Assembly (NCBI GenBank): GCA_021731815.1
Contig: JAKFWO010000048.1
Coordinates: forward strand, 1 to 51,533
Reading direction: 5' to 3'
Length of the DNA stretch: 51,533 bases
DNA from: Hyphomonadaceae bacterium
GTDB taxonomy: Bacteria > Pseudomonadota > Alphaproteobacteria > Caulobacterales > Aquidulcibacteraceae
Below the pieces are notes generated by a model. It did no database searches. It was given only the letters and a program-made list of their open reading frames with translations, and had not been told where the DNA came from. Shown here piece by piece: positions 1 through 51,533 of this stretch; position 1 is the first letter of the stretch, and every line of letters starts with the position of its first letter. The translations under genes and the position numbers were made by a program.

Positions 1-376
1 GGGGCCGACCGCCTCGGCGGTGGCGGGCGATGTCATCGATCTCCTGCACGCCCCCCGGCGCCCGCCCTTCGGGGCCCCGATCGCGCGGCTGGCTCCGATG
101 ATCGGTGGGGCGGCGGATCTCGCGCCCTCGCGGTTTTACCTGCGAATGCTCCTGCGCGATCAGCCCGGGGCGCTGGCGGCAGTCGCCCGCGCGCTGGCCG
201 ATGAAGGGGTATCCATCGATTCGATCCATCAGAACCCGGTCGCCGATGAGGGTGCGGTGCCGGTCGTGGTGACGACGCAATTATCTGCGCCAGCAGCGGT
301 CGCCCGGGCGGTCACGGCGATCGCGGCCCTGCCGGTGACGGCAGAGGCCCCGTGGCGCGTGCGGATCGAGGATTGA
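1..376 (+). CDS. hom: Homoserine dehydrogenase, C-terminal end (partial)
   Basis: This is the 3' end of a gene that starts outside the window; the reading frame is open from base 2. The first residues (GPTASAVAGDVID) match the conserved catalytic-domain segment of homoserine dehydrogenase, the NAD(P)-dependent enzyme that makes homoserine for threonine and methionine. The remainder is a C-terminal ACT domain (FYLRMLLRDQPGALAAVARA and following), the part that usually senses an end-product amino acid such as threonine. The next gene, glpX, begins 53 bp downstream on the same strand, so the hom-glpX-recJ order common in alphaproteobacteria is present. The identification rests on the two motifs and this context. 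Confidence 0.9.
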   Translation, partial: GPTASAVAGDVIDLLHAPRRPPFGAPIARLAPMIGGAADLAPSRFYLRMLLRDQPGALAAVARALADEGVSIDSIHQNPVADEGAVPVVVTTQLSAPAAVARAVTAIAALPVTAEAPWRVRIED

Positions 377-429
377 GCAGGAAGCCGGAAGCGCCCAGGA
401 CATATTCCCGAACAATGGAGACGACACTC

Positions 430-1380
430 ATGACGAGCCCGCTTACCGACGACCTCGCTGCGGCCGCCGCCCGCGCTTCCGAAGCCGCGGCCTTTGCTTC
501 CTTCGCGCTGATCGGACGGGGGGACGAGAAGGCGGCCGATCAGGCGGCGGTGGATGCCATGCGCAGCGCGCTCAACAGCATCATGATGGACGGGACCATC
601 GTCATTGGCGAGGGCGAGCGCGACGAAGCGCCCATGCTCTATATCGGCGAAAAAGTGGGCACGGGGCAGGGGCCGGCCATTGCTATCGCGCTCGACCCGC
701 TGGAAGGTACGACACTGACGGCCAAGGCCATGCCCAATGCGCTGACCGTGCTCGCCATGGCCCCGACCGGCGGGCTTTTACATGCGCCGGATGTCTATAT
801 GGACAAGATCGCCATCGGTCCGGGCTTTCCGGATGGATTGGTCGATCTCGATTTCAGCGTTGCCGAAAATCTTGCGCGGCTGGCAGATGCCAAAGGGGTT
901 GGAATTGCCGATCTCTGTGTGTGCGTGCTCGACCGGCCGCGCCATCAGGAGATCATCGCTTTCATCCGGGCGGCGGGGGCCAGGATCGCGCTGATTTCCG
1001 ATGGCGATGTGGCGGGCGTCATCAATACGGCGAGCCCCGAAACCGGCATCGACCTCTATCTGGGCACGGGCGGAGCCCCGGAAGGGGTGCTGGCCGCGGC
1101 CGCCTTGCGCTGTGTGGGCGGGCAATTCCAGGGGCGTCTGCATTTCCGCAATGACGAGGAGCGCGCCCGCGCCCGCCGCATCGGAGTGGAGGATTTTGCC
1201 CGCAAATATTCGCTCGATGATCTTGTGCCGGGCGATGCGATCTTTGCCGCCACCGGCGTGACCAGCGGCGGCCTGCTGGCGGGCGTTTCGCGCCAGGGCA
1301 ATGTCATGCGGGCCGAGACATTGCTGCTCAATTCGGCAACACGCAGCCGCAGGATCATCCGCACCGGGGTGACCACGTGA
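430..1380 (+). CDS. glpX: Fructose-1,6-bisphosphatase class II
   Basis: A 316-residue protein of the GlpX family, which dephosphorylates fructose-1,6-bisphosphate in gluconeogenesis and in some organisms also sedoheptulose-1,7-bisphosphate. Family motifs are GEGERDEAPMLYIGE (residues 60-74) and the metal/phosphate-binding DPLEGT (89-94), followed by the MDKI segment. The length is normal. I chose the ATG at 430 because GGAG lies 9 nt before it; an in-frame ATG at 415 would add five residues without a comparable ribosome site. The stop overlaps the start of recJ by four bases, so the two are probably translationally coupled. Confidence 0.95.
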   Translation: MTSPLTDDLAAAAARASEAAAFASFALIGRGDEKAADQAAVDAMRSALNSIMMDGTIVIGEGERDEAPMLYIGEKVGTGQGPAIAIALDPLEGTTLTAKAMPNALTVLAMAPTGGLLHAPDVYMDKIAIGPGFPDGLVDLDFSVAENLARLADAKGVGIADLCVCVLDRPRHQEIIAFIRAAGARIALISDGDVAGVINTASPETGIDLYLGTGGAPEGVLAAAALRCVGGQFQGRLHFRNDEERARARRIGVEDFARKYSLDDLVPGDAIFAATGVTSGGLLAGVSRQGNVMRAETLLLNSATRSRRIIRTGVTT

Positions 1381-3224
1381 TTCCCCTTGCCGAATCCGCG
1401 CCGGCGGCGAAGGGTGATTCCGTGGCCCGGGACTCTGCGACGGGGGATTTCGCGCTCGGGATCGGGAACTCGCTGGGCGGTCGGATCTGGCGCATGCGCC
1501 CGGCCGAAGAACGCGCCATCCGGCGGCTCGAACAGGAAAGCGGGCTCGACGAAATTTCGGCGCGCCTGCTGGCGGCCCGCGATGTCGCGCCTGCCGATGT
1601 CGCCTTGTTCCTCAAGCCGAGCCTCAAGGCGAGTTTTCCGGATCCTTCGAGCTTTGCCGATCTCGACCGCGCCGCCGATATCATCGCCGCCGCCTTGAAA
1701 GATGGCCGACCATGCGCGGTCTTTGCCGATTACGATGTCGATGGCGGATCGGCGGCGGCCATCCTCATCCGTTATTTCCGCGCGCTGGGGCGCAGGCTCG
1801 AACTCTATGTGCCCGACCGCATCCATGAGGGCTATGGCCCCTCGCCCGCGGCCTTCGCGAAACTGAAGGCGCGAGGGATCGCGCTGGTCATCACCGTGGA
1901 TTGCGGCGCCGCGGCCTTCGAGGCGCTGGCCGCCGCCGATGATATGGGCCTTCCGATCATCGTGCTCGACCACCATCTGATGCATGGCGAGATTCCGAAG
2001 ACTGCGGCGCTGGTCAATCCCAACCGGCCCGATTGCCAATCGGGCATGGGAACCCTGACGGCGGCCGGCGTGGCCTTTGTCATGTGCGCAGCGCTCAACC
2101 GGCTGGGACGCAAGACCGGCCTGTTCGGCGATTGGCCGGAGCCCGATATCCTGCAATGGCTCGACCTCGCGGCCATGGGCACCCTGTGCGATGTCGCGCC
2201 CTTGCGCGGCTTCAACCGGGCGATCGTCGCCCAGGGACTGAAAGTCCTGTCCCGCACACAGAATCCGGGGCTGAGGCGGCTTTCCGAACTCGCCAATCTC
2301 GCCGCACCCGACAAGACATGGCACGCGACCTTCGCTTTGGGGCCGCGCCTCAATGCCGGCGGGCGGATCGGGGCGGCCGATCTCGCGGCGCGCGCTTTGT
2401 CAGAGGACGATCCCGCCGAGATCGGGCCGCTGGCCATCCGGCTCGACCAGCTCAATATCGAACGCCGGGCCATCGAGGCCGAAATTCTCGACGCGGCCCT
2501 GCGTCTGGGCGAGGCGCAATTGGCGGTCGCCCCCGACAGCGCCGTAATCGTTGTGGGCGCCGAGGGCTGGCATCCGGGCGTGGTCGGCATCATCGCGGCA
2601 CGGCTCAAGGAGAAATTTTTTCGCCCGGCCATTGCGATCGGCTGGGGCGGCCCGTTTGGCGAAAAGGGCAAGGGCTCAGGGCGCTCGATCGAGGGGGTCA
2701 ATCTGGGGCGTGCCATTTCGCAGGCGGCACGTGACGGAGTGCTGATCGCCGGCGGAGGTCACGCCATGGCGGCCGGCCTGACCATCGAGCCCTGGCGGAT
2801 CGACGAGTTTCGCGGGATCCTTTCGGCAGCGCTGGCCGATGAATATCGCGCAGCACCCAATGCGCGCACGGAAATGGTCGATATCGTCGTGCGCGTGGAA
2901 GCCGCCGACGAGCGCCTGGCCCGCTTCCTGAACAGTCTCGAACCCTTCGGTCCGGCCAATTCCGAGCCCGTGATTGCGCTGAGCCGCGTGCGCACGGTCT
3001 TTTCGAAGCGCATGGGGGCGGATGGCGCGCATCTGCGTGTGACGCTTGAAGGTGAAAGCGGCGGACGGCTCGAGGCGGTGGCCTTTCGCGCCGCCGATAC
3101 GCCGCTTGGGGAAGCGCTGGAAATGCGTGGGCGGCCGCTTCATGTTATTGGGCGGCTCAGCATCGATCGCTGGAACGGACGCGAAAAGTTGAAATATGAG
3201 CTGATCGACGCGGCTTTGGCCTGA
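1377..3224 (+). CDS. recJ: Single-stranded-DNA-specific 5'-3' exonuclease RecJ
   Basis: A 615-residue DHH-superfamily nuclease that degrades single-stranded DNA 5' to 3' in recombinational, mismatch and base-excision repair. The Mn-binding motifs are in order: DYDVDG at 118-123, DCG at 175-177 and DHH at 198-200. The DHHA1 motif GGGHAMAAGL lies near residue 458, and an OB-like C-terminal part follows. The start is a GTG that overlaps the glpX stop (GTGA). The first 40 or so residues are poorly conserved in character, so an internal start (for example the Met at residue 40) is possible. Transcription with hom and glpX is inferred from spacing. Confidence 0.95.
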   Translation: MIPLAESAPAAKGDSVARDSATGDFALGIGNSLGGRIWRMRPAEERAIRRLEQESGLDEISARLLAARDVAPADVALFLKPSLKASFPDPSSFADLDRAADIIAAALKDGRPCAVFADYDVDGGSAAAILIRYFRALGRRLELYVPDRIHEGYGPSPAAFAKLKARGIALVITVDCGAAAFEALAAADDMGLPIIVLDHHLMHGEIPKTAALVNPNRPDCQSGMGTLTAAGVAFVMCAALNRLGRKTGLFGDWPEPDILQWLDLAAMGTLCDVAPLRGFNRAIVAQGLKVLSRTQNPGLRRLSELANLAAPDKTWHATFALGPRLNAGGRIGAADLAARALSEDDPAEIGPLAIRLDQLNIERRAIEAEILDAALRLGEAQLAVAPDSAVIVVGAEGWHPGVVGIIAARLKEKFFRPAIAIGWGGPFGEKGKGSGRSIEGVNLGRAISQAARDGVLIAGGGHAMAAGLTIEPWRIDEFRGILSAALADEYRAAPNARTEMVDIVVRVEAADERLARFLNSLEPFGPANSEPVIALSRVRTVFSKRMGADGAHLRVTLEGESGGRLEAVAFRAADTPLGEALEMRGRPLHVIGRLSIDRWNGREKLKYELIDAALA

Positions 3225-3284
3225 GCCTGCGCGGGAATGCCATTGGTCAAAGCGGCGCAGATATGCGGGCGCGAAAGCGGGTAG

Positions 3285-3332
3285 GACTGGCCCGGTGTAT
3301 GACTGGCCCGGTGCATGACTGGCCCGGCGCGG
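3285..3332. repeat. 16-bp tandem repeat, three copies
   Basis: Three adjoining copies of a 16-bp unit (gactggcccggtgtat and two variants) fill 3285-3300, 3301-3316 and 3317-3332, inside the leader of the amidohydrolase gene. The unit length is not a multiple of three and the frame is not conserved, so it is not part of the protein. Function is unknown; see the finding on leader duplications. Confidence 0.9.
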
Positions 3333-3358
3333 TCGGGCCTGAAACAGGAGAAAGCATC

Positions 3359-5059
3359 ATGTCGGCGCAGATGTGGTTTCGTAGCGGCTCACGTCGGCAA
3401 ATATTGGCGGGTGGCGCGCTTGCCACTCTGGCAGGCATCGTGGCCTGCACGCCGCGCTTGCGCGCCGGAACCGGGGCGATCCTGCTCGCCAACGGGAAGA
3501 TTCATCGCGCGGATGTGGGCCGCCCTCAGGCCGAAGCCCTGGTGATCCGCGACGGACGCATCGCCTTTGTCGGCACGACGAAGGATGCAAGCGCCTTCGC
3601 TCCGGAGGCCCGGCGCATCGATCTCGCCGGAGCCACCGCTTTTCCCGGCTTCACCGACAGCCATGTCCATCTTTTGGGCGTGGGATTGCGCGATCTGCAA
3701 CTCGATCTGACCGGAACCAACGGCATCGCCGATCTGCGGGCGCGGCTTTCTGCCCATGCCGAAAAAACCGACGGGCCGATCCTTGGCCGCGGCTGGATCG
3801 AGACGCATTGGCCCGAGCAGCGATTTCCACGCGCCGCCGACATCGCCAACATTGCAGCCGGGCGGCCGATCCTGCTGATCCGGGCGGATGGCCATGCCGG
3901 GCTCGCCAATCAGGCGGCGCTCGACCTTGCCGGGATCGGGCCGGGGACTGCCGATCCCGCCGGCGGGACGATTTTGCGCGACGCATCGGGCGCGGCGGAT
4001 GGAATGCTGATCGACAATGCGGTTGATCTCGTGGCGCGCAACATGCCCGCGCCCGATCGCGCCCTGAAGGAAAAGGCGCTGCGCGCGGCGCTCGCGCTCT
4101 ATGCCCGCCGGGGCTGGACGGGGGCCCATGACATGGGTCTCGGCCTTGATGATCTCCCGATCCTCGTGGCGCTCGATGAGGGTGGGGACAATCCGCTGAC
4201 CATCGACCTCTATGCAGCAGCCGACGATTTCGAAGCCGTATTCGCGCTCGGCCCAACCGGCCGACAGGGTGCGGGCTATGCGCTACGCGGCGTGAAATTC
4301 TATGTCGACGGGGCGCTCGGCTCGCGCGGGGCGGCATTGCTCGCCCCCTATGCGGATGCGCCGGGCTCTTCCGGATTACTGGTCAGCGAACCGGAAATGC
4401 TCGCTACGGCCTTCGCCAAAGCCCGCCTCGCGGGAATGCAGATCGCATTGCATGCGATAGGGGACCGCGCCAACCGGATCGCGCTCGATCTGTTCGAAAA
4501 GACCTTTGCCGATGCGCCGGAAGCCCGGCGTGCGGCGCGCTGGCGGGTCGAGCACGCCCAGATCATCGCGCCCGGGGACCTCGGCCGTTTCGCGCGATTG
4601 GGGGTGATCGCCTCCATGCAGCCTTCCCATGCGATTGGCGATCTCTATTTCGCGCCTGCCCGGCTCGGATCCGCCCGGCTGGCGGGGGCCTATGCCTGGA
4701 AGATTTTGGCGGATTCGGGAGCGATCATCGCCGGGGGTTCAGATGCGCCAGTGGAGAAGGGCGATCCGCTGGTCGAGTTCTACGCCGCCGCCTTTCGCCA
4801 CGACCTTGAAGGAAAATCGGGCCCGGATTGGGGCCCGGAACAGGCATTGCCGCGCGCCGATGCACTGGCGCTCTTCACCACCAATGCGGCCTTTGCAAGC
4901 GGGCGCGAGACGCAGACCGGGGCCCTCGCTCCCGGCATGGTGGCGGATATCAGCGTCTTTTCCCGCGATCTCATGACCGCGCCCTTCGAGACAATCGTGA
5001 AAGCCGAAGCGCTGCTGACCGTGAGCGGCGGCCGCGTCACGCATAACAAGCTGGGGTAG
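3359..5059 (+). CDS. YtcJ-like metal-dependent amidohydrolase, predicted Tat-exported lipoprotein
   Basis: A 566-residue member of the amidohydrolase-3 family. Metal-site motifs are GFTDSHVHLL with His102 and His104, HAIGD (His365), RVEHAQ (His399) and GSDAP (Asp462). The N-terminus has a twin-arginine-like signal (SRRQIL, residues 11-16), a hydrophobic stretch and a lipobox IVAC with Cys30, so it is probably exported folded and lipid-anchored. The substrate cannot be told from sequence; relatives act on exocyclic C-N bonds. The ATG at 3359 has AGGAG 8 nt upstream and gives a clean signal peptide, so I prefer it to the longer frame that reads through the tandem repeat. A small lipoprotein gene follows 3 bp after the stop. 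Confidence 0.88.
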   Translation: MSAQMWFRSGSRRQILAGGALATLAGIVACTPRLRAGTGAILLANGKIHRADVGRPQAEALVIRDGRIAFVGTTKDASAFAPEARRIDLAGATAFPGFTDSHVHLLGVGLRDLQLDLTGTNGIADLRARLSAHAEKTDGPILGRGWIETHWPEQRFPRAADIANIAAGRPILLIRADGHAGLANQAALDLAGIGPGTADPAGGTILRDASGAADGMLIDNAVDLVARNMPAPDRALKEKALRAALALYARRGWTGAHDMGLGLDDLPILVALDEGGDNPLTIDLYAAADDFEAVFALGPTGRQGAGYALRGVKFYVDGALGSRGAALLAPYADAPGSSGLLVSEPEMLATAFAKARLAGMQIALHAIGDRANRIALDLFEKTFADAPEARRAARWRVEHAQIIAPGDLGRFARLGVIASMQPSHAIGDLYFAPARLGSARLAGAYAWKILADSGAIIAGGSDAPVEKGDPLVEFYAAAFRHDLEGKSGPDWGPEQALPRADALALFTTNAAFASGRETQTGALAPGMVADISVFSRDLMTAPFETIVKAEALLTVSGGRVTHNKLG

Positions 5060-5062
5060 CCG

Positions 5063-5590
5063 ATGCGCAATTGTCCGGTTCTGATTTCCATTGTCATGGC
5101 GGCGGGTCTGGCGGGATGCGGCGGGACCGACCGCGACAATTCCGGCCGCGCGCAAAAGGACATTGCCACGATCGAACAGGCTTTTGCAGCCCGGGTGGCG
5201 ATGGCGGGGGAGGGTGCCGGATTTGCCGATTTCCTCGATCCCGAAGAAGGCAAATTGTTTCGCAATTTACCGGCACCCGTGAAGGGGCAGGCAGCGATCC
5301 GTACCTTTTACGGTCCCCCGCGGGCGGGCGCGAAACTGACCTGGTCGCCAAGCGAGATCATCGCCGCAAAATCGGGCGAACTCGGGATCTCCTGGGGGCG
5401 CTGGCTCTATGAAATCCCGGGCGACGGGCAAAGCGTGCCGCCCCGGACCCAATCGGGCAGCTATGTCACGGTATGGCGCAAAAACGCCAAAGGCGAATGG
5501 AAGGGCCTGATCGATATTGGCCAGCCCGATGCTCCGCCGCCGGCTCCATTGGTGACACCGCCGCCGGCCCCGGGCCTGTTCCGTCCGTAA
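5063..5590 (+). CDS. Small lipoprotein with an NTF2/SnoaL-like domain
   Basis: A 175-residue protein with a short lipoprotein signal: the lipobox LAGC ends at Cys19. The body (ATIEQAFAARVAMAGEGAGF ... GSYVTVWRKNAKGEWKGLID) has the layout of a DUF4440/SnoaL cone-shaped domain, a fold used by small enzymes and ligand-binding proteins. The C-terminus is a proline-rich tail. The start lies 3 bp after the amidohydrolase stop, so the two are probably co-transcribed and both envelope-located. No catalytic role can be assigned. A bidirectional terminator-like hairpin follows at 5628. Confidence 0.75.
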   Translation: MRNCPVLISIVMAAGLAGCGGTDRDNSGRAQKDIATIEQAFAARVAMAGEGAGFADFLDPEEGKLFRNLPAPVKGQAAIRTFYGPPRAGAKLTWSPSEIIAAKSGELGISWGRWLYEIPGDGQSVPPRTQSGSYVTVWRKNAKGEWKGLIDIGQPDAPPPAPLVTPPPAPGLFRP

Positions 5591-5627
5591 AAGCCGGCGT
5601 TTTTAGCAATTTGGCGTGCGGTTGGAC

Positions 5628-5647
5628 AAAACCGGACTCCGGTTTTT
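5628..5647. terminator. Intrinsic terminator, probably bidirectional
   Basis: AAAACCGG (5628-5635) pairs perfectly with CCGGTTTT (5639-5646) around a 3-nt loop, with a T-run on one side and the complementary A-run on the other. It sits between two convergent genes, the lipoprotein (+) and the Lrp regulator (-), and can serve both. Confidence 0.8.
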
Positions 5648-5658
5648 CTGAGCGCGCT

Positions 5659-6156
5659 CTAGCTCACAGCGCTGACATAACGCGAGACGAGGCCGAGCGG
5701 GGCCGCCGTTGTCCGCTTCGAGACCCGGATGACAATCCGCGATTGCACATCGGCCACGAGGCCGGAGGCCAGCATCCGGTCGCGCAGAAAATCGTCATAA
5801 GCGTGCATATCGGTGGTCACGATGCGCAGAATATAGTCCATGGCACCGGTCACGGTCATGCAATCAACCACTTCCGGCCATTTCATGACCAATGCTTCGA
5901 ATTTCTCCAGATTGTCGCGGGTCGGCATTTGCAGCTTCACCGAGGCCACAACCTCGAAGGTCAGGCCGAGCGCCTCGCGGTCGAGCAACGTCACCCGCCG
6001 GAGGATGATGCCCTGTTCCTCCAGTCGCTTGATCCGTCGCCAGCAGGGCGAGGAGGACAGACCGACCCGATCGGCGATATCGGCGACGGAAAGTGCGGCA
6101 TCATTCTGGATGAGGTCGAGAATCTTGGCATCGATGGGATCGAGATCAGGGCGCAA
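5659..6156 (-). CDS. Lrp/AsnC-family transcriptional regulator
   Basis: A 165-residue regulator with an N-terminal winged helix-turn-helix (residues 1-60; DPIDAKILDLIQNDAALSVA, then SPCWRRIKRLEEQGII) and a C-terminal RAM/AsnC ligand domain (VTGAMDYILRIVTTDMHAYD). Such proteins form octamers or dimers whose DNA binding responds to amino acids. The start appears to be TTG: there is no nearby ATG, and AGGAGA lies 5 nt upstream of the TTG. It is divergent from the indolepyruvate oxidoreductase gene, and a near-consensus Lrp box lies between them (6281-6295). I infer that it controls that operon and itself in response to an aromatic or branched amino acid. Confidence 0.92.
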   Translation of the reverse strand: MRPDLDPIDAKILDLIQNDAALSVADIADRVGLSSSPCWRRIKRLEEQGIILRRVTLLDREALGLTFEVVASVKLQMPTRDNLEKFEALVMKWPEVVDCMTVTGAMDYILRIVTTDMHAYDDFLRDRMLASGLVADVQSRIVIRVSKRTTAAPLGLVSRYVSAVS

Positions 6157-6503
6157 GCCGGTCTCCTGTGGGATGATGTCGCCCCCCGGAAATTCCGCGG
6201 AGCCTGCAAGTCATTCGCGCGTCGAACATTCCGGCAAATTCGCCGATGGCGCAATGATGGTGCAATGCAGCAAGTTATAATAGCATAATTTTCTAACATT
6301 TCGTGGAATTAGGCAAGTGCTTTGGCGTGGGTGGCACCGGTTTTTCCGGAAGGAGACAAGCAATCTCCCTGGCGAGCGCAGATGGTGCGCCTCGAGGCTA
6401 TGGCGATTCCTGCCTGAACTGGCTCGGCCCCGGTCCGGCACGCAGGTGATTGCATGTTCGTGTGAGCCCGAACCGGAAGATCAAACAGGAAGAAATTTCG
6501 GCC
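6157..6503. promoter_or_regulatory. Divergent regulatory region, Lrp gene / IOR gene
   Basis: This 347-bp gap has no convincing gene. Its only AT-rich patch is 6272-6310, which holds a TATAAT (6276-6281) reading toward the IOR gene and an overlapping Lrp-box match. The following 190 bp would be a long untranslated leader for IOR. No riboswitch structure was recognised. Confidence 0.6.
6281..6295. promoter_or_regulatory. Candidate Lrp-family operator
   Basis: TAGCATAATTTTCTA matches the E. coli Lrp consensus YAGHAWATTWTDCTR at 14 of 15 positions (position 8 is A rather than T). It overlaps the last base of a TATAAT hexamer and lies between a divergent Lrp-family gene and its likely target. 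That it is bound by this regulator is inference. Confidence 0.6.
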
Positions 6504-9500
6504 ATGAAGCACCGTGAAATCACGCTCGAGGACAAATATTCGCTCGAGGAAGGTGAAACCTTCATCACGGGCGTGCAGGCGCTGGTCCGCCTGCCCCTGG
6601 AACAGGCGCGGCGCGATCGCGCCGCCGGCATCAACAGTGCGGGTTTCATCTCGGGCTATCGCGGCTCGCCGCTGGGTGGCTATGACCAGCAGATCCGCCG
6701 GGCCGGGAAATTCATGGCGGCGCATAATATCCATTTGCGTGAGGGTCTGAACGAGGATCTCGGTGCCACCGCGGTGTGGGGCTCCCAGCAGATCGGCCTG
6801 TTCGATGGTGCGCTGTATGATGGCGTGTTCGGTATCTGGTACGGCAAGGCCCCCGGGGTCGATCGGACGGGCGATGTGTTCAAGCATGCCAATTTCGCAG
6901 GCACCTCGCGCTTTGGCGGCGTTCTGGCCTTGGCCGGTGACGACCATAATTGCAAAAGCTCGACCCTGCCGTCGCAATCGGAATTTGCCTTTGCCGATGC
7001 CGAGATTCCGGTCCTCAACCCGGCCTCCATCCAGGACGTGCTGGATTACGGACTCATGGGGCTGGCGATGTCGCGCTTTTCGGGCGCATGGACCGGGCTG
7101 ATCGCACTCGCCGACACGATGGATTCGGGCGCGGTGATTTCGGTGGATCGCCGGCGGTTTGAAATTCGCCTGCCCGAAGCGGTCCCTGACGTGCAAATCC
7201 GTCGCGCGGATGATCCCATGGCCAAGGAATGGCGTCTGCGGCGGCTGAAATTGCCGGCTGCCCAGGAATTTGTGCGGCTGAACGGGCTCGACCGGCCTCT
7301 GCTCGAGGCGAAGAACCGGAAGCTGGGGATCGTTGCGACCGGTCAGGCGGTGCGCGACATCTTCGAGGCGCTGGACGCCATCGGCGTAACACCGGCCGAG
7401 GCCGCCGATCTCGGCCTGAGCGTGTTCAAGGTCGCCATGCCCTGGCCGCTCGAGCCCCATGCCTTCCGGGCCTTTGCCGCCGGTCACGAGACCCTGCTGG
7501 TGATCGAGCACAAGCGTTCCCTGATCGAGGCCCAGGCCAAGGCGGTGCTCTATGGCATGCCCGATGCGCCGCGGATCATTGGCAAGCATGACGAGCAGGA
7601 TGCGCCCTTGCTGTCGGATATCGGCTCGATCCCGATTGCCGCGATCGCCAAAGTGCTGTTCGAGCGTCTGCCCGACGGGCCGCATTCCGAACGCGCCCGC
7701 GCCTATTTTGCGCGGCTGGCCAAATCGGGCCTGTATGCCGCCAATGAGCACGCCGAAATCTATCGCAAGCCGCATTATTGCTCGGGCTGTCCGCATAATA
7801 CTTCGACGGTCACGCCGGAAGGCTCGCGCGCGCTGGCCGGCATTGGCTGCCATTATATGGCAACCTTTATGGGCCGGGCGGACATGACCTCGCAAATGGG
7901 GGGCGAGGGCGTGGCATGGATCGGTCAGGCCCCCTTCACCAGCGAAAAACACGTCTTCGTCAATCTGGGCGACGGGACCTATTCGCATTCGGGCTCGCTG
8001 GCCATCCGCGCGGCGGTCGCCGGCAAGGCCCGGATCACCTACAAGATCCTCTATAATTCCGCGGTGGCGATGACCGGCGGCCAGGAAGTGGAGATGCAGG
8101 TCGCCCCGTGGGAGATCGCCCGCCAGTTGCGGGGCGAGGGGGTGGATACCATCTTCATCGTGGCCGACGATCTTGCCCGCTATCGTGGCGTGTCGCTGCC
8201 CCAGGGGGTGCAATTGCGCCATCGCCGCGATCTCGACGCCGTGCAGCGCCAGCTGCGCGAGGTCCCCGGGGTCTCGGTCCTCATCTATGACCAGATGTGT
8301 GCCACCGAAAAGCGCCGCAAGATCAAGCGCGGGCAGATGCAGGCGCGCGAACAGCGGGCCTTCATCAATTCCGACGTGTGCGAGGGCTGCGGCGATTGTT
8401 CGCGCGTGTCCAATTGCCTGTCGATCGAACCGCTGGAAACCGAACTCGGCCGCAAGCGCCAGATCAATCAGAGTTCCTGCAATCAGGATCTGCGCTGCGT
8501 AGACGGATTCTGCCCGTCTTTCGTCTCGGTCGGCGGAAGCATCAATGCCAAAACCCTGAAGCGTCGCCCTGATTTCGACGCCCAGCGTCTGCCCTTGCCG
8601 GAGCATTTCGCGATGCCCCGCGCCTATAATATCGTGTTTGCCGGGGTTGGCGGCACGGGGGTCACGACCATCGCCGCGATCATCGGCATGGCGGCCCATA
8701 TCGATGGCCGCGCATCCTCGACACTCGACATGACCGGGCTCGCCCAAAAAGGCGGCGCGGTGACCAGCCATGTCCGCATCGCTGAAAATGCAGCCGATAT
8801 TCGTTCGGGCCGGATTCCGGCGGCCTCGGCCGATGTGGTGGTGGCCTGCGATCTGGTGGTCGCAACGAGTGCGGAAGCCCTTGTGCTCTATGATTCCGGG
8901 CGCACCATGGCCTTCGGAAATTCCGACATCACCCCGACCGCGGAATTTGTGTTCGACCGCGCAAAGCGCTTCGACTCGCCCGATCTGCAAAAGCGCATCG
9001 GAACGGCGGTCCATGGTTTCGAGGTGATCGCGGCCGAGGCACTGGCCGCGGAATATCTCTATGACCAGGTCTATTCCAACATGATCATGCTGGGCTATGC
9101 GTGGCAAAAGGGAACCATCCCTGTGACCTTGCGTGCGCTCTATCGGGCGATCAAGCTCAATGGAGTGGCGGTCGAGGACAATATGACCGCCTTCGATCTG
9201 GGGCGGATTGCCGGAGCCGAGCCCCGTCGTCTGCGGGAGTTGCTGCCGCCACGCCAGGAAATCGCGGAACCGGGGCTCGATCATCTGATCGAGGACCGCG
9301 CCGAAAGACTCATCGGCTGGCAGGATGCGGCTTACGCCCAGCGCTTCCGCGATGTCGTGTCGCGGGTGCGCATCGCTGAATCACGCCTGCCGGGGGCGGG
9401 CGACGCCCTGTCGCGCGCCGTGGCACGCTATGCCTACAAGCTCATGGCCTATAAGGACGAATATGAGGTCGCGCGGCTGTATACCAATGGCAAATGGCGC

Positions 9501-9959
9501 GAGGACCTCGGCCGGACTTTTGCGGGCAAATATTCAATGACATTCCACATGGCACCGCCATTGTTTGCGCCGAAGGACAAGGGCACGGGCCATCCGCGCA
9601 AGATCACCCTGCCGGGCTGGCTGGCCTTGCCTGCCTTTCATATGCTCGCCCGGTTGAAATTCCTGCGCCAGCACCGCTTCGATCCCTTTGGCTGGACCAG
9701 CGAACGCAGGGCCGAGCGTGCCTTGCGCGATGATTATCTGCGCCTGATGGAGGAAATCGCGGATCATCTCAGTCCGACGAATGCAGCGATCGCGCTGAAG
9801 CTCGCCGCAATCCCGGATTCCATCCGCGGCTATGGGCATGTCAAGGAAGCCTCGATGAAAGAGGTCGTCGGGATTCGTGACCGTCTGCTCGCTACGTTCC
9901 GCAAGAAGGGCGAAAAGGCCGGCCAGGATTCTGAAAAGGCCGAAGCCATCGCGGGATAG
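6504..9959 (+). CDS. Indolepyruvate ferredoxin oxidoreductase, fused alpha-beta protein
   Basis: An 1151-residue fusion of the IorA and IorB parts, which oxidatively decarboxylates aryl-pyruvates (from Trp, Phe, Tyr) to acyl-CoA with reduction of an electron carrier. In order: an N-terminal pyrimidine-binding-like domain, Cys426-x2-Cys429, the thiamine-diphosphate site around GDGTYSHSGSLA (about 489-500), a cysteine cluster CEGCGDCSRVSNC (from about 626) and more cysteines to about 675, the gamma domain with VFAGVGGTGVTT (near 710), and a DUF6537-like C-terminal region. The length fits the bacterial fused type. The ATG at 6504 has AGGA about 13 nt before it; a start at 6450 is less likely. 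Divergent from an Lrp regulator. Confidence 0.93.
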   Translation: MKHREITLEDKYSLEEGETFITGVQALVRLPLEQARRDRAAGINSAGFISGYRGSPLGGYDQQIRRAGKFMAAHNIHLREGLNEDLGATAVWGSQQIGLFDGALYDGVFGIWYGKAPGVDRTGDVFKHANFAGTSRFGGVLALAGDDHNCKSSTLPSQSEFAFADAEIPVLNPASIQDVLDYGLMGLAMSRFSGAWTGLIALADTMDSGAVISVDRRRFEIRLPEAVPDVQIRRADDPMAKEWRLRRLKLPAAQEFVRLNGLDRPLLEAKNRKLGIVATGQAVRDIFEALDAIGVTPAEAADLGLSVFKVAMPWPLEPHAFRAFAAGHETLLVIEHKRSLIEAQAKAVLYGMPDAPRIIGKHDEQDAPLLSDIGSIPIAAIAKVLFERLPDGPHSERARAYFARLAKSGLYAANEHAEIYRKPHYCSGCPHNTSTVTPEGSRALAGIGCHYMATFMGRADMTSQMGGEGVAWIGQAPFTSEKHVFVNLGDGTYSHSGSLAIRAAVAGKARITYKILYNSAVAMTGGQEVEMQVAPWEIARQLRGEGVDTIFIVADDLARYRGVSLPQGVQLRHRRDLDAVQRQLREVPGVSVLIYDQMCATEKRRKIKRGQMQAREQRAFINSDVCEGCGDCSRVSNCLSIEPLETELGRKRQINQSSCNQDLRCVDGFCPSFVSVGGSINAKTLKRRPDFDAQRLPLPEHFAMPRAYNIVFAGVGGTGVTTIAAIIGMAAHIDGRASSTLDMTGLAQKGGAVTSHVRIAENAADIRSGRIPAASADVVVACDLVVATSAEALVLYDSGRTMAFGNSDITPTAEFVFDRAKRFDSPDLQKRIGTAVHGFEVIAAEALAAEYLYDQVYSNMIMLGYAWQKGTIPVTLRALYRAIKLNGVAVEDNMTAFDLGRIAGAEPRRLRELLPPRQEIAEPGLDHLIEDRAERLIGWQDAAYAQRFRDVVSRVRIAESRLPGAGDALSRAVARYAYKLMAYKDEYEVARLYTNGKWREDLGRTFAGKYSMTFHMAPPLFAPKDKGTGHPRKITLPGWLALPAFHMLARLKFLRQHRFDPFGWTSERRAERALRDDYLRLMEEIADHLSPTNAAIALKLAAIPDSIRGYGHVKEASMKEVVGIRDRLLATFRKKGEKAGQDSEKAEAIAG

Positions 9960-10018
9960 CGTGTTTTCAACAAATGTAGTCGCAGTTTTGTGTCGGTAAG
10001 CGCGCTAATTCGATAGTT

Positions 10019-10070
10019 TGGACCGCTTTCAGGGCGGAAGACTGGCGTCCCGTTTCCTGAAGGCGGTCTA
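10019..10070. terminator. Large stem-loop between convergent genes
   Basis: 10021-10033 (gaccgctttcagg) pairs with 10056-10068 (cctgaaggcggtc) through 13 positions with one G-T wobble; a further wobble and an A-T pair extend the stem to about 15. The loop is 22 nt. There is no T-run, so a Rho-independent role is uncertain. It lies between the IOR gene and maiA, which converge. Confidence 0.5.
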
Positions 10071-10114
10071 TTCCGCTGACGGGCCCAGTGGCGCTGGCCC
10101 AAGGGTAACCCGAA

Positions 10115-10816
10115 TCATTGCGCGGGGGGAGCATCCGGCTGGCGCTCGGGGGCGGTATCGGCAAAGGCCGGAAGGGACAGACAGGCCGCTTCTACTTCGC
10201 CCAGCAGCGGGAAGGGCGCGAGGTCGAGTTGGAAGCGCCGGGCATTGTAAAGCTGCGGGATCAGGCAGATTTCCGCAAACCCCGGGGCCTCGCCAAAGAT
10301 AAAACCGGATTGGTACCCGCGCCGGCGCAAATTCTCCTCCAGCGGGCCGAGGCCAATCCGCAGCCATTCCTGACACCAGGCGCTGATCGCGGCGTCGTCG
10401 GCCATAAATTGCCGGCGCAGAAAAGAGAGCACGCTGACATTGTTGAGCGGATGGATGTCGCAGGCAATGGACAGGGCGAAGGCGCGGGCCGCGGCGCGCC
10501 CGGTGGGATCGGCCGGCAAAAAGGCAGGCCGCGGCCGGATTTCGTCCAGCCATTCAAGGATGGCGAGCGATTGGGTGAGCAGAACCGGCGGATCCTGCGC
10601 GAGGACCAAAGCGGGCACCCGCCCCTGGGGATTGATCGCCCGCCAGGCCTCGCCCGATTGCTCGCTTATCGCGGGGGCGAGATTGACCGCAATCCGGGAA
10701 AACCCCTCAGGCCCGGCAAATCCTCCCGCGCCCGGAAATCCCTTGAGTGCCAGCCCGATGCGCACACGCCAGCCCGCCGAAGACCGCCAATAATCGTAAA
10801 ACAATCCCTGCGACAT
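10115..10816 (-). CDS. maiA: Maleylacetoacetate isomerase (zeta-class glutathione transferase)
   Basis: A 233-residue glutathione S-transferase. It has the zeta-class SSAGWRVRIGLALKG motif (residues 12-26), with the active-site serines at its start, then INPQGRVPALVL and LTQSLAILEWLDE of the thioredoxin-like domain, then an all-helical C-terminal domain. The enzyme converts maleylacetoacetate to fumarylacetoacetate in tyrosine breakdown. Divergence from phenylalanine 4-hydroxylase supports this assignment over other GST classes. The ATG at 10816 is chosen because the family motif starts at once after it; a longer frame upstream would run into the phhA control region. Confidence 0.88.
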   Translation of the reverse strand: MSQGLFYDYWRSSAGWRVRIGLALKGFPGAGGFAGPEGFSRIAVNLAPAISEQSGEAWRAINPQGRVPALVLAQDPPVLLTQSLAILEWLDEIRPRPAFLPADPTGRAAARAFALSIACDIHPLNNVSVLSFLRRQFMADDAAISAWCQEWLRIGLGPLEENLRRRGYQSGFIFGEAPGFAEICLIPQLYNARRFQLDLAPFPLLGEVEAACLSLPAFADTAPERQPDAPPAQ

Positions 10817-10974
10817 GATCGGCTCCCTGTTGCGTGTTTTTGCAAAAACCTTTGCCCTGTGTGGCGTTGAAGCCCACGCTATTTGCAACGACTTTGCAAG
10901 ATGGAGCGTTTAGCCTCATATCGGGAATTGGCTCAATCGCTGTGCCCGGCCGCCCGAAACCACCAGAGAGTTCC
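10817..10974. promoter_or_regulatory. maiA/phhA divergent control region with TTTGCAA motifs
   Basis: The 158-bp gap holds a perfect 14-bp palindrome GTTTTTGCAAAAAC (10836-10849) and two direct copies of TTTGCAA at 10882-10888 and 10893-10899, whose starts are 11 bp apart, about one helical turn. The palindrome also contains TTTGCAA (10839-10845). Recurrence of one motif three times in a divergent promoter suggests an operator array; the regulator is unknown. Confidence 0.5.
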
Positions 10975-11907
10975 ATGTCTGATCATCCCGCGACATCCCA
11001 AACCCTTACCCCGCGCGGGGCTGGCATTCTCGCTGAACCCGAGGCGGAGTTCGGACCCGATTTCGTGGTCCCCCAGCATTGGGACCGCTATAGTCCGGAA
11101 GAACACGCCGTGTGGGATCGGCTCTATCGACGGCAGGCGGAATTGCTACCGGGGCGCGCGGCCCCGGAATTTCTGGCGGGGCTTGCGGCGCTCAATCTCA
11201 ATCGCGGCGGGATTCCCGATTTTGAGGCCATCAACCGCGATTTGCAGGCGCTGACCGGCTGGAGCGTGGTCGCGGTGCCCTGCCTCGTACCGGACGCGAT
11301 TTTTTTCGAGCATCTCGCCAATCGCCGCTTTCCGGCCGGCCGGTTCATCCGCAAGCCGCAGGAACTGGATTATATCGAGGAGCCGGATGTCTTTCATGAC
11401 GTGTTCGGCCATGTGCCCATGCTGACCAATCCGGTCTTCGCCGATTATATGGAGGCCTATGGCAAAGGCGGCCTGCGGTCGCTGGGCTTTGATGCGCTGC
11501 CCAATCTCGCACGGCTTTATTGGTACACGGTGGAGTTCGGCCTGATCAACCGGCCCGAAGGCCTGCGCATTTATGGTGCGGGGATCGCATCGAGCCATGC
11601 TGAAAGCATTTTTGCGCTGGAAAATTCATCGCCCAACCGCATGCATTTCCAGCTCGAACGCGTGATGCGTACCCGCTACCGGATCGATGATTTCCAGCAA
11701 AATTATTTTGTCATCGACAGTTTCGAGGAATTGTTCGACGCGACCTATCAGGATTTTGCGGCGCTCTATGCGCGTCTGCCAGGGCTTGCCACATTCGCAC
11801 CCGAGCAGATCGTGCCCGGGGACCGGCTCTATCAGCACGGCGACCAGGCCTATGCCAATTCAGGCGGGCGGTTCGGGAATGAAGGCAAAAGCACCAGCCC
11901 CGTTTGA
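10975..11907 (+). CDS. phhA: Phenylalanine 4-hydroxylase
   Basis: A 310-residue, pterin-dependent, non-heme iron hydroxylase that converts phenylalanine to tyrosine. The iron ligands are His141 and His146 in HDVFGHVP and Glu187 in WYTVEFGL; their spacing (5 and 41) equals that in characterised bacterial enzymes. The substrate-site segment SSHAESIFAL follows. The protein lacks the N-terminal ACT regulatory domain of the mammalian enzyme, as is normal for bacteria. The ATG at 10975 puts about 70 residues before the catalytic region; an earlier in-frame start is possible but would overlap the operator-like repeats. Confidence 0.95.
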   Translation: MSDHPATSQTLTPRGAGILAEPEAEFGPDFVVPQHWDRYSPEEHAVWDRLYRRQAELLPGRAAPEFLAGLAALNLNRGGIPDFEAINRDLQALTGWSVVAVPCLVPDAIFFEHLANRRFPAGRFIRKPQELDYIEEPDVFHDVFGHVPMLTNPVFADYMEAYGKGGLRSLGFDALPNLARLYWYTVEFGLINRPEGLRIYGAGIASSHAESIFALENSSPNRMHFQLERVMRTRYRIDDFQQNYFVIDSFEELFDATYQDFAALYARLPGLATFAPEQIVPGDRLYQHGDQAYANSGGRFGNEGKSTSPV

Positions 11908-11981
11908 GCTTGCCCCAACCTTCGGAACGAATGGGCATAGCCATCGCGGACAGGCCGGGGCCGGTTGTGGTCGGGAAAGTC

Positions 11982-13004
11982 TCAGAAATTTCGCGGGTCG
12001 ATCCGGTATTGGCGCGCGCAAAATTCGCATTTGGCATGAATCGTACCGTCTTCGGTCAGGGATTCGGCGATTTCATCGGCCGTGAAACGCGACAGAATGG
12101 CGCTGAGCCGGGCTTCGTTGCACGAACAGGCCTCCACCAATATCCGCGGCGGAAACAGCGCAATTCCTTCCTCATGGAACAGGCGGAACAACAAATCCCC
12201 GGGTGACACAGCGGGATCGACCAGTTCGGCGTCGCTGAGGGTCGAGAACAGGATGCCAATCCGGTTCCAGTCTTCCGAATCATCGGGGCGCGCTGCATCT
12301 CCGGCAAAGCGTTGAACCAGAATTCCGGCGGCGCGCCAGCTTTCGAGCCCGTTTTCGTCCACGAGCCGGGCCGAGGCGATGCGTAACAGCGCCTCCTGCT
12401 GCACGCTGCGGGCAAAGAAGCCGACCATGCATTCATCGAGGCGCGCACCTTCAAGCGGCGTCACACTCTGATAAAGCTCCGTGTCGGGACCCTGATCGAT
12501 GGTCAGGCTCATCAGGCCCTGCCCGGTCAGACTGTCGAGCGCCGGGCGCCGGCCGATTTCGGGAACCGGCAGTCGGGCGAGATCTGGCGTGCGCACATAG
12601 ATGCGCAGGCTGGCAGGCATGATTTCGGGCGCGAGTTTCTCCGACGCAAATTCCGCGATCATCATTGGCACCGGGCCATCGCCCTGGGCCTGGAGGATCA
12701 GGCGCCCCTCGAATTTGAGCGCTGCCCCCAGCAGCGCCGCCAGCACCAGTGCTTCGGCCGCGAGGCTCGCGACGACCGGGGGCAGATCATGGCGTTGCAG
12801 GATGGGATCGAGGCTGGCAATGCCCAGCCGCGCGGCCTGGCCATGGGCTGACGCTGCATCTTCTCCACCGAGCGTGAACGCGCCGACGAAATCCCCGCTC
12901 TGCCATGTTTCGTGCCCGGCTTCCGACGCGTCGCCGTTTTCGGGCCTTGCACGCCAGAAGGCGGGCAGTTCGGGTGGCACTTCGGGTGGGAGTGAATCGC
13001 TCAT
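11982..13004 (-). CDS. hslO: Redox-regulated chaperone Hsp33
   Basis: A 340-residue Hsp33 family protein, a cytoplasmic holdase switched on by oxidative unfolding. The C-terminal zinc switch is intact: CSC in VEACSCNEARLSAIL and CEFC near the C-terminus, the CxC plus CxxC pattern. The N-terminal domain motifs (GDFVGAFTLGGEDAASAHG) fit the family. Its start overlaps the argF stop by four bases (ATGA), so it is the last gene of an argD-argF-hslO operon, an order seen widely in alphaproteobacteria. The extra residues before LPAFWRARPENG are a low-complexity proline/glutamate stretch. Confidence 0.94.
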   Translation of the reverse strand: MSDSLPPEVPPELPAFWRARPENGDASEAGHETWQSGDFVGAFTLGGEDAASAHGQAARLGIASLDPILQRHDLPPVVASLAAEALVLAALLGAALKFEGRLILQAQGDGPVPMMIAEFASEKLAPEIMPASLRIYVRTPDLARLPVPEIGRRPALDSLTGQGLMSLTIDQGPDTELYQSVTPLEGARLDECMVGFFARSVQQEALLRIASARLVDENGLESWRAAGILVQRFAGDAARPDDSEDWNRIGILFSTLSDAELVDPAVSPGDLLFRLFHEEGIALFPPRILVEACSCNEARLSAILSRFTADEIAESLTEDGTIHAKCEFCARQYRIDPRNF

Positions 13005-13930
13005 GCCGGCCCCGCGCCAAAACACCATAAGAGGATCGCCTTCTGGGCATGGATGCGGTTTTCTGCTTCCTGCCAGACGCGCGATTGCGGGCCGTCGATC
13101 ACTACGGCGCTGACTTCCTCGCCCCGCATGGCCGGAAGGCAATGCAGAAAAATGGCGCGCGTCGCGGCAATCGCCATCAGGTTTTCATTTACCTGAAAAG
13201 GCGGAAACACCGTGCGGCGCCTGTCGCTGTCCGAATCGCCCATGCTGACCCAGACATCGGTGAAGACGGCATCCGCGCCGGTGGCCGCCGCCGCTGTGTC
13301 ATGGAAAATCTCGATCCTTCCCCCGGCGCCGCGCGCTTTCGCAAGATCCCGGGGCTCCGGGCCATATTCTTCCGGGCAAGCGAGCGTGAGCGTGAGTTTC
13401 AATATGCCAGCGGCCTCCAGCAGGGAACGCGCCACATTGTTGAAATCCCCGATCCAGGCGAGTTTCAGCCCATCGAGCGCCCCGAAACATTCCGTCAGCG
13501 TCAGCAGATCGGCCATGATCTGGCAGGGATGGGTATGGTCGGTCAGTCCGTTGATGGTCGGGATGGAAGCGGCCGAGGCAAACCGGGTCAGGCTCTCATG
13601 TCGGAGCGCCCGGATGGCGACTGCATCCACATAATGGGACAGGACGCGCGCGGTGTCCTCGATCGGCTCCCCGCGCCCCAATTGCAGATCGGCCGCATTG
13701 AGAATGATCGGCGCGCCGCCCAATTGGCGCATTGCGAGGTCGAAAGACAAGCGGGTCCGGGTCGAGTTCTTCTCGAAGATCGCTGCGAGCGCGCGCCCTT
13801 CGAGCGGCCGGTCGTCGTCGGGGGCCGCAGCCGGTCGACCAATGCGGGCCGATTTGCGGCGCAGGGCTTCGGCGAGAATCCATTCGAGCGCCGCGGCGCT
13901 CATCGCGCCAATATCGATAAAATGCCGCAA
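13001..13930 (-). CDS. argF: Ornithine carbamoyltransferase
   Basis: A 309-residue enzyme that makes citrulline from ornithine and carbamoyl phosphate in arginine biosynthesis. Diagnostic motifs are STRTR (56-60, carbamoyl-phosphate binding), HPCQIMADLLT and the ornithine-side FLHCLPAMRGEEV. The start is a TTG; the protein then begins MRHFIDI, the usual OTC N-terminus, and there is no alternative upstream ATG. A purine-rich site (GGAAAGAG) lies just before it. It follows argD by 39 bp and overlaps hslO. Confidence 0.95.
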   Translation of the reverse strand: MRHFIDIGAMSAAALEWILAEALRRKSARIGRPAAAPDDDRPLEGRALAAIFEKNSTRTRLSFDLAMRQLGGAPIILNAADLQLGRGEPIEDTARVLSHYVDAVAIRALRHESLTRFASAASIPTINGLTDHTHPCQIMADLLTLTECFGALDGLKLAWIGDFNNVARSLLEAAGILKLTLTLACPEEYGPEPRDLAKARGAGGRIEIFHDTAAAATGADAVFTDVWVSMGDSDSDRRRTVFPPFQVNENLMAIAATRAIFLHCLPAMRGEEVSAVVIDGPQSRVWQEAENRIHAQKAILLWCFGAGPA

Positions 13931-13969
13931 AGCGGGTCTCTTTCCGTCTTTAATTCTGGATCCGGGGCC

Positions 13970-15163
13970 TCAGGCCGCGCGTGCTGCCGCAATCGTGCCG
14001 AGCGCCAGGTCGAGCTTTTCCACCGCTTCCTGCACCTCGGCCGGGCCGATGATCAGCGGTGGCGCAAGGCGCAAGGTGTTCTCGCCCGCCACACCGACCA
14101 GCAATTTCTCGGCCCGCGCGGCGATCTGTACCGGTTTCGGGTCGATGGCGAGGCGCAGGCCCCGCAACAATCCCTTGCCACGGGTTTCCAGAACCAGATC
14201 GGGAAAGCGCGCTTTCAGTCCCTCGAGGCTCTGGCCGAGCCGGCTGCTCATCTCCCGCACATGGGCGAGGAATTCCGGGCGGGTGATTTCCGTCCATACC
14301 GCCAGGCCCACCGCCATGGCCAGCGCATTGCCGCCAAAGGTCGAGCCATGCGAGCCGACCGCCATGCCGGCGCTGGCACGGTGGGTGGCAAGGCAGGCCC
14401 CCATCGGAAAGCCTGCACCTACGCCCTTGGCGATAGCCATGATGTCGGGCGTAATTCCGGCCCATTCATGGGCAAAGAGCTTGCCGGTACGCCCGGCCCC
14501 GCATTGAACCTCGTCAAAGATCAGGAAAATCCCGGCTTCGTCGCATATTTGGCGCAGGTCGCGGAGGAAATCTTCCGGCAAGGCCCGGCATCCGCCCTCG
14601 CCCTGCACGGGTTCGATGATCAGTGCTGCTGTCTCAGGCGTTATCGCGGCACGAATGGCCTCAAGATCACCGTAAGGCAGATGGCGGAAGCCCGGCAAAG
14701 CCGGACCAAAGCCTTCGAGATATTTGGGATTGCCAGCCGCATTGATCGCACCCAGCGAACGGCCATGGAAGGAGCCCTCGAAGCCAAGAAAGCCGAGCCG
14801 TTCCGGGTGGCCCGCGGAATAATGTGCCTTGCGCGCCATTTTCAGGGCGCATTCAATGGCTTCCGTGCCGGAATTGGTGAAGAACACCACATCGGCAAAA
14901 CTGTCGGCCACATATCGGCGTGCCAGTTCTTCCTGGCCCGGAATGCGGAACATGTTCGACAGATGCCAGATCCGGTCGGCCTGGGCCTTGAGCGCGCCGA
15001 CCGCCGCCGGATGCGAATAGCCGAGCGCATTCACCGCGATCCCGGCGATGAAATCGAGATGGCGCGAGCCGTCCTCGGCGATGAGATGCGCCCCTTCGCC
15101 ATGGGTGAAGACGATTTCCGGCGGCGCGTAAACCGGCAGAATGGCCGAGCGATCTGGACTCAT
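13970..15163 (-). CDS. argD: Acetylornithine aminotransferase
   Basis: A 397-residue class-III PLP aminotransferase that converts N-acetylglutamate semialdehyde to N-acetylornithine. The PLP lysine is in AIAKGVGAGFPMG, preceded by the cofactor Asp in FDEVQCGAGRTGKLFA; the N-terminal GSRHLDFIAGIAVNALGYSH is typical. The ATG at 15163 has AAGGAA just upstream and matches the family N-terminus; the longer frame is not needed. It is the first gene of argD-argF-hslO. Some homologues also act as succinyldiaminopimelate aminotransferase. Confidence 0.94.
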   Translation of the reverse strand: MSPDRSAILPVYAPPEIVFTHGEGAHLIAEDGSRHLDFIAGIAVNALGYSHPAAVGALKAQADRIWHLSNMFRIPGQEELARRYVADSFADVVFFTNSGTEAIECALKMARKAHYSAGHPERLGFLGFEGSFHGRSLGAINAAGNPKYLEGFGPALPGFRHLPYGDLEAIRAAITPETAALIIEPVQGEGGCRALPEDFLRDLRQICDEAGIFLIFDEVQCGAGRTGKLFAHEWAGITPDIMAIAKGVGAGFPMGACLATHRASAGMAVGSHGSTFGGNALAMAVGLAVWTEITRPEFLAHVREMSSRLGQSLEGLKARFPDLVLETRGKGLLRGLRLAIDPKPVQIAARAEKLLVGVAGENTLRLAPPLIIGPAEVQEAVEKLDLALGTIAAARAA

Positions 15164-15335
15164 TTTCTGTTCCTTCGGGGGCGCGACACCACCATCACAC
15201 CCAGCCTCCCACCCGGAATGACTACGTCCGGTTGGCAGAAAACGCAATGCACCGGCGCGCTCTGCGTGAAGACGATTTCTGTCGCAGCCAGGCAGTCCCG
15301 GGGCCGGGAATTTACTCCCAAGGCGGGGACAGGGA

Positions 15336-16139
15336 TCAGGGACGAGTCAGAAATGCGTGCATATTGTCATTGGTGAGCCGGCTCAGCCCGTTTTTCAGCT
15401 GAAACCGGTAGCCGGTCGATTTGGCCATGCGCTCAAGTCCCCTGACGTCGAAATAGTTCAGATGATCGGGAAAGCGAAACCCGCACCAGTCAACACCGCG
15501 TATCATCCGGTTCAGGGTACCGAAATTGGGGACCTTGACATAAACAACGCCGCCAGGTCGCAATTTGTCATGGAGCGCGCGTAACACCTCTCGCGGATGG
15601 CTTTCATGTTCGAGGTAAGAGCGCATGATGACACCGTCAAAGAAGCCATCGGCAAATTGTGTCAACCCTTCGATGGTCGGCGCATGTATGACGTGACCGC
15701 CCTTGTGGCGCATCAGCTTGTCGCTCGCCGCGGCGGCTTCCTTGCCGATTTCAATCCCAAAGGGCGTGAACTGGTCGGGAACGCGATTGACCGCGCCGCA
15801 CCCCACATCGAGGACCCGCCCCGACGTGATTTTTGTGGAAATATAGGCCCATTCATTGTCCCGCAGGATATGGAGCCTCCAGCGCAGCTTGCGGTCAAGC
15901 CAGCTGACGATTGGCTGGGACTGCCTGCGTCGGCGTTTTTCCTTCTCGAATTGTTTGGTCCAGGCAAGGTCCTCGGACAAGGCCGCGTAGACCGGGGCCT
16001 CGCTTAAATAGACAAATTCGCACAGCGTGCAGGAAACAATATTCCACTCGGCATGGCTGTATCGTTCCAGCGGTCGCTGGCTATTGGACCCGCAGGCCGG
16101 GCAGACCCGCAGGGCGCGCTGAATCATGACGTCGGTCAT
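15336..16139 (-). CDS. Class I SAM-dependent methyltransferase with N-terminal zinc-ribbon-like segment
   Basis: A 267-residue protein. Residues 13-40 contain CPAC and CTLC, a probable zinc-binding pair as in the Methyltransf_13/23-type sugar or lipid methyltransferases. The SAM motif I is RVLDVGCGAVNRVP, and a later LRPGGVVYVKVPN is the post-III strand. The substrate is unknown; proteins of this build often belong to surface-polysaccharide or natural-product pathways, but no such genes surround it. By eye the gene is less GC-rich than its neighbours, and it sits alone between argD and popZ with spacers of about 170 and 205 bp, so it may be a later insertion. The 205-bp upstream spacer (16140-16344) has no feature I could recognise. 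Confidence 0.8.
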   Translation of the reverse strand: MTDVMIQRALRVCPACGSNSQRPLERYSHAEWNIVSCTLCEFVYLSEAPVYAALSEDLAWTKQFEKEKRRRRQSQPIVSWLDRKLRWRLHILRDNEWAYISTKITSGRVLDVGCGAVNRVPDQFTPFGIEIGKEAAAASDKLMRHKGGHVIHAPTIEGLTQFADGFFDGVIMRSYLEHESHPREVLRALHDKLRPGGVVYVKVPNFGTLNRMIRGVDWCGFRFPDHLNYFDVRGLERMAKSTGYRFQLKNGLSRLTNDNMHAFLTRP

Positions 16140-16344
16140 CGGCTTTCTCCGGGTATCGGCGGCGAATTGCCCGGCCGTCCAGAGCGTTACTGTCCCGATT
16201 AACCCCGCTCAAGTGCTGTGATCAGCCTACGGCCCACGAACGGGAATCCTGTCCACTGATTTGATTGAGCGCACGGTCGACAAACAAAGCCGATCTTTGC
16301 GAACGAACGCAATAACGCTCTGGCCCTTGACCCGCGAACCCCGT

Positions 16345-16884
16345 TCACCGCGACAGGCGGCTGACCCGTTCGAGTTCGGCCTCGACCTTGGCTTCGACGA
16401 TGGCTGGCAGATGTTCATCGAGCCATGCCTTCAGCATCGGCCGCAGCAATTCCTGGACCACCCCTTCGAGGGTCTGGTGCGGTGTATTGGACAGCGCCAT
16501 GCTGCCCACGAGGCGTGAGATCGCACCGGCGGCGGCATTGGCCGCTGGCTCGCCGAGGAGGCCACTTCCCGCAACCCGGGGCCTTGCAGCGGCCATGGGC
16601 GGAGCTGCAGCCATGACCGGCACGGGTTCGGGCGCGGGCATTTCCGGTTCCCGCTCCATTACCATCAATTCGTCGCCTTCGCCTTCGGATTCGTTGCCGG
16701 AATCCCCGAACCCGTTTTCTGCAAAAGGATCTTCGTCCCTGGCGGGAGCCGGTTCAGGTTCCGCAACCCTGGTGAGCTCCAGAGCTGGTGCTGTTTCCTC
16801 GCCCTCGGGCGAGGAAATGATCCGCCGGATCGAGGCGAGGATTTCTTCCATCGTCGGTTCGTGCGGCGTTTCGCTAAGAGCCAT
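16345..16884 (-). CDS. popZ: Polar organizing protein PopZ-like (DUF2497)
   Basis: A 179-residue protein with the three-part PopZ design: an N-terminal short helix (PTMEEILASIRRIISS, residues 11-26), an acidic and proline-rich disordered linker (about 27-115), and a conserved helical C-terminus (LEGVVQELLRPMLKAWLDEH, then LPAIVEAKVEAELERVSR). In Caulobacter such proteins self-assemble at cell poles and anchor the chromosome partition machinery. The gene follows the TolC-family gene as in many alphaproteobacteria. valS, often next in that order, is not present here. That it does a true PopZ job in this organism is inferred from the family. Confidence 0.85.
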   Translation of the reverse strand: MALSETPHEPTMEEILASIRRIISSPEGEETAPALELTRVAEPEPAPARDEDPFAENGFGDSGNESEGEGDELMVMEREPEMPAPEPVPVMAAAPPMAAARPRVAGSGLLGEPAANAAAGAISRLVGSMALSNTPHQTLEGVVQELLRPMLKAWLDEHLPAIVEAKVEAELERVSRLSR

Positions 16885-16972
16885 GGCGGATATCCCGGAA
16901 CCGGGGTCGCATCGACCCCAAGGAAAGCTGTGACACCGACATTATCAGATTCGCATGCCCGCAAAGCCCGGT

Positions 16973-18442
16973 TCAGGGGTTTTCCACAGGCTTCGCCGTG
17001 AGATCAGGCCGATTGTCTTCGGTCTTTGGCGGAGTGGTCCCGAGCCATCCTGCGCGCAGGCCAAGCTTCACGGCCTCGCCATAGGCGGCCTCGTCATAGA
17101 TCGGGGTGTCGAGCCGCAGGTCCTCGGCGGTCAATTGTCCGGTCGAGGCGAGCAGCACATTCGCGGCCACATAGGCATTGCGATCGGCCTGAACCAGAGC
17201 CAGACGTGAATTCAGCAATTCCTGTTCGGCATCGAGCACGTCGAGCGTGGTACGCAAGCCGACCTGCAATTCCTGGCTGACGCCCTCGAAGGCGACTTCA
17301 TTGGCCTTGACCTGCTGGCGCGAGCTTTCGATCTGGGCGAGGGACGACACGTAATTCGCCCAGGCGGAAGTCGCCTGTTGCACGACCTGGCGGCGCGCCA
17401 CTTCCTCACGCGCCTTCGATTCCAGAACACCGATGCGGGCCTGCCGGGTGGCCGCGCGGGCGACCCCGCCATCGAACAGGGGCACGCTGAACGCACCACC
17501 AATCGAGGCCCCGCGGCTGAGGCTGGCGGTGGCGGAATTTCCGGGCGTGCCGCCGGCACGCGTTGTCAGTTCGCCACGATTCTGGTCGCGATTGATCGAG
17601 CCAGTGAGCGAGACCTGCGGCAGCAGCGCTGCACGCGCGACTTTCACCCCCTGTTCCTGGCCCTTGAGTGCGAAACGCGCCTGCAGCAGGGCCGGATTGG
17701 CTTCCTGGGCGACCGCGATCGCGTCATCAAGGGTTTTGGGCAGATTGGCGACCGGAGGTGGGGCCGCAAGTTCGCCCGGTCGGTTCCCGACAATCTGCTC
17801 ATATTCGGATTTTGCGGTGTCGAGCTGGGCTTGCGCCGCTGCCAGTGCCGATTGGGCCCCCGAAAGCCGGGCTTCGGCCTGGGCAACATCGGTTCGGGTA
17901 ATTTCACCAACCGTGAAGCGATCGCGCGCAGCCTGCAATTGTTTCGTGAGGACTTCGACATTATTGGCGCGGATCCGCAATTGCTCCTGATTGCTGCGCA
18001 CATCCACGAAAGCGGTGACGACATCGAGCATCACGCTTTGTTCGACGGCCTCGAGACCGGCACGCGCGGCAAGGACCGCCGAGCGGGCCTGGCCCAATTG
18101 CCCGACATTCCGGCCGCTCGTCCACAAATCCTGGCGCAATGTAACGTCGAGCCCGTAATTATAGCCGCGGGTGGTGGAATCCGAGGTAAAGGGGACCCCG
18201 CCAAATACCCGCACGCCGGAACTTTCCTGGACCTGGCGCCCGGCATTGGCCCCGAATGTCAAAGTGGGCAGGAACGCCCCGCGCGCTCCCGCCAGCCGCT
18301 CGTCCACTCCGCGCGCGGATTCGCGCTCGGCTTCAAGGGTCGGGTTCGAGCCATAGGCAGTGATCATGGCCTCTTGCAGGGTTTGGCCATAGGCCAAAGC
18401 CGGCATGGCCGCCGCCGCCAAAAAAACAAGCTTCGCGCGCAT
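16973..18442 (-). CDS. TolC-family outer-membrane efflux channel
   Basis: A 489-residue outer-membrane factor that forms the exit duct for type I secretion or RND efflux. The signal peptide is MRAKLVFLAAAAMPALAYGQ, followed by TLQEAMITAYGSNPTLEAER. Two internally similar helical halves are visible, with QARSAVLAARAGLEAVEQSV in the first and the end of the second at LNSRLALVQADRNAYVAANV. I prefer the start at 18442, which has GGAG 9 nt upstream, over the ATG five codons earlier. It lies between the PIMT-like gene and popZ. No pump or membrane-fusion gene is adjacent, so the partner must be elsewhere. Confidence 0.93.
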   Translation of the reverse strand: MRAKLVFLAAAAMPALAYGQTLQEAMITAYGSNPTLEAERESARGVDERLAGARGAFLPTLTFGANAGRQVQESSGVRVFGGVPFTSDSTTRGYNYGLDVTLRQDLWTSGRNVGQLGQARSAVLAARAGLEAVEQSVMLDVVTAFVDVRSNQEQLRIRANNVEVLTKQLQAARDRFTVGEITRTDVAQAEARLSGAQSALAAAQAQLDTAKSEYEQIVGNRPGELAAPPPVANLPKTLDDAIAVAQEANPALLQARFALKGQEQGVKVARAALLPQVSLTGSINRDQNRGELTTRAGGTPGNSATASLSRGASIGGAFSVPLFDGGVARAATRQARIGVLESKAREEVARRQVVQQATSAWANYVSSLAQIESSRQQVKANEVAFEGVSQELQVGLRTTLDVLDAEQELLNSRLALVQADRNAYVAANVLLASTGQLTAEDLRLDTPIYDEAAYGEAVKLGLRAGWLGTTPPKTEDNRPDLTAKPVENP

Positions 18443-18529
18443 TCGCCGCTTCTCCATCCTGACGGGTGCGTCATCACGCCCCGAACCGATCCCCAAACGC
18501 CCGCATTGGTCTCTGCGTCGTCAACGAAT

Positions 18530-19243
18530 TTAAAATATAAAAACGGGTTTCTTTTCGAACCCTTGAATGAGTGAGGGTGCAGCGTCGAAAACCGTGCGAA
18601 ACGCCGTCGCTGCCCCCGATTTCGTGTAGATGCGGGCCCGCCCGACCGGCCCATCGCGCACGACCATTCCCAGCCGCCCGCCTTCTGCCAGTGCGGCGAG
18701 CCATTCGTCAGGCACGAATTCCACCGCGCCATTGACGAGGATGGTGTCAAAGCTCCGGCCCGCGAGCGCTGTTCGTAAACTGGCATCGGCAAGGAATTCG
18801 GGTGGGACGAGCCCTTGAGCTTCAAACGCCCTTGCCGCGCGATCACTGGCGGTCGGGTGTTCGAGAACACTCACATTCTGGCCCATCATCGCCAGAACTG
18901 CCGCGCCATAGGAGGCACCGCCGGCGATTTCGAGTGCCCGCCCGCCTGTTCCAATGTCGAGCGACTGGAGCAGTTTCGCAAGGTCGCGCGGCTTCAGAAG
19001 TTTGCGTCCGGCGCTTTCGGCCTCGATCTCGGCATAAGCAAGGGGCACGAATCCGGGATCGACGAAGTTTTCACGTTTCAGGCTGCGCAAGGCGTGCTGA
19101 AGCCGCAAATCGGTCACGTCATTGACGCGCGCCTGACTGGCGGCCATTTGCGCGCGCTGCACTGCAAACAGGTCCCCGGGCATTGGCCGGTCGGAACCTG
19201 CCGCCCCTGCCTCACTATTTTCAATGGCTTGCGCGTTTTCCAT
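18530..19243 (-). CDS. Protein-L-isoaspartate O-methyltransferase family protein, divergent
   Basis: A 237-residue protein similar to PIMT, which repairs isoaspartyl residues. The N-terminal LRLQHALRSLKRENFVDPGF and the later LAKLLQSLDIGTGGRALEIA resemble the family, but SAM motif I is weakened (ALEIAGGASYGAAVLAMMG instead of a VLEIGTGSGY type). The order PIMT-like, tolC, popZ is conserved in alphaproteobacteria, and the copies there are usually of this divergent kind. Repair activity is therefore uncertain; a structural or different methyl-transfer role is possible. Confidence 0.8.
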   Translation of the reverse strand: MENAQAIENSEAGAAGSDRPMPGDLFAVQRAQMAASQARVNDVTDLRLQHALRSLKRENFVDPGFVPLAYAEIEAESAGRKLLKPRDLAKLLQSLDIGTGGRALEIAGGASYGAAVLAMMGQNVSVLEHPTASDRAARAFEAQGLVPPEFLADASLRTALAGRSFDTILVNGAVEFVPDEWLAALAEGGRLGMVVRDGPVGRARIYTKSGAATAFRTVFDAAPSLIQGFEKKPVFIF

Positions 19244-19397
19244 ATCGATTCCCGTTAAATCGTTTCGCTATCTAACGCAAGAGGCGGCGCTTGGCTAGTG
19301 GGTCCCATCTGGCAATTTCGATGCTTTTCGCCGGGCACTGCCTTCTGCTATCAGACCGCCTGGCGGAAAATGATGCCCGAATAATCAGGTGACGATA

Positions 19398-19808
19398 ATG
19401 AAGGCATATCTTTCGGCGGTCAGCCTGGTGGTTCCCGATTACGACGCGGCGCTCGCATTTTATGTCACTGTCCTCGGCTTTGAGCTGCGCGAGGATACGC
19501 GCCTGTCGGCGACCAAACGCTGGGTGGTGGTGGCACCGCCCGGCACGGGGGCGTCGGGGTGTCAACTGGTGCTGGCCAAAGCCGCCAATGATTCCCAGCG
19601 ACAGGCCATTGGCAATCAGACGGGTGGTCGCGTCTTTCTGTTCCTGACCACCGATGATTTTGATCGCGATCACGCGCGCCTCTCCGGGCTCGGCGTGCCA
19701 TTTACAGCCGCGCCGCGCGATGAATCCTATGGCCGCGTTGCGGTATTTGTGGATCCCTTTGGCAATTTGTGGGATCTGATCGGTCCAGTGCCCGTCCGAC
19801 CGGGGTGA
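19398..19808 (+). CDS. VOC-superfamily (glyoxalase/bleomycin-resistance-like) protein
   Basis: A 136-residue single vicinal-oxygen-chelate domain. The two beta-alpha-beta-beta-beta modules start at SLVVPDYDAALAFYVTVLGF and at GRVFLFLTTDDFDRDHARL and end in VAVFVDPFGNLWDLIGP. VOC proteins include glyoxalase I, dioxygenases and antibiotic-binding proteins; the specific function cannot be read here. The ATG at 19398 has AGGTGA 5-6 nt upstream and is preferred to the GTG nine bases earlier. The gene appears monocistronic and is followed by tRNA-Cys. Confidence 0.85.
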   Translation: MKAYLSAVSLVVPDYDAALAFYVTVLGFELREDTRLSATKRWVVVAPPGTGASGCQLVLAKAANDSQRQAIGNQTGGRVFLFLTTDDFDRDHARLSGLGVPFTAAPRDESYGRVAVFVDPFGNLWDLIGPVPVRPG

Positions 19809-19942
19809 TCGTCACCGCCTTGTCGCGGGACCCGTGCAGCGCGCATCCGGCCTTGCACCTGTGCCCCGGCTTCGATAGATGTCTCGGTCCAACACCACGA
19901 ATGATCGGGCAGGCACGGAATACGCCGCCCCGGTCTTCCGGC

Positions 19943-20016
19943 GGCCATGTGGCGGAGTGGTGACGCAGCGGTCTGCAAAACCGCGTACCCCGGTTCAATT
20001 CCGGGCGTGGCCTCCA
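19943..20016 (+). tRNA. tRNA-Cys (anticodon GCA)
   Basis: The acceptor stem GGCCATG (19943-19949) pairs with CGTGGCC (20006-20012). The anticodon arm GCGGT-CTGCAAA-ACCGC presents GCA, and the T arm is CCCGG-TTCAATT-CCGGG. The discriminator T (20013) is followed by an encoded CCA (20014-20016). Confidence 0.95.
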
Positions 20017-20329
20017 TTGTCCCTCCTTTTCCTGTTCGATCGCATCATCGCACTGACGGATTCGCGATGTCGGATCCGGGGATGCTGAAGCGAATCTTGT
20101 GCGCATGGCAGGAAGCGGAGGCGACAGTTCGGTCACGCCGGGGGCTCACAAATTTTGATCAGTTAGGTTGCCCTACATTGCCAGCATAAGTCACTGCAAT
20201 TCGAATTTTATATAAAATATGCATATTAAAGTCAATTTAGTTGCCGTAAGTTAAAAAATCCCGCTTGCGAAGGCGGAGCCCGGGCGTTAAGCGAAAGTGA
20301 TCTCTCGAACATCGCTCCGGGGAAATATT
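20017..20329. promoter_or_regulatory. gltD upstream region with paired AT palindromes
   Basis: This 313-bp gap has no credible gene. An AT-rich block (about 20199-20257) contains two overlapping perfect palindromes: ATTTTATATAAAAT (20205-20218) and AATATGCATATT (20216-20227). It is the best candidate for the glutamate synthase promoter and operator. The exact start site cannot be fixed from sequence. Confidence 0.5.
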
Positions 20330-21781
20330 ATGGCCGAGACCATGCTCAAATTCGTCTATAACGGGAAAGCTTACCCTGAAAAGCGGTTGGCCGAGATTCG
20401 CCGTGCCGATTTTGAGGGGATTTATCAGCCATTGGTGCGGGCGAAGGCCGAGGCCCAGGCCGCCCGATGCAGCCAATGCGGGGTGCCTTTCTGCCAAAGT
20501 GCCTGTCCGCTCGGCAATGACATTCCCGACTGGCTGATGCTGGCGGCCGAAGGGCGGCTCGAGGAGGCCTTTCGCAGCGCCGCCGCAACCAATCCGATGC
20601 CGGAAATTTGCGGCAGCATCTGCCCGCAGGACCGGTTATGCGAGGGCCATTGTGTCATCGAACAATCCGGGCATGGCGCGGTGACGATCGGAGCGATCGA
20701 GAAATTCCTGACCGAGGAGGCTTTTGCCCGGGGCTGGGCCGGGCCGGTGCCGGTGGGAAACTGGGGCATCGGGGAGCGCGCACCGGGGATCGGGATCATC
20801 GGCGCGGGTCCCGCCGGGCTTGCCGCGGCCGAAATGCTGCGCCGACAGGGTGTTGACGTGACCCTTTATGACCGCCATGACCGCGCCGGCGGCCTGATGG
20901 CCTATGGCATTCCCAATTTCAAGCTGGAAAAATCCCTGGTCGCCCGCCGGGTGGCGCGGCTCGAAGCTTCTGGCGTGCAGTTCCGGCAGAATTGCGATGT
21001 CGGCCGCGATATTTCCTTTGCCGAATTGCGCGCACGCCATGACGGGGTGCTGATTACGACCGGTGTCTACAAGGCGCGCGCGCTCGATTGCGGCAAGGAT
21101 TCCGTTAAAAGCGTGCTTCCGGCGCTGGATTTCCTGATCGCCTCGCAGCGCGCGCGACCGGGTGCCGCCGACAAGCGCCTTTCGGCGTCGGGCAAAAGCG
21201 TGCTGGTGGTGGGCGGTGGCGACACGGCCATGGATTGCGTCCGCACCGCTTTGCGGCAGGACGCGCGCGAGGTGGTGTGCCTCTACCGCCGCGACCGGGC
21301 GGGCATGCCGGGCTCGCCGACCGAAGTCCGCCATGCCGAGGAGGAGGGGGCGCGCTTCCATTTCCTGCTCGCCCCGGCGGCGATCGAGGGCGACCGCCGC
21401 GCCGGTTTCCGGGTGATCGCCAACCGCATCAGGCTGCTCGATGCCGATGCCATGGGCCGCCGCATGATGGCACCGGTTCCGGGAGAGTTCGAAAATTTCG
21501 CGGCCGATCTGGTCATTTCCGCTTTGGGCTTCGAGCCGGAGGATCTGCCGGTTCTGTTCAACGAACCCGGGCTGAAAACCGCGCGCGATGGCCGGATCCG
21601 TGCGGGGGCGCGGGATTTCGCGACCAGCCTGCCGGGTGTGTTTGCAGCGGGCGATATCGTGCGCGGGGCATCCCTCGTCGTCTGGGCGCTGAAGGACGGG
21701 AAGGAGGCGGCGGGCGCGATCACGCATTTCCTTCGCTCGGCCCCGGAAACCCGGCGGGTGGTGGAACTCGCCGGTGCCTGA
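20330..21781 (+). CDS. gltD: Glutamate synthase (NADPH) small subunit
   Basis: A 483-residue beta subunit that takes electrons from NADPH and passes them to the large subunit. The N-terminus has two ferredoxin-like cysteine groups: Cys47, 50, 55, 59 and Cys94, 98, 104, 108. FAD-binding GIIGAGPAGLAAAE (near 148) and NADPH-binding VLVVGGGDTAMDCV follow. The ATG at 20330 has GGGGA 6 nt upstream. It lies 45 bp before gltB, so the order is small subunit first, the reverse of E. coli gltBD but known in some alphaproteobacteria. The AT-rich region upstream probably holds the operon promoter. Confidence 0.96.
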   Translation: MAETMLKFVYNGKAYPEKRLAEIRRADFEGIYQPLVRAKAEAQAARCSQCGVPFCQSACPLGNDIPDWLMLAAEGRLEEAFRSAAATNPMPEICGSICPQDRLCEGHCVIEQSGHGAVTIGAIEKFLTEEAFARGWAGPVPVGNWGIGERAPGIGIIGAGPAGLAAAEMLRRQGVDVTLYDRHDRAGGLMAYGIPNFKLEKSLVARRVARLEASGVQFRQNCDVGRDISFAELRARHDGVLITTGVYKARALDCGKDSVKSVLPALDFLIASQRARPGAADKRLSASGKSVLVVGGGDTAMDCVRTALRQDAREVVCLYRRDRAGMPGSPTEVRHAEEEGARFHFLLAPAAIEGDRRAGFRVIANRIRLLDADAMGRRMMAPVPGEFENFAADLVISALGFEPEDLPVLFNEPGLKTARDGRIRAGARDFATSLPGVFAAGDIVRGASLVVWALKDGKEAAGAITHFLRSAPETRRVVELAGA

Positions 21782-21826
21782 GGGGCATCATCGCTGACAT
21801 CAGAAAACACGAAAACCGGGAACCCA

Positions 21827-24800
21827 ATGCCCATTTCATCCAATGCCGAACCCGTTTCCGCGCAAGAATTCTGCGTCAATTACCCGGCCGAACGTGATCG
21901 GCTGGCTGCCGCGCTGGGCGAAGATGCGCTCACCGAACGCGATGCCTGCGGGGTGGGATTATTGGTCGCGATGGATGGCCAGCCGCGCCGCGAGATCGTG
22001 ACGCTGGCGATCGGCGCGCTGAAATCGGTGTGGCATCGCGGGGCGGTCGATGCCGATGGCAAGACCGGCGACGGTGCGGGCATTCGCATCGACGTTCCCC
22101 AACCCTTTTTTGCCGAGGAGATCCGCCGCACCGGGCATGAGCCGCTTGCGGAGGCCCCGATCTGCGTAGGTCAGATCTTTCTGCCGCGCACCGATTTCGC
22201 CGCCGCCGAGGCCGCACGCACGATCGTGGAGAGCGAGATTCTCCGTGCCGGGCTTTACATTTATGGCTGGCGCCAAGTGCCGGTGGAGATTTCGGTGATC
22301 GGCGAGAAAGCCAATGCCACCCGGCCCGAGATCGAGCAGATCCTGTTTGCCGATCCGCGCGGGCGACCGACCGAGACCATCGAGCGCACCCTGTTTGTGG
22401 TCCGCCGGCGCATCGAAAGCCGGGTCCGAAAGGCAAATATTGCGTCCTTTTATATCTGCTCCTTTTCGTCGGAGACCCTGATCTATAAGGGGATGTTCCT
22501 CGCGGAACACATTGACAGCTTCTTCCCCGATCTTGCCGATCCGCGCTTCGTGTCGCGGGTGGCGATCTATCACCAGCGTTATTCCACCAACACCTTTCCG
22601 ACCTGGCCATTGGCCCAGCCCTTCCGGATGCTCGCCCATAATGGCGAGATCAATACGCTGAAGGGCAATGTCAACTGGATGAAGAGCCACGAGATCCGCA
22701 TGGTGTCGGAGGCTTTTTCCGACCTCATCGACGATCCCTTTCTTTCGAAAAGTGCGGCGGCCATTCCCGATCGTCTCGAATTGCTTCATGCCGAACTCAA
22801 GCCGATCATCCAGCCGGGCAGCTCGGATTCGGGCGCGCTCGACAATGTGTTCGAGCTTCTGGTCCGCGCGGGCCGCGCCGCGCCCATGGCCAAGGCGCTG
22901 CTGGTACCGGAAGCCGCGATGCAGGATCCCCATACGAAGCCCGCCCATCGCGCCTTTTACGCCTATTGCAATTCGGTGATGGAGCCGTGGGACGGGCCGG
23001 CGGCGTTGGCGATGTTTGACGGGCGCTGGGCGGTGGCCGGGCTCGATCGCAATGGTCTGCGGCCGATGCGCTACGCGCTCACGGCTGATGGCGTGCTGGC
23101 CGTGGGGTCGGAAGCGGGCATGTGCGCGCTGGCCGAGGAACGGATCGTGGAAAAAGGGCGCGTCCCGCCCGGCCGCATGATCGCCGTCGATCTCGCTGCG
23201 GGGAAATTCCACCGGTCGGAAGAGCTGGTCGACCAATTGGCCGCCCAGCATCCCTATGAAAAATGGCTCGAAAATGTCGTGGAACTCGAACCGCTCATTC
23301 TTTATGGGCCCGAGCCGATGGTCGCGACCCCGCCCGAGGACCTGCTGCGCCGGCAATATGCGGCGGGCCTCAGCCTCGAAACGCTGGAACTGATCCTCGC
23401 GCCCATGGCCAAAGAGGGAAAGGAAGCGGTGGGGTCCATGGGCGATGACAGCCCGCTCGCCGTGCTGAGCGATCATTACCGCCCGCTGACCCATTATTTC
23501 CGCCAGAATTTCAGCCAGGTCACCAATCCGCCGATCGATTCCCTGCGCGAGGCGCGGGTGATGAGCCTGCGGACCCGGTTCAAGAATCTCGGCAATATTC
23601 TTGCCCAGGACGAGACCCAGACCAATGTCTTCCTGCTGGAAAGCCCCTTTCTGACCAATGGCATGTATGAACGCATGCTCGAGGTGATGGGCGAGAATGC
23701 GGCGGTTATCGATGCGACCTTTGCTCCCCCGGGCAATGGCCGGACGCCGGGCGAGGCCCTGCGTGCGCGGCTCGACGACATCCGCCGCGAAGCCGAATTC
23801 GCGGTGGCCGAAGGCAAGAGCCATATCGTGCTGACCGATGAACATGTCGGGCCGGACCGACCGGCCATTCCGATGCCTCTGGCGCTGGGGGGCGTGCACA
23901 ATCATCTGGTGGGCAAGGGCCTGCGCAGTTTCTGCTCCATCACTGTGCGCTCGGCCGAAGCGCTCGATCCGCATTCCTTTGCCGTGCTGATCGGGCTGGG
24001 TGCGACGACGGTCAATCCCTGGCTCGCGCTCGACAGCCTGTGGGACCGGCTGGAGCGCGGCCTGTTTGGCACGCTCACCTTGCGCGAGATCGGGCTCAAT
24101 TACAAAAAGGCACTCGAACAGGGGCTGCTCAAGATCCTCTCGAAAATGGGGATAGCAGTCGTCTCCTCCTATCGCGGGGCCTGTTTGTTCGAGGCCCTCG
24201 GCCTGTCGCGTGCGCTGGTCGACGAGTTCTTCCCCGGCATGACCAGCCGGATTTCCGGCCTCGGGCTCGAGGGTGTAGCGCGTGAGGCACTCGAACAGCA
24301 CCGCAAGGCATTCGACCCCGGGATCACGCGACTGCCGGTGGGGGGATTTTACCGCATCCGTGCGGCGAGCGAGCCCCATGCGCTCGACGGTCCGCTCATC
24401 CATCTCCTGCAGGAGGCCTGCAATCGCGGCGATCATGCTTTGTTCCGGCGTTATGCGGAGGCGAGCAACCACCGCGCTCAGCCGATCTATCTCCGCGATC
24501 TGCTGGAATTCCGGACGAATGGGGCCGAAATCGCGGTGAGCGATGTTGAATCGGTCAATTCCATCCGCCGGCGCTTCCTGACGCCCGGAATGTCGCTCGG
24601 GGCATTGTCGGAAATCGCCCATCGCACGCTCAATATTGCCATGAACCGGATCGGGGCGAAATCGGTATCGGGCGAGGGCGGCGAGGATCGTCGCCGCTAT
24701 CAGCCGATGGAGAATGGCGACAATGCCAATTCGGCGGTCAAGCAGATTGCCTCGGGACGCTTCGGGGTCAGTGCCGAATATCTCAACCAGTGCCGGGAAA

Positions 24801-26593
24801 TCGAGATCAAGATCGCCCAGGGGGCCAAGCCCGGCGAAGGCGGTCAATTGCCGGGCTTCAAGGTGACGGAAGCAATCGCGCGCTTCCGCAATGCGATTCC
24901 GGGCGTGACCCTGATCTCGCCGCCACCCCATCACGACATCTATTCGATCGAAGACCTCGCCCAGCTCATATTTGATCTCAAACAGATCAATCCGGATGCC
25001 CGCATCGGCGTCAAGCTCGTGGCGCAATCGGGGGTGGGAACGGTGGCGGCGGGCGTGGCCAAAGCGGGGGCGGATGTCATCCTCATCGCCGGCCATGTCG
25101 GAGGCACCGGGGCGAGCGCGCAAAGCTCGATCAAGCATGCCGGGATTCCATGGGAAATGGGTCTGTCCGAGGCCCATCAGGTGCTGACCCTCAATGGCTT
25201 GCGCGACCGGGTGGTGCTGCGCACCGATGGCGGCCTGCGTACCGGACGCGATATCGTGATCGCAGCTTTGCTGGGGGCCGAGGAATTCGGGATCGGCACG
25301 GCATCGCTGATCGCCATGGGCTGCCTCATGGTGCGGCAATGCCATTCCAACACCTGTCCCGTCGGCGTGTGTACCCAGGACGAGGCGTTGATCGCGCGCT
25401 TTTCCGGAACCCCGGAAAAAGTGGTCAATCTCATGACCCTGATCGCGGAGAATGTCCGCGAAACGCTGGCCGGGCTGGGCCTTCGGACCCTCGATGAGGC
25501 GGTAGGACGCACGGATCTGTTGTTCCAGAAATCCCGCGGAGCAGCCCATCTCGATGATCTCGACCTCAACCCGCTGCTCGTGCGGGTGCATGGCACGGGC
25601 GCACGGGTGCCAACGGATGCCAAAAGCCGCAACCCGGTGGGGCGCACGCTGGATGAGCAGATTCTGGCCGACGCGCCCGGATTTTTTGAGCGCGGGGAGC
25701 GCGCCTCGCTTCATTATTCCGTGCGCAATACCGATCGCACGATCGGGGCGCGCGCATCATCGGCCATAGTGCGCAAATGGGGGCCCGACGGGCTTTCCGA
25801 TGGCCGGCTGCATGTCCGGCTGACCGGCTCGGCCGGGCAATCGCTGGGGGCATGGGGCATGAAGGGGCTTGAACTCGCACTTGAAGGCGAGGCCAATGAT
25901 TATGTCGGCAAAGGTTTGTCGGGTGCCGTGATTTCGGTTCGCGAATCGGCCGCTTTCCGGGCGTCCGCTGCGGGGCGGGGCGGAGGCGATCGTGGTGTAA
26001 CCCTGATCGGGAACACGGCGCTCTTTGGTGCGATTTCAGGCGCGCTCTTCGTCGCCGGGGAAGCAGGCGAGCGTTTCGGCGTCCGCAATTCCGGGGCCGA
26101 TGCAGTAATCGAGGGCTGTGGGGCCAATGGCTGCGAATATATGACCGGCGGTCTGGTGGTCATTCTCGGTCCGGTCGGGCCCAATTTCGCGGCCGGGATG
26201 ACCGGAGGCGTTGCACTGATCCATGACCCGGCGGGGATTGCGGCGCATAAGATCAATCAGGAGAGTGTGTTCCTGCAATATCTTGATGTTTCGGACGCGG
26301 GTGATTTCGGACCGGAGACGCGCTTTGCTGCCGCCGCCGAATCCGGAACCGGAACTGCAAATCAGTCTCCAGAAGCTGCCGGTGCGCGACTTGCCGCACG
26401 TTTGCATGCGCTGCTCACCGGGCATCTGGAGAAAACCGGTTCGGTCGTGGCCGCACGCCTGCTCGCCGATTGGCCGGGGTCCTGCGCACAATTCCTCGCG
26501 ATGATCCCAAAAGAAAGTGCGAAAATGTTGGGGTACACAGGACCCTTGGAAAGCAAGTTACCGATTCCAAAAACAGCAATTATGGGGAATTGA
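21827..26593 (+). CDS. gltB: Glutamate synthase (NADPH) large subunit
   Basis: A 1588-residue alpha subunit that hydrolyses glutamine and uses the ammonia to convert 2-oxoglutarate to glutamate. The N-terminal nucleophile is Cys41 in RDACGVGLLVAMDG, preceded by a 40-residue segment likely removed as a propeptide. The [3Fe-4S] cysteines are in CLMVRQCHSNTCPVGVC, downstream of the FMN barrel (GGTGASAQSSIKHAG). The C-terminal beta-helix domain (GGLVVILGPVGPNFAAGMTG) ends the protein. The length matches the bacterial family. No clear intrinsic terminator follows, and an AT-rich gap begins right after the stop. Confidence 0.97.
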   Translation: MPISSNAEPVSAQEFCVNYPAERDRLAAALGEDALTERDACGVGLLVAMDGQPRREIVTLAIGALKSVWHRGAVDADGKTGDGAGIRIDVPQPFFAEEIRRTGHEPLAEAPICVGQIFLPRTDFAAAEAARTIVESEILRAGLYIYGWRQVPVEISVIGEKANATRPEIEQILFADPRGRPTETIERTLFVVRRRIESRVRKANIASFYICSFSSETLIYKGMFLAEHIDSFFPDLADPRFVSRVAIYHQRYSTNTFPTWPLAQPFRMLAHNGEINTLKGNVNWMKSHEIRMVSEAFSDLIDDPFLSKSAAAIPDRLELLHAELKPIIQPGSSDSGALDNVFELLVRAGRAAPMAKALLVPEAAMQDPHTKPAHRAFYAYCNSVMEPWDGPAALAMFDGRWAVAGLDRNGLRPMRYALTADGVLAVGSEAGMCALAEERIVEKGRVPPGRMIAVDLAAGKFHRSEELVDQLAAQHPYEKWLENVVELEPLILYGPEPMVATPPEDLLRRQYAAGLSLETLELILAPMAKEGKEAVGSMGDDSPLAVLSDHYRPLTHYFRQNFSQVTNPPIDSLREARVMSLRTRFKNLGNILAQDETQTNVFLLESPFLTNGMYERMLEVMGENAAVIDATFAPPGNGRTPGEALRARLDDIRREAEFAVAEGKSHIVLTDEHVGPDRPAIPMPLALGGVHNHLVGKGLRSFCSITVRSAEALDPHSFAVLIGLGATTVNPWLALDSLWDRLERGLFGTLTLREIGLNYKKALEQGLLKILSKMGIAVVSSYRGACLFEALGLSRALVDEFFPGMTSRISGLGLEGVAREALEQHRKAFDPGITRLPVGGFYRIRAASEPHALDGPLIHLLQEACNRGDHALFRRYAEASNHRAQPIYLRDLLEFRTNGAEIAVSDVESVNSIRRRFLTPGMSLGALSEIAHRTLNIAMNRIGAKSVSGEGGEDRRRYQPMENGDNANSAVKQIASGRFGVSAEYLNQCREIEIKIAQGAKPGEGGQLPGFKVTEAIARFRNAIPGVTLISPPPHHDIYSIEDLAQLIFDLKQINPDARIGVKLVAQSGVGTVAAGVAKAGADVILIAGHVGGTGASAQSSIKHAGIPWEMGLSEAHQVLTLNGLRDRVVLRTDGGLRTGRDIVIAALLGAEEFGIGTASLIAMGCLMVRQCHSNTCPVGVCTQDEALIARFSGTPEKVVNLMTLIAENVRETLAGLGLRTLDEAVGRTDLLFQKSRGAAHLDDLDLNPLLVRVHGTGARVPTDAKSRNPVGRTLDEQILADAPGFFERGERASLHYSVRNTDRTIGARASSAIVRKWGPDGLSDGRLHVRLTGSAGQSLGAWGMKGLELALEGEANDYVGKGLSGAVISVRESAAFRASAAGRGGGDRGVTLIGNTALFGAISGALFVAGEAGERFGVRNSGADAVIEGCGANGCEYMTGGLVVILGPVGPNFAAGMTGGVALIHDPAGIAAHKINQESVFLQYLDVSDAGDFGPETRFAAAAESGTGTANQSPEAAGARLAARLHALLTGHLEKTGSVVAARLLADWPGSCAQFLAMIPKESAKMLGYTGPLESKLPIPKTAIMGN

Positions 26594-27033
26594 TCCAGAG
26601 CGGTTTTGATTAAATTCTCGTATTATAAATGTTGAGCAGGCATTGTTTTTCATATTACTGTCTTATTTATTATATAAATATACTGACATTGTACAAAACT
26701 AGATTTATGCTTGCCAGGTGCAGAATTGATTTTGTTGCGCGCGGCCCTGTTTGTCGGTTGTGACTGGATTTACGTCAATTGCCTTTATGGACAGACCGGG
26801 CTCTGGCGTCCAGACTGTCGTCAATGATCTCAGCGGTGAATATCAGGCATCGGTGGGGGAAATGCCCATTGCGGGACAAACCCATGCGGGAGGACGAGAT
26901 ATCCTGAATTGAAGACGAATGAGCAAGGTTTTCAATGATCTGCATTCGTGCAGGTAGAATCCCTGCGTTGAGCGGGGGAGCGCGGCTCACACCCCCTCGC
27001 CGTGAAATCATGTTTGCTGATCCGGTTCGAGGC
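26594..27033. other. 440-bp AT-rich gap between gltB and moeB
   Basis: This convergent intergenic region is strikingly AT-rich from about 26600 to 26740. It contains an inverted repeat TATTTAT-tat-ATAAATA (26664-26680) and a TTGTACAA palindrome (26689-26696). It looks promoter-like, yet no clear gene lies downstream on the + strand before 27865. A 41-codon open frame (26787-26912, +) and a 78-codon one on the other strand (26775-27011) are present; neither has a recognisable product or ribosome site. Confidence 0.5.
26787..26912 (+). CDS. Possible small protein of 41 residues, unproven
   Basis: A short open frame starts MDRPGSGVQTVVNDLSGEYQ and ends in GGRDILN. Its composition is hydrophilic and protein-like, and it lies downstream of the AT-rich promoter-like block at 26600-26740. 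There is no good Shine-Dalgarno site before the ATG, and no family is recognised. It may be a real small protein, a remnant of a lost gene, or chance. Confidence 0.2.
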   Translation: MDRPGSGVQTVVNDLSGEYQASVGEMPIAGQTHAGGRDILN

Positions 27034-27810
27034 CTAATCTGGTGTCAGGCAAACAGGGCACTCGGGATCCGGACGCAAGCGGGCAATGTGCGTCTCCATA
27101 CTCAACGCATTGAGAAACATCACACGGCCAATCAGGCTTTCGCCGGCACCGGTGACGAGCTTTATGGCCTCGAGCGCCATCAGGGTTCCGATCACGCCGG
27201 TCAGCGCCCCCACCACGCCGTCACGCGCGCAGAATTCGGCCTCTTCGGGAATTTCCGGAACAAGGCATTGATAGCAGGGTGATCTTTCTTCCCCGCGAGG
27301 CAAAGCCCGCCCGGACGCGAAAGTGGCGATCTGGCCGTCCCATCTTCCGACCGCTCCCGAGACAAGAATTTTTCCCAACCGGTGGGCAGCGGCGTTGACC
27401 ACATGGCGCGTCGCGAAAGTGTCGCTGCCATCGAGGACGAGATCGCAATCACCAAGCAAGTCGGCCGCGTTGCTGTCGTCGAGAGCGCTTGCATGGGCTT
27501 CGATCATCAGTGTCGGATTGAGTGCGCGCGCCGCTTCGGCCGAGATCTGCGCCTTTTCCGCACCGATATCGGCAGTGCGATAGATCACCTGGCGCTGGAG
27601 ATTGGACAGGCTGACCCGGTCAGGATCGATGACCCGGATGAAGCCGATGCCGGCCGCCGCGAGATAAAGCAGTGCCGGGGCTCCGAGCCCGCCCGCGCCC
27701 ACCAGCGCGATCCGCGCCGCGGCGAGCTTTTTCTGTCCCGGCCCGCCGATCTCTTTCAGCAGCAGATGGCGGGAATAGCGCTCGACATAATCATTGGACA
27801 AGTGTGACAC
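27034..27810 (-). CDS. moeB: Molybdopterin-synthase adenylyltransferase MoeB (ThiF/HesA family)
   Basis: A 258-residue E1-like enzyme that adenylates the C-terminus of MoaD in molybdenum-cofactor synthesis. It has the nucleotide-binding GAGGLG (38-43), the DRVSLSNLQRQ segment (64-74), and zinc ligands Cys179-x2-Cys182 and Cys251-x2-Cys254. There is no C-terminal rhodanese domain. No molybdenum-cofactor gene is adjacent, so a role in thiamine (ThiF) or another sulfur-carrier pathway cannot be excluded. The start is GTG. It diverges from the RyR-domain gene with 54 bp between the starts, which must hold both promoters. Confidence 0.88.
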   Translation of the reverse strand: MSHLSNDYVERYSRHLLLKEIGGPGQKKLAAARIALVGAGGLGAPALLYLAAAGIGFIRVIDPDRVSLSNLQRQVIYRTADIGAEKAQISAEAARALNPTLMIEAHASALDDSNAADLLGDCDLVLDGSDTFATRHVVNAAAHRLGKILVSGAVGRWDGQIATFASGRALPRGEERSPCYQCLVPEIPEEAEFCARDGVVGALTGVIGTLMALEAIKLVTGAGESLIGRVMFLNALSMETHIARLRPDPECPVCLTPD

Positions 27811-27864
27811 CAGCTCTCATCATGACCCCTCCCATCGATACAATTCCGGAAAGCGATACCGGAC

Positions 27865-28215
27865 ATGGTCCATTCTCAGGAAATTGAAAAGATCGCACGG
27901 ACCGTGCATGAAGCATTGCGCGCATGGGCCGCGGCCAATGGGCAGGTGCCGTATCCTGCCTGGCGCAGGGCACCAAAATGGATGAAGGATTCCTCGATCG
28001 AGAGCGTTCGCTACGTCCTCGAAAACCCGAAAGCTCAGGCGTCGGCCCAGCATGATCAATGGATGGCACAAAAAATCCGGGACGGTTGGAGATTCGGTGA
28101 AGTCAAGGATGCGGATAAAAAAACCCACCCCCTGCTGATTCCATATGAACAATTGCCTGAAATTGAGCGCAAGAAGGATGCATTGTTGAACGCAACAGTA
28201 CTGGCACTCGCGTGA
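27865..28215 (+). CDS. Stand-alone RyR-domain protein
   Basis: A 116-residue protein made almost wholly of a RyR (ryanodine-receptor repeat) domain. The signature is QHDQWMAQKIRDGWRFG (62-78), KTHPLLIPYEQLP (86-98) and a final DALLNATVLAL helix (105-115), preceded by HEALRAW and a WMKDSSIESVRYVLENP segment. From memory, single-domain proteins of this type occur in many bacteria and tailed phages, with no settled function. The gene has GGAAAG about 11 nt before the ATG. It is divergent from moeB and converges, with only 19 bp between stops, on a membrane protein that ends in a similar module. I infer a shared ligand or pathway. Confidence 0.82.
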   Translation: MVHSQEIEKIARTVHEALRAWAAANGQVPYPAWRRAPKWMKDSSIESVRYVLENPKAQASAQHDQWMAQKIRDGWRFGEVKDADKKTHPLLIPYEQLPEIERKKDALLNATVLALA

Positions 28216-28234
28216 ACACAAGAACACAACGCGG

Positions 28235-29968
28235 TTATTTTCCTGCTTTTTCCCCTCGTGGCTTGTTTTCATGCAAGGCCTTGTCGAGGGTCCTGATCGA
28301 GTCGAAATCATATTTCTGCGTATCTGAGTCCAGCGCGGCAAAATCGACGAGATCGGGATGGACCCGGTTGGCATTGTCCCGCACCACACCATGGCGCCAG
28401 CCATTCCAGCGCCGTTCGGCATTCCAGCGCACATGTTCGAGTTCTGCGAGTTTCGGGTGCAGGTCTTCGGTCACCAGGGAGATATCCTGCGGCAATTTCG
28501 GCAGATCTGGTTTTCCCCGCCACAGGGTCGGGTCGACGCCCGCGAAAGCCAGCTTGGCGGGGATATGTTTCACGACCGACCGATTGGAAATTCGATAAGT
28601 TTCTTTGAGCCTCGCCCATTCCTCGACCGCCGCTTTCCTGCCTGACGGCCCCCCCATCGGAGGTGTCGATCTCAGATATTGATAGTGATAGTCGCGGGCG
28701 GTGGCGTCTGCCGGGTGCTCGCCGAACGCAAACTCCGCAATCATCCGCCCGAAAGCGCCGCCGAAAGTCCCAAAGGGAATGATTCCGTCTTCGGGCACCG
28801 GGTCCATTGTCCGGTTTTGGGGATTCACTCCGGCGTCAACCCGGCTGAAGGCATTGGCCGCGGCCGACAACCAGACATGAATTGGGGTTGTGGCTGCGTT
28901 GAGATTACGCAATTGTGCCCGGACCCGCTCGAGGGTGCGCAGGGATTCATCTTCGTCCTCGAGACAGATATAAACCGCCCCCGGGCCCCGACTGACCAGG
29001 GAATTCACTGCGGCTCCGAGTCCGGTTTCTGCCGTCTGTTCGGAGAAGGGTTCGATCGCGCAGGTCTGCCCGATCTCGGGCACATGGGTGTTGAGGGCGC
29101 GGATGAGGCCATCCGCCCCGGAGCCAACCAGCGAAATCCGGGGAAGCGCGTGTGCGCTCACCACGCAATTCACTGCCAGATCCCAGATGACGGCTTCGGC
29201 GAGAGGACCGGTCCCCACAATGAGTGCAGCCAATTGCGGGCGGAATTTCTGTCCCTCGTCAAGGAAAGGCGGATGGGTGATGTGATGGGCGCGTATCGCG
29301 AGCCGTGGTAGCGACTCTACAGTAAAGGTCGCCACCTCCAGCCGATCGAGCCAGGCACTCGCCGATAAATGATCGGAAACCAGCGCGAAAATCCGGGCAT
29401 GAGGCTCGAGCAGATGCAGGTCCATTGCGTGCTGAAGGGTTTCAGCATCGGACTTTTCCATGATGAACGCGTGGGTCGCACCCACGCCATATTCCCGAAT
29501 AAAGTCGCCCTTGCGGTCGATATCCTCCCACGGCAGCGTCGTTAACTTACCTGATTTGTTAAACCCGTCGGCCCCCAGATGCAGCACGCATTTCCCGCGC
29601 TGGCTGGCAAATTCGGCGATCGCTTCGGCGAGCGGATGCCCGCCAATGACCAGCCCGATTCGTCGGCTGGCGCGCGCCCGCAGACGGATGATCATATCCC
29701 CGACGGCCAATAGCACTGCCCAGGCCGCCAGCAGCAAGGCGGTGACAAATCCCAGCCAGCGCACAATATGCAGCATTGGCCGGTCAAGATCCCCGATATC
29801 GCGATAGGTCTCGCTGAGCCCGAACGCCATGAACGAGTAATACAGGGCATCGGAAAAGGATTTTCCGTAAATCATCCATTCCCGGGTGCCGAGCACAAGC
29901 GTGCCCAGGGCTCCCAGCATCGCCAGAAAGAACAGTCTCCTTGGCAGGCTTTTTCGGCTCTGGTTCAT
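28235..29968 (-). CDS. Channel-like membrane protein with two Rossmann/RCK-like domains and a C-terminal RyR-like domain
   Basis: A 577-residue protein. Residues 11-27 form a membrane helix, 37-55 (SFSDALYYSFMAFGLSETY) sit where a pore loop would be, and 64-93 form a second membrane helix: a two-TM channel layout. The pore-like segment lacks the TVGYG potassium filter. Two NAD-binding-like folds follow, starting at RIGLVIGGHPLAEA (103-116) and AALIVGTGPLAEAV (247-260), resembling TrkA-N/RCK domains. Residues 447-477 and 508-565 (EHVRWNAERRWNGWRHG, VHPDLVDFAALD) match the RyR pattern. A ligand-gated ion channel or a membrane-bound NAD/nucleotide sensor is inferred. cysK lies 74 bp upstream on the same strand. 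Confidence 0.72.
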   Translation of the reverse strand: MNQSRKSLPRRLFFLAMLGALGTLVLGTREWMIYGKSFSDALYYSFMAFGLSETYRDIGDLDRPMLHIVRWLGFVTALLLAAWAVLLAVGDMIIRLRARASRRIGLVIGGHPLAEAIAEFASQRGKCVLHLGADGFNKSGKLTTLPWEDIDRKGDFIREYGVGATHAFIMEKSDAETLQHAMDLHLLEPHARIFALVSDHLSASAWLDRLEVATFTVESLPRLAIRAHHITHPPFLDEGQKFRPQLAALIVGTGPLAEAVIWDLAVNCVVSAHALPRISLVGSGADGLIRALNTHVPEIGQTCAIEPFSEQTAETGLGAAVNSLVSRGPGAVYICLEDEDESLRTLERVRAQLRNLNAATTPIHVWLSAAANAFSRVDAGVNPQNRTMDPVPEDGIIPFGTFGGAFGRMIAEFAFGEHPADATARDYHYQYLRSTPPMGGPSGRKAAVEEWARLKETYRISNRSVVKHIPAKLAFAGVDPTLWRGKPDLPKLPQDISLVTEDLHPKLAELEHVRWNAERRWNGWRHGVVRDNANRVHPDLVDFAALDSDTQKYDFDSIRTLDKALHENKPRGEKAGK

Positions 29969-30042
29969 TGCGGGATTTCCAGCAGCGTGGAGAAAACAAT
30001 CCGATCAAGGTCGCAGCGCGGCTGCGATGCGGCGGGTCCTTT

Positions 30043-31002
30043 TTACAATCCCTCGAACAGAGCCGACGAGATATAACGCTCCGCGAAGCTTGGCACAATA
30101 ACCACGATCCGCTTGCCCGCCATTTCCGGTCGCTGTCCGACTCTTACCGCCGCCCACAGGGCGGCCCCGGTGGAGATTCCGCCGGGCAGGCCCTCGATCC
30201 GCGCCGCCTCTCGTGCCATGGCAATGGCTTCTGCCTGCGGACAGCGGATAATCTCGTCATAGATGGCGATATCGAGGATCTCGGGCACGAAGCCCGCCCC
30301 GATCCCCTGGATCTTGTGCGGTCCGGGCGTTCCGCCTGACAGGATCGGGCTCTCATCGGGCTCGACTGCGACGATTCGCAATTCCGGCAGGCGTGGTTTC
30401 AGCGTCTGGCCCACACCGGTGATGGTCCCGCCCGTTCCGATCCCCGCGATGAAGACATCGAGCCTGCCGCCGGTATCGTTCCAGATTTCCTCGGCCGTGG
30501 TGCGGCGATGAATGTCGGGATTGGCGGGATTGGCAAATTGCTGGGGCATGACCGCCCCCGGTGTTTCGGCAAGCAACGCCTGGGCGCGCTCGACCGCGCC
30601 CTTCATGCCGAGGGCGGCCGGGGTCAGCACCAGTTCCGCCCCGAACAGAGCCAGCATCTTGCGGCGCTCGATCGACACCGATTCGGGCATGGTAATGATC
30701 AGGCGATAGCCGCGCGCGGCGGCCGCAAAGGCCAGGCCAATCCCGGTATTGCCCGATGTGGGCTCGATCATCACGCCGCCAGGCTGAAGCTGGCCGGTGG
30801 CCTCGAGCATGTCGATCATCGCTACGCCGATCCGGTCCTTGACCGAGGCAATCGGATTGAAAAATTCGAGCTTGGCAAGGATTTCGGCACCCGATCCTTT
30901 GGCCCGTTCAAGGCGATTCAGGCGGACCAGCGGCGTATCGCCAATGGTTTCCTCGATCGATTGATAGAGATGGCCGCGGCCGGGCTTGCCATGGGGGATC
31001 AC
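30043..31002 (-). CDS. cysK: Cysteine synthase A (O-acetylserine sulfhydrylase)
   Basis: A 319-residue fold-type II PLP enzyme that makes cysteine from O-acetylserine and sulfide. The PLP lysine is Lys55 in NPIASVKDRIG; the cofactor loop PTSGNTGIGLA covers 81-91 and the phosphate-binding GIGTGGTITG follows. The start is GTG with AGGAGA about 6 nt upstream. It lies upstream of the channel-like gene on the same strand with a 74-bp spacer, so co-transcription is possible but not shown. CysK rather than CysM is favoured by motif and length. Confidence 0.94.
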   Translation of the reverse strand: MIPHGKPGRGHLYQSIEETIGDTPLVRLNRLERAKGSGAEILAKLEFFNPIASVKDRIGVAMIDMLEATGQLQPGGVMIEPTSGNTGIGLAFAAAARGYRLIITMPESVSIERRKMLALFGAELVLTPAALGMKGAVERAQALLAETPGAVMPQQFANPANPDIHRRTTAEEIWNDTGGRLDVFIAGIGTGGTITGVGQTLKPRLPELRIVAVEPDESPILSGGTPGPHKIQGIGAGFVPEILDIAIYDEIIRCPQAEAIAMAREAARIEGLPGGISTGAALWAAVRVGQRPEMAGKRIVVIVPSFAERYISSALFEGL

Positions 31003-31152
31003 GGGATTCTCCTGAAAACGGCTTGGGTCCTGATCAGAGGGCGGGGACAGGATCCGGGGGCCGAACCAATATTGTTATCCGAGGATCAGATAATCGACGG
31101 CGATGCCAGCGTCACGTCGAAAATCCCCTGGTGCTAACAGGTCGCGACGGCC

Positions 31153-32151
31153 TTACCCCACCTCGACCACGATCTTGCCGAGTGCGCGGCGCTCGGCCAA
31201 TGCCCTGATGGCAGATCCGCCCTCGGCGAGGGAAAAGCGTGCCGAGACATGGGGCTTGATCTTTCCCGCGGCATAGAGATCCAGCAATTCGCGGACATAA
31301 AGGGCGTTCTGCGCCGGGTCGCGGGCGACGAATGCACCCCAGAACACGCCCATGACATTGCAACTTTTCAGCAAGGTGAGATTGAGCGGCAATTTGGGGA
31401 TCCCGGCCGGGAAGCCGACGACCAGAAACCGGCCCTCCCACGCGATTGCGCGCAAGGCAGCCTCGGTATAATCGCCACCGACAGGATCATAGATGACATC
31501 TGCACCCGCCCCATTGGTCGCGGCCTTGATGGCATCGGTGAAGGCGCGGGCGTCCTCCTTGCCGAACGCGCCGGACGGATAGAGCACGCCCGCATCGGCA
31601 CCCCTTGCGCGCGCGAGTTCGAGCTTTTCCGGGCTCGAGGCCGCCGCGATCACCCGCGCGCCCATTGCCTTGCCAAGCTCCACCGCCGCCAGCCCCACGC
31701 CGCCAGCCGCCCCGAGTACGAGAAGCTGCTCGCCCGCCTGAAGCTTTGCCCGGTCGCGCAGCGCATAATGAGACGTGCCATAGGTCATGATGAAGGCGGC
31801 CCCTTCGTCAAACCCCATGGAAGAGGGCATGGGAATAAGGCGCGCGGCATCGACCGCCACCAATTCCGCCATGGCACCCCAGCCGGTGGAGGCGATGACC
31901 CGGTCTCCGATCGTGAATCCCCCGACATCGGCCCCGATTGCGGTGATGATGCCCGCCAGTTCCCCGCCGGGCGCAAAGGGCCGCGCGGGCTTGAACTGGT
32001 ATTTGTCCTCGATGATCAGTGAATCAGGAAAATTCACCCCGATCGCCTTCACCGCGATCATCACGCCACCCGGGGACAGTTCCGGTGCAGGCAGGTCTTC
32101 CAGCACCAGCGTTTCAGGGCCACCGGGCGCGCGGCTTAACAGGGCTTTCAT
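31153..32151 (-). CDS. Zinc-independent NADPH:quinone oxidoreductase (MDR family)
   Basis: A 332-residue medium-chain dehydrogenase/reductase without the zinc ligands of alcohol dehydrogenases. It shows VKAIGVNFPDSLIIEDKYQ, FAPGGELAGIITAIG, then the cofactor motif LVLGAAGGVGLAAVELGKAM, as in quinone oxidoreductase-like proteins. The substrate could be a quinone or an enoyl compound. The ATG at 32151 is preferred because MKALLSRAPGGPETL is the usual N-terminus; the longer frame would run toward the tRNA gene upstream. It appears monocistronic. Confidence 0.88.
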   Translation of the reverse strand: MKALLSRAPGGPETLVLEDLPAPELSPGGVMIAVKAIGVNFPDSLIIEDKYQFKPARPFAPGGELAGIITAIGADVGGFTIGDRVIASTGWGAMAELVAVDAARLIPMPSSMGFDEGAAFIMTYGTSHYALRDRAKLQAGEQLLVLGAAGGVGLAAVELGKAMGARVIAAASSPEKLELARARGADAGVLYPSGAFGKEDARAFTDAIKAATNGAGADVIYDPVGGDYTEAALRAIAWEGRFLVVGFPAGIPKLPLNLTLLKSCNVMGVFWGAFVARDPAQNALYVRELLDLYAAGKIKPHVSARFSLAEGGSAIRALAERRALGKIVVEVG

Positions 32152-32234
32152 CGGGGTTCCTCGATCTGGCGGGGCCGCGCGCATGCACGCAAGCCCGAAC
32201 GGCATGACAGCGAAGAGACGCCGCCGGCGAAACA

Positions 32235-32310
32235 TGGTGGGCGGTGACGGGTTCGAACCGCCGACCTACTGGGTGTAAACCAGCCGCTCTCCCGGCTGAG
32301 CTAACCGCCC
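32235..32310 (-). tRNA. tRNA-Val (anticodon TAC)
   Basis: On the minus strand the acceptor GGGCGGT (32310-32304) pairs with ACCGCCC (32245-32239). The anticodon loop within CTGGTTTACACCCAG shows TAC, the T arm contains GGTTCGAACC, and the discriminator A is followed by an encoded CCA (32237-32235). Confidence 0.95.
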
Positions 32311-32387
32311 GAAGGGAAAATGTGTTGGGCGGGCGCGCCCGAAAGTCAAGCCTGCGATCGGCGTCCCTCTCGTGGAATCTGCCCGGA

Positions 32388-33026
32388 TCAGACGGTTCCC
32401 GTCCGAAGGGCGGAAGCCCCTTTCGCCCGCTCGGTGATATGGACCCAATCGCTCCCCGCGATCGCGGCATCGGTCGCGATCCATGAACCACCGACACAGA
32501 CCACATTGACGAGCGCGAGATAGCCGGGGGCACCGATCGCATCGATCCCGCCGGTGGGGCAGAAGCGCAGATCGGGGAGGGGGCCGGACAAAGAGCGCAA
32601 AAGCGCCTTGCCACCCGCGGCTTCAGCCGGAAACAGCTTGAGAAAGCTGAATCCCCATTCGCGCGCCTGCATGGCTTCCGATGCGGTGGCCACTCCCGGC
32701 AGCAGGGGCGCGCCCATTTCGTCGGCGGCGCGCGCAAGATTGCCGGTCAGGCCTGGGCTGACGAGAAAGCCGGCCCCTGCGGCGGCGGCGGCCTCGCCAT
32801 CCTGAGGCGCGAGCACGGTCCCCGCCCCGAGGATCATTTCGGGCACCTCCCCGGCAATCCGGCGGATCGCTTCCAGTGCGGCCGGCGTGCGCAGGGTCAC
32901 TTCGATGGCACTGACACCGCCCGCCAGCAATGCCCGGGCGAGGGGAACCGCGCGCGCAGAATCGGCGATGGTCACCACCGGCATGACCGGATTGCGGCGG
33001 AGAAGATCCGGGAGTGTGGTGGTCAT
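32388..33026 (-). CDS. eda: KDPG/KHG aldolase
   Basis: A 212-residue class I aldolase that splits 2-keto-3-deoxy-6-phosphogluconate to pyruvate and glyceraldehyde-3-phosphate in the Entner-Doudoroff pathway. The active-site Glu42 in IEVTLRT and the Schiff-base Lys130 in FLKLFPAE are both present with family spacing; CPTGGI and GGSW motifs follow. The ATG at 33026 starts the conserved region. An exact 17-bp duplication lies 15 bp upstream. No edd or zwf gene is nearby. Confidence 0.95.
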   Translation of the reverse strand: MTTTLPDLLRRNPVMPVVTIADSARAVPLARALLAGGVSAIEVTLRTPAALEAIRRIAGEVPEMILGAGTVLAPQDGEAAAAAGAGFLVSPGLTGNLARAADEMGAPLLPGVATASEAMQAREWGFSFLKLFPAEAAGGKALLRSLSGPLPDLRFCPTGGIDAIGAPGYLALVNVVCVGGSWIATDAAIAGSDWVHITERAKGASALRTGTV

Positions 33027-33040
33027 GATATTTCGGCTTT

Positions 33041-33074
33041 CGTGGCTGAAAACGGGACGTGGCTGAAAACGGGA
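33041..33074. repeat. 17-bp exact tandem duplication
   Basis: cgtggctgaaaacggga occurs twice without a gap (33041-33057 and 33058-33074), in the leader of eda (minus strand). Confidence 0.95.
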
Positions 33075-33172
33075 ATCGAAAAGACACAAACAGAACCAGT
33101 GGATGTCCCGCACCACGCCCCGGAGGCTCCTGATATCCCGGGCTCAGGAATCCGGGGTCGCGGACCGAAAAC

Positions 33173-33955
33173 TCAATCCTCGTCGTCGAAATCCTCTTCC
33201 GCGATTTCAACCGGATCCTCAATCTCCTCGGTCTCGGCGGAAGCGAGTGCCGCCGCGCGCAGAGCGGCCGCACCCGGTTTCGCCCGCCCGCGCGACACCA
33301 GTTGCGGGGGTGTGACTTCATTGAGCCGGCGGTCGAGATAAGAGCCGGAATGTTCGATCACCTTGTCCAGATGATTTTCGAAGAAATGATTGGCCCCTTC
33401 GATCGCCTGACGCTCCACGATGATATGCTTCTGGGTGCGGATCTTTTGAATGGCGCGCTCGACATGATGGGGTGGTGCCACCTTGTCCTCGGTCCCGTAA
33501 ATAATGATCCCCGAGGACGGGCAGGGCGCAAGAAAGCTCAGATCATAATGATTGGCGGGCGGCGATACCGAGATGAAGCCATCGATCTCGGGCCGGCGCA
33601 TCAGCAATTGCAACCCGATCCATGCCCCGAAGGAATGTCCCGCCACCCAGCAGGCGCGCGCATCCGCGTTCAGGCTTTGAAGATAATCGAGTGCGGTTGC
33701 AGCATCCGACAATTCGCCCTGGCCGTTGTCGAACACTCCCTGGCTCCGCCCGACACCGCGAAAATTGAATCGCAGCACGCCAAAGCCGCGGCTGGCGAAA
33801 ACCTGGGACAAGCCAACCGTCACCCGGTCGAGCATGGATCCCCCGGCGCGCGGATGGGCGTGCAGCATCAGCGCGATCGGCGCATTCTCGCTCTTGCCCG
33901 GAGTGTAACGGCCTTCCATGCGACCGGCCGGCCCGGCAAAGATGACTTCTGGCAT
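33173..33955 (-). CDS. Alpha/beta hydrolase
   Basis: A 260-residue serine hydrolase of the dienelactone-hydrolase/CocE-like small type. The oxyanion region LHAHPRAGGS is at 31-40, FRGVGRSQG at 65-73, the nucleophile elbow GHSFG at 106-110 (Ser108), an acid in YGTEDKVAPP and the catalytic His in EGANHFFENH. The last 25 residues are very acidic and likely disordered. The gene is divergent from iscR, a neighbour pair I recall from other alphaproteobacteria. The substrate is unknown. Confidence 0.88.
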   Translation of the reverse strand: MPEVIFAGPAGRMEGRYTPGKSENAPIALMLHAHPRAGGSMLDRVTVGLSQVFASRGFGVLRFNFRGVGRSQGVFDNGQGELSDAATALDYLQSLNADARACWVAGHSFGAWIGLQLLMRRPEIDGFISVSPPANHYDLSFLAPCPSSGIIIYGTEDKVAPPHHVERAIQKIRTQKHIIVERQAIEGANHFFENHLDKVIEHSGSYLDRRLNEVTPPQLVSRGRAKPGAAALRAAALASAETEEIEDPVEIAEEDFDDED

Positions 33956-34002
33956 TCATGACCCTTTTGACAAACATTTTCGTGACGCCAATGGGCGCCG
34001 GA

Positions 34003-34035
34003 ATAGTTGACTTTCCTGCTTGGTTTTCCTATTTC
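34003..34035 (+). promoter_or_regulatory. Candidate iscR/suf promoter with an IscR half-site
   Basis: TTGACT (34007-34012) and TATTTC (34030-34035) are separated by 17 bp. The -35 hexamer lies inside ATAGTTGACT (34003-34012), which fits the left half of the E. coli type-1 IscR site (ATASYYGACT) at every position; the right half is not evident. Autorepression by IscR is inferred. Confidence 0.5.
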
Positions 34036-34181
34036 GGCCACAGGCGCAATACAACAGCGCTGCAAAAAATGTGCGTTCCTCCAATTAGCACATGCCGGGC
34101 CAGAGAATCGAGCGTCTTGCGAAGCGCAGATTCCCGGGGCGGTCAGCAATTGTGGTTTTGCTCACAGGAAAGGCGATCATC

Positions 34182-34643
34182 ATGAAGCTCGGCACCAAAG
34201 GCCGCTACGCAGTGATGGCGCTCGCCGATATTGCCCAGGCTGGCGATTCGCGTCCCGTCGTGCTGGCCGACATCGCCGGGCGGCAGGACATTTCGCTGTC
34301 TTATCTTGAGCAATTATTTTCCCGCCTGCGCCAGAGTGGCATTGTCGAAAGCGTCCGCGGGCCCGGCGGGGGCTATCGTCTGGCGCGACCGGCCGCCGAA
34401 ATTCCGCTGGCCGCTGTCATCCTCGCGGTTGACGAGCCAGTGGAAACCACACGCTGCGCGCCGGCCTCGCGTCTGGGATGCACGCACAAGACCGCACGCT
34501 GTGCCACCCATGATTTATGGGTGTCGCTGCGGATGCATATTTTTGCCTTTCTCGAGAGGATTTCGCTCGCCGATGTCGTGGAGGGCCGTGTGGGGGATCT
34601 GGGGACCGACCCGGACCTGCTGGCCCCCGGTATGTGTCCATGA
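34182..34643 (+). CDS. iscR: Rrf2-family Fe-S regulator IscR
   Basis: A 153-residue winged-helix regulator that senses Fe-S status. The N-terminal helix-turn-helix covers about 1-70 (KLGTKGRYAVMALADIAQ, SGIVESVRGPGGGYRLARP). The cluster ligands are Cys92, Cys100, Cys107 and His110, closely matching Cys92/98/104 and His107 of E. coli IscR, so it probably binds [2Fe-2S]. AGGAAAGG lies 8 nt before the ATG. Its stop overlaps the desulfurase start by four bases, making it the first gene of the SUF operon. Confidence 0.94.
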   Translation: MKLGTKGRYAVMALADIAQAGDSRPVVLADIAGRQDISLSYLEQLFSRLRQSGIVESVRGPGGGYRLARPAAEIPLAAVILAVDEPVETTRCAPASRLGCTHKTARCATHDLWVSLRMHIFAFLERISLADVVEGRVGDLGTDPDLLAPGMCP

Positions 34644-35827
34644 CGCAAAATTCATCCCCGGGGTCACGAATTTATTGTGATTACAATGCCAGCGCGCCGA
34701 TGCGGCCTGTGGTTCGCGCGGCCATGCCGGAAGCGTTCCAGGTCCCGGGCAATCCGTCATCGGTCCATGCAGAGGGCAGGGCGGCCCGGGAAAGAATCGA
34801 ACTGGCGCGGACCCGGATCCGGGAGGCGACAGGTTTTTCCCGCGGCGATCTGGTATTCACCAGTGGCGCGACCGAAGGTCTGGCGCTGGCTTTGCACAGC
34901 GCACGGGCAATGGGCGCAAGGGTGCTTTATGCCTCCGAACTCGAACATCCGGCGCTGATCGAGACTGCGCGCGCCCTCGGCTTTCGCCGCGTTGATGTCG
35001 TGGTTCATGAAAATGGAACGCTCGATCTCGCGGATCTCGAACGACATCTGGCCGGGCATGATCCTGAACACGGCCCGCCGCTTGTGGCATTGCAGCGCGC
35101 CAATAATGAAACCGGTGTGGTCCAGCCTGTGGTGGAAGCCCTGCGGCTCACCCACGCATTGGTGGGCCTGTTCCTGTGCGATTGTGCGCAAATCCCCGGT
35201 CGGCTTGGACCTGATCCGGCGCTTGAAGCCGCCGATTTCATGGTATTTTCCGGTCACAAGGCTGGTGGACCGACCGGGATCGGGGTGGTTGGTTTCGGGG
35301 AAAATGTCCGGCCTGCGCCCATGCTGAGCGGTGGCGGACAGGAGCGGGGCGCACGCGCGGGGACCGAGAATCTTCCCGGGGCGATCGGGATGGGCGTGGC
35401 TTTTGCCGAGGCCGAGGCGACACGACCAGCCGAGGTGACCCGGCTTGGCGGATTGCGGGCGTCATTCGAGGATCAGGTCAGGCATCTGGTGCCTCAAATC
35501 GTGTTTTTCGGGGGCGCTGTTCCGCGGCTGGTACAGACATCCTGTTTCGCGATCCCCGGGCTGCGGTCGGAAACCCTGGTCATGGCGCTCGATCTCGACG
35601 GCTTCGCAATCTCGGCCGGTGCGGCCTGTTCATCAGGCAAGGTCAGGCCCTCCCGGGTACTGGCGGGGATGGGAATCGGGCCGGAACTTGCCTCGGGGGC
35701 CATCCGCGCGAGCTTTGGCTGGGCGAGCGAGGCCAGGGATGCAGAGGCACTCGCCAGGGCCCTTGGCGCGATTGCGACACGTCATTTGAACATTGCGGCG
35801 CATCATGGCGTCCGTGCGGAGACCTGA
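34640..35827 (+). CDS. Cysteine desulfurase, IscS/NifS type
   Basis: A 395-residue PLP enzyme that removes sulfur from cysteine. [12 protein letters not shown] begins the fold; the PLP lysine is in [11 protein letters not shown], and the mobile catalytic cysteine lies in [17 protein letters not shown], the group I (IscS/NifS) pattern. It is translationally coupled to iscR (ATGA overlap) and followed 1 bp later by sufB. A second, group II desulfurase (SufS) is encoded further on in the same operon, so the two may supply sulfur under different conditions. Confidence 0.92.
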
Positions 35828-35828
35828 C

Positions 35829-37343
35829 ATGGATTCACTTCGGGAAGATCAGGCGATGGCGGACGTCAAAGCGGGCATTTCTGCCGATACGGTGGCGACC
35901 GTGGGCGGGCTCGAGGCCGATAAATACAAATTCGGCTTTACCACGGATATCGAGCAGGAATTCGCCCCGCGCGGCCTCACCACCGATACTGTCCGCTTCA
36001 TTTCAGCAAAGAAGGACGAGCCGCAATGGATGCTGGACTGGCGACTTGCGGCGTTTGAGCGCTGGCAGAATCTCGACGAACCCGACTGGGCCATGCTCGA
36101 CTTTCCGGCGATCGATTATCAGGACGCGATCTATTACGCGGCACCAAAAGCCAAGAAAACGGTCAAATCGCTCGACGAAATCGATCCCGAAATCCTCGAA
36201 ACCTTCAAAAAGCTCGGCATCCCGATCCGGGAGCAGGAAGTGCTGCTGGGTGTCGAGGGTGCCCCGAAAGTCGCTGTGGATGCGGTCTTTGATTCGGTCT
36301 CGGTCGCGACCACTTTCCGGGAAGAGCTGAAAAAAGCCGGCGTGATCTTCTGCCCGATCTCGGAAGCTCTGCGCGATTATCCGGAACTGGTGCGGCAATA
36401 TCTCGGCTCTGTCGTTCCGGTGAGCGACAATTTTTTTGCGACTCTCAATTCGGCGGTGTTTTCGGACGGTTCTTTCGTCTATGTGCCGCCCGGCGTGCGC
36501 TGTCCGATGGAGCTATCCACCTATTTCCGGATGAATGCACAGGGCACCGGCCAGTTCGAGCGCACGCTGATCATTGCCGACAAGGGGGCCTATGTGTCCT
36601 ATCTCGAGGGTTGCACGGCCCCGATGCGCGATGAAAACCAGCTCCACGCCGCCGTGGTCGAACTGGTGGCGCTGGAAGATGCGGAGATTAAATATTCCAC
36701 GGTCCAGAACTGGTGGCCCGGGGACAAGGACGGCAAAGGCGGCATCTATAATTTCGTGACCAAACGCGGGGATTGCCGCGGCGCGCGCGCCAGGATCTCC
36801 TGGACCCAGGTGGAGACGGGCTCGGCGATTACCTGGAAATATCCCTCCTGCGTTCTGCGGGGGGATGACAGCGTCGGCGAATTCTATTCGGTTGCGGTGA
36901 CCAATGGCCGCCAGCAGGCCGATACCGGCACCAAGATGATCCATCTCGGGCGCAATACGCGCTCGCGCGTCATTTCCAAGGGCATTTCTGCCGGGCAGGG
37001 CCAGAACACCTATCGCGGCCTCGTTTCGGCGCATGCAAAGGCGCGGGGCGCGCGGAATTTCACGCAATGCGATTCGCTGCTGATCGGTTCGGCCTGCGGC
37101 GCGCATACTTTTCCCTATATCGAGGCGCGCACGCCCCATGCGCAATTCGAGCACGAAGCTACGACGACGCGGCTGTCCGACGACCAATTATTCTATTGTC
37201 GCAGCCGGGGCATCGGCGAAGAGGATGCGGTGGCATTGCTGGTCAATGGCTTTGTGCGCGAGGTGCTCCAGCATCTGCCCATGGAATTTGCCGCTGAAGC
37301 CCAGAAATTGCTCGCAGTCAGCCTCGAGGGGAGCGTCGGGTGA
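35829..37343 (+). CDS. sufB: Fe-S assembly scaffold protein SufB
   Basis: A 504-residue SufB, the central scaffold of the SufBCD complex that builds Fe-S clusters. Family segments include [57 protein letters not shown] and the C-terminal [19 protein letters not shown]. The start at 35829 has GGAG 7 nt upstream and lies just after the desulfurase stop; an internal ATG at 35856 is possible. sufC follows after 60 bp. Confidence 0.96.
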
Positions 37344-37403
37344 CGCAAACCCGCGCCGAACTTTCTTTGCCGGATTCTGAAATCCTTCTGTGGAAGACCC
37401 AAC

Positions 37404-38171
37404 ATGCTTGAGATCAAAAACCTGTCGGTCGGAATTGCCGCTGAAGCGGGGGTCGAAGGCCGCTCGATCCTCAGCGGTCTCGACCTGTCTGTGCCGAAGG
37501 GCGAGGTCCATGCCATTATGGGCCCCAATGGTGCGGGGAAATCGACCCTGTCTTACGTTCTCGCCGGGCGCGATGGCTATGAGGTCACAGGCGGCGAGGC
37601 CCTGCTGGACGGGAGCGACCTCCTGGCCCTGAGCCCGGAGGAAAGGGCCGCAAAGGGCCTGTTTCTCTCCTTCCAATATCCGCTGGAATTGCCGGGCGTG
37701 GCGGCTCTGACTTTTGTGCGCGCGGCCCTCAATTCCCAGCGCCGGACGCGCGGGGAAGACGAAATGAAGGCCCCTGAATTCCTGAAAAAATCGCGGGAGG
37801 TGGCGGCGCGGCTCAAAATCGATCCCGAAATGCTCAAGCGTGGGGTCAATGTCGGTTTTTCGGGTGGGGAGAAAAAGCGGATGGAGATTTTTCAGCTCCT
37901 GATGCTCGAACCCTCCATGATCATTCTCGACGAGACCGATTCCGGGCTCGATATCGACGCGCTCAGGATCGTGGCCGAAGGGGTCAACGCCCTGCGGAGC
38001 CCCGACCGGGCCATGCTGGTCATCACCCATTACCAGCGTCTGCTCGACCATATCCGCCCGGACCGCGTGCATGTGCTGGCCAATGGCCGGATCATCGCCT
38101 CGGGCGGGCCGGAACTTGCCTTGCGCCTGGAGGCCGAGGGCTATGACGGCGTGCTGGCGGAGGCCGCCTGA
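37404..38171 (+). CDS. sufC: SUF-system ABC ATPase SufC
   Basis: A 255-residue ATPase of the SufBCD scaffold complex. Walker A is GPNGAGKST (40-48), the signature is FSGGEKKRMEI (near 152) and Walker B is MIILDETDSGLD, with the SufC-specific ETDSGLD. GGAAGA lies about 7 nt before the ATG. The stop shares one base with the sufD start (TGATG). Confidence 0.97.
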   Translation: MLEIKNLSVGIAAEAGVEGRSILSGLDLSVPKGEVHAIMGPNGAGKSTLSYVLAGRDGYEVTGGEALLDGSDLLALSPEERAAKGLFLSFQYPLELPGVAALTFVRAALNSQRRTRGEDEMKAPEFLKKSREVAARLKIDPEMLKRGVNVGFSGGEKKRMEIFQLLMLEPSMIILDETDSGLDIDALRIVAEGVNALRSPDRAMLVITHYQRLLDHIRPDRVHVLANGRIIASGGPELALRLEAEGYDGVLAEAA

Positions 38172-39430
38172 TGGCTGCGCCCTCCTTCTCCGGCGGAGCG
38201 ATGGCTTCGGCCCTCGCGGCTCATGCCGGCTCATTGCCCGATCCCTTTGGCGCGCGGGCGGCGGCGTTGGCCGGATTCGCCCGATCCGGCTTGCCGGGCC
38301 GGCGCAATGAGGCGTGGAAATATTCCGATCTGGCCGAAAAAGCCGGTGCGCTGACGGCACTTCGTGCCGCCGGCGGGGATGAGGGAACCGATATTCATGT
38401 TCCGATCGGGGCCTTTGCCGGGCTCGGGGCGGTGGAAATCATTTTCCTCGACGGCCGGCTGATTTCGCTGCCGAAAGAGCTTCCGTCTGGTCTCGACATC
38501 GGATCGGATCCCCGCGCCGAGGCCCTGGCTGCGTTTGAAACCTTTCCCATGGCGGGGCTGGCGGCGGGGCTGGCTTCCGATCCCGCTTTGCTGCTCATCC
38601 GGGCGGCTGGAAAAGTCGAATTACCGGTCTGGCTGCGCTTCATCGCCTCGCGACCCGGCTTTTCGGCGGCCCGCGTGCGGATGGAGATCGCCGCAGGTCA
38701 GGCGCTGACGCTCTACGAAACCCATGAAGCATTACCGGAATCCGGTGGGGCCCTGGGGCTTAGCCTTGTCGAGCTGGCGCTGGGGGAGGATGCATCGCTC
38801 ACCCGCCTGATCCTGCAACAGGGGACGAAGACGGGCGTAGACATCGCCCAGAGCCTGGCTTTCCTCGCCGCGCGCGCACGGCTCACCCAGACCCAATGGG
38901 CCGAAGGCAGCGCCCTGGCGCGCCTCGAAACCGCAGTGAAGGCAGAAGGGGAGGGGGTGCGTATCCGGCTCGATGGTGGCTATGGCGTGAATGCCGGCCG
39001 TCATTCCGATGCGACCACGACGGTCAAATTCGCGGCCGAGGCCGGCGTCTTGCAGCAAAATTTCAAGGGCGTGGCCCGGGCCGGCGGGCGGGGCGTGTTT
39101 CAGGGGCTGATCGCGGTCGACAAAACCGCCAACCGCACCGATGCCCGCTTGCGCCATGATGCCTTGCTGCTCGAGGAGGGCGCGGAGATTTGTGCCAAGC
39201 CCGCTCTCGAAATCCGCGCCGACGACGTTCAATGCGCCCATGGCAATACGATCGGCGCGCTCGATGCGGAGGCACTGTTTTATGCGCGCGCCCGGGGCAT
39301 TCCGCGCGATCTGGCCGAACAGATGCTGACCGAGGCCTTTTTGGCCGAAGCCTTCACCGAATGCCCCGACGCGCCGGGCCGCGAGCGTCTGCTGGCCGCC
39401 ATGCGCGCCTGGCTGGGGGGTGTGCAATGA
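38171..39430 (+). CDS. sufD: Fe-S assembly protein SufD
   Basis: A 419-residue SufD, paralogue of SufB and third member of the scaffold complex. Characteristic are RRNEAWKYSDL near the N-terminus, the beta-helix core (GRHSDATTTVKFAAEAGVLQ) and the C-terminal CAHGNTIGALDAEALFYARA, RGIPRDLAEQMLTEAFLAE. The N-terminal half is variable as usual. Its stop overlaps the sufS start by four bases. Confidence 0.95.
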   Translation: MAAPSFSGGAMASALAAHAGSLPDPFGARAAALAGFARSGLPGRRNEAWKYSDLAEKAGALTALRAAGGDEGTDIHVPIGAFAGLGAVEIIFLDGRLISLPKELPSGLDIGSDPRAEALAAFETFPMAGLAAGLASDPALLLIRAAGKVELPVWLRFIASRPGFSAARVRMEIAAGQALTLYETHEALPESGGALGLSLVELALGEDASLTRLILQQGTKTGVDIAQSLAFLAARARLTQTQWAEGSALARLETAVKAEGEGVRIRLDGGYGVNAGRHSDATTTVKFAAEAGVLQQNFKGVARAGGRGVFQGLIAVDKTANRTDARLRHDALLLEEGAEICAKPALEIRADDVQCAHGNTIGALDAEALFYARARGIPRDLAEQMLTEAFLAEAFTECPDAPGRERLLAAMRAWLGGVQ

Positions 39431-40680
39431 TTCCGGCTTTTGATCCGCACGCATTGCGTGATGAATTTCCGATCCTGTCCGAGCAAATCAACGGGCACAG
39501 GCTCATCTATTTCGACAATGCGGCGTCTGCCCAGAAGCCGCGAGTGGTGCTCGAGGCGATGGAACAGCTCGCGTCGCATGGCTATGCCAATGTCCATCGG
39601 GGCCTGCATGTCCTCGCCAACCGGGCGACCGAGGCTTTTGAAGGCGCGCGCGCCAGTGTTGCGCGCTTTGTCAATGCGCCCGAGGCCGCGGAGGTCATTT
39701 TCACCCGTGGCACAACCGAGGCGATGAATCTGCTGGCCTATGGACTTGCCAGCTCCATTCAGTCCGGCGACGAGATCCTGCTCACCGAAATGGAGCATCA
39801 TTCCAATATCGTGCCATGGCATTTTTTGCGCGAACGGCGCGGAGCAAAGCTGGTTTGGGCTCCGGTCAATGCGCAAGGCGGGCTCGATCTTGAGGCGACG
39901 CTGGCTCTGATCGGCCCGCGCACCCGGGTGGCGGCGATCACGCAGATGTCGAATGTGCTGGGGGCCGTGCCCGATCTTCCGCGGCTCGCCGATGCCGTTC
40001 ACGGCTTTGGCGGAATCCTTGTGGTTGATGGCGCGCAAGGTGCCGTGCATTTCCCGACCGATGTGCAGGCCCTTGGCTGCGATGCTTATGCGCTGACCGG
40101 CCATAAACTCTATGGGCCGACGGGAATAGGCGCGCTATGGGCGAAGCGTGACCTGCTGGAGCGGCTCGACCCCTTCAACGGGGGAGGGGAGATGATCGAA
40201 ATTGTGACTCGCGATCGTGTCACTTATGCCGGGCTTCCGCACCGCTTCGAGGCCGGAACGCCGGCCATTCTGGAAGCTGTCGGCCTCGGTGCAGCGCTTG
40301 ATTGGCTGATGTCGCAGGACCGCGCGGCGATCGAATTGCACGAAAAGGCACTCCATGATCGTGCTGTCGCCGGATTGAAAGCGATCGGGGCGAGCCTCTA
40401 TGGCGAGAGCCCGGACAAGGGCGCGGTGCTCGCCTTCAATATTCCGGGTCTGCACGCCCATGATGTCGCGCAGATCCTCGATCAATCCGGAATCGCCATT
40501 CGCGCGGGCCATCATTGCGCGCAGGTGCTGATGGCCGCACTCGGGGTTTCAGCCACTGCGCGGGCGAGCTTTGCACTCTACAACACCATGGAGGAGGTCG
40601 AGACCTTCCTCGCAGCGACCGAACGCGCCCAGGCCCGCTTTGCCCGGGTCAGGCCCCAGCAAGCCGGAGCACATGCATGA
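39427..40680 (+). CDS. sufS: Cysteine desulfurase SufS (group II)
   Basis: A 417-residue PLP desulfurase. IYFDNAASAQKP opens the fold, the PLP lysine is in LTGHKLYGPTG, and the catalytic cysteine is in RAGHHCAQVLM, the group II (SufS/CsdA) pattern. Such enzymes normally pass persulfide to SufE or SufU; neither is in this operon, so the partner must be elsewhere. It overlaps both neighbours by four bases (ATGA). Confidence 0.95.
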   Translation: MIPAFDPHALRDEFPILSEQINGHRLIYFDNAASAQKPRVVLEAMEQLASHGYANVHRGLHVLANRATEAFEGARASVARFVNAPEAAEVIFTRGTTEAMNLLAYGLASSIQSGDEILLTEMEHHSNIVPWHFLRERRGAKLVWAPVNAQGGLDLEATLALIGPRTRVAAITQMSNVLGAVPDLPRLADAVHGFGGILVVDGAQGAVHFPTDVQALGCDAYALTGHKLYGPTGIGALWAKRDLLERLDPFNGGGEMIEIVTRDRVTYAGLPHRFEAGTPAILEAVGLGAALDWLMSQDRAAIELHEKALHDRAVAGLKAIGASLYGESPDKGAVLAFNIPGLHAHDVAQILDQSGIAIRAGHHCAQVLMAALGVSATARASFALYNTMEEVETFLAATERAQARFARVRPQQAGAHA

Positions 40681-41165
40681 TCGACAGTGGCAAGGTCTGG
40701 TCGAAACTGAAGGATCTGGTGGGAGCTGCGCCGGCGGCGGACAAGGCTGTCGCGTCGGAAGGCCCGCCAGAGACATTGCCTTTGCCCGGGCAGGTGGCCG
40801 ATCCTGAAATCGCTGCCCGGGGAAACGGGGCTCCCGCCGGTCCGCCCGACCAGGCGGAGCTCGATCGTATCACCGATGACCTCGTGGCTGCCTTCAAGAC
40901 GGTCTATGACCCGGAGATCCCGGTTGATATTTATGAATTGGGACTCATCTACAAAGTCGATATCGATGATGCACGAATGGTCAGCATCGACATGACCCTG
41001 ACTGCGCCGGGCTGCCCGGTCGCCGGCGAAATGCCGGGCTGGGTGGAGAGTGCGGCGCGAAAAGTGCCCGGTTGTGCCGATGTCAAGGTGAAAATGGTGT
41101 TCGATCCGCCCTGGAGCCCGGCACGCATGTCGGATGAGGCAAAACTCGAACTCAATATGCTCTGA
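40677..41165 (+). CDS. sufT: SUF-associated MIP18/DUF59 protein (SufT-like)
   Basis: A 162-residue protein with a low-complexity N-terminus (to about residue 60) and a DUF59/MIP18 domain: LVAAFKTVYDPEIPVDIYEL, then TAPGCPVAGEMPGWVESAAR and FDPPWSPARMSDEAKLELNM. Proteins of this type assist Fe-S maturation. The conserved Asp-Pro-Glu (DPEIPVDIYELGLIY) and the Cys in APGCP are present. It overlaps sufS by four bases and precedes sufA by 38 bp. Confidence 0.9.
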   Translation: MIDSGKVWSKLKDLVGAAPAADKAVASEGPPETLPLPGQVADPEIAARGNGAPAGPPDQAELDRITDDLVAAFKTVYDPEIPVDIYELGLIYKVDIDDARMVSIDMTLTAPGCPVAGEMPGWVESAARKVPGCADVKVKMVFDPPWSPARMSDEAKLELNML

Positions 41166-41203
41166 TCCGGGAATATCCCGTGACCCTTTTGACAGGAACA
41201 ACC

Positions 41204-41557
41204 ATGGCCCGCCCCCGCCCGGCGATCGTTCGCCTTACATCTTCGGCCAATGCCCGGATCCGTGAGATCATGGCCGAACGCGGCGCGGGCGTGCTGCGGG
41301 TCGGCGTCAAGAATGGCGGCTGCGCGGGAATGGAATATGTCATGGATTATGTCGACGGGGTGGAACGCCTCGACGAGGTGGTGGAGGATGATGGCGTGAA
41401 GATCGCCATCGATGCCAAGGCCGTCTTGTTCCTGCTGGGCTCGGAAATCGATTACGAAGTCACGAAACTCGCCACCCGCTTCACCTTCCGCAATCCCAAC
41501 CAGACCGATGCCTGCGGCTGCGGCGAGAGCGTGACCATCGTACCGGCCGCCAGCTGA
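41204..41557 (+). CDS. sufA: A-type Fe-S carrier (HesB/IscA family)
   Basis: A 117-residue carrier that accepts clusters from the scaffold and delivers them. The three ligand cysteines are Cys40 in NGGCAGMEY, Cys104 and Cys106 in DACGCGESV. The ATG at 41204 has AGGA 7 nt upstream. It is the last gene of the iscR-suf operon and is followed by a stem-loop that overlaps its stop. Assignment to SufA rather than ErpA or IscA rests on operon context. Confidence 0.93.
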   Translation: MARPRPAIVRLTSSANARIREIMAERGAGVLRVGVKNGGCAGMEYVMDYVDGVERLDEVVEDDGVKIAIDAKAVLFLLGSEIDYEVTKLATRFTFRNPNQTDACGCGESVTIVPAAS

Positions 41558-41574
41558 GCCCCGCACGGGCTCAG
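41554..41574. terminator. GC-rich hairpin at the end of the suf operon
   Basis: CTGAGCCC (41554-41561) pairs perfectly with GGGCTCAG (41567-41574) around a 5-nt loop and includes the sufA stop codon. It lies between the convergent sufA and gmk. There is no T-run, so it may block or pause rather than terminate by itself. Confidence 0.55.
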
Positions 41575-41582
41575 GGAGTTAA

Positions 41583-42230
41583 TCAGGACCGGGGCCGGAT
41601 CAGCGATTCCACATGGCCGTTGAGCCAGACCTGACGCCGGCGCTTCAGGCGCTCGGCATGGAGGATTGCCTTCAGCTCGCGAAATGCGGTTTCGAGATCG
41701 TCATTGACGATCACATAATCATATTCGGCCCAATGCTGGATTTCAGCGGCCGCGCGGTTCATGCGATGGGTGATGACTTCTTCGGGGTCCCCCGCCCGCG
41801 AGCGCAGCCGCGTGGCGAGATCCCCAAGGCTCGGCGGCAGCAGAAATATGCGGACGAGATCATCGGCCGAGGTCATTTCCAATTGCCGCGAGCCCTGCCA
41901 GTCGATGTCGAACAGCACATCCCGGCCCCTGGCGAGCGCACGTTCCACAAGGCCGCGCGGTGTTCCATAGAAATTTTCGAATACTTCCGCCCATTCGAGC
42001 AATTGATCGCCCGCCCGCATTTCCTGAAATTGCTCGCGGGAGACGAAGAAATAGTCCTTGCCGTCCTGCTCACCCGGGCGCGGGTTCCTCGTGGTTACCG
42101 AAATCGACATGACAAGGTCTTCCTCGTCCTGCAACAAGCGGCGTGACAGGGTGGTCTTTCCGGCACCTGAAGGGCTGGATATCACCAGCAAAAGCCCGCG
42201 GCGGCGGCGCTGCAATTGGGTCTGGCTCAT
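41583..42230 (-). CDS. gmk: Guanylate kinase
   Basis: A 215-residue kinase that phosphorylates GMP to GDP. The P-loop is SSPSGAGKTT (18-27), followed by the GMP-binding SVTTRNPRPGEQDGKDYFFV and DVLFDIDWQGSRQL. Length and motifs are typical. It lies 37 bp downstream of a response-regulator gene on the same strand, so they may be co-transcribed. Confidence 0.96.
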   Translation of the reverse strand: MSQTQLQRRRRGLLLVISSPSGAGKTTLSRRLLQDEEDLVMSISVTTRNPRPGEQDGKDYFFVSREQFQEMRAGDQLLEWAEVFENFYGTPRGLVERALARGRDVLFDIDWQGSRQLEMTSADDLVRIFLLPPSLGDLATRLRSRAGDPEEVITHRMNRAAAEIQHWAEYDYVIVNDDLETAFRELKAILHAERLKRRRQVWLNGHVESLIRPRS

Positions 42231-42267
42231 AAGGGCCTCTCAAATGCCGGTTGATCCATCGAATGCC

Positions 42268-42783
42268 TCACGCGCTGATCAAAGGCGTGCTGGCTTTCTT
42301 CCGGCGTTCCGGGCCGGTATAGGACCGTGAGGAATGGCGCCGTCGGTCGGGTCCGAAATAGAGCGCCGCCCGCACAAAAGGCCGGGGGTGATTGATCACG
42401 CTCGCCACCTTCCGGTAGAGCTCAGACGCGGTCACCGGCTTGCAGCAGAACTCGGTCGTACCGGCATCGCGCGCGGCTTCGACCTTGGAGCGCTCGGAAT
42501 AGGCAGTCAGCATGATGATCGGCACATAGGGATTGGGGCTGTCGCCAGCCGTGCGCACGAGACGGATGAAATCGATTCCGTCGAGCAGATTCATCAAAAA
42601 ATCAACGACGATGATATCGACCTCGGCCGAACGCACGATGTCGAAGGCTTCGGCGGCATCGCGGGCCTCGAAATATTCCTTGATGCCAAAGCCGCGCAGG
42701 ATCGTCTTGACGATATTGATCATGTGATGGTTGTCATCCACGATCAGGACGCGAAGACGGCTGAGATCGGCACTGCCCGACAT
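42268..42783 (-). CDS. CheY-like response regulator with basic C-terminal tail
   Basis: A 171-residue single receiver domain: acidic Asp16-Asp17, phospho-acceptor Asp61 in VVDFLMNLLDG, Thr93 and Lys115 (CCKPVTASELY). After the domain the tail has two related basic motifs, GPDRRR (144-149) and GPERRK (157-162). There is no DNA-binding or enzymatic output domain, so it works by protein contact or through the tail. No histidine kinase is adjacent. The tail arrangement is one I recall from other alphaproteobacterial receivers. Confidence 0.88.
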   Translation of the reverse strand: MSGSADLSRLRVLIVDDNHHMINIVKTILRGFGIKEYFEARDAAEAFDIVRSAEVDIIVVDFLMNLLDGIDFIRLVRTAGDSPNPYVPIIMLTAYSERSKVEAARDAGTTEFCCKPVTASELYRKVASVINHPRPFVRAALYFGPDRRRHSSRSYTGPERRKKASTPLISA

Positions 42784-43119
42784 GTCCCCGATAAACCCTC
42801 AAATGTACCAAAGAACCATTTTCTTCAGCATCCGCCTCACTTCAGCCGATTCGGTGCCGGCCGCGTGCACCACATTATCCTGCGATTCACTGGCGCGAAA
42901 TCAGCGGATGCACTGCCCCCCTGATCAGGGGGCTATCATGAAAATCTTATGAAAATCCTGCAAAATTGTCGGGAACGGAAAACACAAGATGCGTTCGGGC
43001 TTGCCGGCCTTTGCCGGGAAGTTTGCTTGCGGAGAACCACGATGATAAGCCGCCGCTGATGCATCGCCCGTATTTCCGGATTTCCTGACGGGCACTTCCT
43101 GGCATTTCGGAGCATTTTT
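42784..43119. promoter_or_regulatory. Divergent region with a 16-bp palindrome
   Basis: This 336-bp gap between a response regulator (-) and an acyl-CoA dehydrogenase (+) has no credible gene. It contains the perfect palindrome CCCCCTGATCAGGGGG (42917-42932), and directly after it two copies of atgaaaatc (starting 42938 and 42949). It probably carries both promoters; no factor can be named. Confidence 0.4.
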
Positions 43120-44238
43120 GTGAATTTTGACTTTTCCGATGATCAGAAAGCCCTGGCGCAGGAAGCGCGCAAATTGCTCGGCACCAGAGGCCGTGCCGGG
43201 ACCCGCGCCTTGCTGAATGGCGGTTCTGGTCATTATGATCAGGAATTATGGGGCGAAATCGGGCGGCTGGGCTGGCTTGGCATCGCCATTCCCGAGGAAT
43301 TTGGCGGTTCGGGCCTCGGACATCTTGAAACCTGCGTATTGGCCGAGGAGATCGGCCGCGCCAATGCCGCGGTTCCAGTGGCTTCCACGCTCTATTTTTT
43401 CGCAGAAGCCCTGTCGCTCTTTGCCCCGCGCGAGGTTTACGCATTGTGGGCCCGACAGATCGCGGGTGGCAAAACCATTGGCTGTTTTGCCATGGCCGAA
43501 AGCCCGGGCATTGTCAGCGAGGAACGCATTTCAGCGCTTGTGGTCGATGGAATGCTCCATGGCGAGAAGCTCCCGGTCATCGATGGCATGGCGGCCGATG
43601 CGGCAATCGTGCTCGCCCGGGATGGCGATGGCGCGGAGATGTCACTGTTTCTCGTGCCGCTGGCGCAGGCCGGAATCACGCGCACGCCCCTCGAAACGCT
43701 GGACCCCTCCCGGCCGGTGGCGCGACTGCAATTTTCCGGGGCACGGGTAGAGCGCCTCGGCGGGACGGGTGCAGGCTGGCAGAATGCGCAAATGCTGCTC
43801 GACCGTGCGGCCATTTATCTCGCCTTCGAGCAATTGGGAGGGGCCGAAGCTGCCCTCGAAATGGCGGTTGGCTATGCAAGGAGCCGCTTTGCGTTTGGCC
43901 GGCCGATCGGATCCTTTCAGGCGATCAAGCACAAGCTTGCCGATGTCTATGTGAAAAACCAGCTGGCGCGCGCCAATTCCTGGTACGGGGCCTGGGCCTT
44001 GTCAGCCAATGCGCCGGAGCTTGCGGCGGCGGCAGCCATGGCGCGGGTGGCGGCATCCGAAGCCTTTGACTTCGCTGCCAAGGAAAATGTGCAGACCCAT
44101 GGCGGCATGGGCTTCACCTGGGAGGCGGATTGTCATTTGCTTCTCCGGCGCTCGAAACATCTCGGCCTGGCGGCGGGTGCGCCTGCCCTGTGGCGCGAGA
44201 AACTGGTGCGGACGCTTGAGAGACGCAACCGGGCGTGA
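43120..44238 (+). CDS. Acyl-CoA dehydrogenase
   Basis: A 372-residue FAD-dependent dehydrogenase. The N-terminal helical domain (NFDFSDDQKALAQEARKLLG), the GWLGIAIPEEFGGSGLG segment, the middle beta domain (CFAMAESPG) and the C-terminal helical domain with ENVQTHGGMGFTWEADCHLL are in order. The usual catalytic-base Glu is not evident in the C-terminal motifs, so it may belong to the non-classical, CaiA- or steroid-type group. The start is GTG with GGAG 7 nt upstream. Its stop overlaps the glnE start by four bases (GTGA). Confidence 0.9.
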   Translation: MNFDFSDDQKALAQEARKLLGTRGRAGTRALLNGGSGHYDQELWGEIGRLGWLGIAIPEEFGGSGLGHLETCVLAEEIGRANAAVPVASTLYFFAEALSLFAPREVYALWARQIAGGKTIGCFAMAESPGIVSEERISALVVDGMLHGEKLPVIDGMAADAAIVLARDGDGAEMSLFLVPLAQAGITRTPLETLDPSRPVARLQFSGARVERLGGTGAGWQNAQMLLDRAAIYLAFEQLGGAEAALEMAVGYARSRFAFGRPIGSFQAIKHKLADVYVKNQLARANSWYGAWALSANAPELAAAAAMARVAASEAFDFAAKENVQTHGGMGFTWEADCHLLLRRSKHLGLAAGAPALWREKLVRTLERRNRA

Positions 44239-47114
44239 GCGGAATATTCCGCCTCGGCCCGCCTGTGATGCCCGGTTGCCTGCCGGCGAGTAATGCGGGC
44301 GAATTGCCGGGGCTCCAATCGCTCCGCTTTCAAGACATTTTGGCCGCGACCCTTGCCCATTCGCCCTATCTCCGGGGCCTCGTCGCGCGTTTTCCGGGCC
44401 TGTTGCCCGCGGGCGATTCCGCAGGCGAGGGCGGCGTGTGGCGGGCGGCGCAGGAGGCCGTGACACAAGAAGCAATTGCAGCGGAAATTTCCGCCGCCAG
44501 TCGCGACCTGGCCGAAGTCCCCGTGACCGAATACCACATGGCCGGATTGCGCCGGGCAAAAGCGCGCGCGCATCTCCTGCTGGCGCTGGCAGATCTGACG
44601 GGGGAGGGCGGGACCCTCGAAATCACCCGCACCCTGTCGGATTTCGCCGATCATGCTGTTCAGGCTGCCCTGGCTGCCGCGGCGCGGAAATTGTTCGCCC
44701 GCGATGCGATTGCCGGCTTCTTCGTCCTGGCGCTCGGCAAGCACGGTGCCCGGATCCTCAATTATTCGAGTGATATCGATATCTGTTTTTATTATGAGCG
44801 CGCATCCTGCCCCTTGTCGGGCGCTGACGCGGTCCGCCTTGCGCAGGCAATCATCGATCTCCTGATGCGCCAGACGGAAGACGGCTATGTGGCGCGGGTC
44901 GATACGCGCCTGCGGCCAGACCCCTCCGCCCATGCGATCGCGGTGGCGACAGAGGCCGCCGAGAATTATTTCGAATCCTACGGCCAGAATTGGGAGCGCG
45001 CGGCCTATATCAAGGCCCGGCCGGTGGCGGGCGACCCGGAGGCGGCCGCGCGATTTCTCGCGGTCCTTGGCCCCTTTGTCTGGCGTCGTTATCTCGATCA
45101 CGCGGCCATTGCCGATATCCATTCCATCAAGCGCCAGATCAATGCCAAAATCGGCAGCAAATCCGGGGGGGGATTTCCTGGGGGGCTTGAACTCGCACCG
45201 GGGTTTGACGTGAAGCTGGGTCGGGGCGGGATTCGGGAGATCGAGTTTTTTACCGAGGTTCAACAGCTCATCCTTGGCGGGCGCGACGAAAGCCTGCGTG
45301 TACGCGACACCTGTTCCGCGCTGGCCGCATTGGCCAGACGCCAGGCCATCAGTGAGGCGACGGCGGCCGAGCTCACGGAAATCTATGTATTGTTGCGGGG
45401 ACTTGAACATCGCGCACAGATGCTGCGCGACGAACAGACCCACGCGATCCCGGATGATCCCGCTTTGCGTGCCGACTTCGCCCGCTTTTGCGGTCATTCG
45501 GAACTCGCCGGTTTTGACGACGGCCTGCGAAAGCTGCGTGGGCGCGTGCAAACCCATTATGGCGCGCTGTTTCCGGAGGCTGAGGATCTTTCGGACCCGC
45601 TGGGGAGTCTCGTCTTTACCGGGGTTGGTGACGATCCCGAAACGATCCGTACCCTCACCCTGATGGGCTTTCGGGAGGCGGCTTTTGTGGCCGGCCAGAT
45701 CCGCGACTGGCACCGCGGACGCATCCGGGCCAGCCGCTCGGCGCGGGCGCGGGAGGCGCTGACATTCTTTGTCCCGAAACTCCTGCGCGCGCTTTCAGAG
45801 ACCGGCGATCCCGACATTGCCTTCCGGCGCTTCGAGGATTTCTTCGGACGCCTGCCGGCCGGCGTCCAGGTCATGGCGATGCTGAATGCCAATCCGCATC
45901 TTTTGCGGGGCCTGTGCCGGGTGCTGGGGCTGGCCCCGGCACTGGCAAGGGCACTGGGTGCGCAGCCGTCAATGCTCGACGCCATGGTGGATGCGGGGTT
46001 TGTCACTCCGCTCGGAACTGAGGACAGCCCGGCGCGCCTCATCCGCCTGCGATCGGCCCTGCGTCTTCCACGGACTCTCCCGCAGGGATTCGAAGCCGGG
46101 ATGAATCATGCCCGCCGGGCGGCAAAGGAGGAGCGCTTCCGTATCGCCTTCCAGCTCCTGTCTGGCCATTGTACTGCACAGGAGGCCTCCGCCGCATGGT
46201 CGGACCTCGCGGAAGCCAGTCTTCAAATCATGGCGGATCTGGCTGTCGCGGAACTCGCACGCCGCGAGGGGCCGCCGCCGGGCACCTGGGCGATCGCCGC
46301 GCTCGGCAAGCTTGGCGGGCAGGAACTGGCGGAGGGTGGCGATCTCGACCTCATGCTGCTCTATGATGCAGAGCCTGCGGCGGCTTCCCAAGCCGGGCAA
46401 TATTTCACGAAACTCGCCCATCGCCTGGTGACTGCCCTCAGTGCCCCAACCGAGGAGGGCGTGCTCTATCCGATCGACATGCAATTGCGACCCTCAGGCC
46501 GGGCGGGTCCCGTCGCGGTACGCCGCGCGGCCTTCAAACGCTATTATCAGGAAGAAGCCTGGACATGGGAGCTGATGGCCCTGACGCGGCTGCGCATGGT
46601 GGCCGGCGATTCTGAATTATGCGGTGCCATTTCGGATTCCCGGCTGGCGGCGCTGTGCCGGGCTCGCAAGGTTGCAGAAATCCTCGCGGATGTGCGCAAC
46701 ATGCGCGAGAAACTGGCATCCGAACGACCGCCAGAAAATTTCTGGGACCTGAAATTCTCGCCCGGCGGGATCGTCGATGTGGAATTCATTGCCCAGGGCC
46801 TGATGCTCATTCACGGGGAAGAATATCCGGAGATCCTCGTGCCCAATATCGGTCTCGCCCTCGCTGCGATGGCCGAACGGAACATCCTGATCGATTCAAG
46901 GCCGCTGCGCGCGGCACATGACTTGTTCGGGGCCGTGCAACAGATCTTGCGGGTGGCGACGGGCTCCGGCTTCAATCCATCAGAGGCCTCGCAAGGGCTG
47001 GAAGCCTTGCTGACCGGGATCGCGGGCGTGGACGACTTCCCATCGCTCACAAACAGGATTTCTGCGGCGCGGGACGATGTATTGTCGGCGCGCCATGCCA
47101 ATCTGGGGTGGTAA
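44235..47114 (+). CDS. glnE: Glutamine synthetase adenylyltransferase/deadenylase
   Basis: A 959-residue bifunctional enzyme that adds AMP to, or removes it from, glutamine synthetase. The two nucleotidyltransferase domains are visible: GKHGARILNYSSDIDICFYY (168-187, deadenylylating half) and GKLGGQELAEGGDLDLMLLY (near 690, adenylylating half), each with its D-x-D metal pair. A helical linker joins them. The start is a GTG inside the acyl-CoA dehydrogenase stop, so translation is coupled. It complements the glutamate synthase genes elsewhere in the window in nitrogen assimilation. Confidence 0.95.
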   Translation: MSGIFRLGPPVMPGCLPASNAGELPGLQSLRFQDILAATLAHSPYLRGLVARFPGLLPAGDSAGEGGVWRAAQEAVTQEAIAAEISAASRDLAEVPVTEYHMAGLRRAKARAHLLLALADLTGEGGTLEITRTLSDFADHAVQAALAAAARKLFARDAIAGFFVLALGKHGARILNYSSDIDICFYYERASCPLSGADAVRLAQAIIDLLMRQTEDGYVARVDTRLRPDPSAHAIAVATEAAENYFESYGQNWERAAYIKARPVAGDPEAAARFLAVLGPFVWRRYLDHAAIADIHSIKRQINAKIGSKSGGGFPGGLELAPGFDVKLGRGGIREIEFFTEVQQLILGGRDESLRVRDTCSALAALARRQAISEATAAELTEIYVLLRGLEHRAQMLRDEQTHAIPDDPALRADFARFCGHSELAGFDDGLRKLRGRVQTHYGALFPEAEDLSDPLGSLVFTGVGDDPETIRTLTLMGFREAAFVAGQIRDWHRGRIRASRSARAREALTFFVPKLLRALSETGDPDIAFRRFEDFFGRLPAGVQVMAMLNANPHLLRGLCRVLGLAPALARALGAQPSMLDAMVDAGFVTPLGTEDSPARLIRLRSALRLPRTLPQGFEAGMNHARRAAKEERFRIAFQLLSGHCTAQEASAAWSDLAEASLQIMADLAVAELARREGPPPGTWAIAALGKLGGQELAEGGDLDLMLLYDAEPAAASQAGQYFTKLAHRLVTALSAPTEEGVLYPIDMQLRPSGRAGPVAVRRAAFKRYYQEEAWTWELMALTRLRMVAGDSELCGAISDSRLAALCRARKVAEILADVRNMREKLASERPPENFWDLKFSPGGIVDVEFIAQGLMLIHGEEYPEILVPNIGLALAAMAERNILIDSRPLRAAHDLFGAVQQILRVATGSGFNPSEASQGLEALLTGIAGVDDFPSLTNRISAARDDVLSARHANLGW

Positions 47115-47119
47115 GGCAG

Positions 47120-47159
47120 GGATCGGATACATTCCCCGCGCTTGGAAGCGCGCCGATCC
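47120..47159 (+). terminator. Nested stem-loop after glnE
   Basis: An outer stem GGATCGG (47120-47126) with CCGATCC (47153-47159) encloses an inner stem CGCGCTT (47137-47143) with AAGCGCG (47146-47152). It starts 6 bp after the glnE stop; there is no T-run. A 3'-end role is inferred. Confidence 0.45.
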
Positions 47160-47192
47160 GCAGATAGAAGAAGGAAGGAAACATTCTGTCAA

Positions 47193-47252
47193 GGCTTGGC
47201 CGGAACTGGCCGGGCTTGGCTGGAACTGGCCGGGTGTGGCCGGAACTGACGG
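47193..47252. repeat. 20-bp imperfect tandem repeat, three copies
   Basis: The unit ggcttggccggaactggccg occupies 47193-47212, with variants at 47213-47232 and 47233-47252. It lies in the leader of the PCu(A)C gene. The core aactggccgg resembles the actggcccgg core of the repeat at 3285. Confidence 0.9.
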
Positions 47253-47320
47253 GTTGCGGCGGATTTCGAAAAAGACCGGGCGGACTTATCAATGGTCCGC
47301 TGTCCGGCCAGGAGGCGAAA

Positions 47321-47878
47321 ATGACGCAGAAATTCATTCTGACGCTGGCGCTCGCGCTGGCTGTCATCACCGCCGGGGGCTGTGGCAAGCATCCGCGGGT
47401 CTATCGCGGCGGCGAGCTGTCGGCGACCGAGGCCGTGGCCGGGACCGGCGGCGGTGCGTCCCGGATATCGGCAGCGTTTCTGTCGATCCGTAACCGGGCG
47501 GCCACGGCCGATGTACTCGTTGGCGCGACCTCCCCCAAAGCCGAAGCAATTGAGTTTCATGAAACCGTGGATGTTGACGGGACCCTCAAAATGAGACCGG
47601 CAACAGCATTTGCGATTCCGTCCGGCGAACGACTCGCGCTCGCACCCGGCAGGAAACATCTCATGGTCTTCGGGCTCGATCCAGCGTTGAAAACCGGCGA
47701 CAGGATCCCGTTAATTCTGACCTTCAGAAGCGGAACAATCATCGAGGCCGAGATGGAGCTGGTCGCGGATGCGTCGGCGCGTTTTTCCGACCATGCTGCC
47801 CATCATTCCGGGGCCCATGACCGGCATGGAAAGGCGGGCCACGCGGATAAAGGGGCAAGCCCCGCCGGGCCGCAATGA
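47321..47878 (+). CDS. PCu(A)C-type periplasmic copper chaperone with His-rich tail
   Basis: A 185-residue protein with a signal peptide ending near Cys21 (ITAGGC, a slightly atypical lipobox). The copper motif is exact: His80, then 10 residues to Met91, then 21 to His113, then Met115, the H-x10-M-x21-H-x-M pattern. Such proteins deliver copper(I) to cytochrome oxidase and other cuproproteins. After the fold comes a tail (158-174) with six histidines, likely an extra metal site. AGGAGG lies 5 nt before the ATG at 47321. A 20-bp tandem repeat fills part of its leader. Confidence 0.9.
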   Translation: MTQKFILTLALALAVITAGGCGKHPRVYRGGELSATEAVAGTGGGASRISAAFLSIRNRAATADVLVGATSPKAEAIEFHETVDVDGTLKMRPATAFAIPSGERLALAPGRKHLMVFGLDPALKTGDRIPLILTFRSGTIIEAEMELVADASARFSDHAAHHSGAHDRHGKAGHADKGASPAGPQ

Positions 47879-47879
47879 T

Positions 47880-47903
47880 CCAGACCCCAGGCCAGACCCC
47901 AGG
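47880..47903. repeat. 12-bp exact tandem duplication
   Basis: ccagaccccagg occurs twice without a gap (47880-47891, 47892-47903), starting one base after the end of the PCu(A)C gene and lying in the leader of the Usp gene. Confidence 0.95.
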
Positions 47904-47941
47904 AAAGGTTCGGGCAGGGTTTGTGCCGAAGGATATTAGTC

Positions 47942-48418
47942 ATGGATAATTCGGGCACACGCTTCATTGCAGCCATCGCTGACGGTTCGCCCGAATCATC
48001 CAAAGCCGTGCTTTATGCCGCAATCCGGGCGGCCGCCATGCAGGTCCGGCTGCTGCTTCTGGCGACGGTCGAGCCCCCGGATGGCGTCCACTGGCCCTCG
48101 GTGGATGAGGAGATGCGGGCGCTGGCGCGCGAGGAAGCCCGGGATGCCGCTGCCCCGCTCATCGTACTCGCCGAAGCGGAACTCGGTGCCCCCGTGTGGT
48201 TCGATGTGCGGGAGGGGCATTTGCGCGAGGCGATGCGGGCGGCGCTCACCCAATTTCCGGGAATATTGGAACTGGTGCTGGCGTCGGCCTCCACCGGAAA
48301 TCCGGGGCCTTTGGTCAGCGCCATCGGACGGGGGGAACGTTTCGGCCCGCGTCCGGTACCCGTGGTCATTGTCCCCGGTGCACTGTCGGACGACGAAATC
48401 CGCGCAATCGCCCGTTAG
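47942..48418 (+). CDS. Universal stress protein (UspA) family
   Basis: A 158-residue single Usp domain: RFIAAIADGSPESSKAVLYA at the N-terminus, EGHLREAMRAALTQFPGILE in the middle, and PVPVVIVPG as the last strand. The ATP-binding glycine pattern is partly kept (ASASTGNPGPLVSAIG) but is not the canonical G-x2-G-x9-G-S/T, so nucleotide binding is uncertain. AAGGA lies 9 nt upstream of the ATG at 47942. An exact 12-bp duplication occurs in the leader. Confidence 0.82.
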   Translation: MDNSGTRFIAAIADGSPESSKAVLYAAIRAAAMQVRLLLLATVEPPDGVHWPSVDEEMRALAREEARDAAAPLIVLAEAELGAPVWFDVREGHLREAMRAALTQFPGILELVLASASTGNPGPLVSAIGRGERFGPRPVPVVIVPGALSDDEIRAIAR

Positions 48419-48444
48419 CAGGCCTGTCAGGGCTTCGACGATCC

Positions 48445-49863
48445 TTACCCCAGAAAGCCGAGGTCCGAGGTGGCAAAGCGGCCAATATTGGGAATGATTT
48501 CCGGGAGAGTGGTTTGCGATGCCCCGAGCCAGCGCACAAGCGTCGCGGCATATTGGTCAACTGAAGTGGTCGGCAACAACCGTCCCTGCCCCACATCGTC
48601 GGGAGACCCCAGGGCGACATTCGGCCAGGTACCGTAAAGCCGCTGCCCGCGCACCGCACCACCGATCACGAAATGATGCGCGCCCCAGCCGTGATCCGAA
48701 CCGCGGCCGTTGAATTGCAAAGCCCGTCCGAAATCCGATCCGGTGCAGATGGTGACATTGCTGGCGAGCCCCTGTTCAACAATCGCCTGATAGAGCGCCG
48801 TCAGTGCACCATCGACCTCGGTCAATCGGGCCTGCTGGTCAACCAGCAGGTTTTCATGGAAATCCCATCCCCCGGACGAGAGGAAAAAGATCTGCCGGCG
48901 CTGATTGAGCGTATTGCGCAAACCCATCATGCGCGCGGCCAGGCGGGCCTGATTGCCAAGATTGGTCGAGGGGAAAACAGTGGCAAGCGGCGGGGCGGCG
49001 GCCAGCGACGATCCGATGATCGTTTCATTGTCGATGGACAGGTTGTTGATCTGGGTCAACGTGTTTTCAAGCAGATTCGCCCGCGGCTGGGTCAGCAATT
49101 GCCGCATTGCCGCTCCGCCCGCCACATTGCCAAAAAGGCCGCTGAGCGAGGAAATTCGCACGGGCCCCGATGAGGCCAGGCGATATTGCTGAACGCTCTG
49201 ACCAATCTGGACCATGTTCTGGTTGGCCAGCGACATGTTGATCGAGACGCGGCTATTGGGGTTGAAAACGCTGCTCAGCCGGTCCCCGAACCTTCCCAGC
49301 CAGCCGGTTTGCGCTCTCCCTTCCGGGATGCCCGTCTCCCACGCAGTCTGCTGGTCAGAATGCGAAAACAGATTGAGTGGCAGGAGCGGACTGCGCGTGG
49401 AAAATTGTGCCCGGGTCACCGGCTGGACGAGGGTGCCAACATTGGCGACGACGGCCGCGCGCCCCTGCTCGAACAGGCTGCGGATCCCCGGCAGCCAGGG
49501 CGACAGGCCAAGCTCGGGCCCGGCGAAGCCCTGCGGCGTGATCGGCAGGATCTGGTCACGCGCAATCGCCAGAGACGGTCGGGCGCTGGCATAGGCATCA
49601 TATTCTGCGCCGCTGCGGGGAATGACCGTATTGGACTGGTCATTGCCGCCGAAAAAGAACACGAAGACCAAAGCCCGGTAATCATTCGCGGTCTGGGCTT
49701 CGGCGGCTCCGGCCGCCAGCGTCGACAGGATCGGCGCACCAAAGGCCGACATGAGACCCATGGTCTTCAGCGCTTCCCGCCGGGAGGCCGAACCGCGGGA
49801 CGTATCGCATTCATCAGCGCAGGCATGCAAAGCGCGGAAGTGATCGTCGGAATGGTCGCTCAT
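48445..49863 (-). CDS. DUF1501 family protein, Tat-exported
   Basis: A 472-residue protein with a twin-arginine-like signal (SRREALKTMGLMSAFGAP), then ALVFVFFFGGNDQSNTVIP, LGLSPWLPGIRSLFEQGRAA and the alkaline-phosphatase-like FSHSDQQTAWETG and FGRALQFNGRGSDHGWGAHH. The family is related to the sulfatase/phosphatase fold, with metal-binding His/Asp residues; its role is unknown. It is 10 bp downstream of a DUF1800 gene, a pairing found in many bacteria and thought to concern the cell envelope. Confidence 0.88.
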   Translation of the reverse strand: MSDHSDDHFRALHACADECDTSRGSASRREALKTMGLMSAFGAPILSTLAAGAAEAQTANDYRALVFVFFFGGNDQSNTVIPRSGAEYDAYASARPSLAIARDQILPITPQGFAGPELGLSPWLPGIRSLFEQGRAAVVANVGTLVQPVTRAQFSTRSPLLPLNLFSHSDQQTAWETGIPEGRAQTGWLGRFGDRLSSVFNPNSRVSINMSLANQNMVQIGQSVQQYRLASSGPVRISSLSGLFGNVAGGAAMRQLLTQPRANLLENTLTQINNLSIDNETIIGSSLAAAPPLATVFPSTNLGNQARLAARMMGLRNTLNQRRQIFFLSSGGWDFHENLLVDQQARLTEVDGALTALYQAIVEQGLASNVTICTGSDFGRALQFNGRGSDHGWGAHHFVIGGAVRGQRLYGTWPNVALGSPDDVGQGRLLPTTSVDQYAATLVRWLGASQTTLPEIIPNIGRFATSDLGFLG

Positions 49864-49873
49864 CGTGATGCCC

Positions 49874-51533
49874 CTATTTCTGGACGACATATTCGGGTGA
49901 CGCCATCGACAGCGCGACCGCCATCTCCACCCGCAATCGGCGGGCCGCGGCATCATTGGTCGCGGGAAGGGCGGCGGATTCCAGTGCCGTGCGGATGATC
50001 GCGCGCGTGCCATCCGTCAATTGTCCGGCGAACAGAAGCAGATTGAGGCGGTCGAGCAGTGCATCGGGCCGGTCGGCAAGGGCGATCTCGGCCGAATAAT
50101 CGGGCAAAAGCTGCCCGGCACCCGAGGCATGCCCGTTCCTCGCCGTATTGACGATGGTATTGGTATAGCCCGCAACCGAGGTTTCGTGGGTGATCTGGAA
50201 TTCCGGTGCCCGCAGTCCGCGGTCACGGATTGCACCGGGAGGTGCGAAATCAGGGCGGAAGAAATTGAACACCGAGGGTGCCCGCGCCGGATTCTGGCCG
50301 AAGCTGAAGGCATTGTTTTCGATGGACGGGATCCGGAATTTCTGGTCCCGGGAGCTGGCATTGAAGGCCCGCAACCAGTTTCCGAAACGGATCATCGGCT
50401 CGCGCAATTTTCCCCAATCCGCGCGCGTGACGTTTCGGGGATCCCGGGCTTCCGGATCGAGCAATATTGCCCGGATCACGGCCCGCAGATCCCCCCGCAC
50501 CCCCGTGCCATTATTGTTGAAGGCGGCACTTACCCGGGAGACGTAGTTCCGGCTGGGATTGGAGGTCACCAGGCGCTTGATCAATTGCTCCCCGATAAAG
50601 GGACCGACATTGGGATGGTTGAACAGCGTATCGAGCGCGATGCGCAGACTTTCATCACCCGGTGTGCCGGCAGGGATAATTACCCCGCGAATGATCCGCT
50701 TTTCGCTGGTGGATGCATGATTGGGATAGATTTTCATCGGCTGGTCATAGGGAACCGCTTCGTTGGTCGGCCGATAGATGGCTCCATTATAGGCGGCATC
50801 CGAAAAATCGGGTCCGCCCCAGCTCAATCCGGTGAAGACCCGCGCCATGCCGGCGATCTCGGCCTGTCCATAGGTCGGGATGCGATTGCCGCTGCCATCC
50901 AGCCGGAAAGTGCCGTCGGGATTGAGTTCGGAGAGCCCAATCGTAAATAATTGCATGACTTCGCGGGCATAGTTTTCGTCCGGGATGCGCCCGCTGGCCG
51001 GATCCTCGCGCTCGTTCCGATGATAGGTCAGGAAAAAGCCCATCGCGGGGGATCGTGTGACTTCTTCGATCAAGGTCCGGAAATTGCCGAACGAATTGCG
51101 CGCCAGCATGTCCAGATAGGCCGCGATTGCGCGTTCGGGCGTGGCGGTGGACAGAATGCCGTTGACGCCAACCACCATGATTTCCAGAAACGCCGCCACC
51201 ATACGTTGGCGCAATTGGTCGCGCCCCGTCACCGCATGCAACCAGAAGGATTCCAGCACTGACCTTGTATCGCTGGTATTGGTCCCGACGGGTTCGCAGG
51301 CAGGGAATTGCGCGCCCGTGGGGTCGCAATTGGGCTGGCCGCCCCGGACCGTATAGCCATAATGGCTGTCGAGCGGCGCAACGGTAAATTGCTCGTCGAT
51401 CCAGGCTGAAAAGCCGATCGACCGCAGGCGATCGATCTCGGCCATATTGGGGCCCCAGCTCGCCTGAACGAGAAAGCGCGCGGCTTCAGGTGCCGATACC
51501 GCGCCGGAGACCGGTGGAGGCGGAGGAGGGGGC
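49874..51533 (-). CDS. DUF1800 family protein (N-terminus beyond the window)
   Basis: The reading frame stays open to the window edge, so the gene is incomplete. Before the first internal Met the frame reads a poly-proline run and then EAARFLVQASWGPN, the usual N-terminal motif of DUF1800; the true start is outside. Other family motifs are YHRNEREDPASGRIPDENYAREVMQLFTIG, FTGLSWGG and the VARAPSVFNFF-like ARAPSVFNFFRPDFAPPG. The function is unknown; the proline-rich stretch is probably a linker after a signal peptide. It is followed 10 bp later by its usual partner DUF1501. Confidence 0.9.
   Translation of the reverse strand, partial: PPPPPPPVSGAVSAPEAARFLVQASWGPNMAEIDRLRSIGFSAWIDEQFTVAPLDSHYGYTVRGGQPNCDPTGAQFPACEPVGTNTSDTRSVLESFWLHAVTGRDQLRQRMVAAFLEIMVVGVNGILSTATPERAIAAYLDMLARNSFGNFRTLIEEVTRSPAMGFFLTYHRNEREDPASGRIPDENYAREVMQLFTIGLSELNPDGTFRLDGSGNRIPTYGQAEIAGMARVFTGLSWGGPDFSDAAYNGAIYRPTNEAVPYDQPMKIYPNHASTSEKRIIRGVIIPAGTPGDESLRIALDTLFNHPNVGPFIGEQLIKRLVTSNPSRNYVSRVSAAFNNNGTGVRGDLRAVIRAILLDPEARDPRNVTRADWGKLREPMIRFGNWLRAFNASSRDQKFRIPSIENNAFSFGQNPARAPSVFNFFRPDFAPPGAIRDRGLRAPEFQITHETSVAGYTNTIVNTARNGHASGAGQLLPDYSAEIALADRPDALLDRLNLLLFAGQLTDGTRAIIRTALESAALPATNDAAARRLRVEMAVALSMASPEYVVQK

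Follow-up and report, generated by a model that had tools for sequence, protein, structure and literature searches.

Two RyR-domain genes that lie tail to tail in this genome encode, with a probability only slightly better than even (about 0.53), a receiver that responds to an NAD-derived immune signal and an attenuator of that signal. The receiver would be P0002, a membrane protein with a RyR domain at its C-terminus, and the attenuator P0001, a small stand-alone RyR protein. Both genes are found in the window, that is, the whole stretch of 51,533 bp that was analysed, and are separated by a spacer of 19 bp (28216-28234; Table 1). The Pfam profile RyR (PF02026) matched P0001 with E 7e-13 and 49.0 bits (cut-off 27.4) and residues 500-565 of P0002 with E 1e-9 and 38.9 bits; by Pfam, P0002 has a single RyR stretch and not tandem repeats. 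Open reading frames and Pfam thus bear out the RyR pair of the initial annotation, with its coordinates, its orientation, its 19 bp gap and a RyR domain in both genes. P0001 and P0002 are the sole RyR matches in their genome (2.53 Mb, 99.8% complete), and RyR was matched in 7 of 385 genomes of the class, this one included, and in 0 of 14 controls; the profile of P0002 matched at most 9 of the 385, some via a small RyR gene only. Because RyR is so rare in the class, two adjoining RyR genes are hardly there by chance. A chance resemblance to RyR is ruled out by the Pfam scores and the rarity across the 385 genomes, and a pair unique to its own genome by its recurrence in relatives. Neither protein was matched in searches of PADLOC-DB 2023 and NCBIfam, P0002 alone as query found no relatives in 20 contig stretches of genomes, and residues 1-70 of P0001, used as query against the PDB, gave nothing useful.

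Table 1 Features of the RyR gene pair and of the slot in which it lies (positions in the window).
Feature	Positions	Strand	Basis
thiF/moeB-like gene, one slot border	27034..27810	-	
P0001, stand-alone RyR protein of phage RyDEP type, 116 aa	27865..28215	+	
RyR core of P0001, residues 57-106	28033..28182	+	Pfam PF02026
P0002, membrane protein, predicted TM1-pore helix-TM2-RCK1-RCK2-RyR, 577 aa	28235..29968	-	
C-terminal RyR domain of P0002, residues 500-567, with H512, W515, H537, D554	28268..28471	-	
Predicted Rossmann/RCK-like domain 2 of P0002, about residues 247-419	28712..29230	-	Model, structural matches
Predicted Rossmann/RCK-like domain 1 of P0002, about residues 102-234	29267..29665	-	Model, structural matches
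Predicted second membrane helix of P0002, residues 64-100	29669..29779	-	Model; hydropathy
Predicted pore-like helix and degenerate filter of P0002, residues 38-61	29786..29857	-	SETYRDI opposite MthK TVGYGDY
Predicted first membrane helix of P0002, residues 7-33	29870..29950	-	Model; MthK alignment
cysK-like gene (PALP), other slot border	30043..31002	-	

The AlphaFold model of P0002, built from 14 sequences (pLDDT 83.2, pTM 0.80), has a pore-like helix at residues 38-50, a short helix at 53-61, Rossmann folds that start at 105 and 247, and RyR helices at 503-521 and 548-567; simple hydropathy, at the threshold of this analysis, revealed the second membrane helix only. The structural comparison of the model by VIA-align retrieved the gating rings of DMI1/CASTOR (Z 16.4-17.6, rmsd 3.8-4.5 Å over 304-310 residues), GsuK (Z 16.4, rmsd 12.1 Å over 380 residues) and, with Z of about 11-15, TrkA, Slo1 and MthK. 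The predicted tandem RCK domains are borne out by the CASTOR, DMI1, GsuK and TrkA matches (Z 12-17.6). Foldseek also placed GsuK on top (E 4e-7, 528 columns), and RyR3 Repeat12 with ATP or ADP was matched as well. Since the TM-score of the GsuK match was just 0.35 by query length, with an rmsd of 13.7 Å, the domain arrangement of P0002 differs from that of GsuK. At the level of profiles, the P0002 family (A4, 14 sequences) matched GsuK with E 7e-12 and MthK with E 8e-12 (positions 21-219), and the part up to the first RCK (A6) matched MthK weakly (E 0.08), with TVGYGD aligned to gdeyrd of the family. Model and MthK match together predict a re-entrant pore helix between two membrane helices. 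The pair of membrane helices and the pair of Rossmann folds given in the initial annotation recur in the model and its structural matches. Among the profiles named there, RyR was found in both proteins; TrkA_N had no match in P0002 itself but in 12 of 14 family members at the lax limit of E 10 (best 2e-15), and Ion_trans_2 was absent among the 22 Pfam families listed for family members.

A TVGYG-type filter was absent from all 14 sequences of A4, P0002 included, and the missing filter rules out an ordinary K+ channel. P0002 is therefore predicted to be built like an RCK-gated channel, yet by its filter it is not a K+ channel, and because the K+ filter is lost we can only infer that it conducts. 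With GsuK, MthK, Slo and CASTOR/DMI1 it appears to share the two membrane helices, the pore helix and the tandem RCK-like domains; unlike them, it carries a RyR domain and lacks TVGYG, and TrkA_N goes undetected in it. The animal ryanodine receptors (Repeat12) have the RyR domain and the ligand residues in common with P0002, but they contain tandem repeats where P0002 has one RyR domain, and the rest of the protein is different. A phage origin of the P0002 gene is unlikely, since at E 1e-5 none of 50,697 phage records matched.

The ligand residues are known from RyDEP, a phage RyR-domain protein that, according to a bioRxiv preprint of May 2026 (PMC13232231; PDB 35TM), binds and cleaves cADPR signals. 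The preprint gives H75, W78, H100 and D117 as ligand and dyad residues, spaced 3-22-17, and describes the four as conserved also in animal RyRs. P0001 (H63, W66, H88, D105) and P0002 (H512, W515, H537, D554) have the identical spacing. In an alignment of 58 RyR domains, all four residues were present in every one of the 12 phage rows and the 4 P0001-type host rows; among its 14 rows the P0002 group had the first histidine 14 times, the tryptophan 14 times, the second histidine 13 times and the aspartate 14 times, and 13 long proteins of the remaining loci had them 13, 13, 11 and 8 times. The loss of the aspartate in several of the latter could fit binding without cleavage; P0002 keeps it. Since animal RyRs retain all four residues, these point to adenine-nucleotide binding and not to one ligand. 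Nor do they predict catalysis, because animal RyRs share them, as do sponge-type phage proteins, which show no cleavage; in the preprint, six of eight RyDEP homologues bound the signal and none of those homologues cleaved it (PMC13232231).

The pair recurs in G053, a genome of the same order and a different family, which carries homologues of P0001 (58% identity) and P0002 (30%) together with a TIR gene. At this locus (L024), the small RyR gene (8484-8846) and the channel gene (8918-10654) form a row with a TIR gene (10828-12843) whose product has membrane helices, and a DUF4062-WD40 gene (14368-18927) starts about 1.5 kb past the TIR gene; DUF4062 proteins are reported as TIR-like NADases (PMC13174449). 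The initial annotation had made its reading depend on homologues of the two genes being adjacent elsewhere; they are so in G053, and like pairs occur in Bacteroidota and Bacillota.

The survey of P0002-group loci comprised 18 (window, G053, G253, G175, G305, G129, G093 and L075-L085, of which L083 and L085 are not Alphaproteobacteria); G242 (RyR at the N-terminus) and G150 and G262 (small RyR only) were left out, and four family genomes with a RyR match lie outside the locus survey (G020, G026, G032, G036). A TIR gene was found within 2.5 kb in 10 of the 18 loci against one TIR at 2.5-10 kb (binomial p 4e-5), as counted with a TIR profile that was seeded partly with near TIRs and misses some TIRs near or far. 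Pfam TIR_2 was above its cut-off in all ten (L024, L068, L071, L075, L076, L077, L079, L080, L081 and L082; L076 via L023, which is the same place). In L071, L075, L079, L080 and L081 the TIR gene lies just upstream on the strand of the channel gene, and in G175 the sole TIR_2 match of the genome sits 24 bp from it; G018, G053 and G093 have 2, 3 and 6 matches genome-wide. The loci without a near TIR are the window, L067, L069, L070, L078, L083, L084 and L085, the absence being weak in L069, L078, L083 and L084, where the contig stretch ends near the channel gene. Among 26 other loci, 7 had a near TIR and 3 a far one (p 0.02); one more near TIR, beside L112, came to light with Pfam alone. Outside this set are L100, which nearly duplicates L101, L114, and L102, which lacks a long RyR gene; L098, a Glaciecola locus and hence not of another phylum, is included. 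A small RyR gene lay within 2.5 kb of a RyR-tailed membrane protein in 5 of the 26, all Bacteroidota or Bacillota. In a Pfam scan of the long partners in L096, L112 and L113 RyR was unlisted; the profile of this analysis matched them with E 2e-5 to 4e-10.

The neighbourhoods thus put TIR genes beside many relatives of P0002, and together with the RyDEP residues in P0002 and the predicted fold like that of GsuK they argue, indirectly, for the gating by a nucleotide or NAD-derived signal that had been proposed from the sequence. GsuK is reported to be activated by ADP and NAD+, and by their PDB titles RyR3 Repeat12 structures contain ATP or ADP, so P0002 might instead be a GsuK-like housekeeping channel or sensor of cellular NAD+, ADP or ATP and no immune effector. 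A distant 640-aa group of its own family, in which L087 (the same place as L031) was counted, would suit such a role: none of its 17 loci has a TIR within 2.5 kb (an absence that is weak in L027, L030, L039 and L040 for the reason given above), and L028 and L036, the two loci inspected, lie near the same neighbour gene. We consider this quite unlikely for P0002, since its close relatives adjoin TIR genes in the proportion given above, its presence in the class is patchy, its insertion slot is variable and identity between families is about 30%. In addition, RyR-bearing genomes of the family are richer in TIR_2: the median is 16 matches in 22 genomes with a RyR match against 1 in 15 without. 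Across these 37 genomes the association had p 3e-6 by genome and 0.04 by genus means, genus being a confounder and the matches not strictly genes; three mixed genera showed the same direction, yet two RyR-free genomes hold 9 and 13 TIR_2 matches.

P0001 belongs to the phage RyDEP-type clade. It matched PHROG 5154 with E 3e-36 and 279 of 50,697 phage records, its predicted model matched Repeat12 structures with Z 10.4, and it resembles RyDEP and other phage RyR proteins in its RyR/Repeat12 fold, its residues with their spacing and its similar length; it differs in being encoded by a bacterium and not by a phage, and in having a RyR-tailed channel-like gene as its neighbour. In a tree computed from 58 RyR domains over 78 columns, with many forks weak and RyDEP's own sequence outside, P0001 fell into a group of 15 rows, 12 phage and 3 host (97/84); the 12 phage rows form a group of their own, to which it does not belong. 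Its closest partner was the small protein of G053 (98/93); the highest phage identity was 49%, among 40 listed of the 279 matches, as compared with the 58% for G053. The initial annotation had taken P0001 for a ligand sink, a regulator or a captured phage gene, and the kinship with phage RyDEP-type proteins agrees with this.

In its own genome the pair occupies a variable slot between cysK and thiF. The thiF gene was present in 17 of 20 relatives searched, with a cysK match in its 1.5-kb flank on the same strand at 8 of the 17 loci; the two are directly adjacent in G007 and wider apart in others, and the gap holds a PIN/MazE toxin-antitoxin and a GNAT gene (G010), a PIN gene (G006) or a MarR-GNAT gene (G018), and elsewhere it was short or its content unassigned. 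The GC content is 53.3% for P0001 (lowest 2% of 351-bp windows), 59.5% for P0002 and 62.6% for the window, which fits, though weakly by itself, a later arrival of the two genes. The scan of the window for terminators found 2 against 4.6 in shuffles, and that for promoter-like sites 4 against 1.6.

Clade, GC content and slot would also be expected of a phage anti-Thoeris gene, captured or left behind, that came to lie beside a RyR channel gene by chance, the two genes not cooperating. In G150 a P0001-type gene indeed adjoins a patatin gene, and its 18.5-kb stretch yielded no gene for a RyR channel. This appears unlikely in view of the co-grouping of the window and G053: not only the small proteins group but also the channels, if more weakly (94/78, below the tree's own mark, within a group of 14 rows with 97/94), so that the two genes have apparently stayed together or travelled as a unit despite a changed gene order. 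Furthermore, the five small RyR proteins that accompany RyR-tailed membrane proteins in Bacteroidota and Bacillota are of another clade than P0001, forming a separate group with both RyR proteins of G242 (99/97).

Thoeris receivers include the SIR2-SLOG and macro-TM ThsA types. As in Thoeris and TIR-signal defence, a TIR gene adjoins the putative receiver gene in the ten relatives; here the receiver would be a RCK/RyR protein, and its own locus has no TIR synthase gene in cis. A TIR profile found nothing over the window at E 10, and no TIR_2 match is on the contig of the window (C22). The genome does contain seven TIR_2 matches, on contigs C20, C36, C17, C28, C16, C8 and C9. Six of these TIR proteins were compared with the partner TIRs of relatives: one is like that of L082 over 319 aa (37% identity), and two are like that of L068 over about 615 aa (30-31%), a likeness that makes partners in trans possible. 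In the wider family, as a more doubtful extension, many TIR sensors might act in trans on one RyR channel of the chromosome.

If P0002 and P0001 are receiver and attenuator, a TIR protein, encoded in cis in many relatives and in trans here, would sense a threat and convert NAD+ to an ADP-ribose-type messenger. The messenger would bind the RyR domain at the C-terminus of P0002, the predicted tandem-RCK gating ring would relay binding to the two-helix pore without K+ filter, and leak or depolarisation would halt cell and phage. P0001, with the same nucleotide-binding fold and the RyDEP catalytic dyad, may hydrolyse or sequester the messenger and thereby set the threshold or terminate the response; it was probably acquired from a phage RyDEP lineage. 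A different role for P0001 is suggested by the homodimer of RyDEP and by the two-fold unit that tandem repeats form in Repeat12, both as described in PMC13232231: P0002 has one RyR stretch, and P0001 could complete such a unit as a co-receptor that is required for gating and is no off switch. This is very improbable, because at 16 of the 18 loci of the P0002 group the nearest 2.5 kb contain no small RyR gene, and P0002 could dimerise with itself.

The reading as receiver and attenuator can be narrowed, more doubtfully, to an on/off module in which a TIR-made ADP-ribose signal acts directly via RyR to open the filterless tandem-RCK channel, which a RyDEP-type glycosidase or sponge belonging to the host would then close. 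It has long been asked whether cADPR acts on ryanodine receptors and, if so, where. The RyDEP preprint raises the question anew (PMC13232231). Were the on/off module true, the bacterial RyR channel would be a direct receptor of the cADPR family and the animal Repeat12 site might descend from such a sensor. A compact bacterial channel-like protein with one RyR domain, the RyDEP ligand residues and TIR genes beside many of its relatives would open RyR-domain channel gating by a TIR product to a direct test; a RCK channel would also join the immune effectors, and bacteria would be seen to employ a signal-destroying protein of phages for switching off their own response. Burroughs et al. reportedly dealt with nucleotide-centric systems in 2015. 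Literature searches found no paper joining "RyR domain" and TrkA in bacteria and, since 2020, none joining Thoeris, potassium channel and TIR domain; outside the reference lists, RyR is not mentioned in PMC13142454, PMC8195603, PMC7159879 and PMC9503650, nor ryanodine in the last three. Novelty is limited by the RyDEP preprint of 2026 (PMC13232231), and we do not claim absence from print.

The messenger may also differ between loci, since three genomes (G253, G305, G129) have zero TIR_2 matches and two of their loci have SLATT or patatin neighbours: a SLATT_3/DUF4231 gene lies beside the channel gene of L067 and a patatin gene beside that of L070. On an Arcobacter plasmid, TrkA_N, RyR and DUF4062 genes were found in a row, flanked on both sides by recombinase genes. 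Such neighbours widen the possible signals and argue against a strictly TIR-made ligand.

The gap between cysK and thiF, which in the window holds the genes for the stand-alone RyR protein P0001 and the RyR-tailed membrane protein P0002, is a small cargo hotspot. It is almost empty in the relative G007, and toxin-antitoxin, PIN or GNAT genes were found inside it in some other relatives. In the 37 genomes of the same family (G000-G036), TIR_2 matches reach 25 per genome and the presence of an RyR gene correlates with the TIR number.

Coordinates of the thiF-cysK slot and of the RyR loci
Locus	Source	Position	Content
Slot	Window	27811-30042	Bounded by thiF and cysK
L024	G053 (same order, other family)	14368-18927	DUF4062-WD40 gene close to TIR-RyR locus
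L042	G002 (same family)	4859-5728	289-aa ORF with P0001-type RyR at C-terminus
L072	G242	6967-9894	Gene for 795-aa RyR-TPR-S protein, divergent from small RyR gene
L074	G150	7720-9398	Patatin-like phospholipase and P0001-type small RyR genes, tail to tail
L101	Bacteroidales	6448-12244	TIR gene overlapped by small RyR gene
L112	Bacteroides	7570-15990	RyR-tailed membrane protein, small RyR, TIR and nSTAND1 genes clustered on one strand
L171	Arcobacter plasmid CP146529.1	5787-9510	TrkA_N, RyR and DUF4062 genes, consecutive

In the Bacteroidales locus, a gene for an RyR-tailed membrane protein follows 2.4 kb downstream of the small RyR and TIR genes on the same strand; the RyR assignment of the membrane protein in Bacteroides comes from our own RyR profile only.

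For DUF4062 proteins, a TIR-like NADase role was recently reported (Swarozyc, PMC13174449). The row on the Arcobacter plasmid is flanked on both sides by recombinase genes and is perhaps a split form of the RyR channel with a different NADase. The RyR-TPR-S and small RyR genes of G242 are an RyR pair of another kind, and a DUF4062 match lies ~3-4 kb from them. The stretch read around the 289-aa ORF of G002 contained no channel gene, and the profile match at this ORF crosses a TGA.
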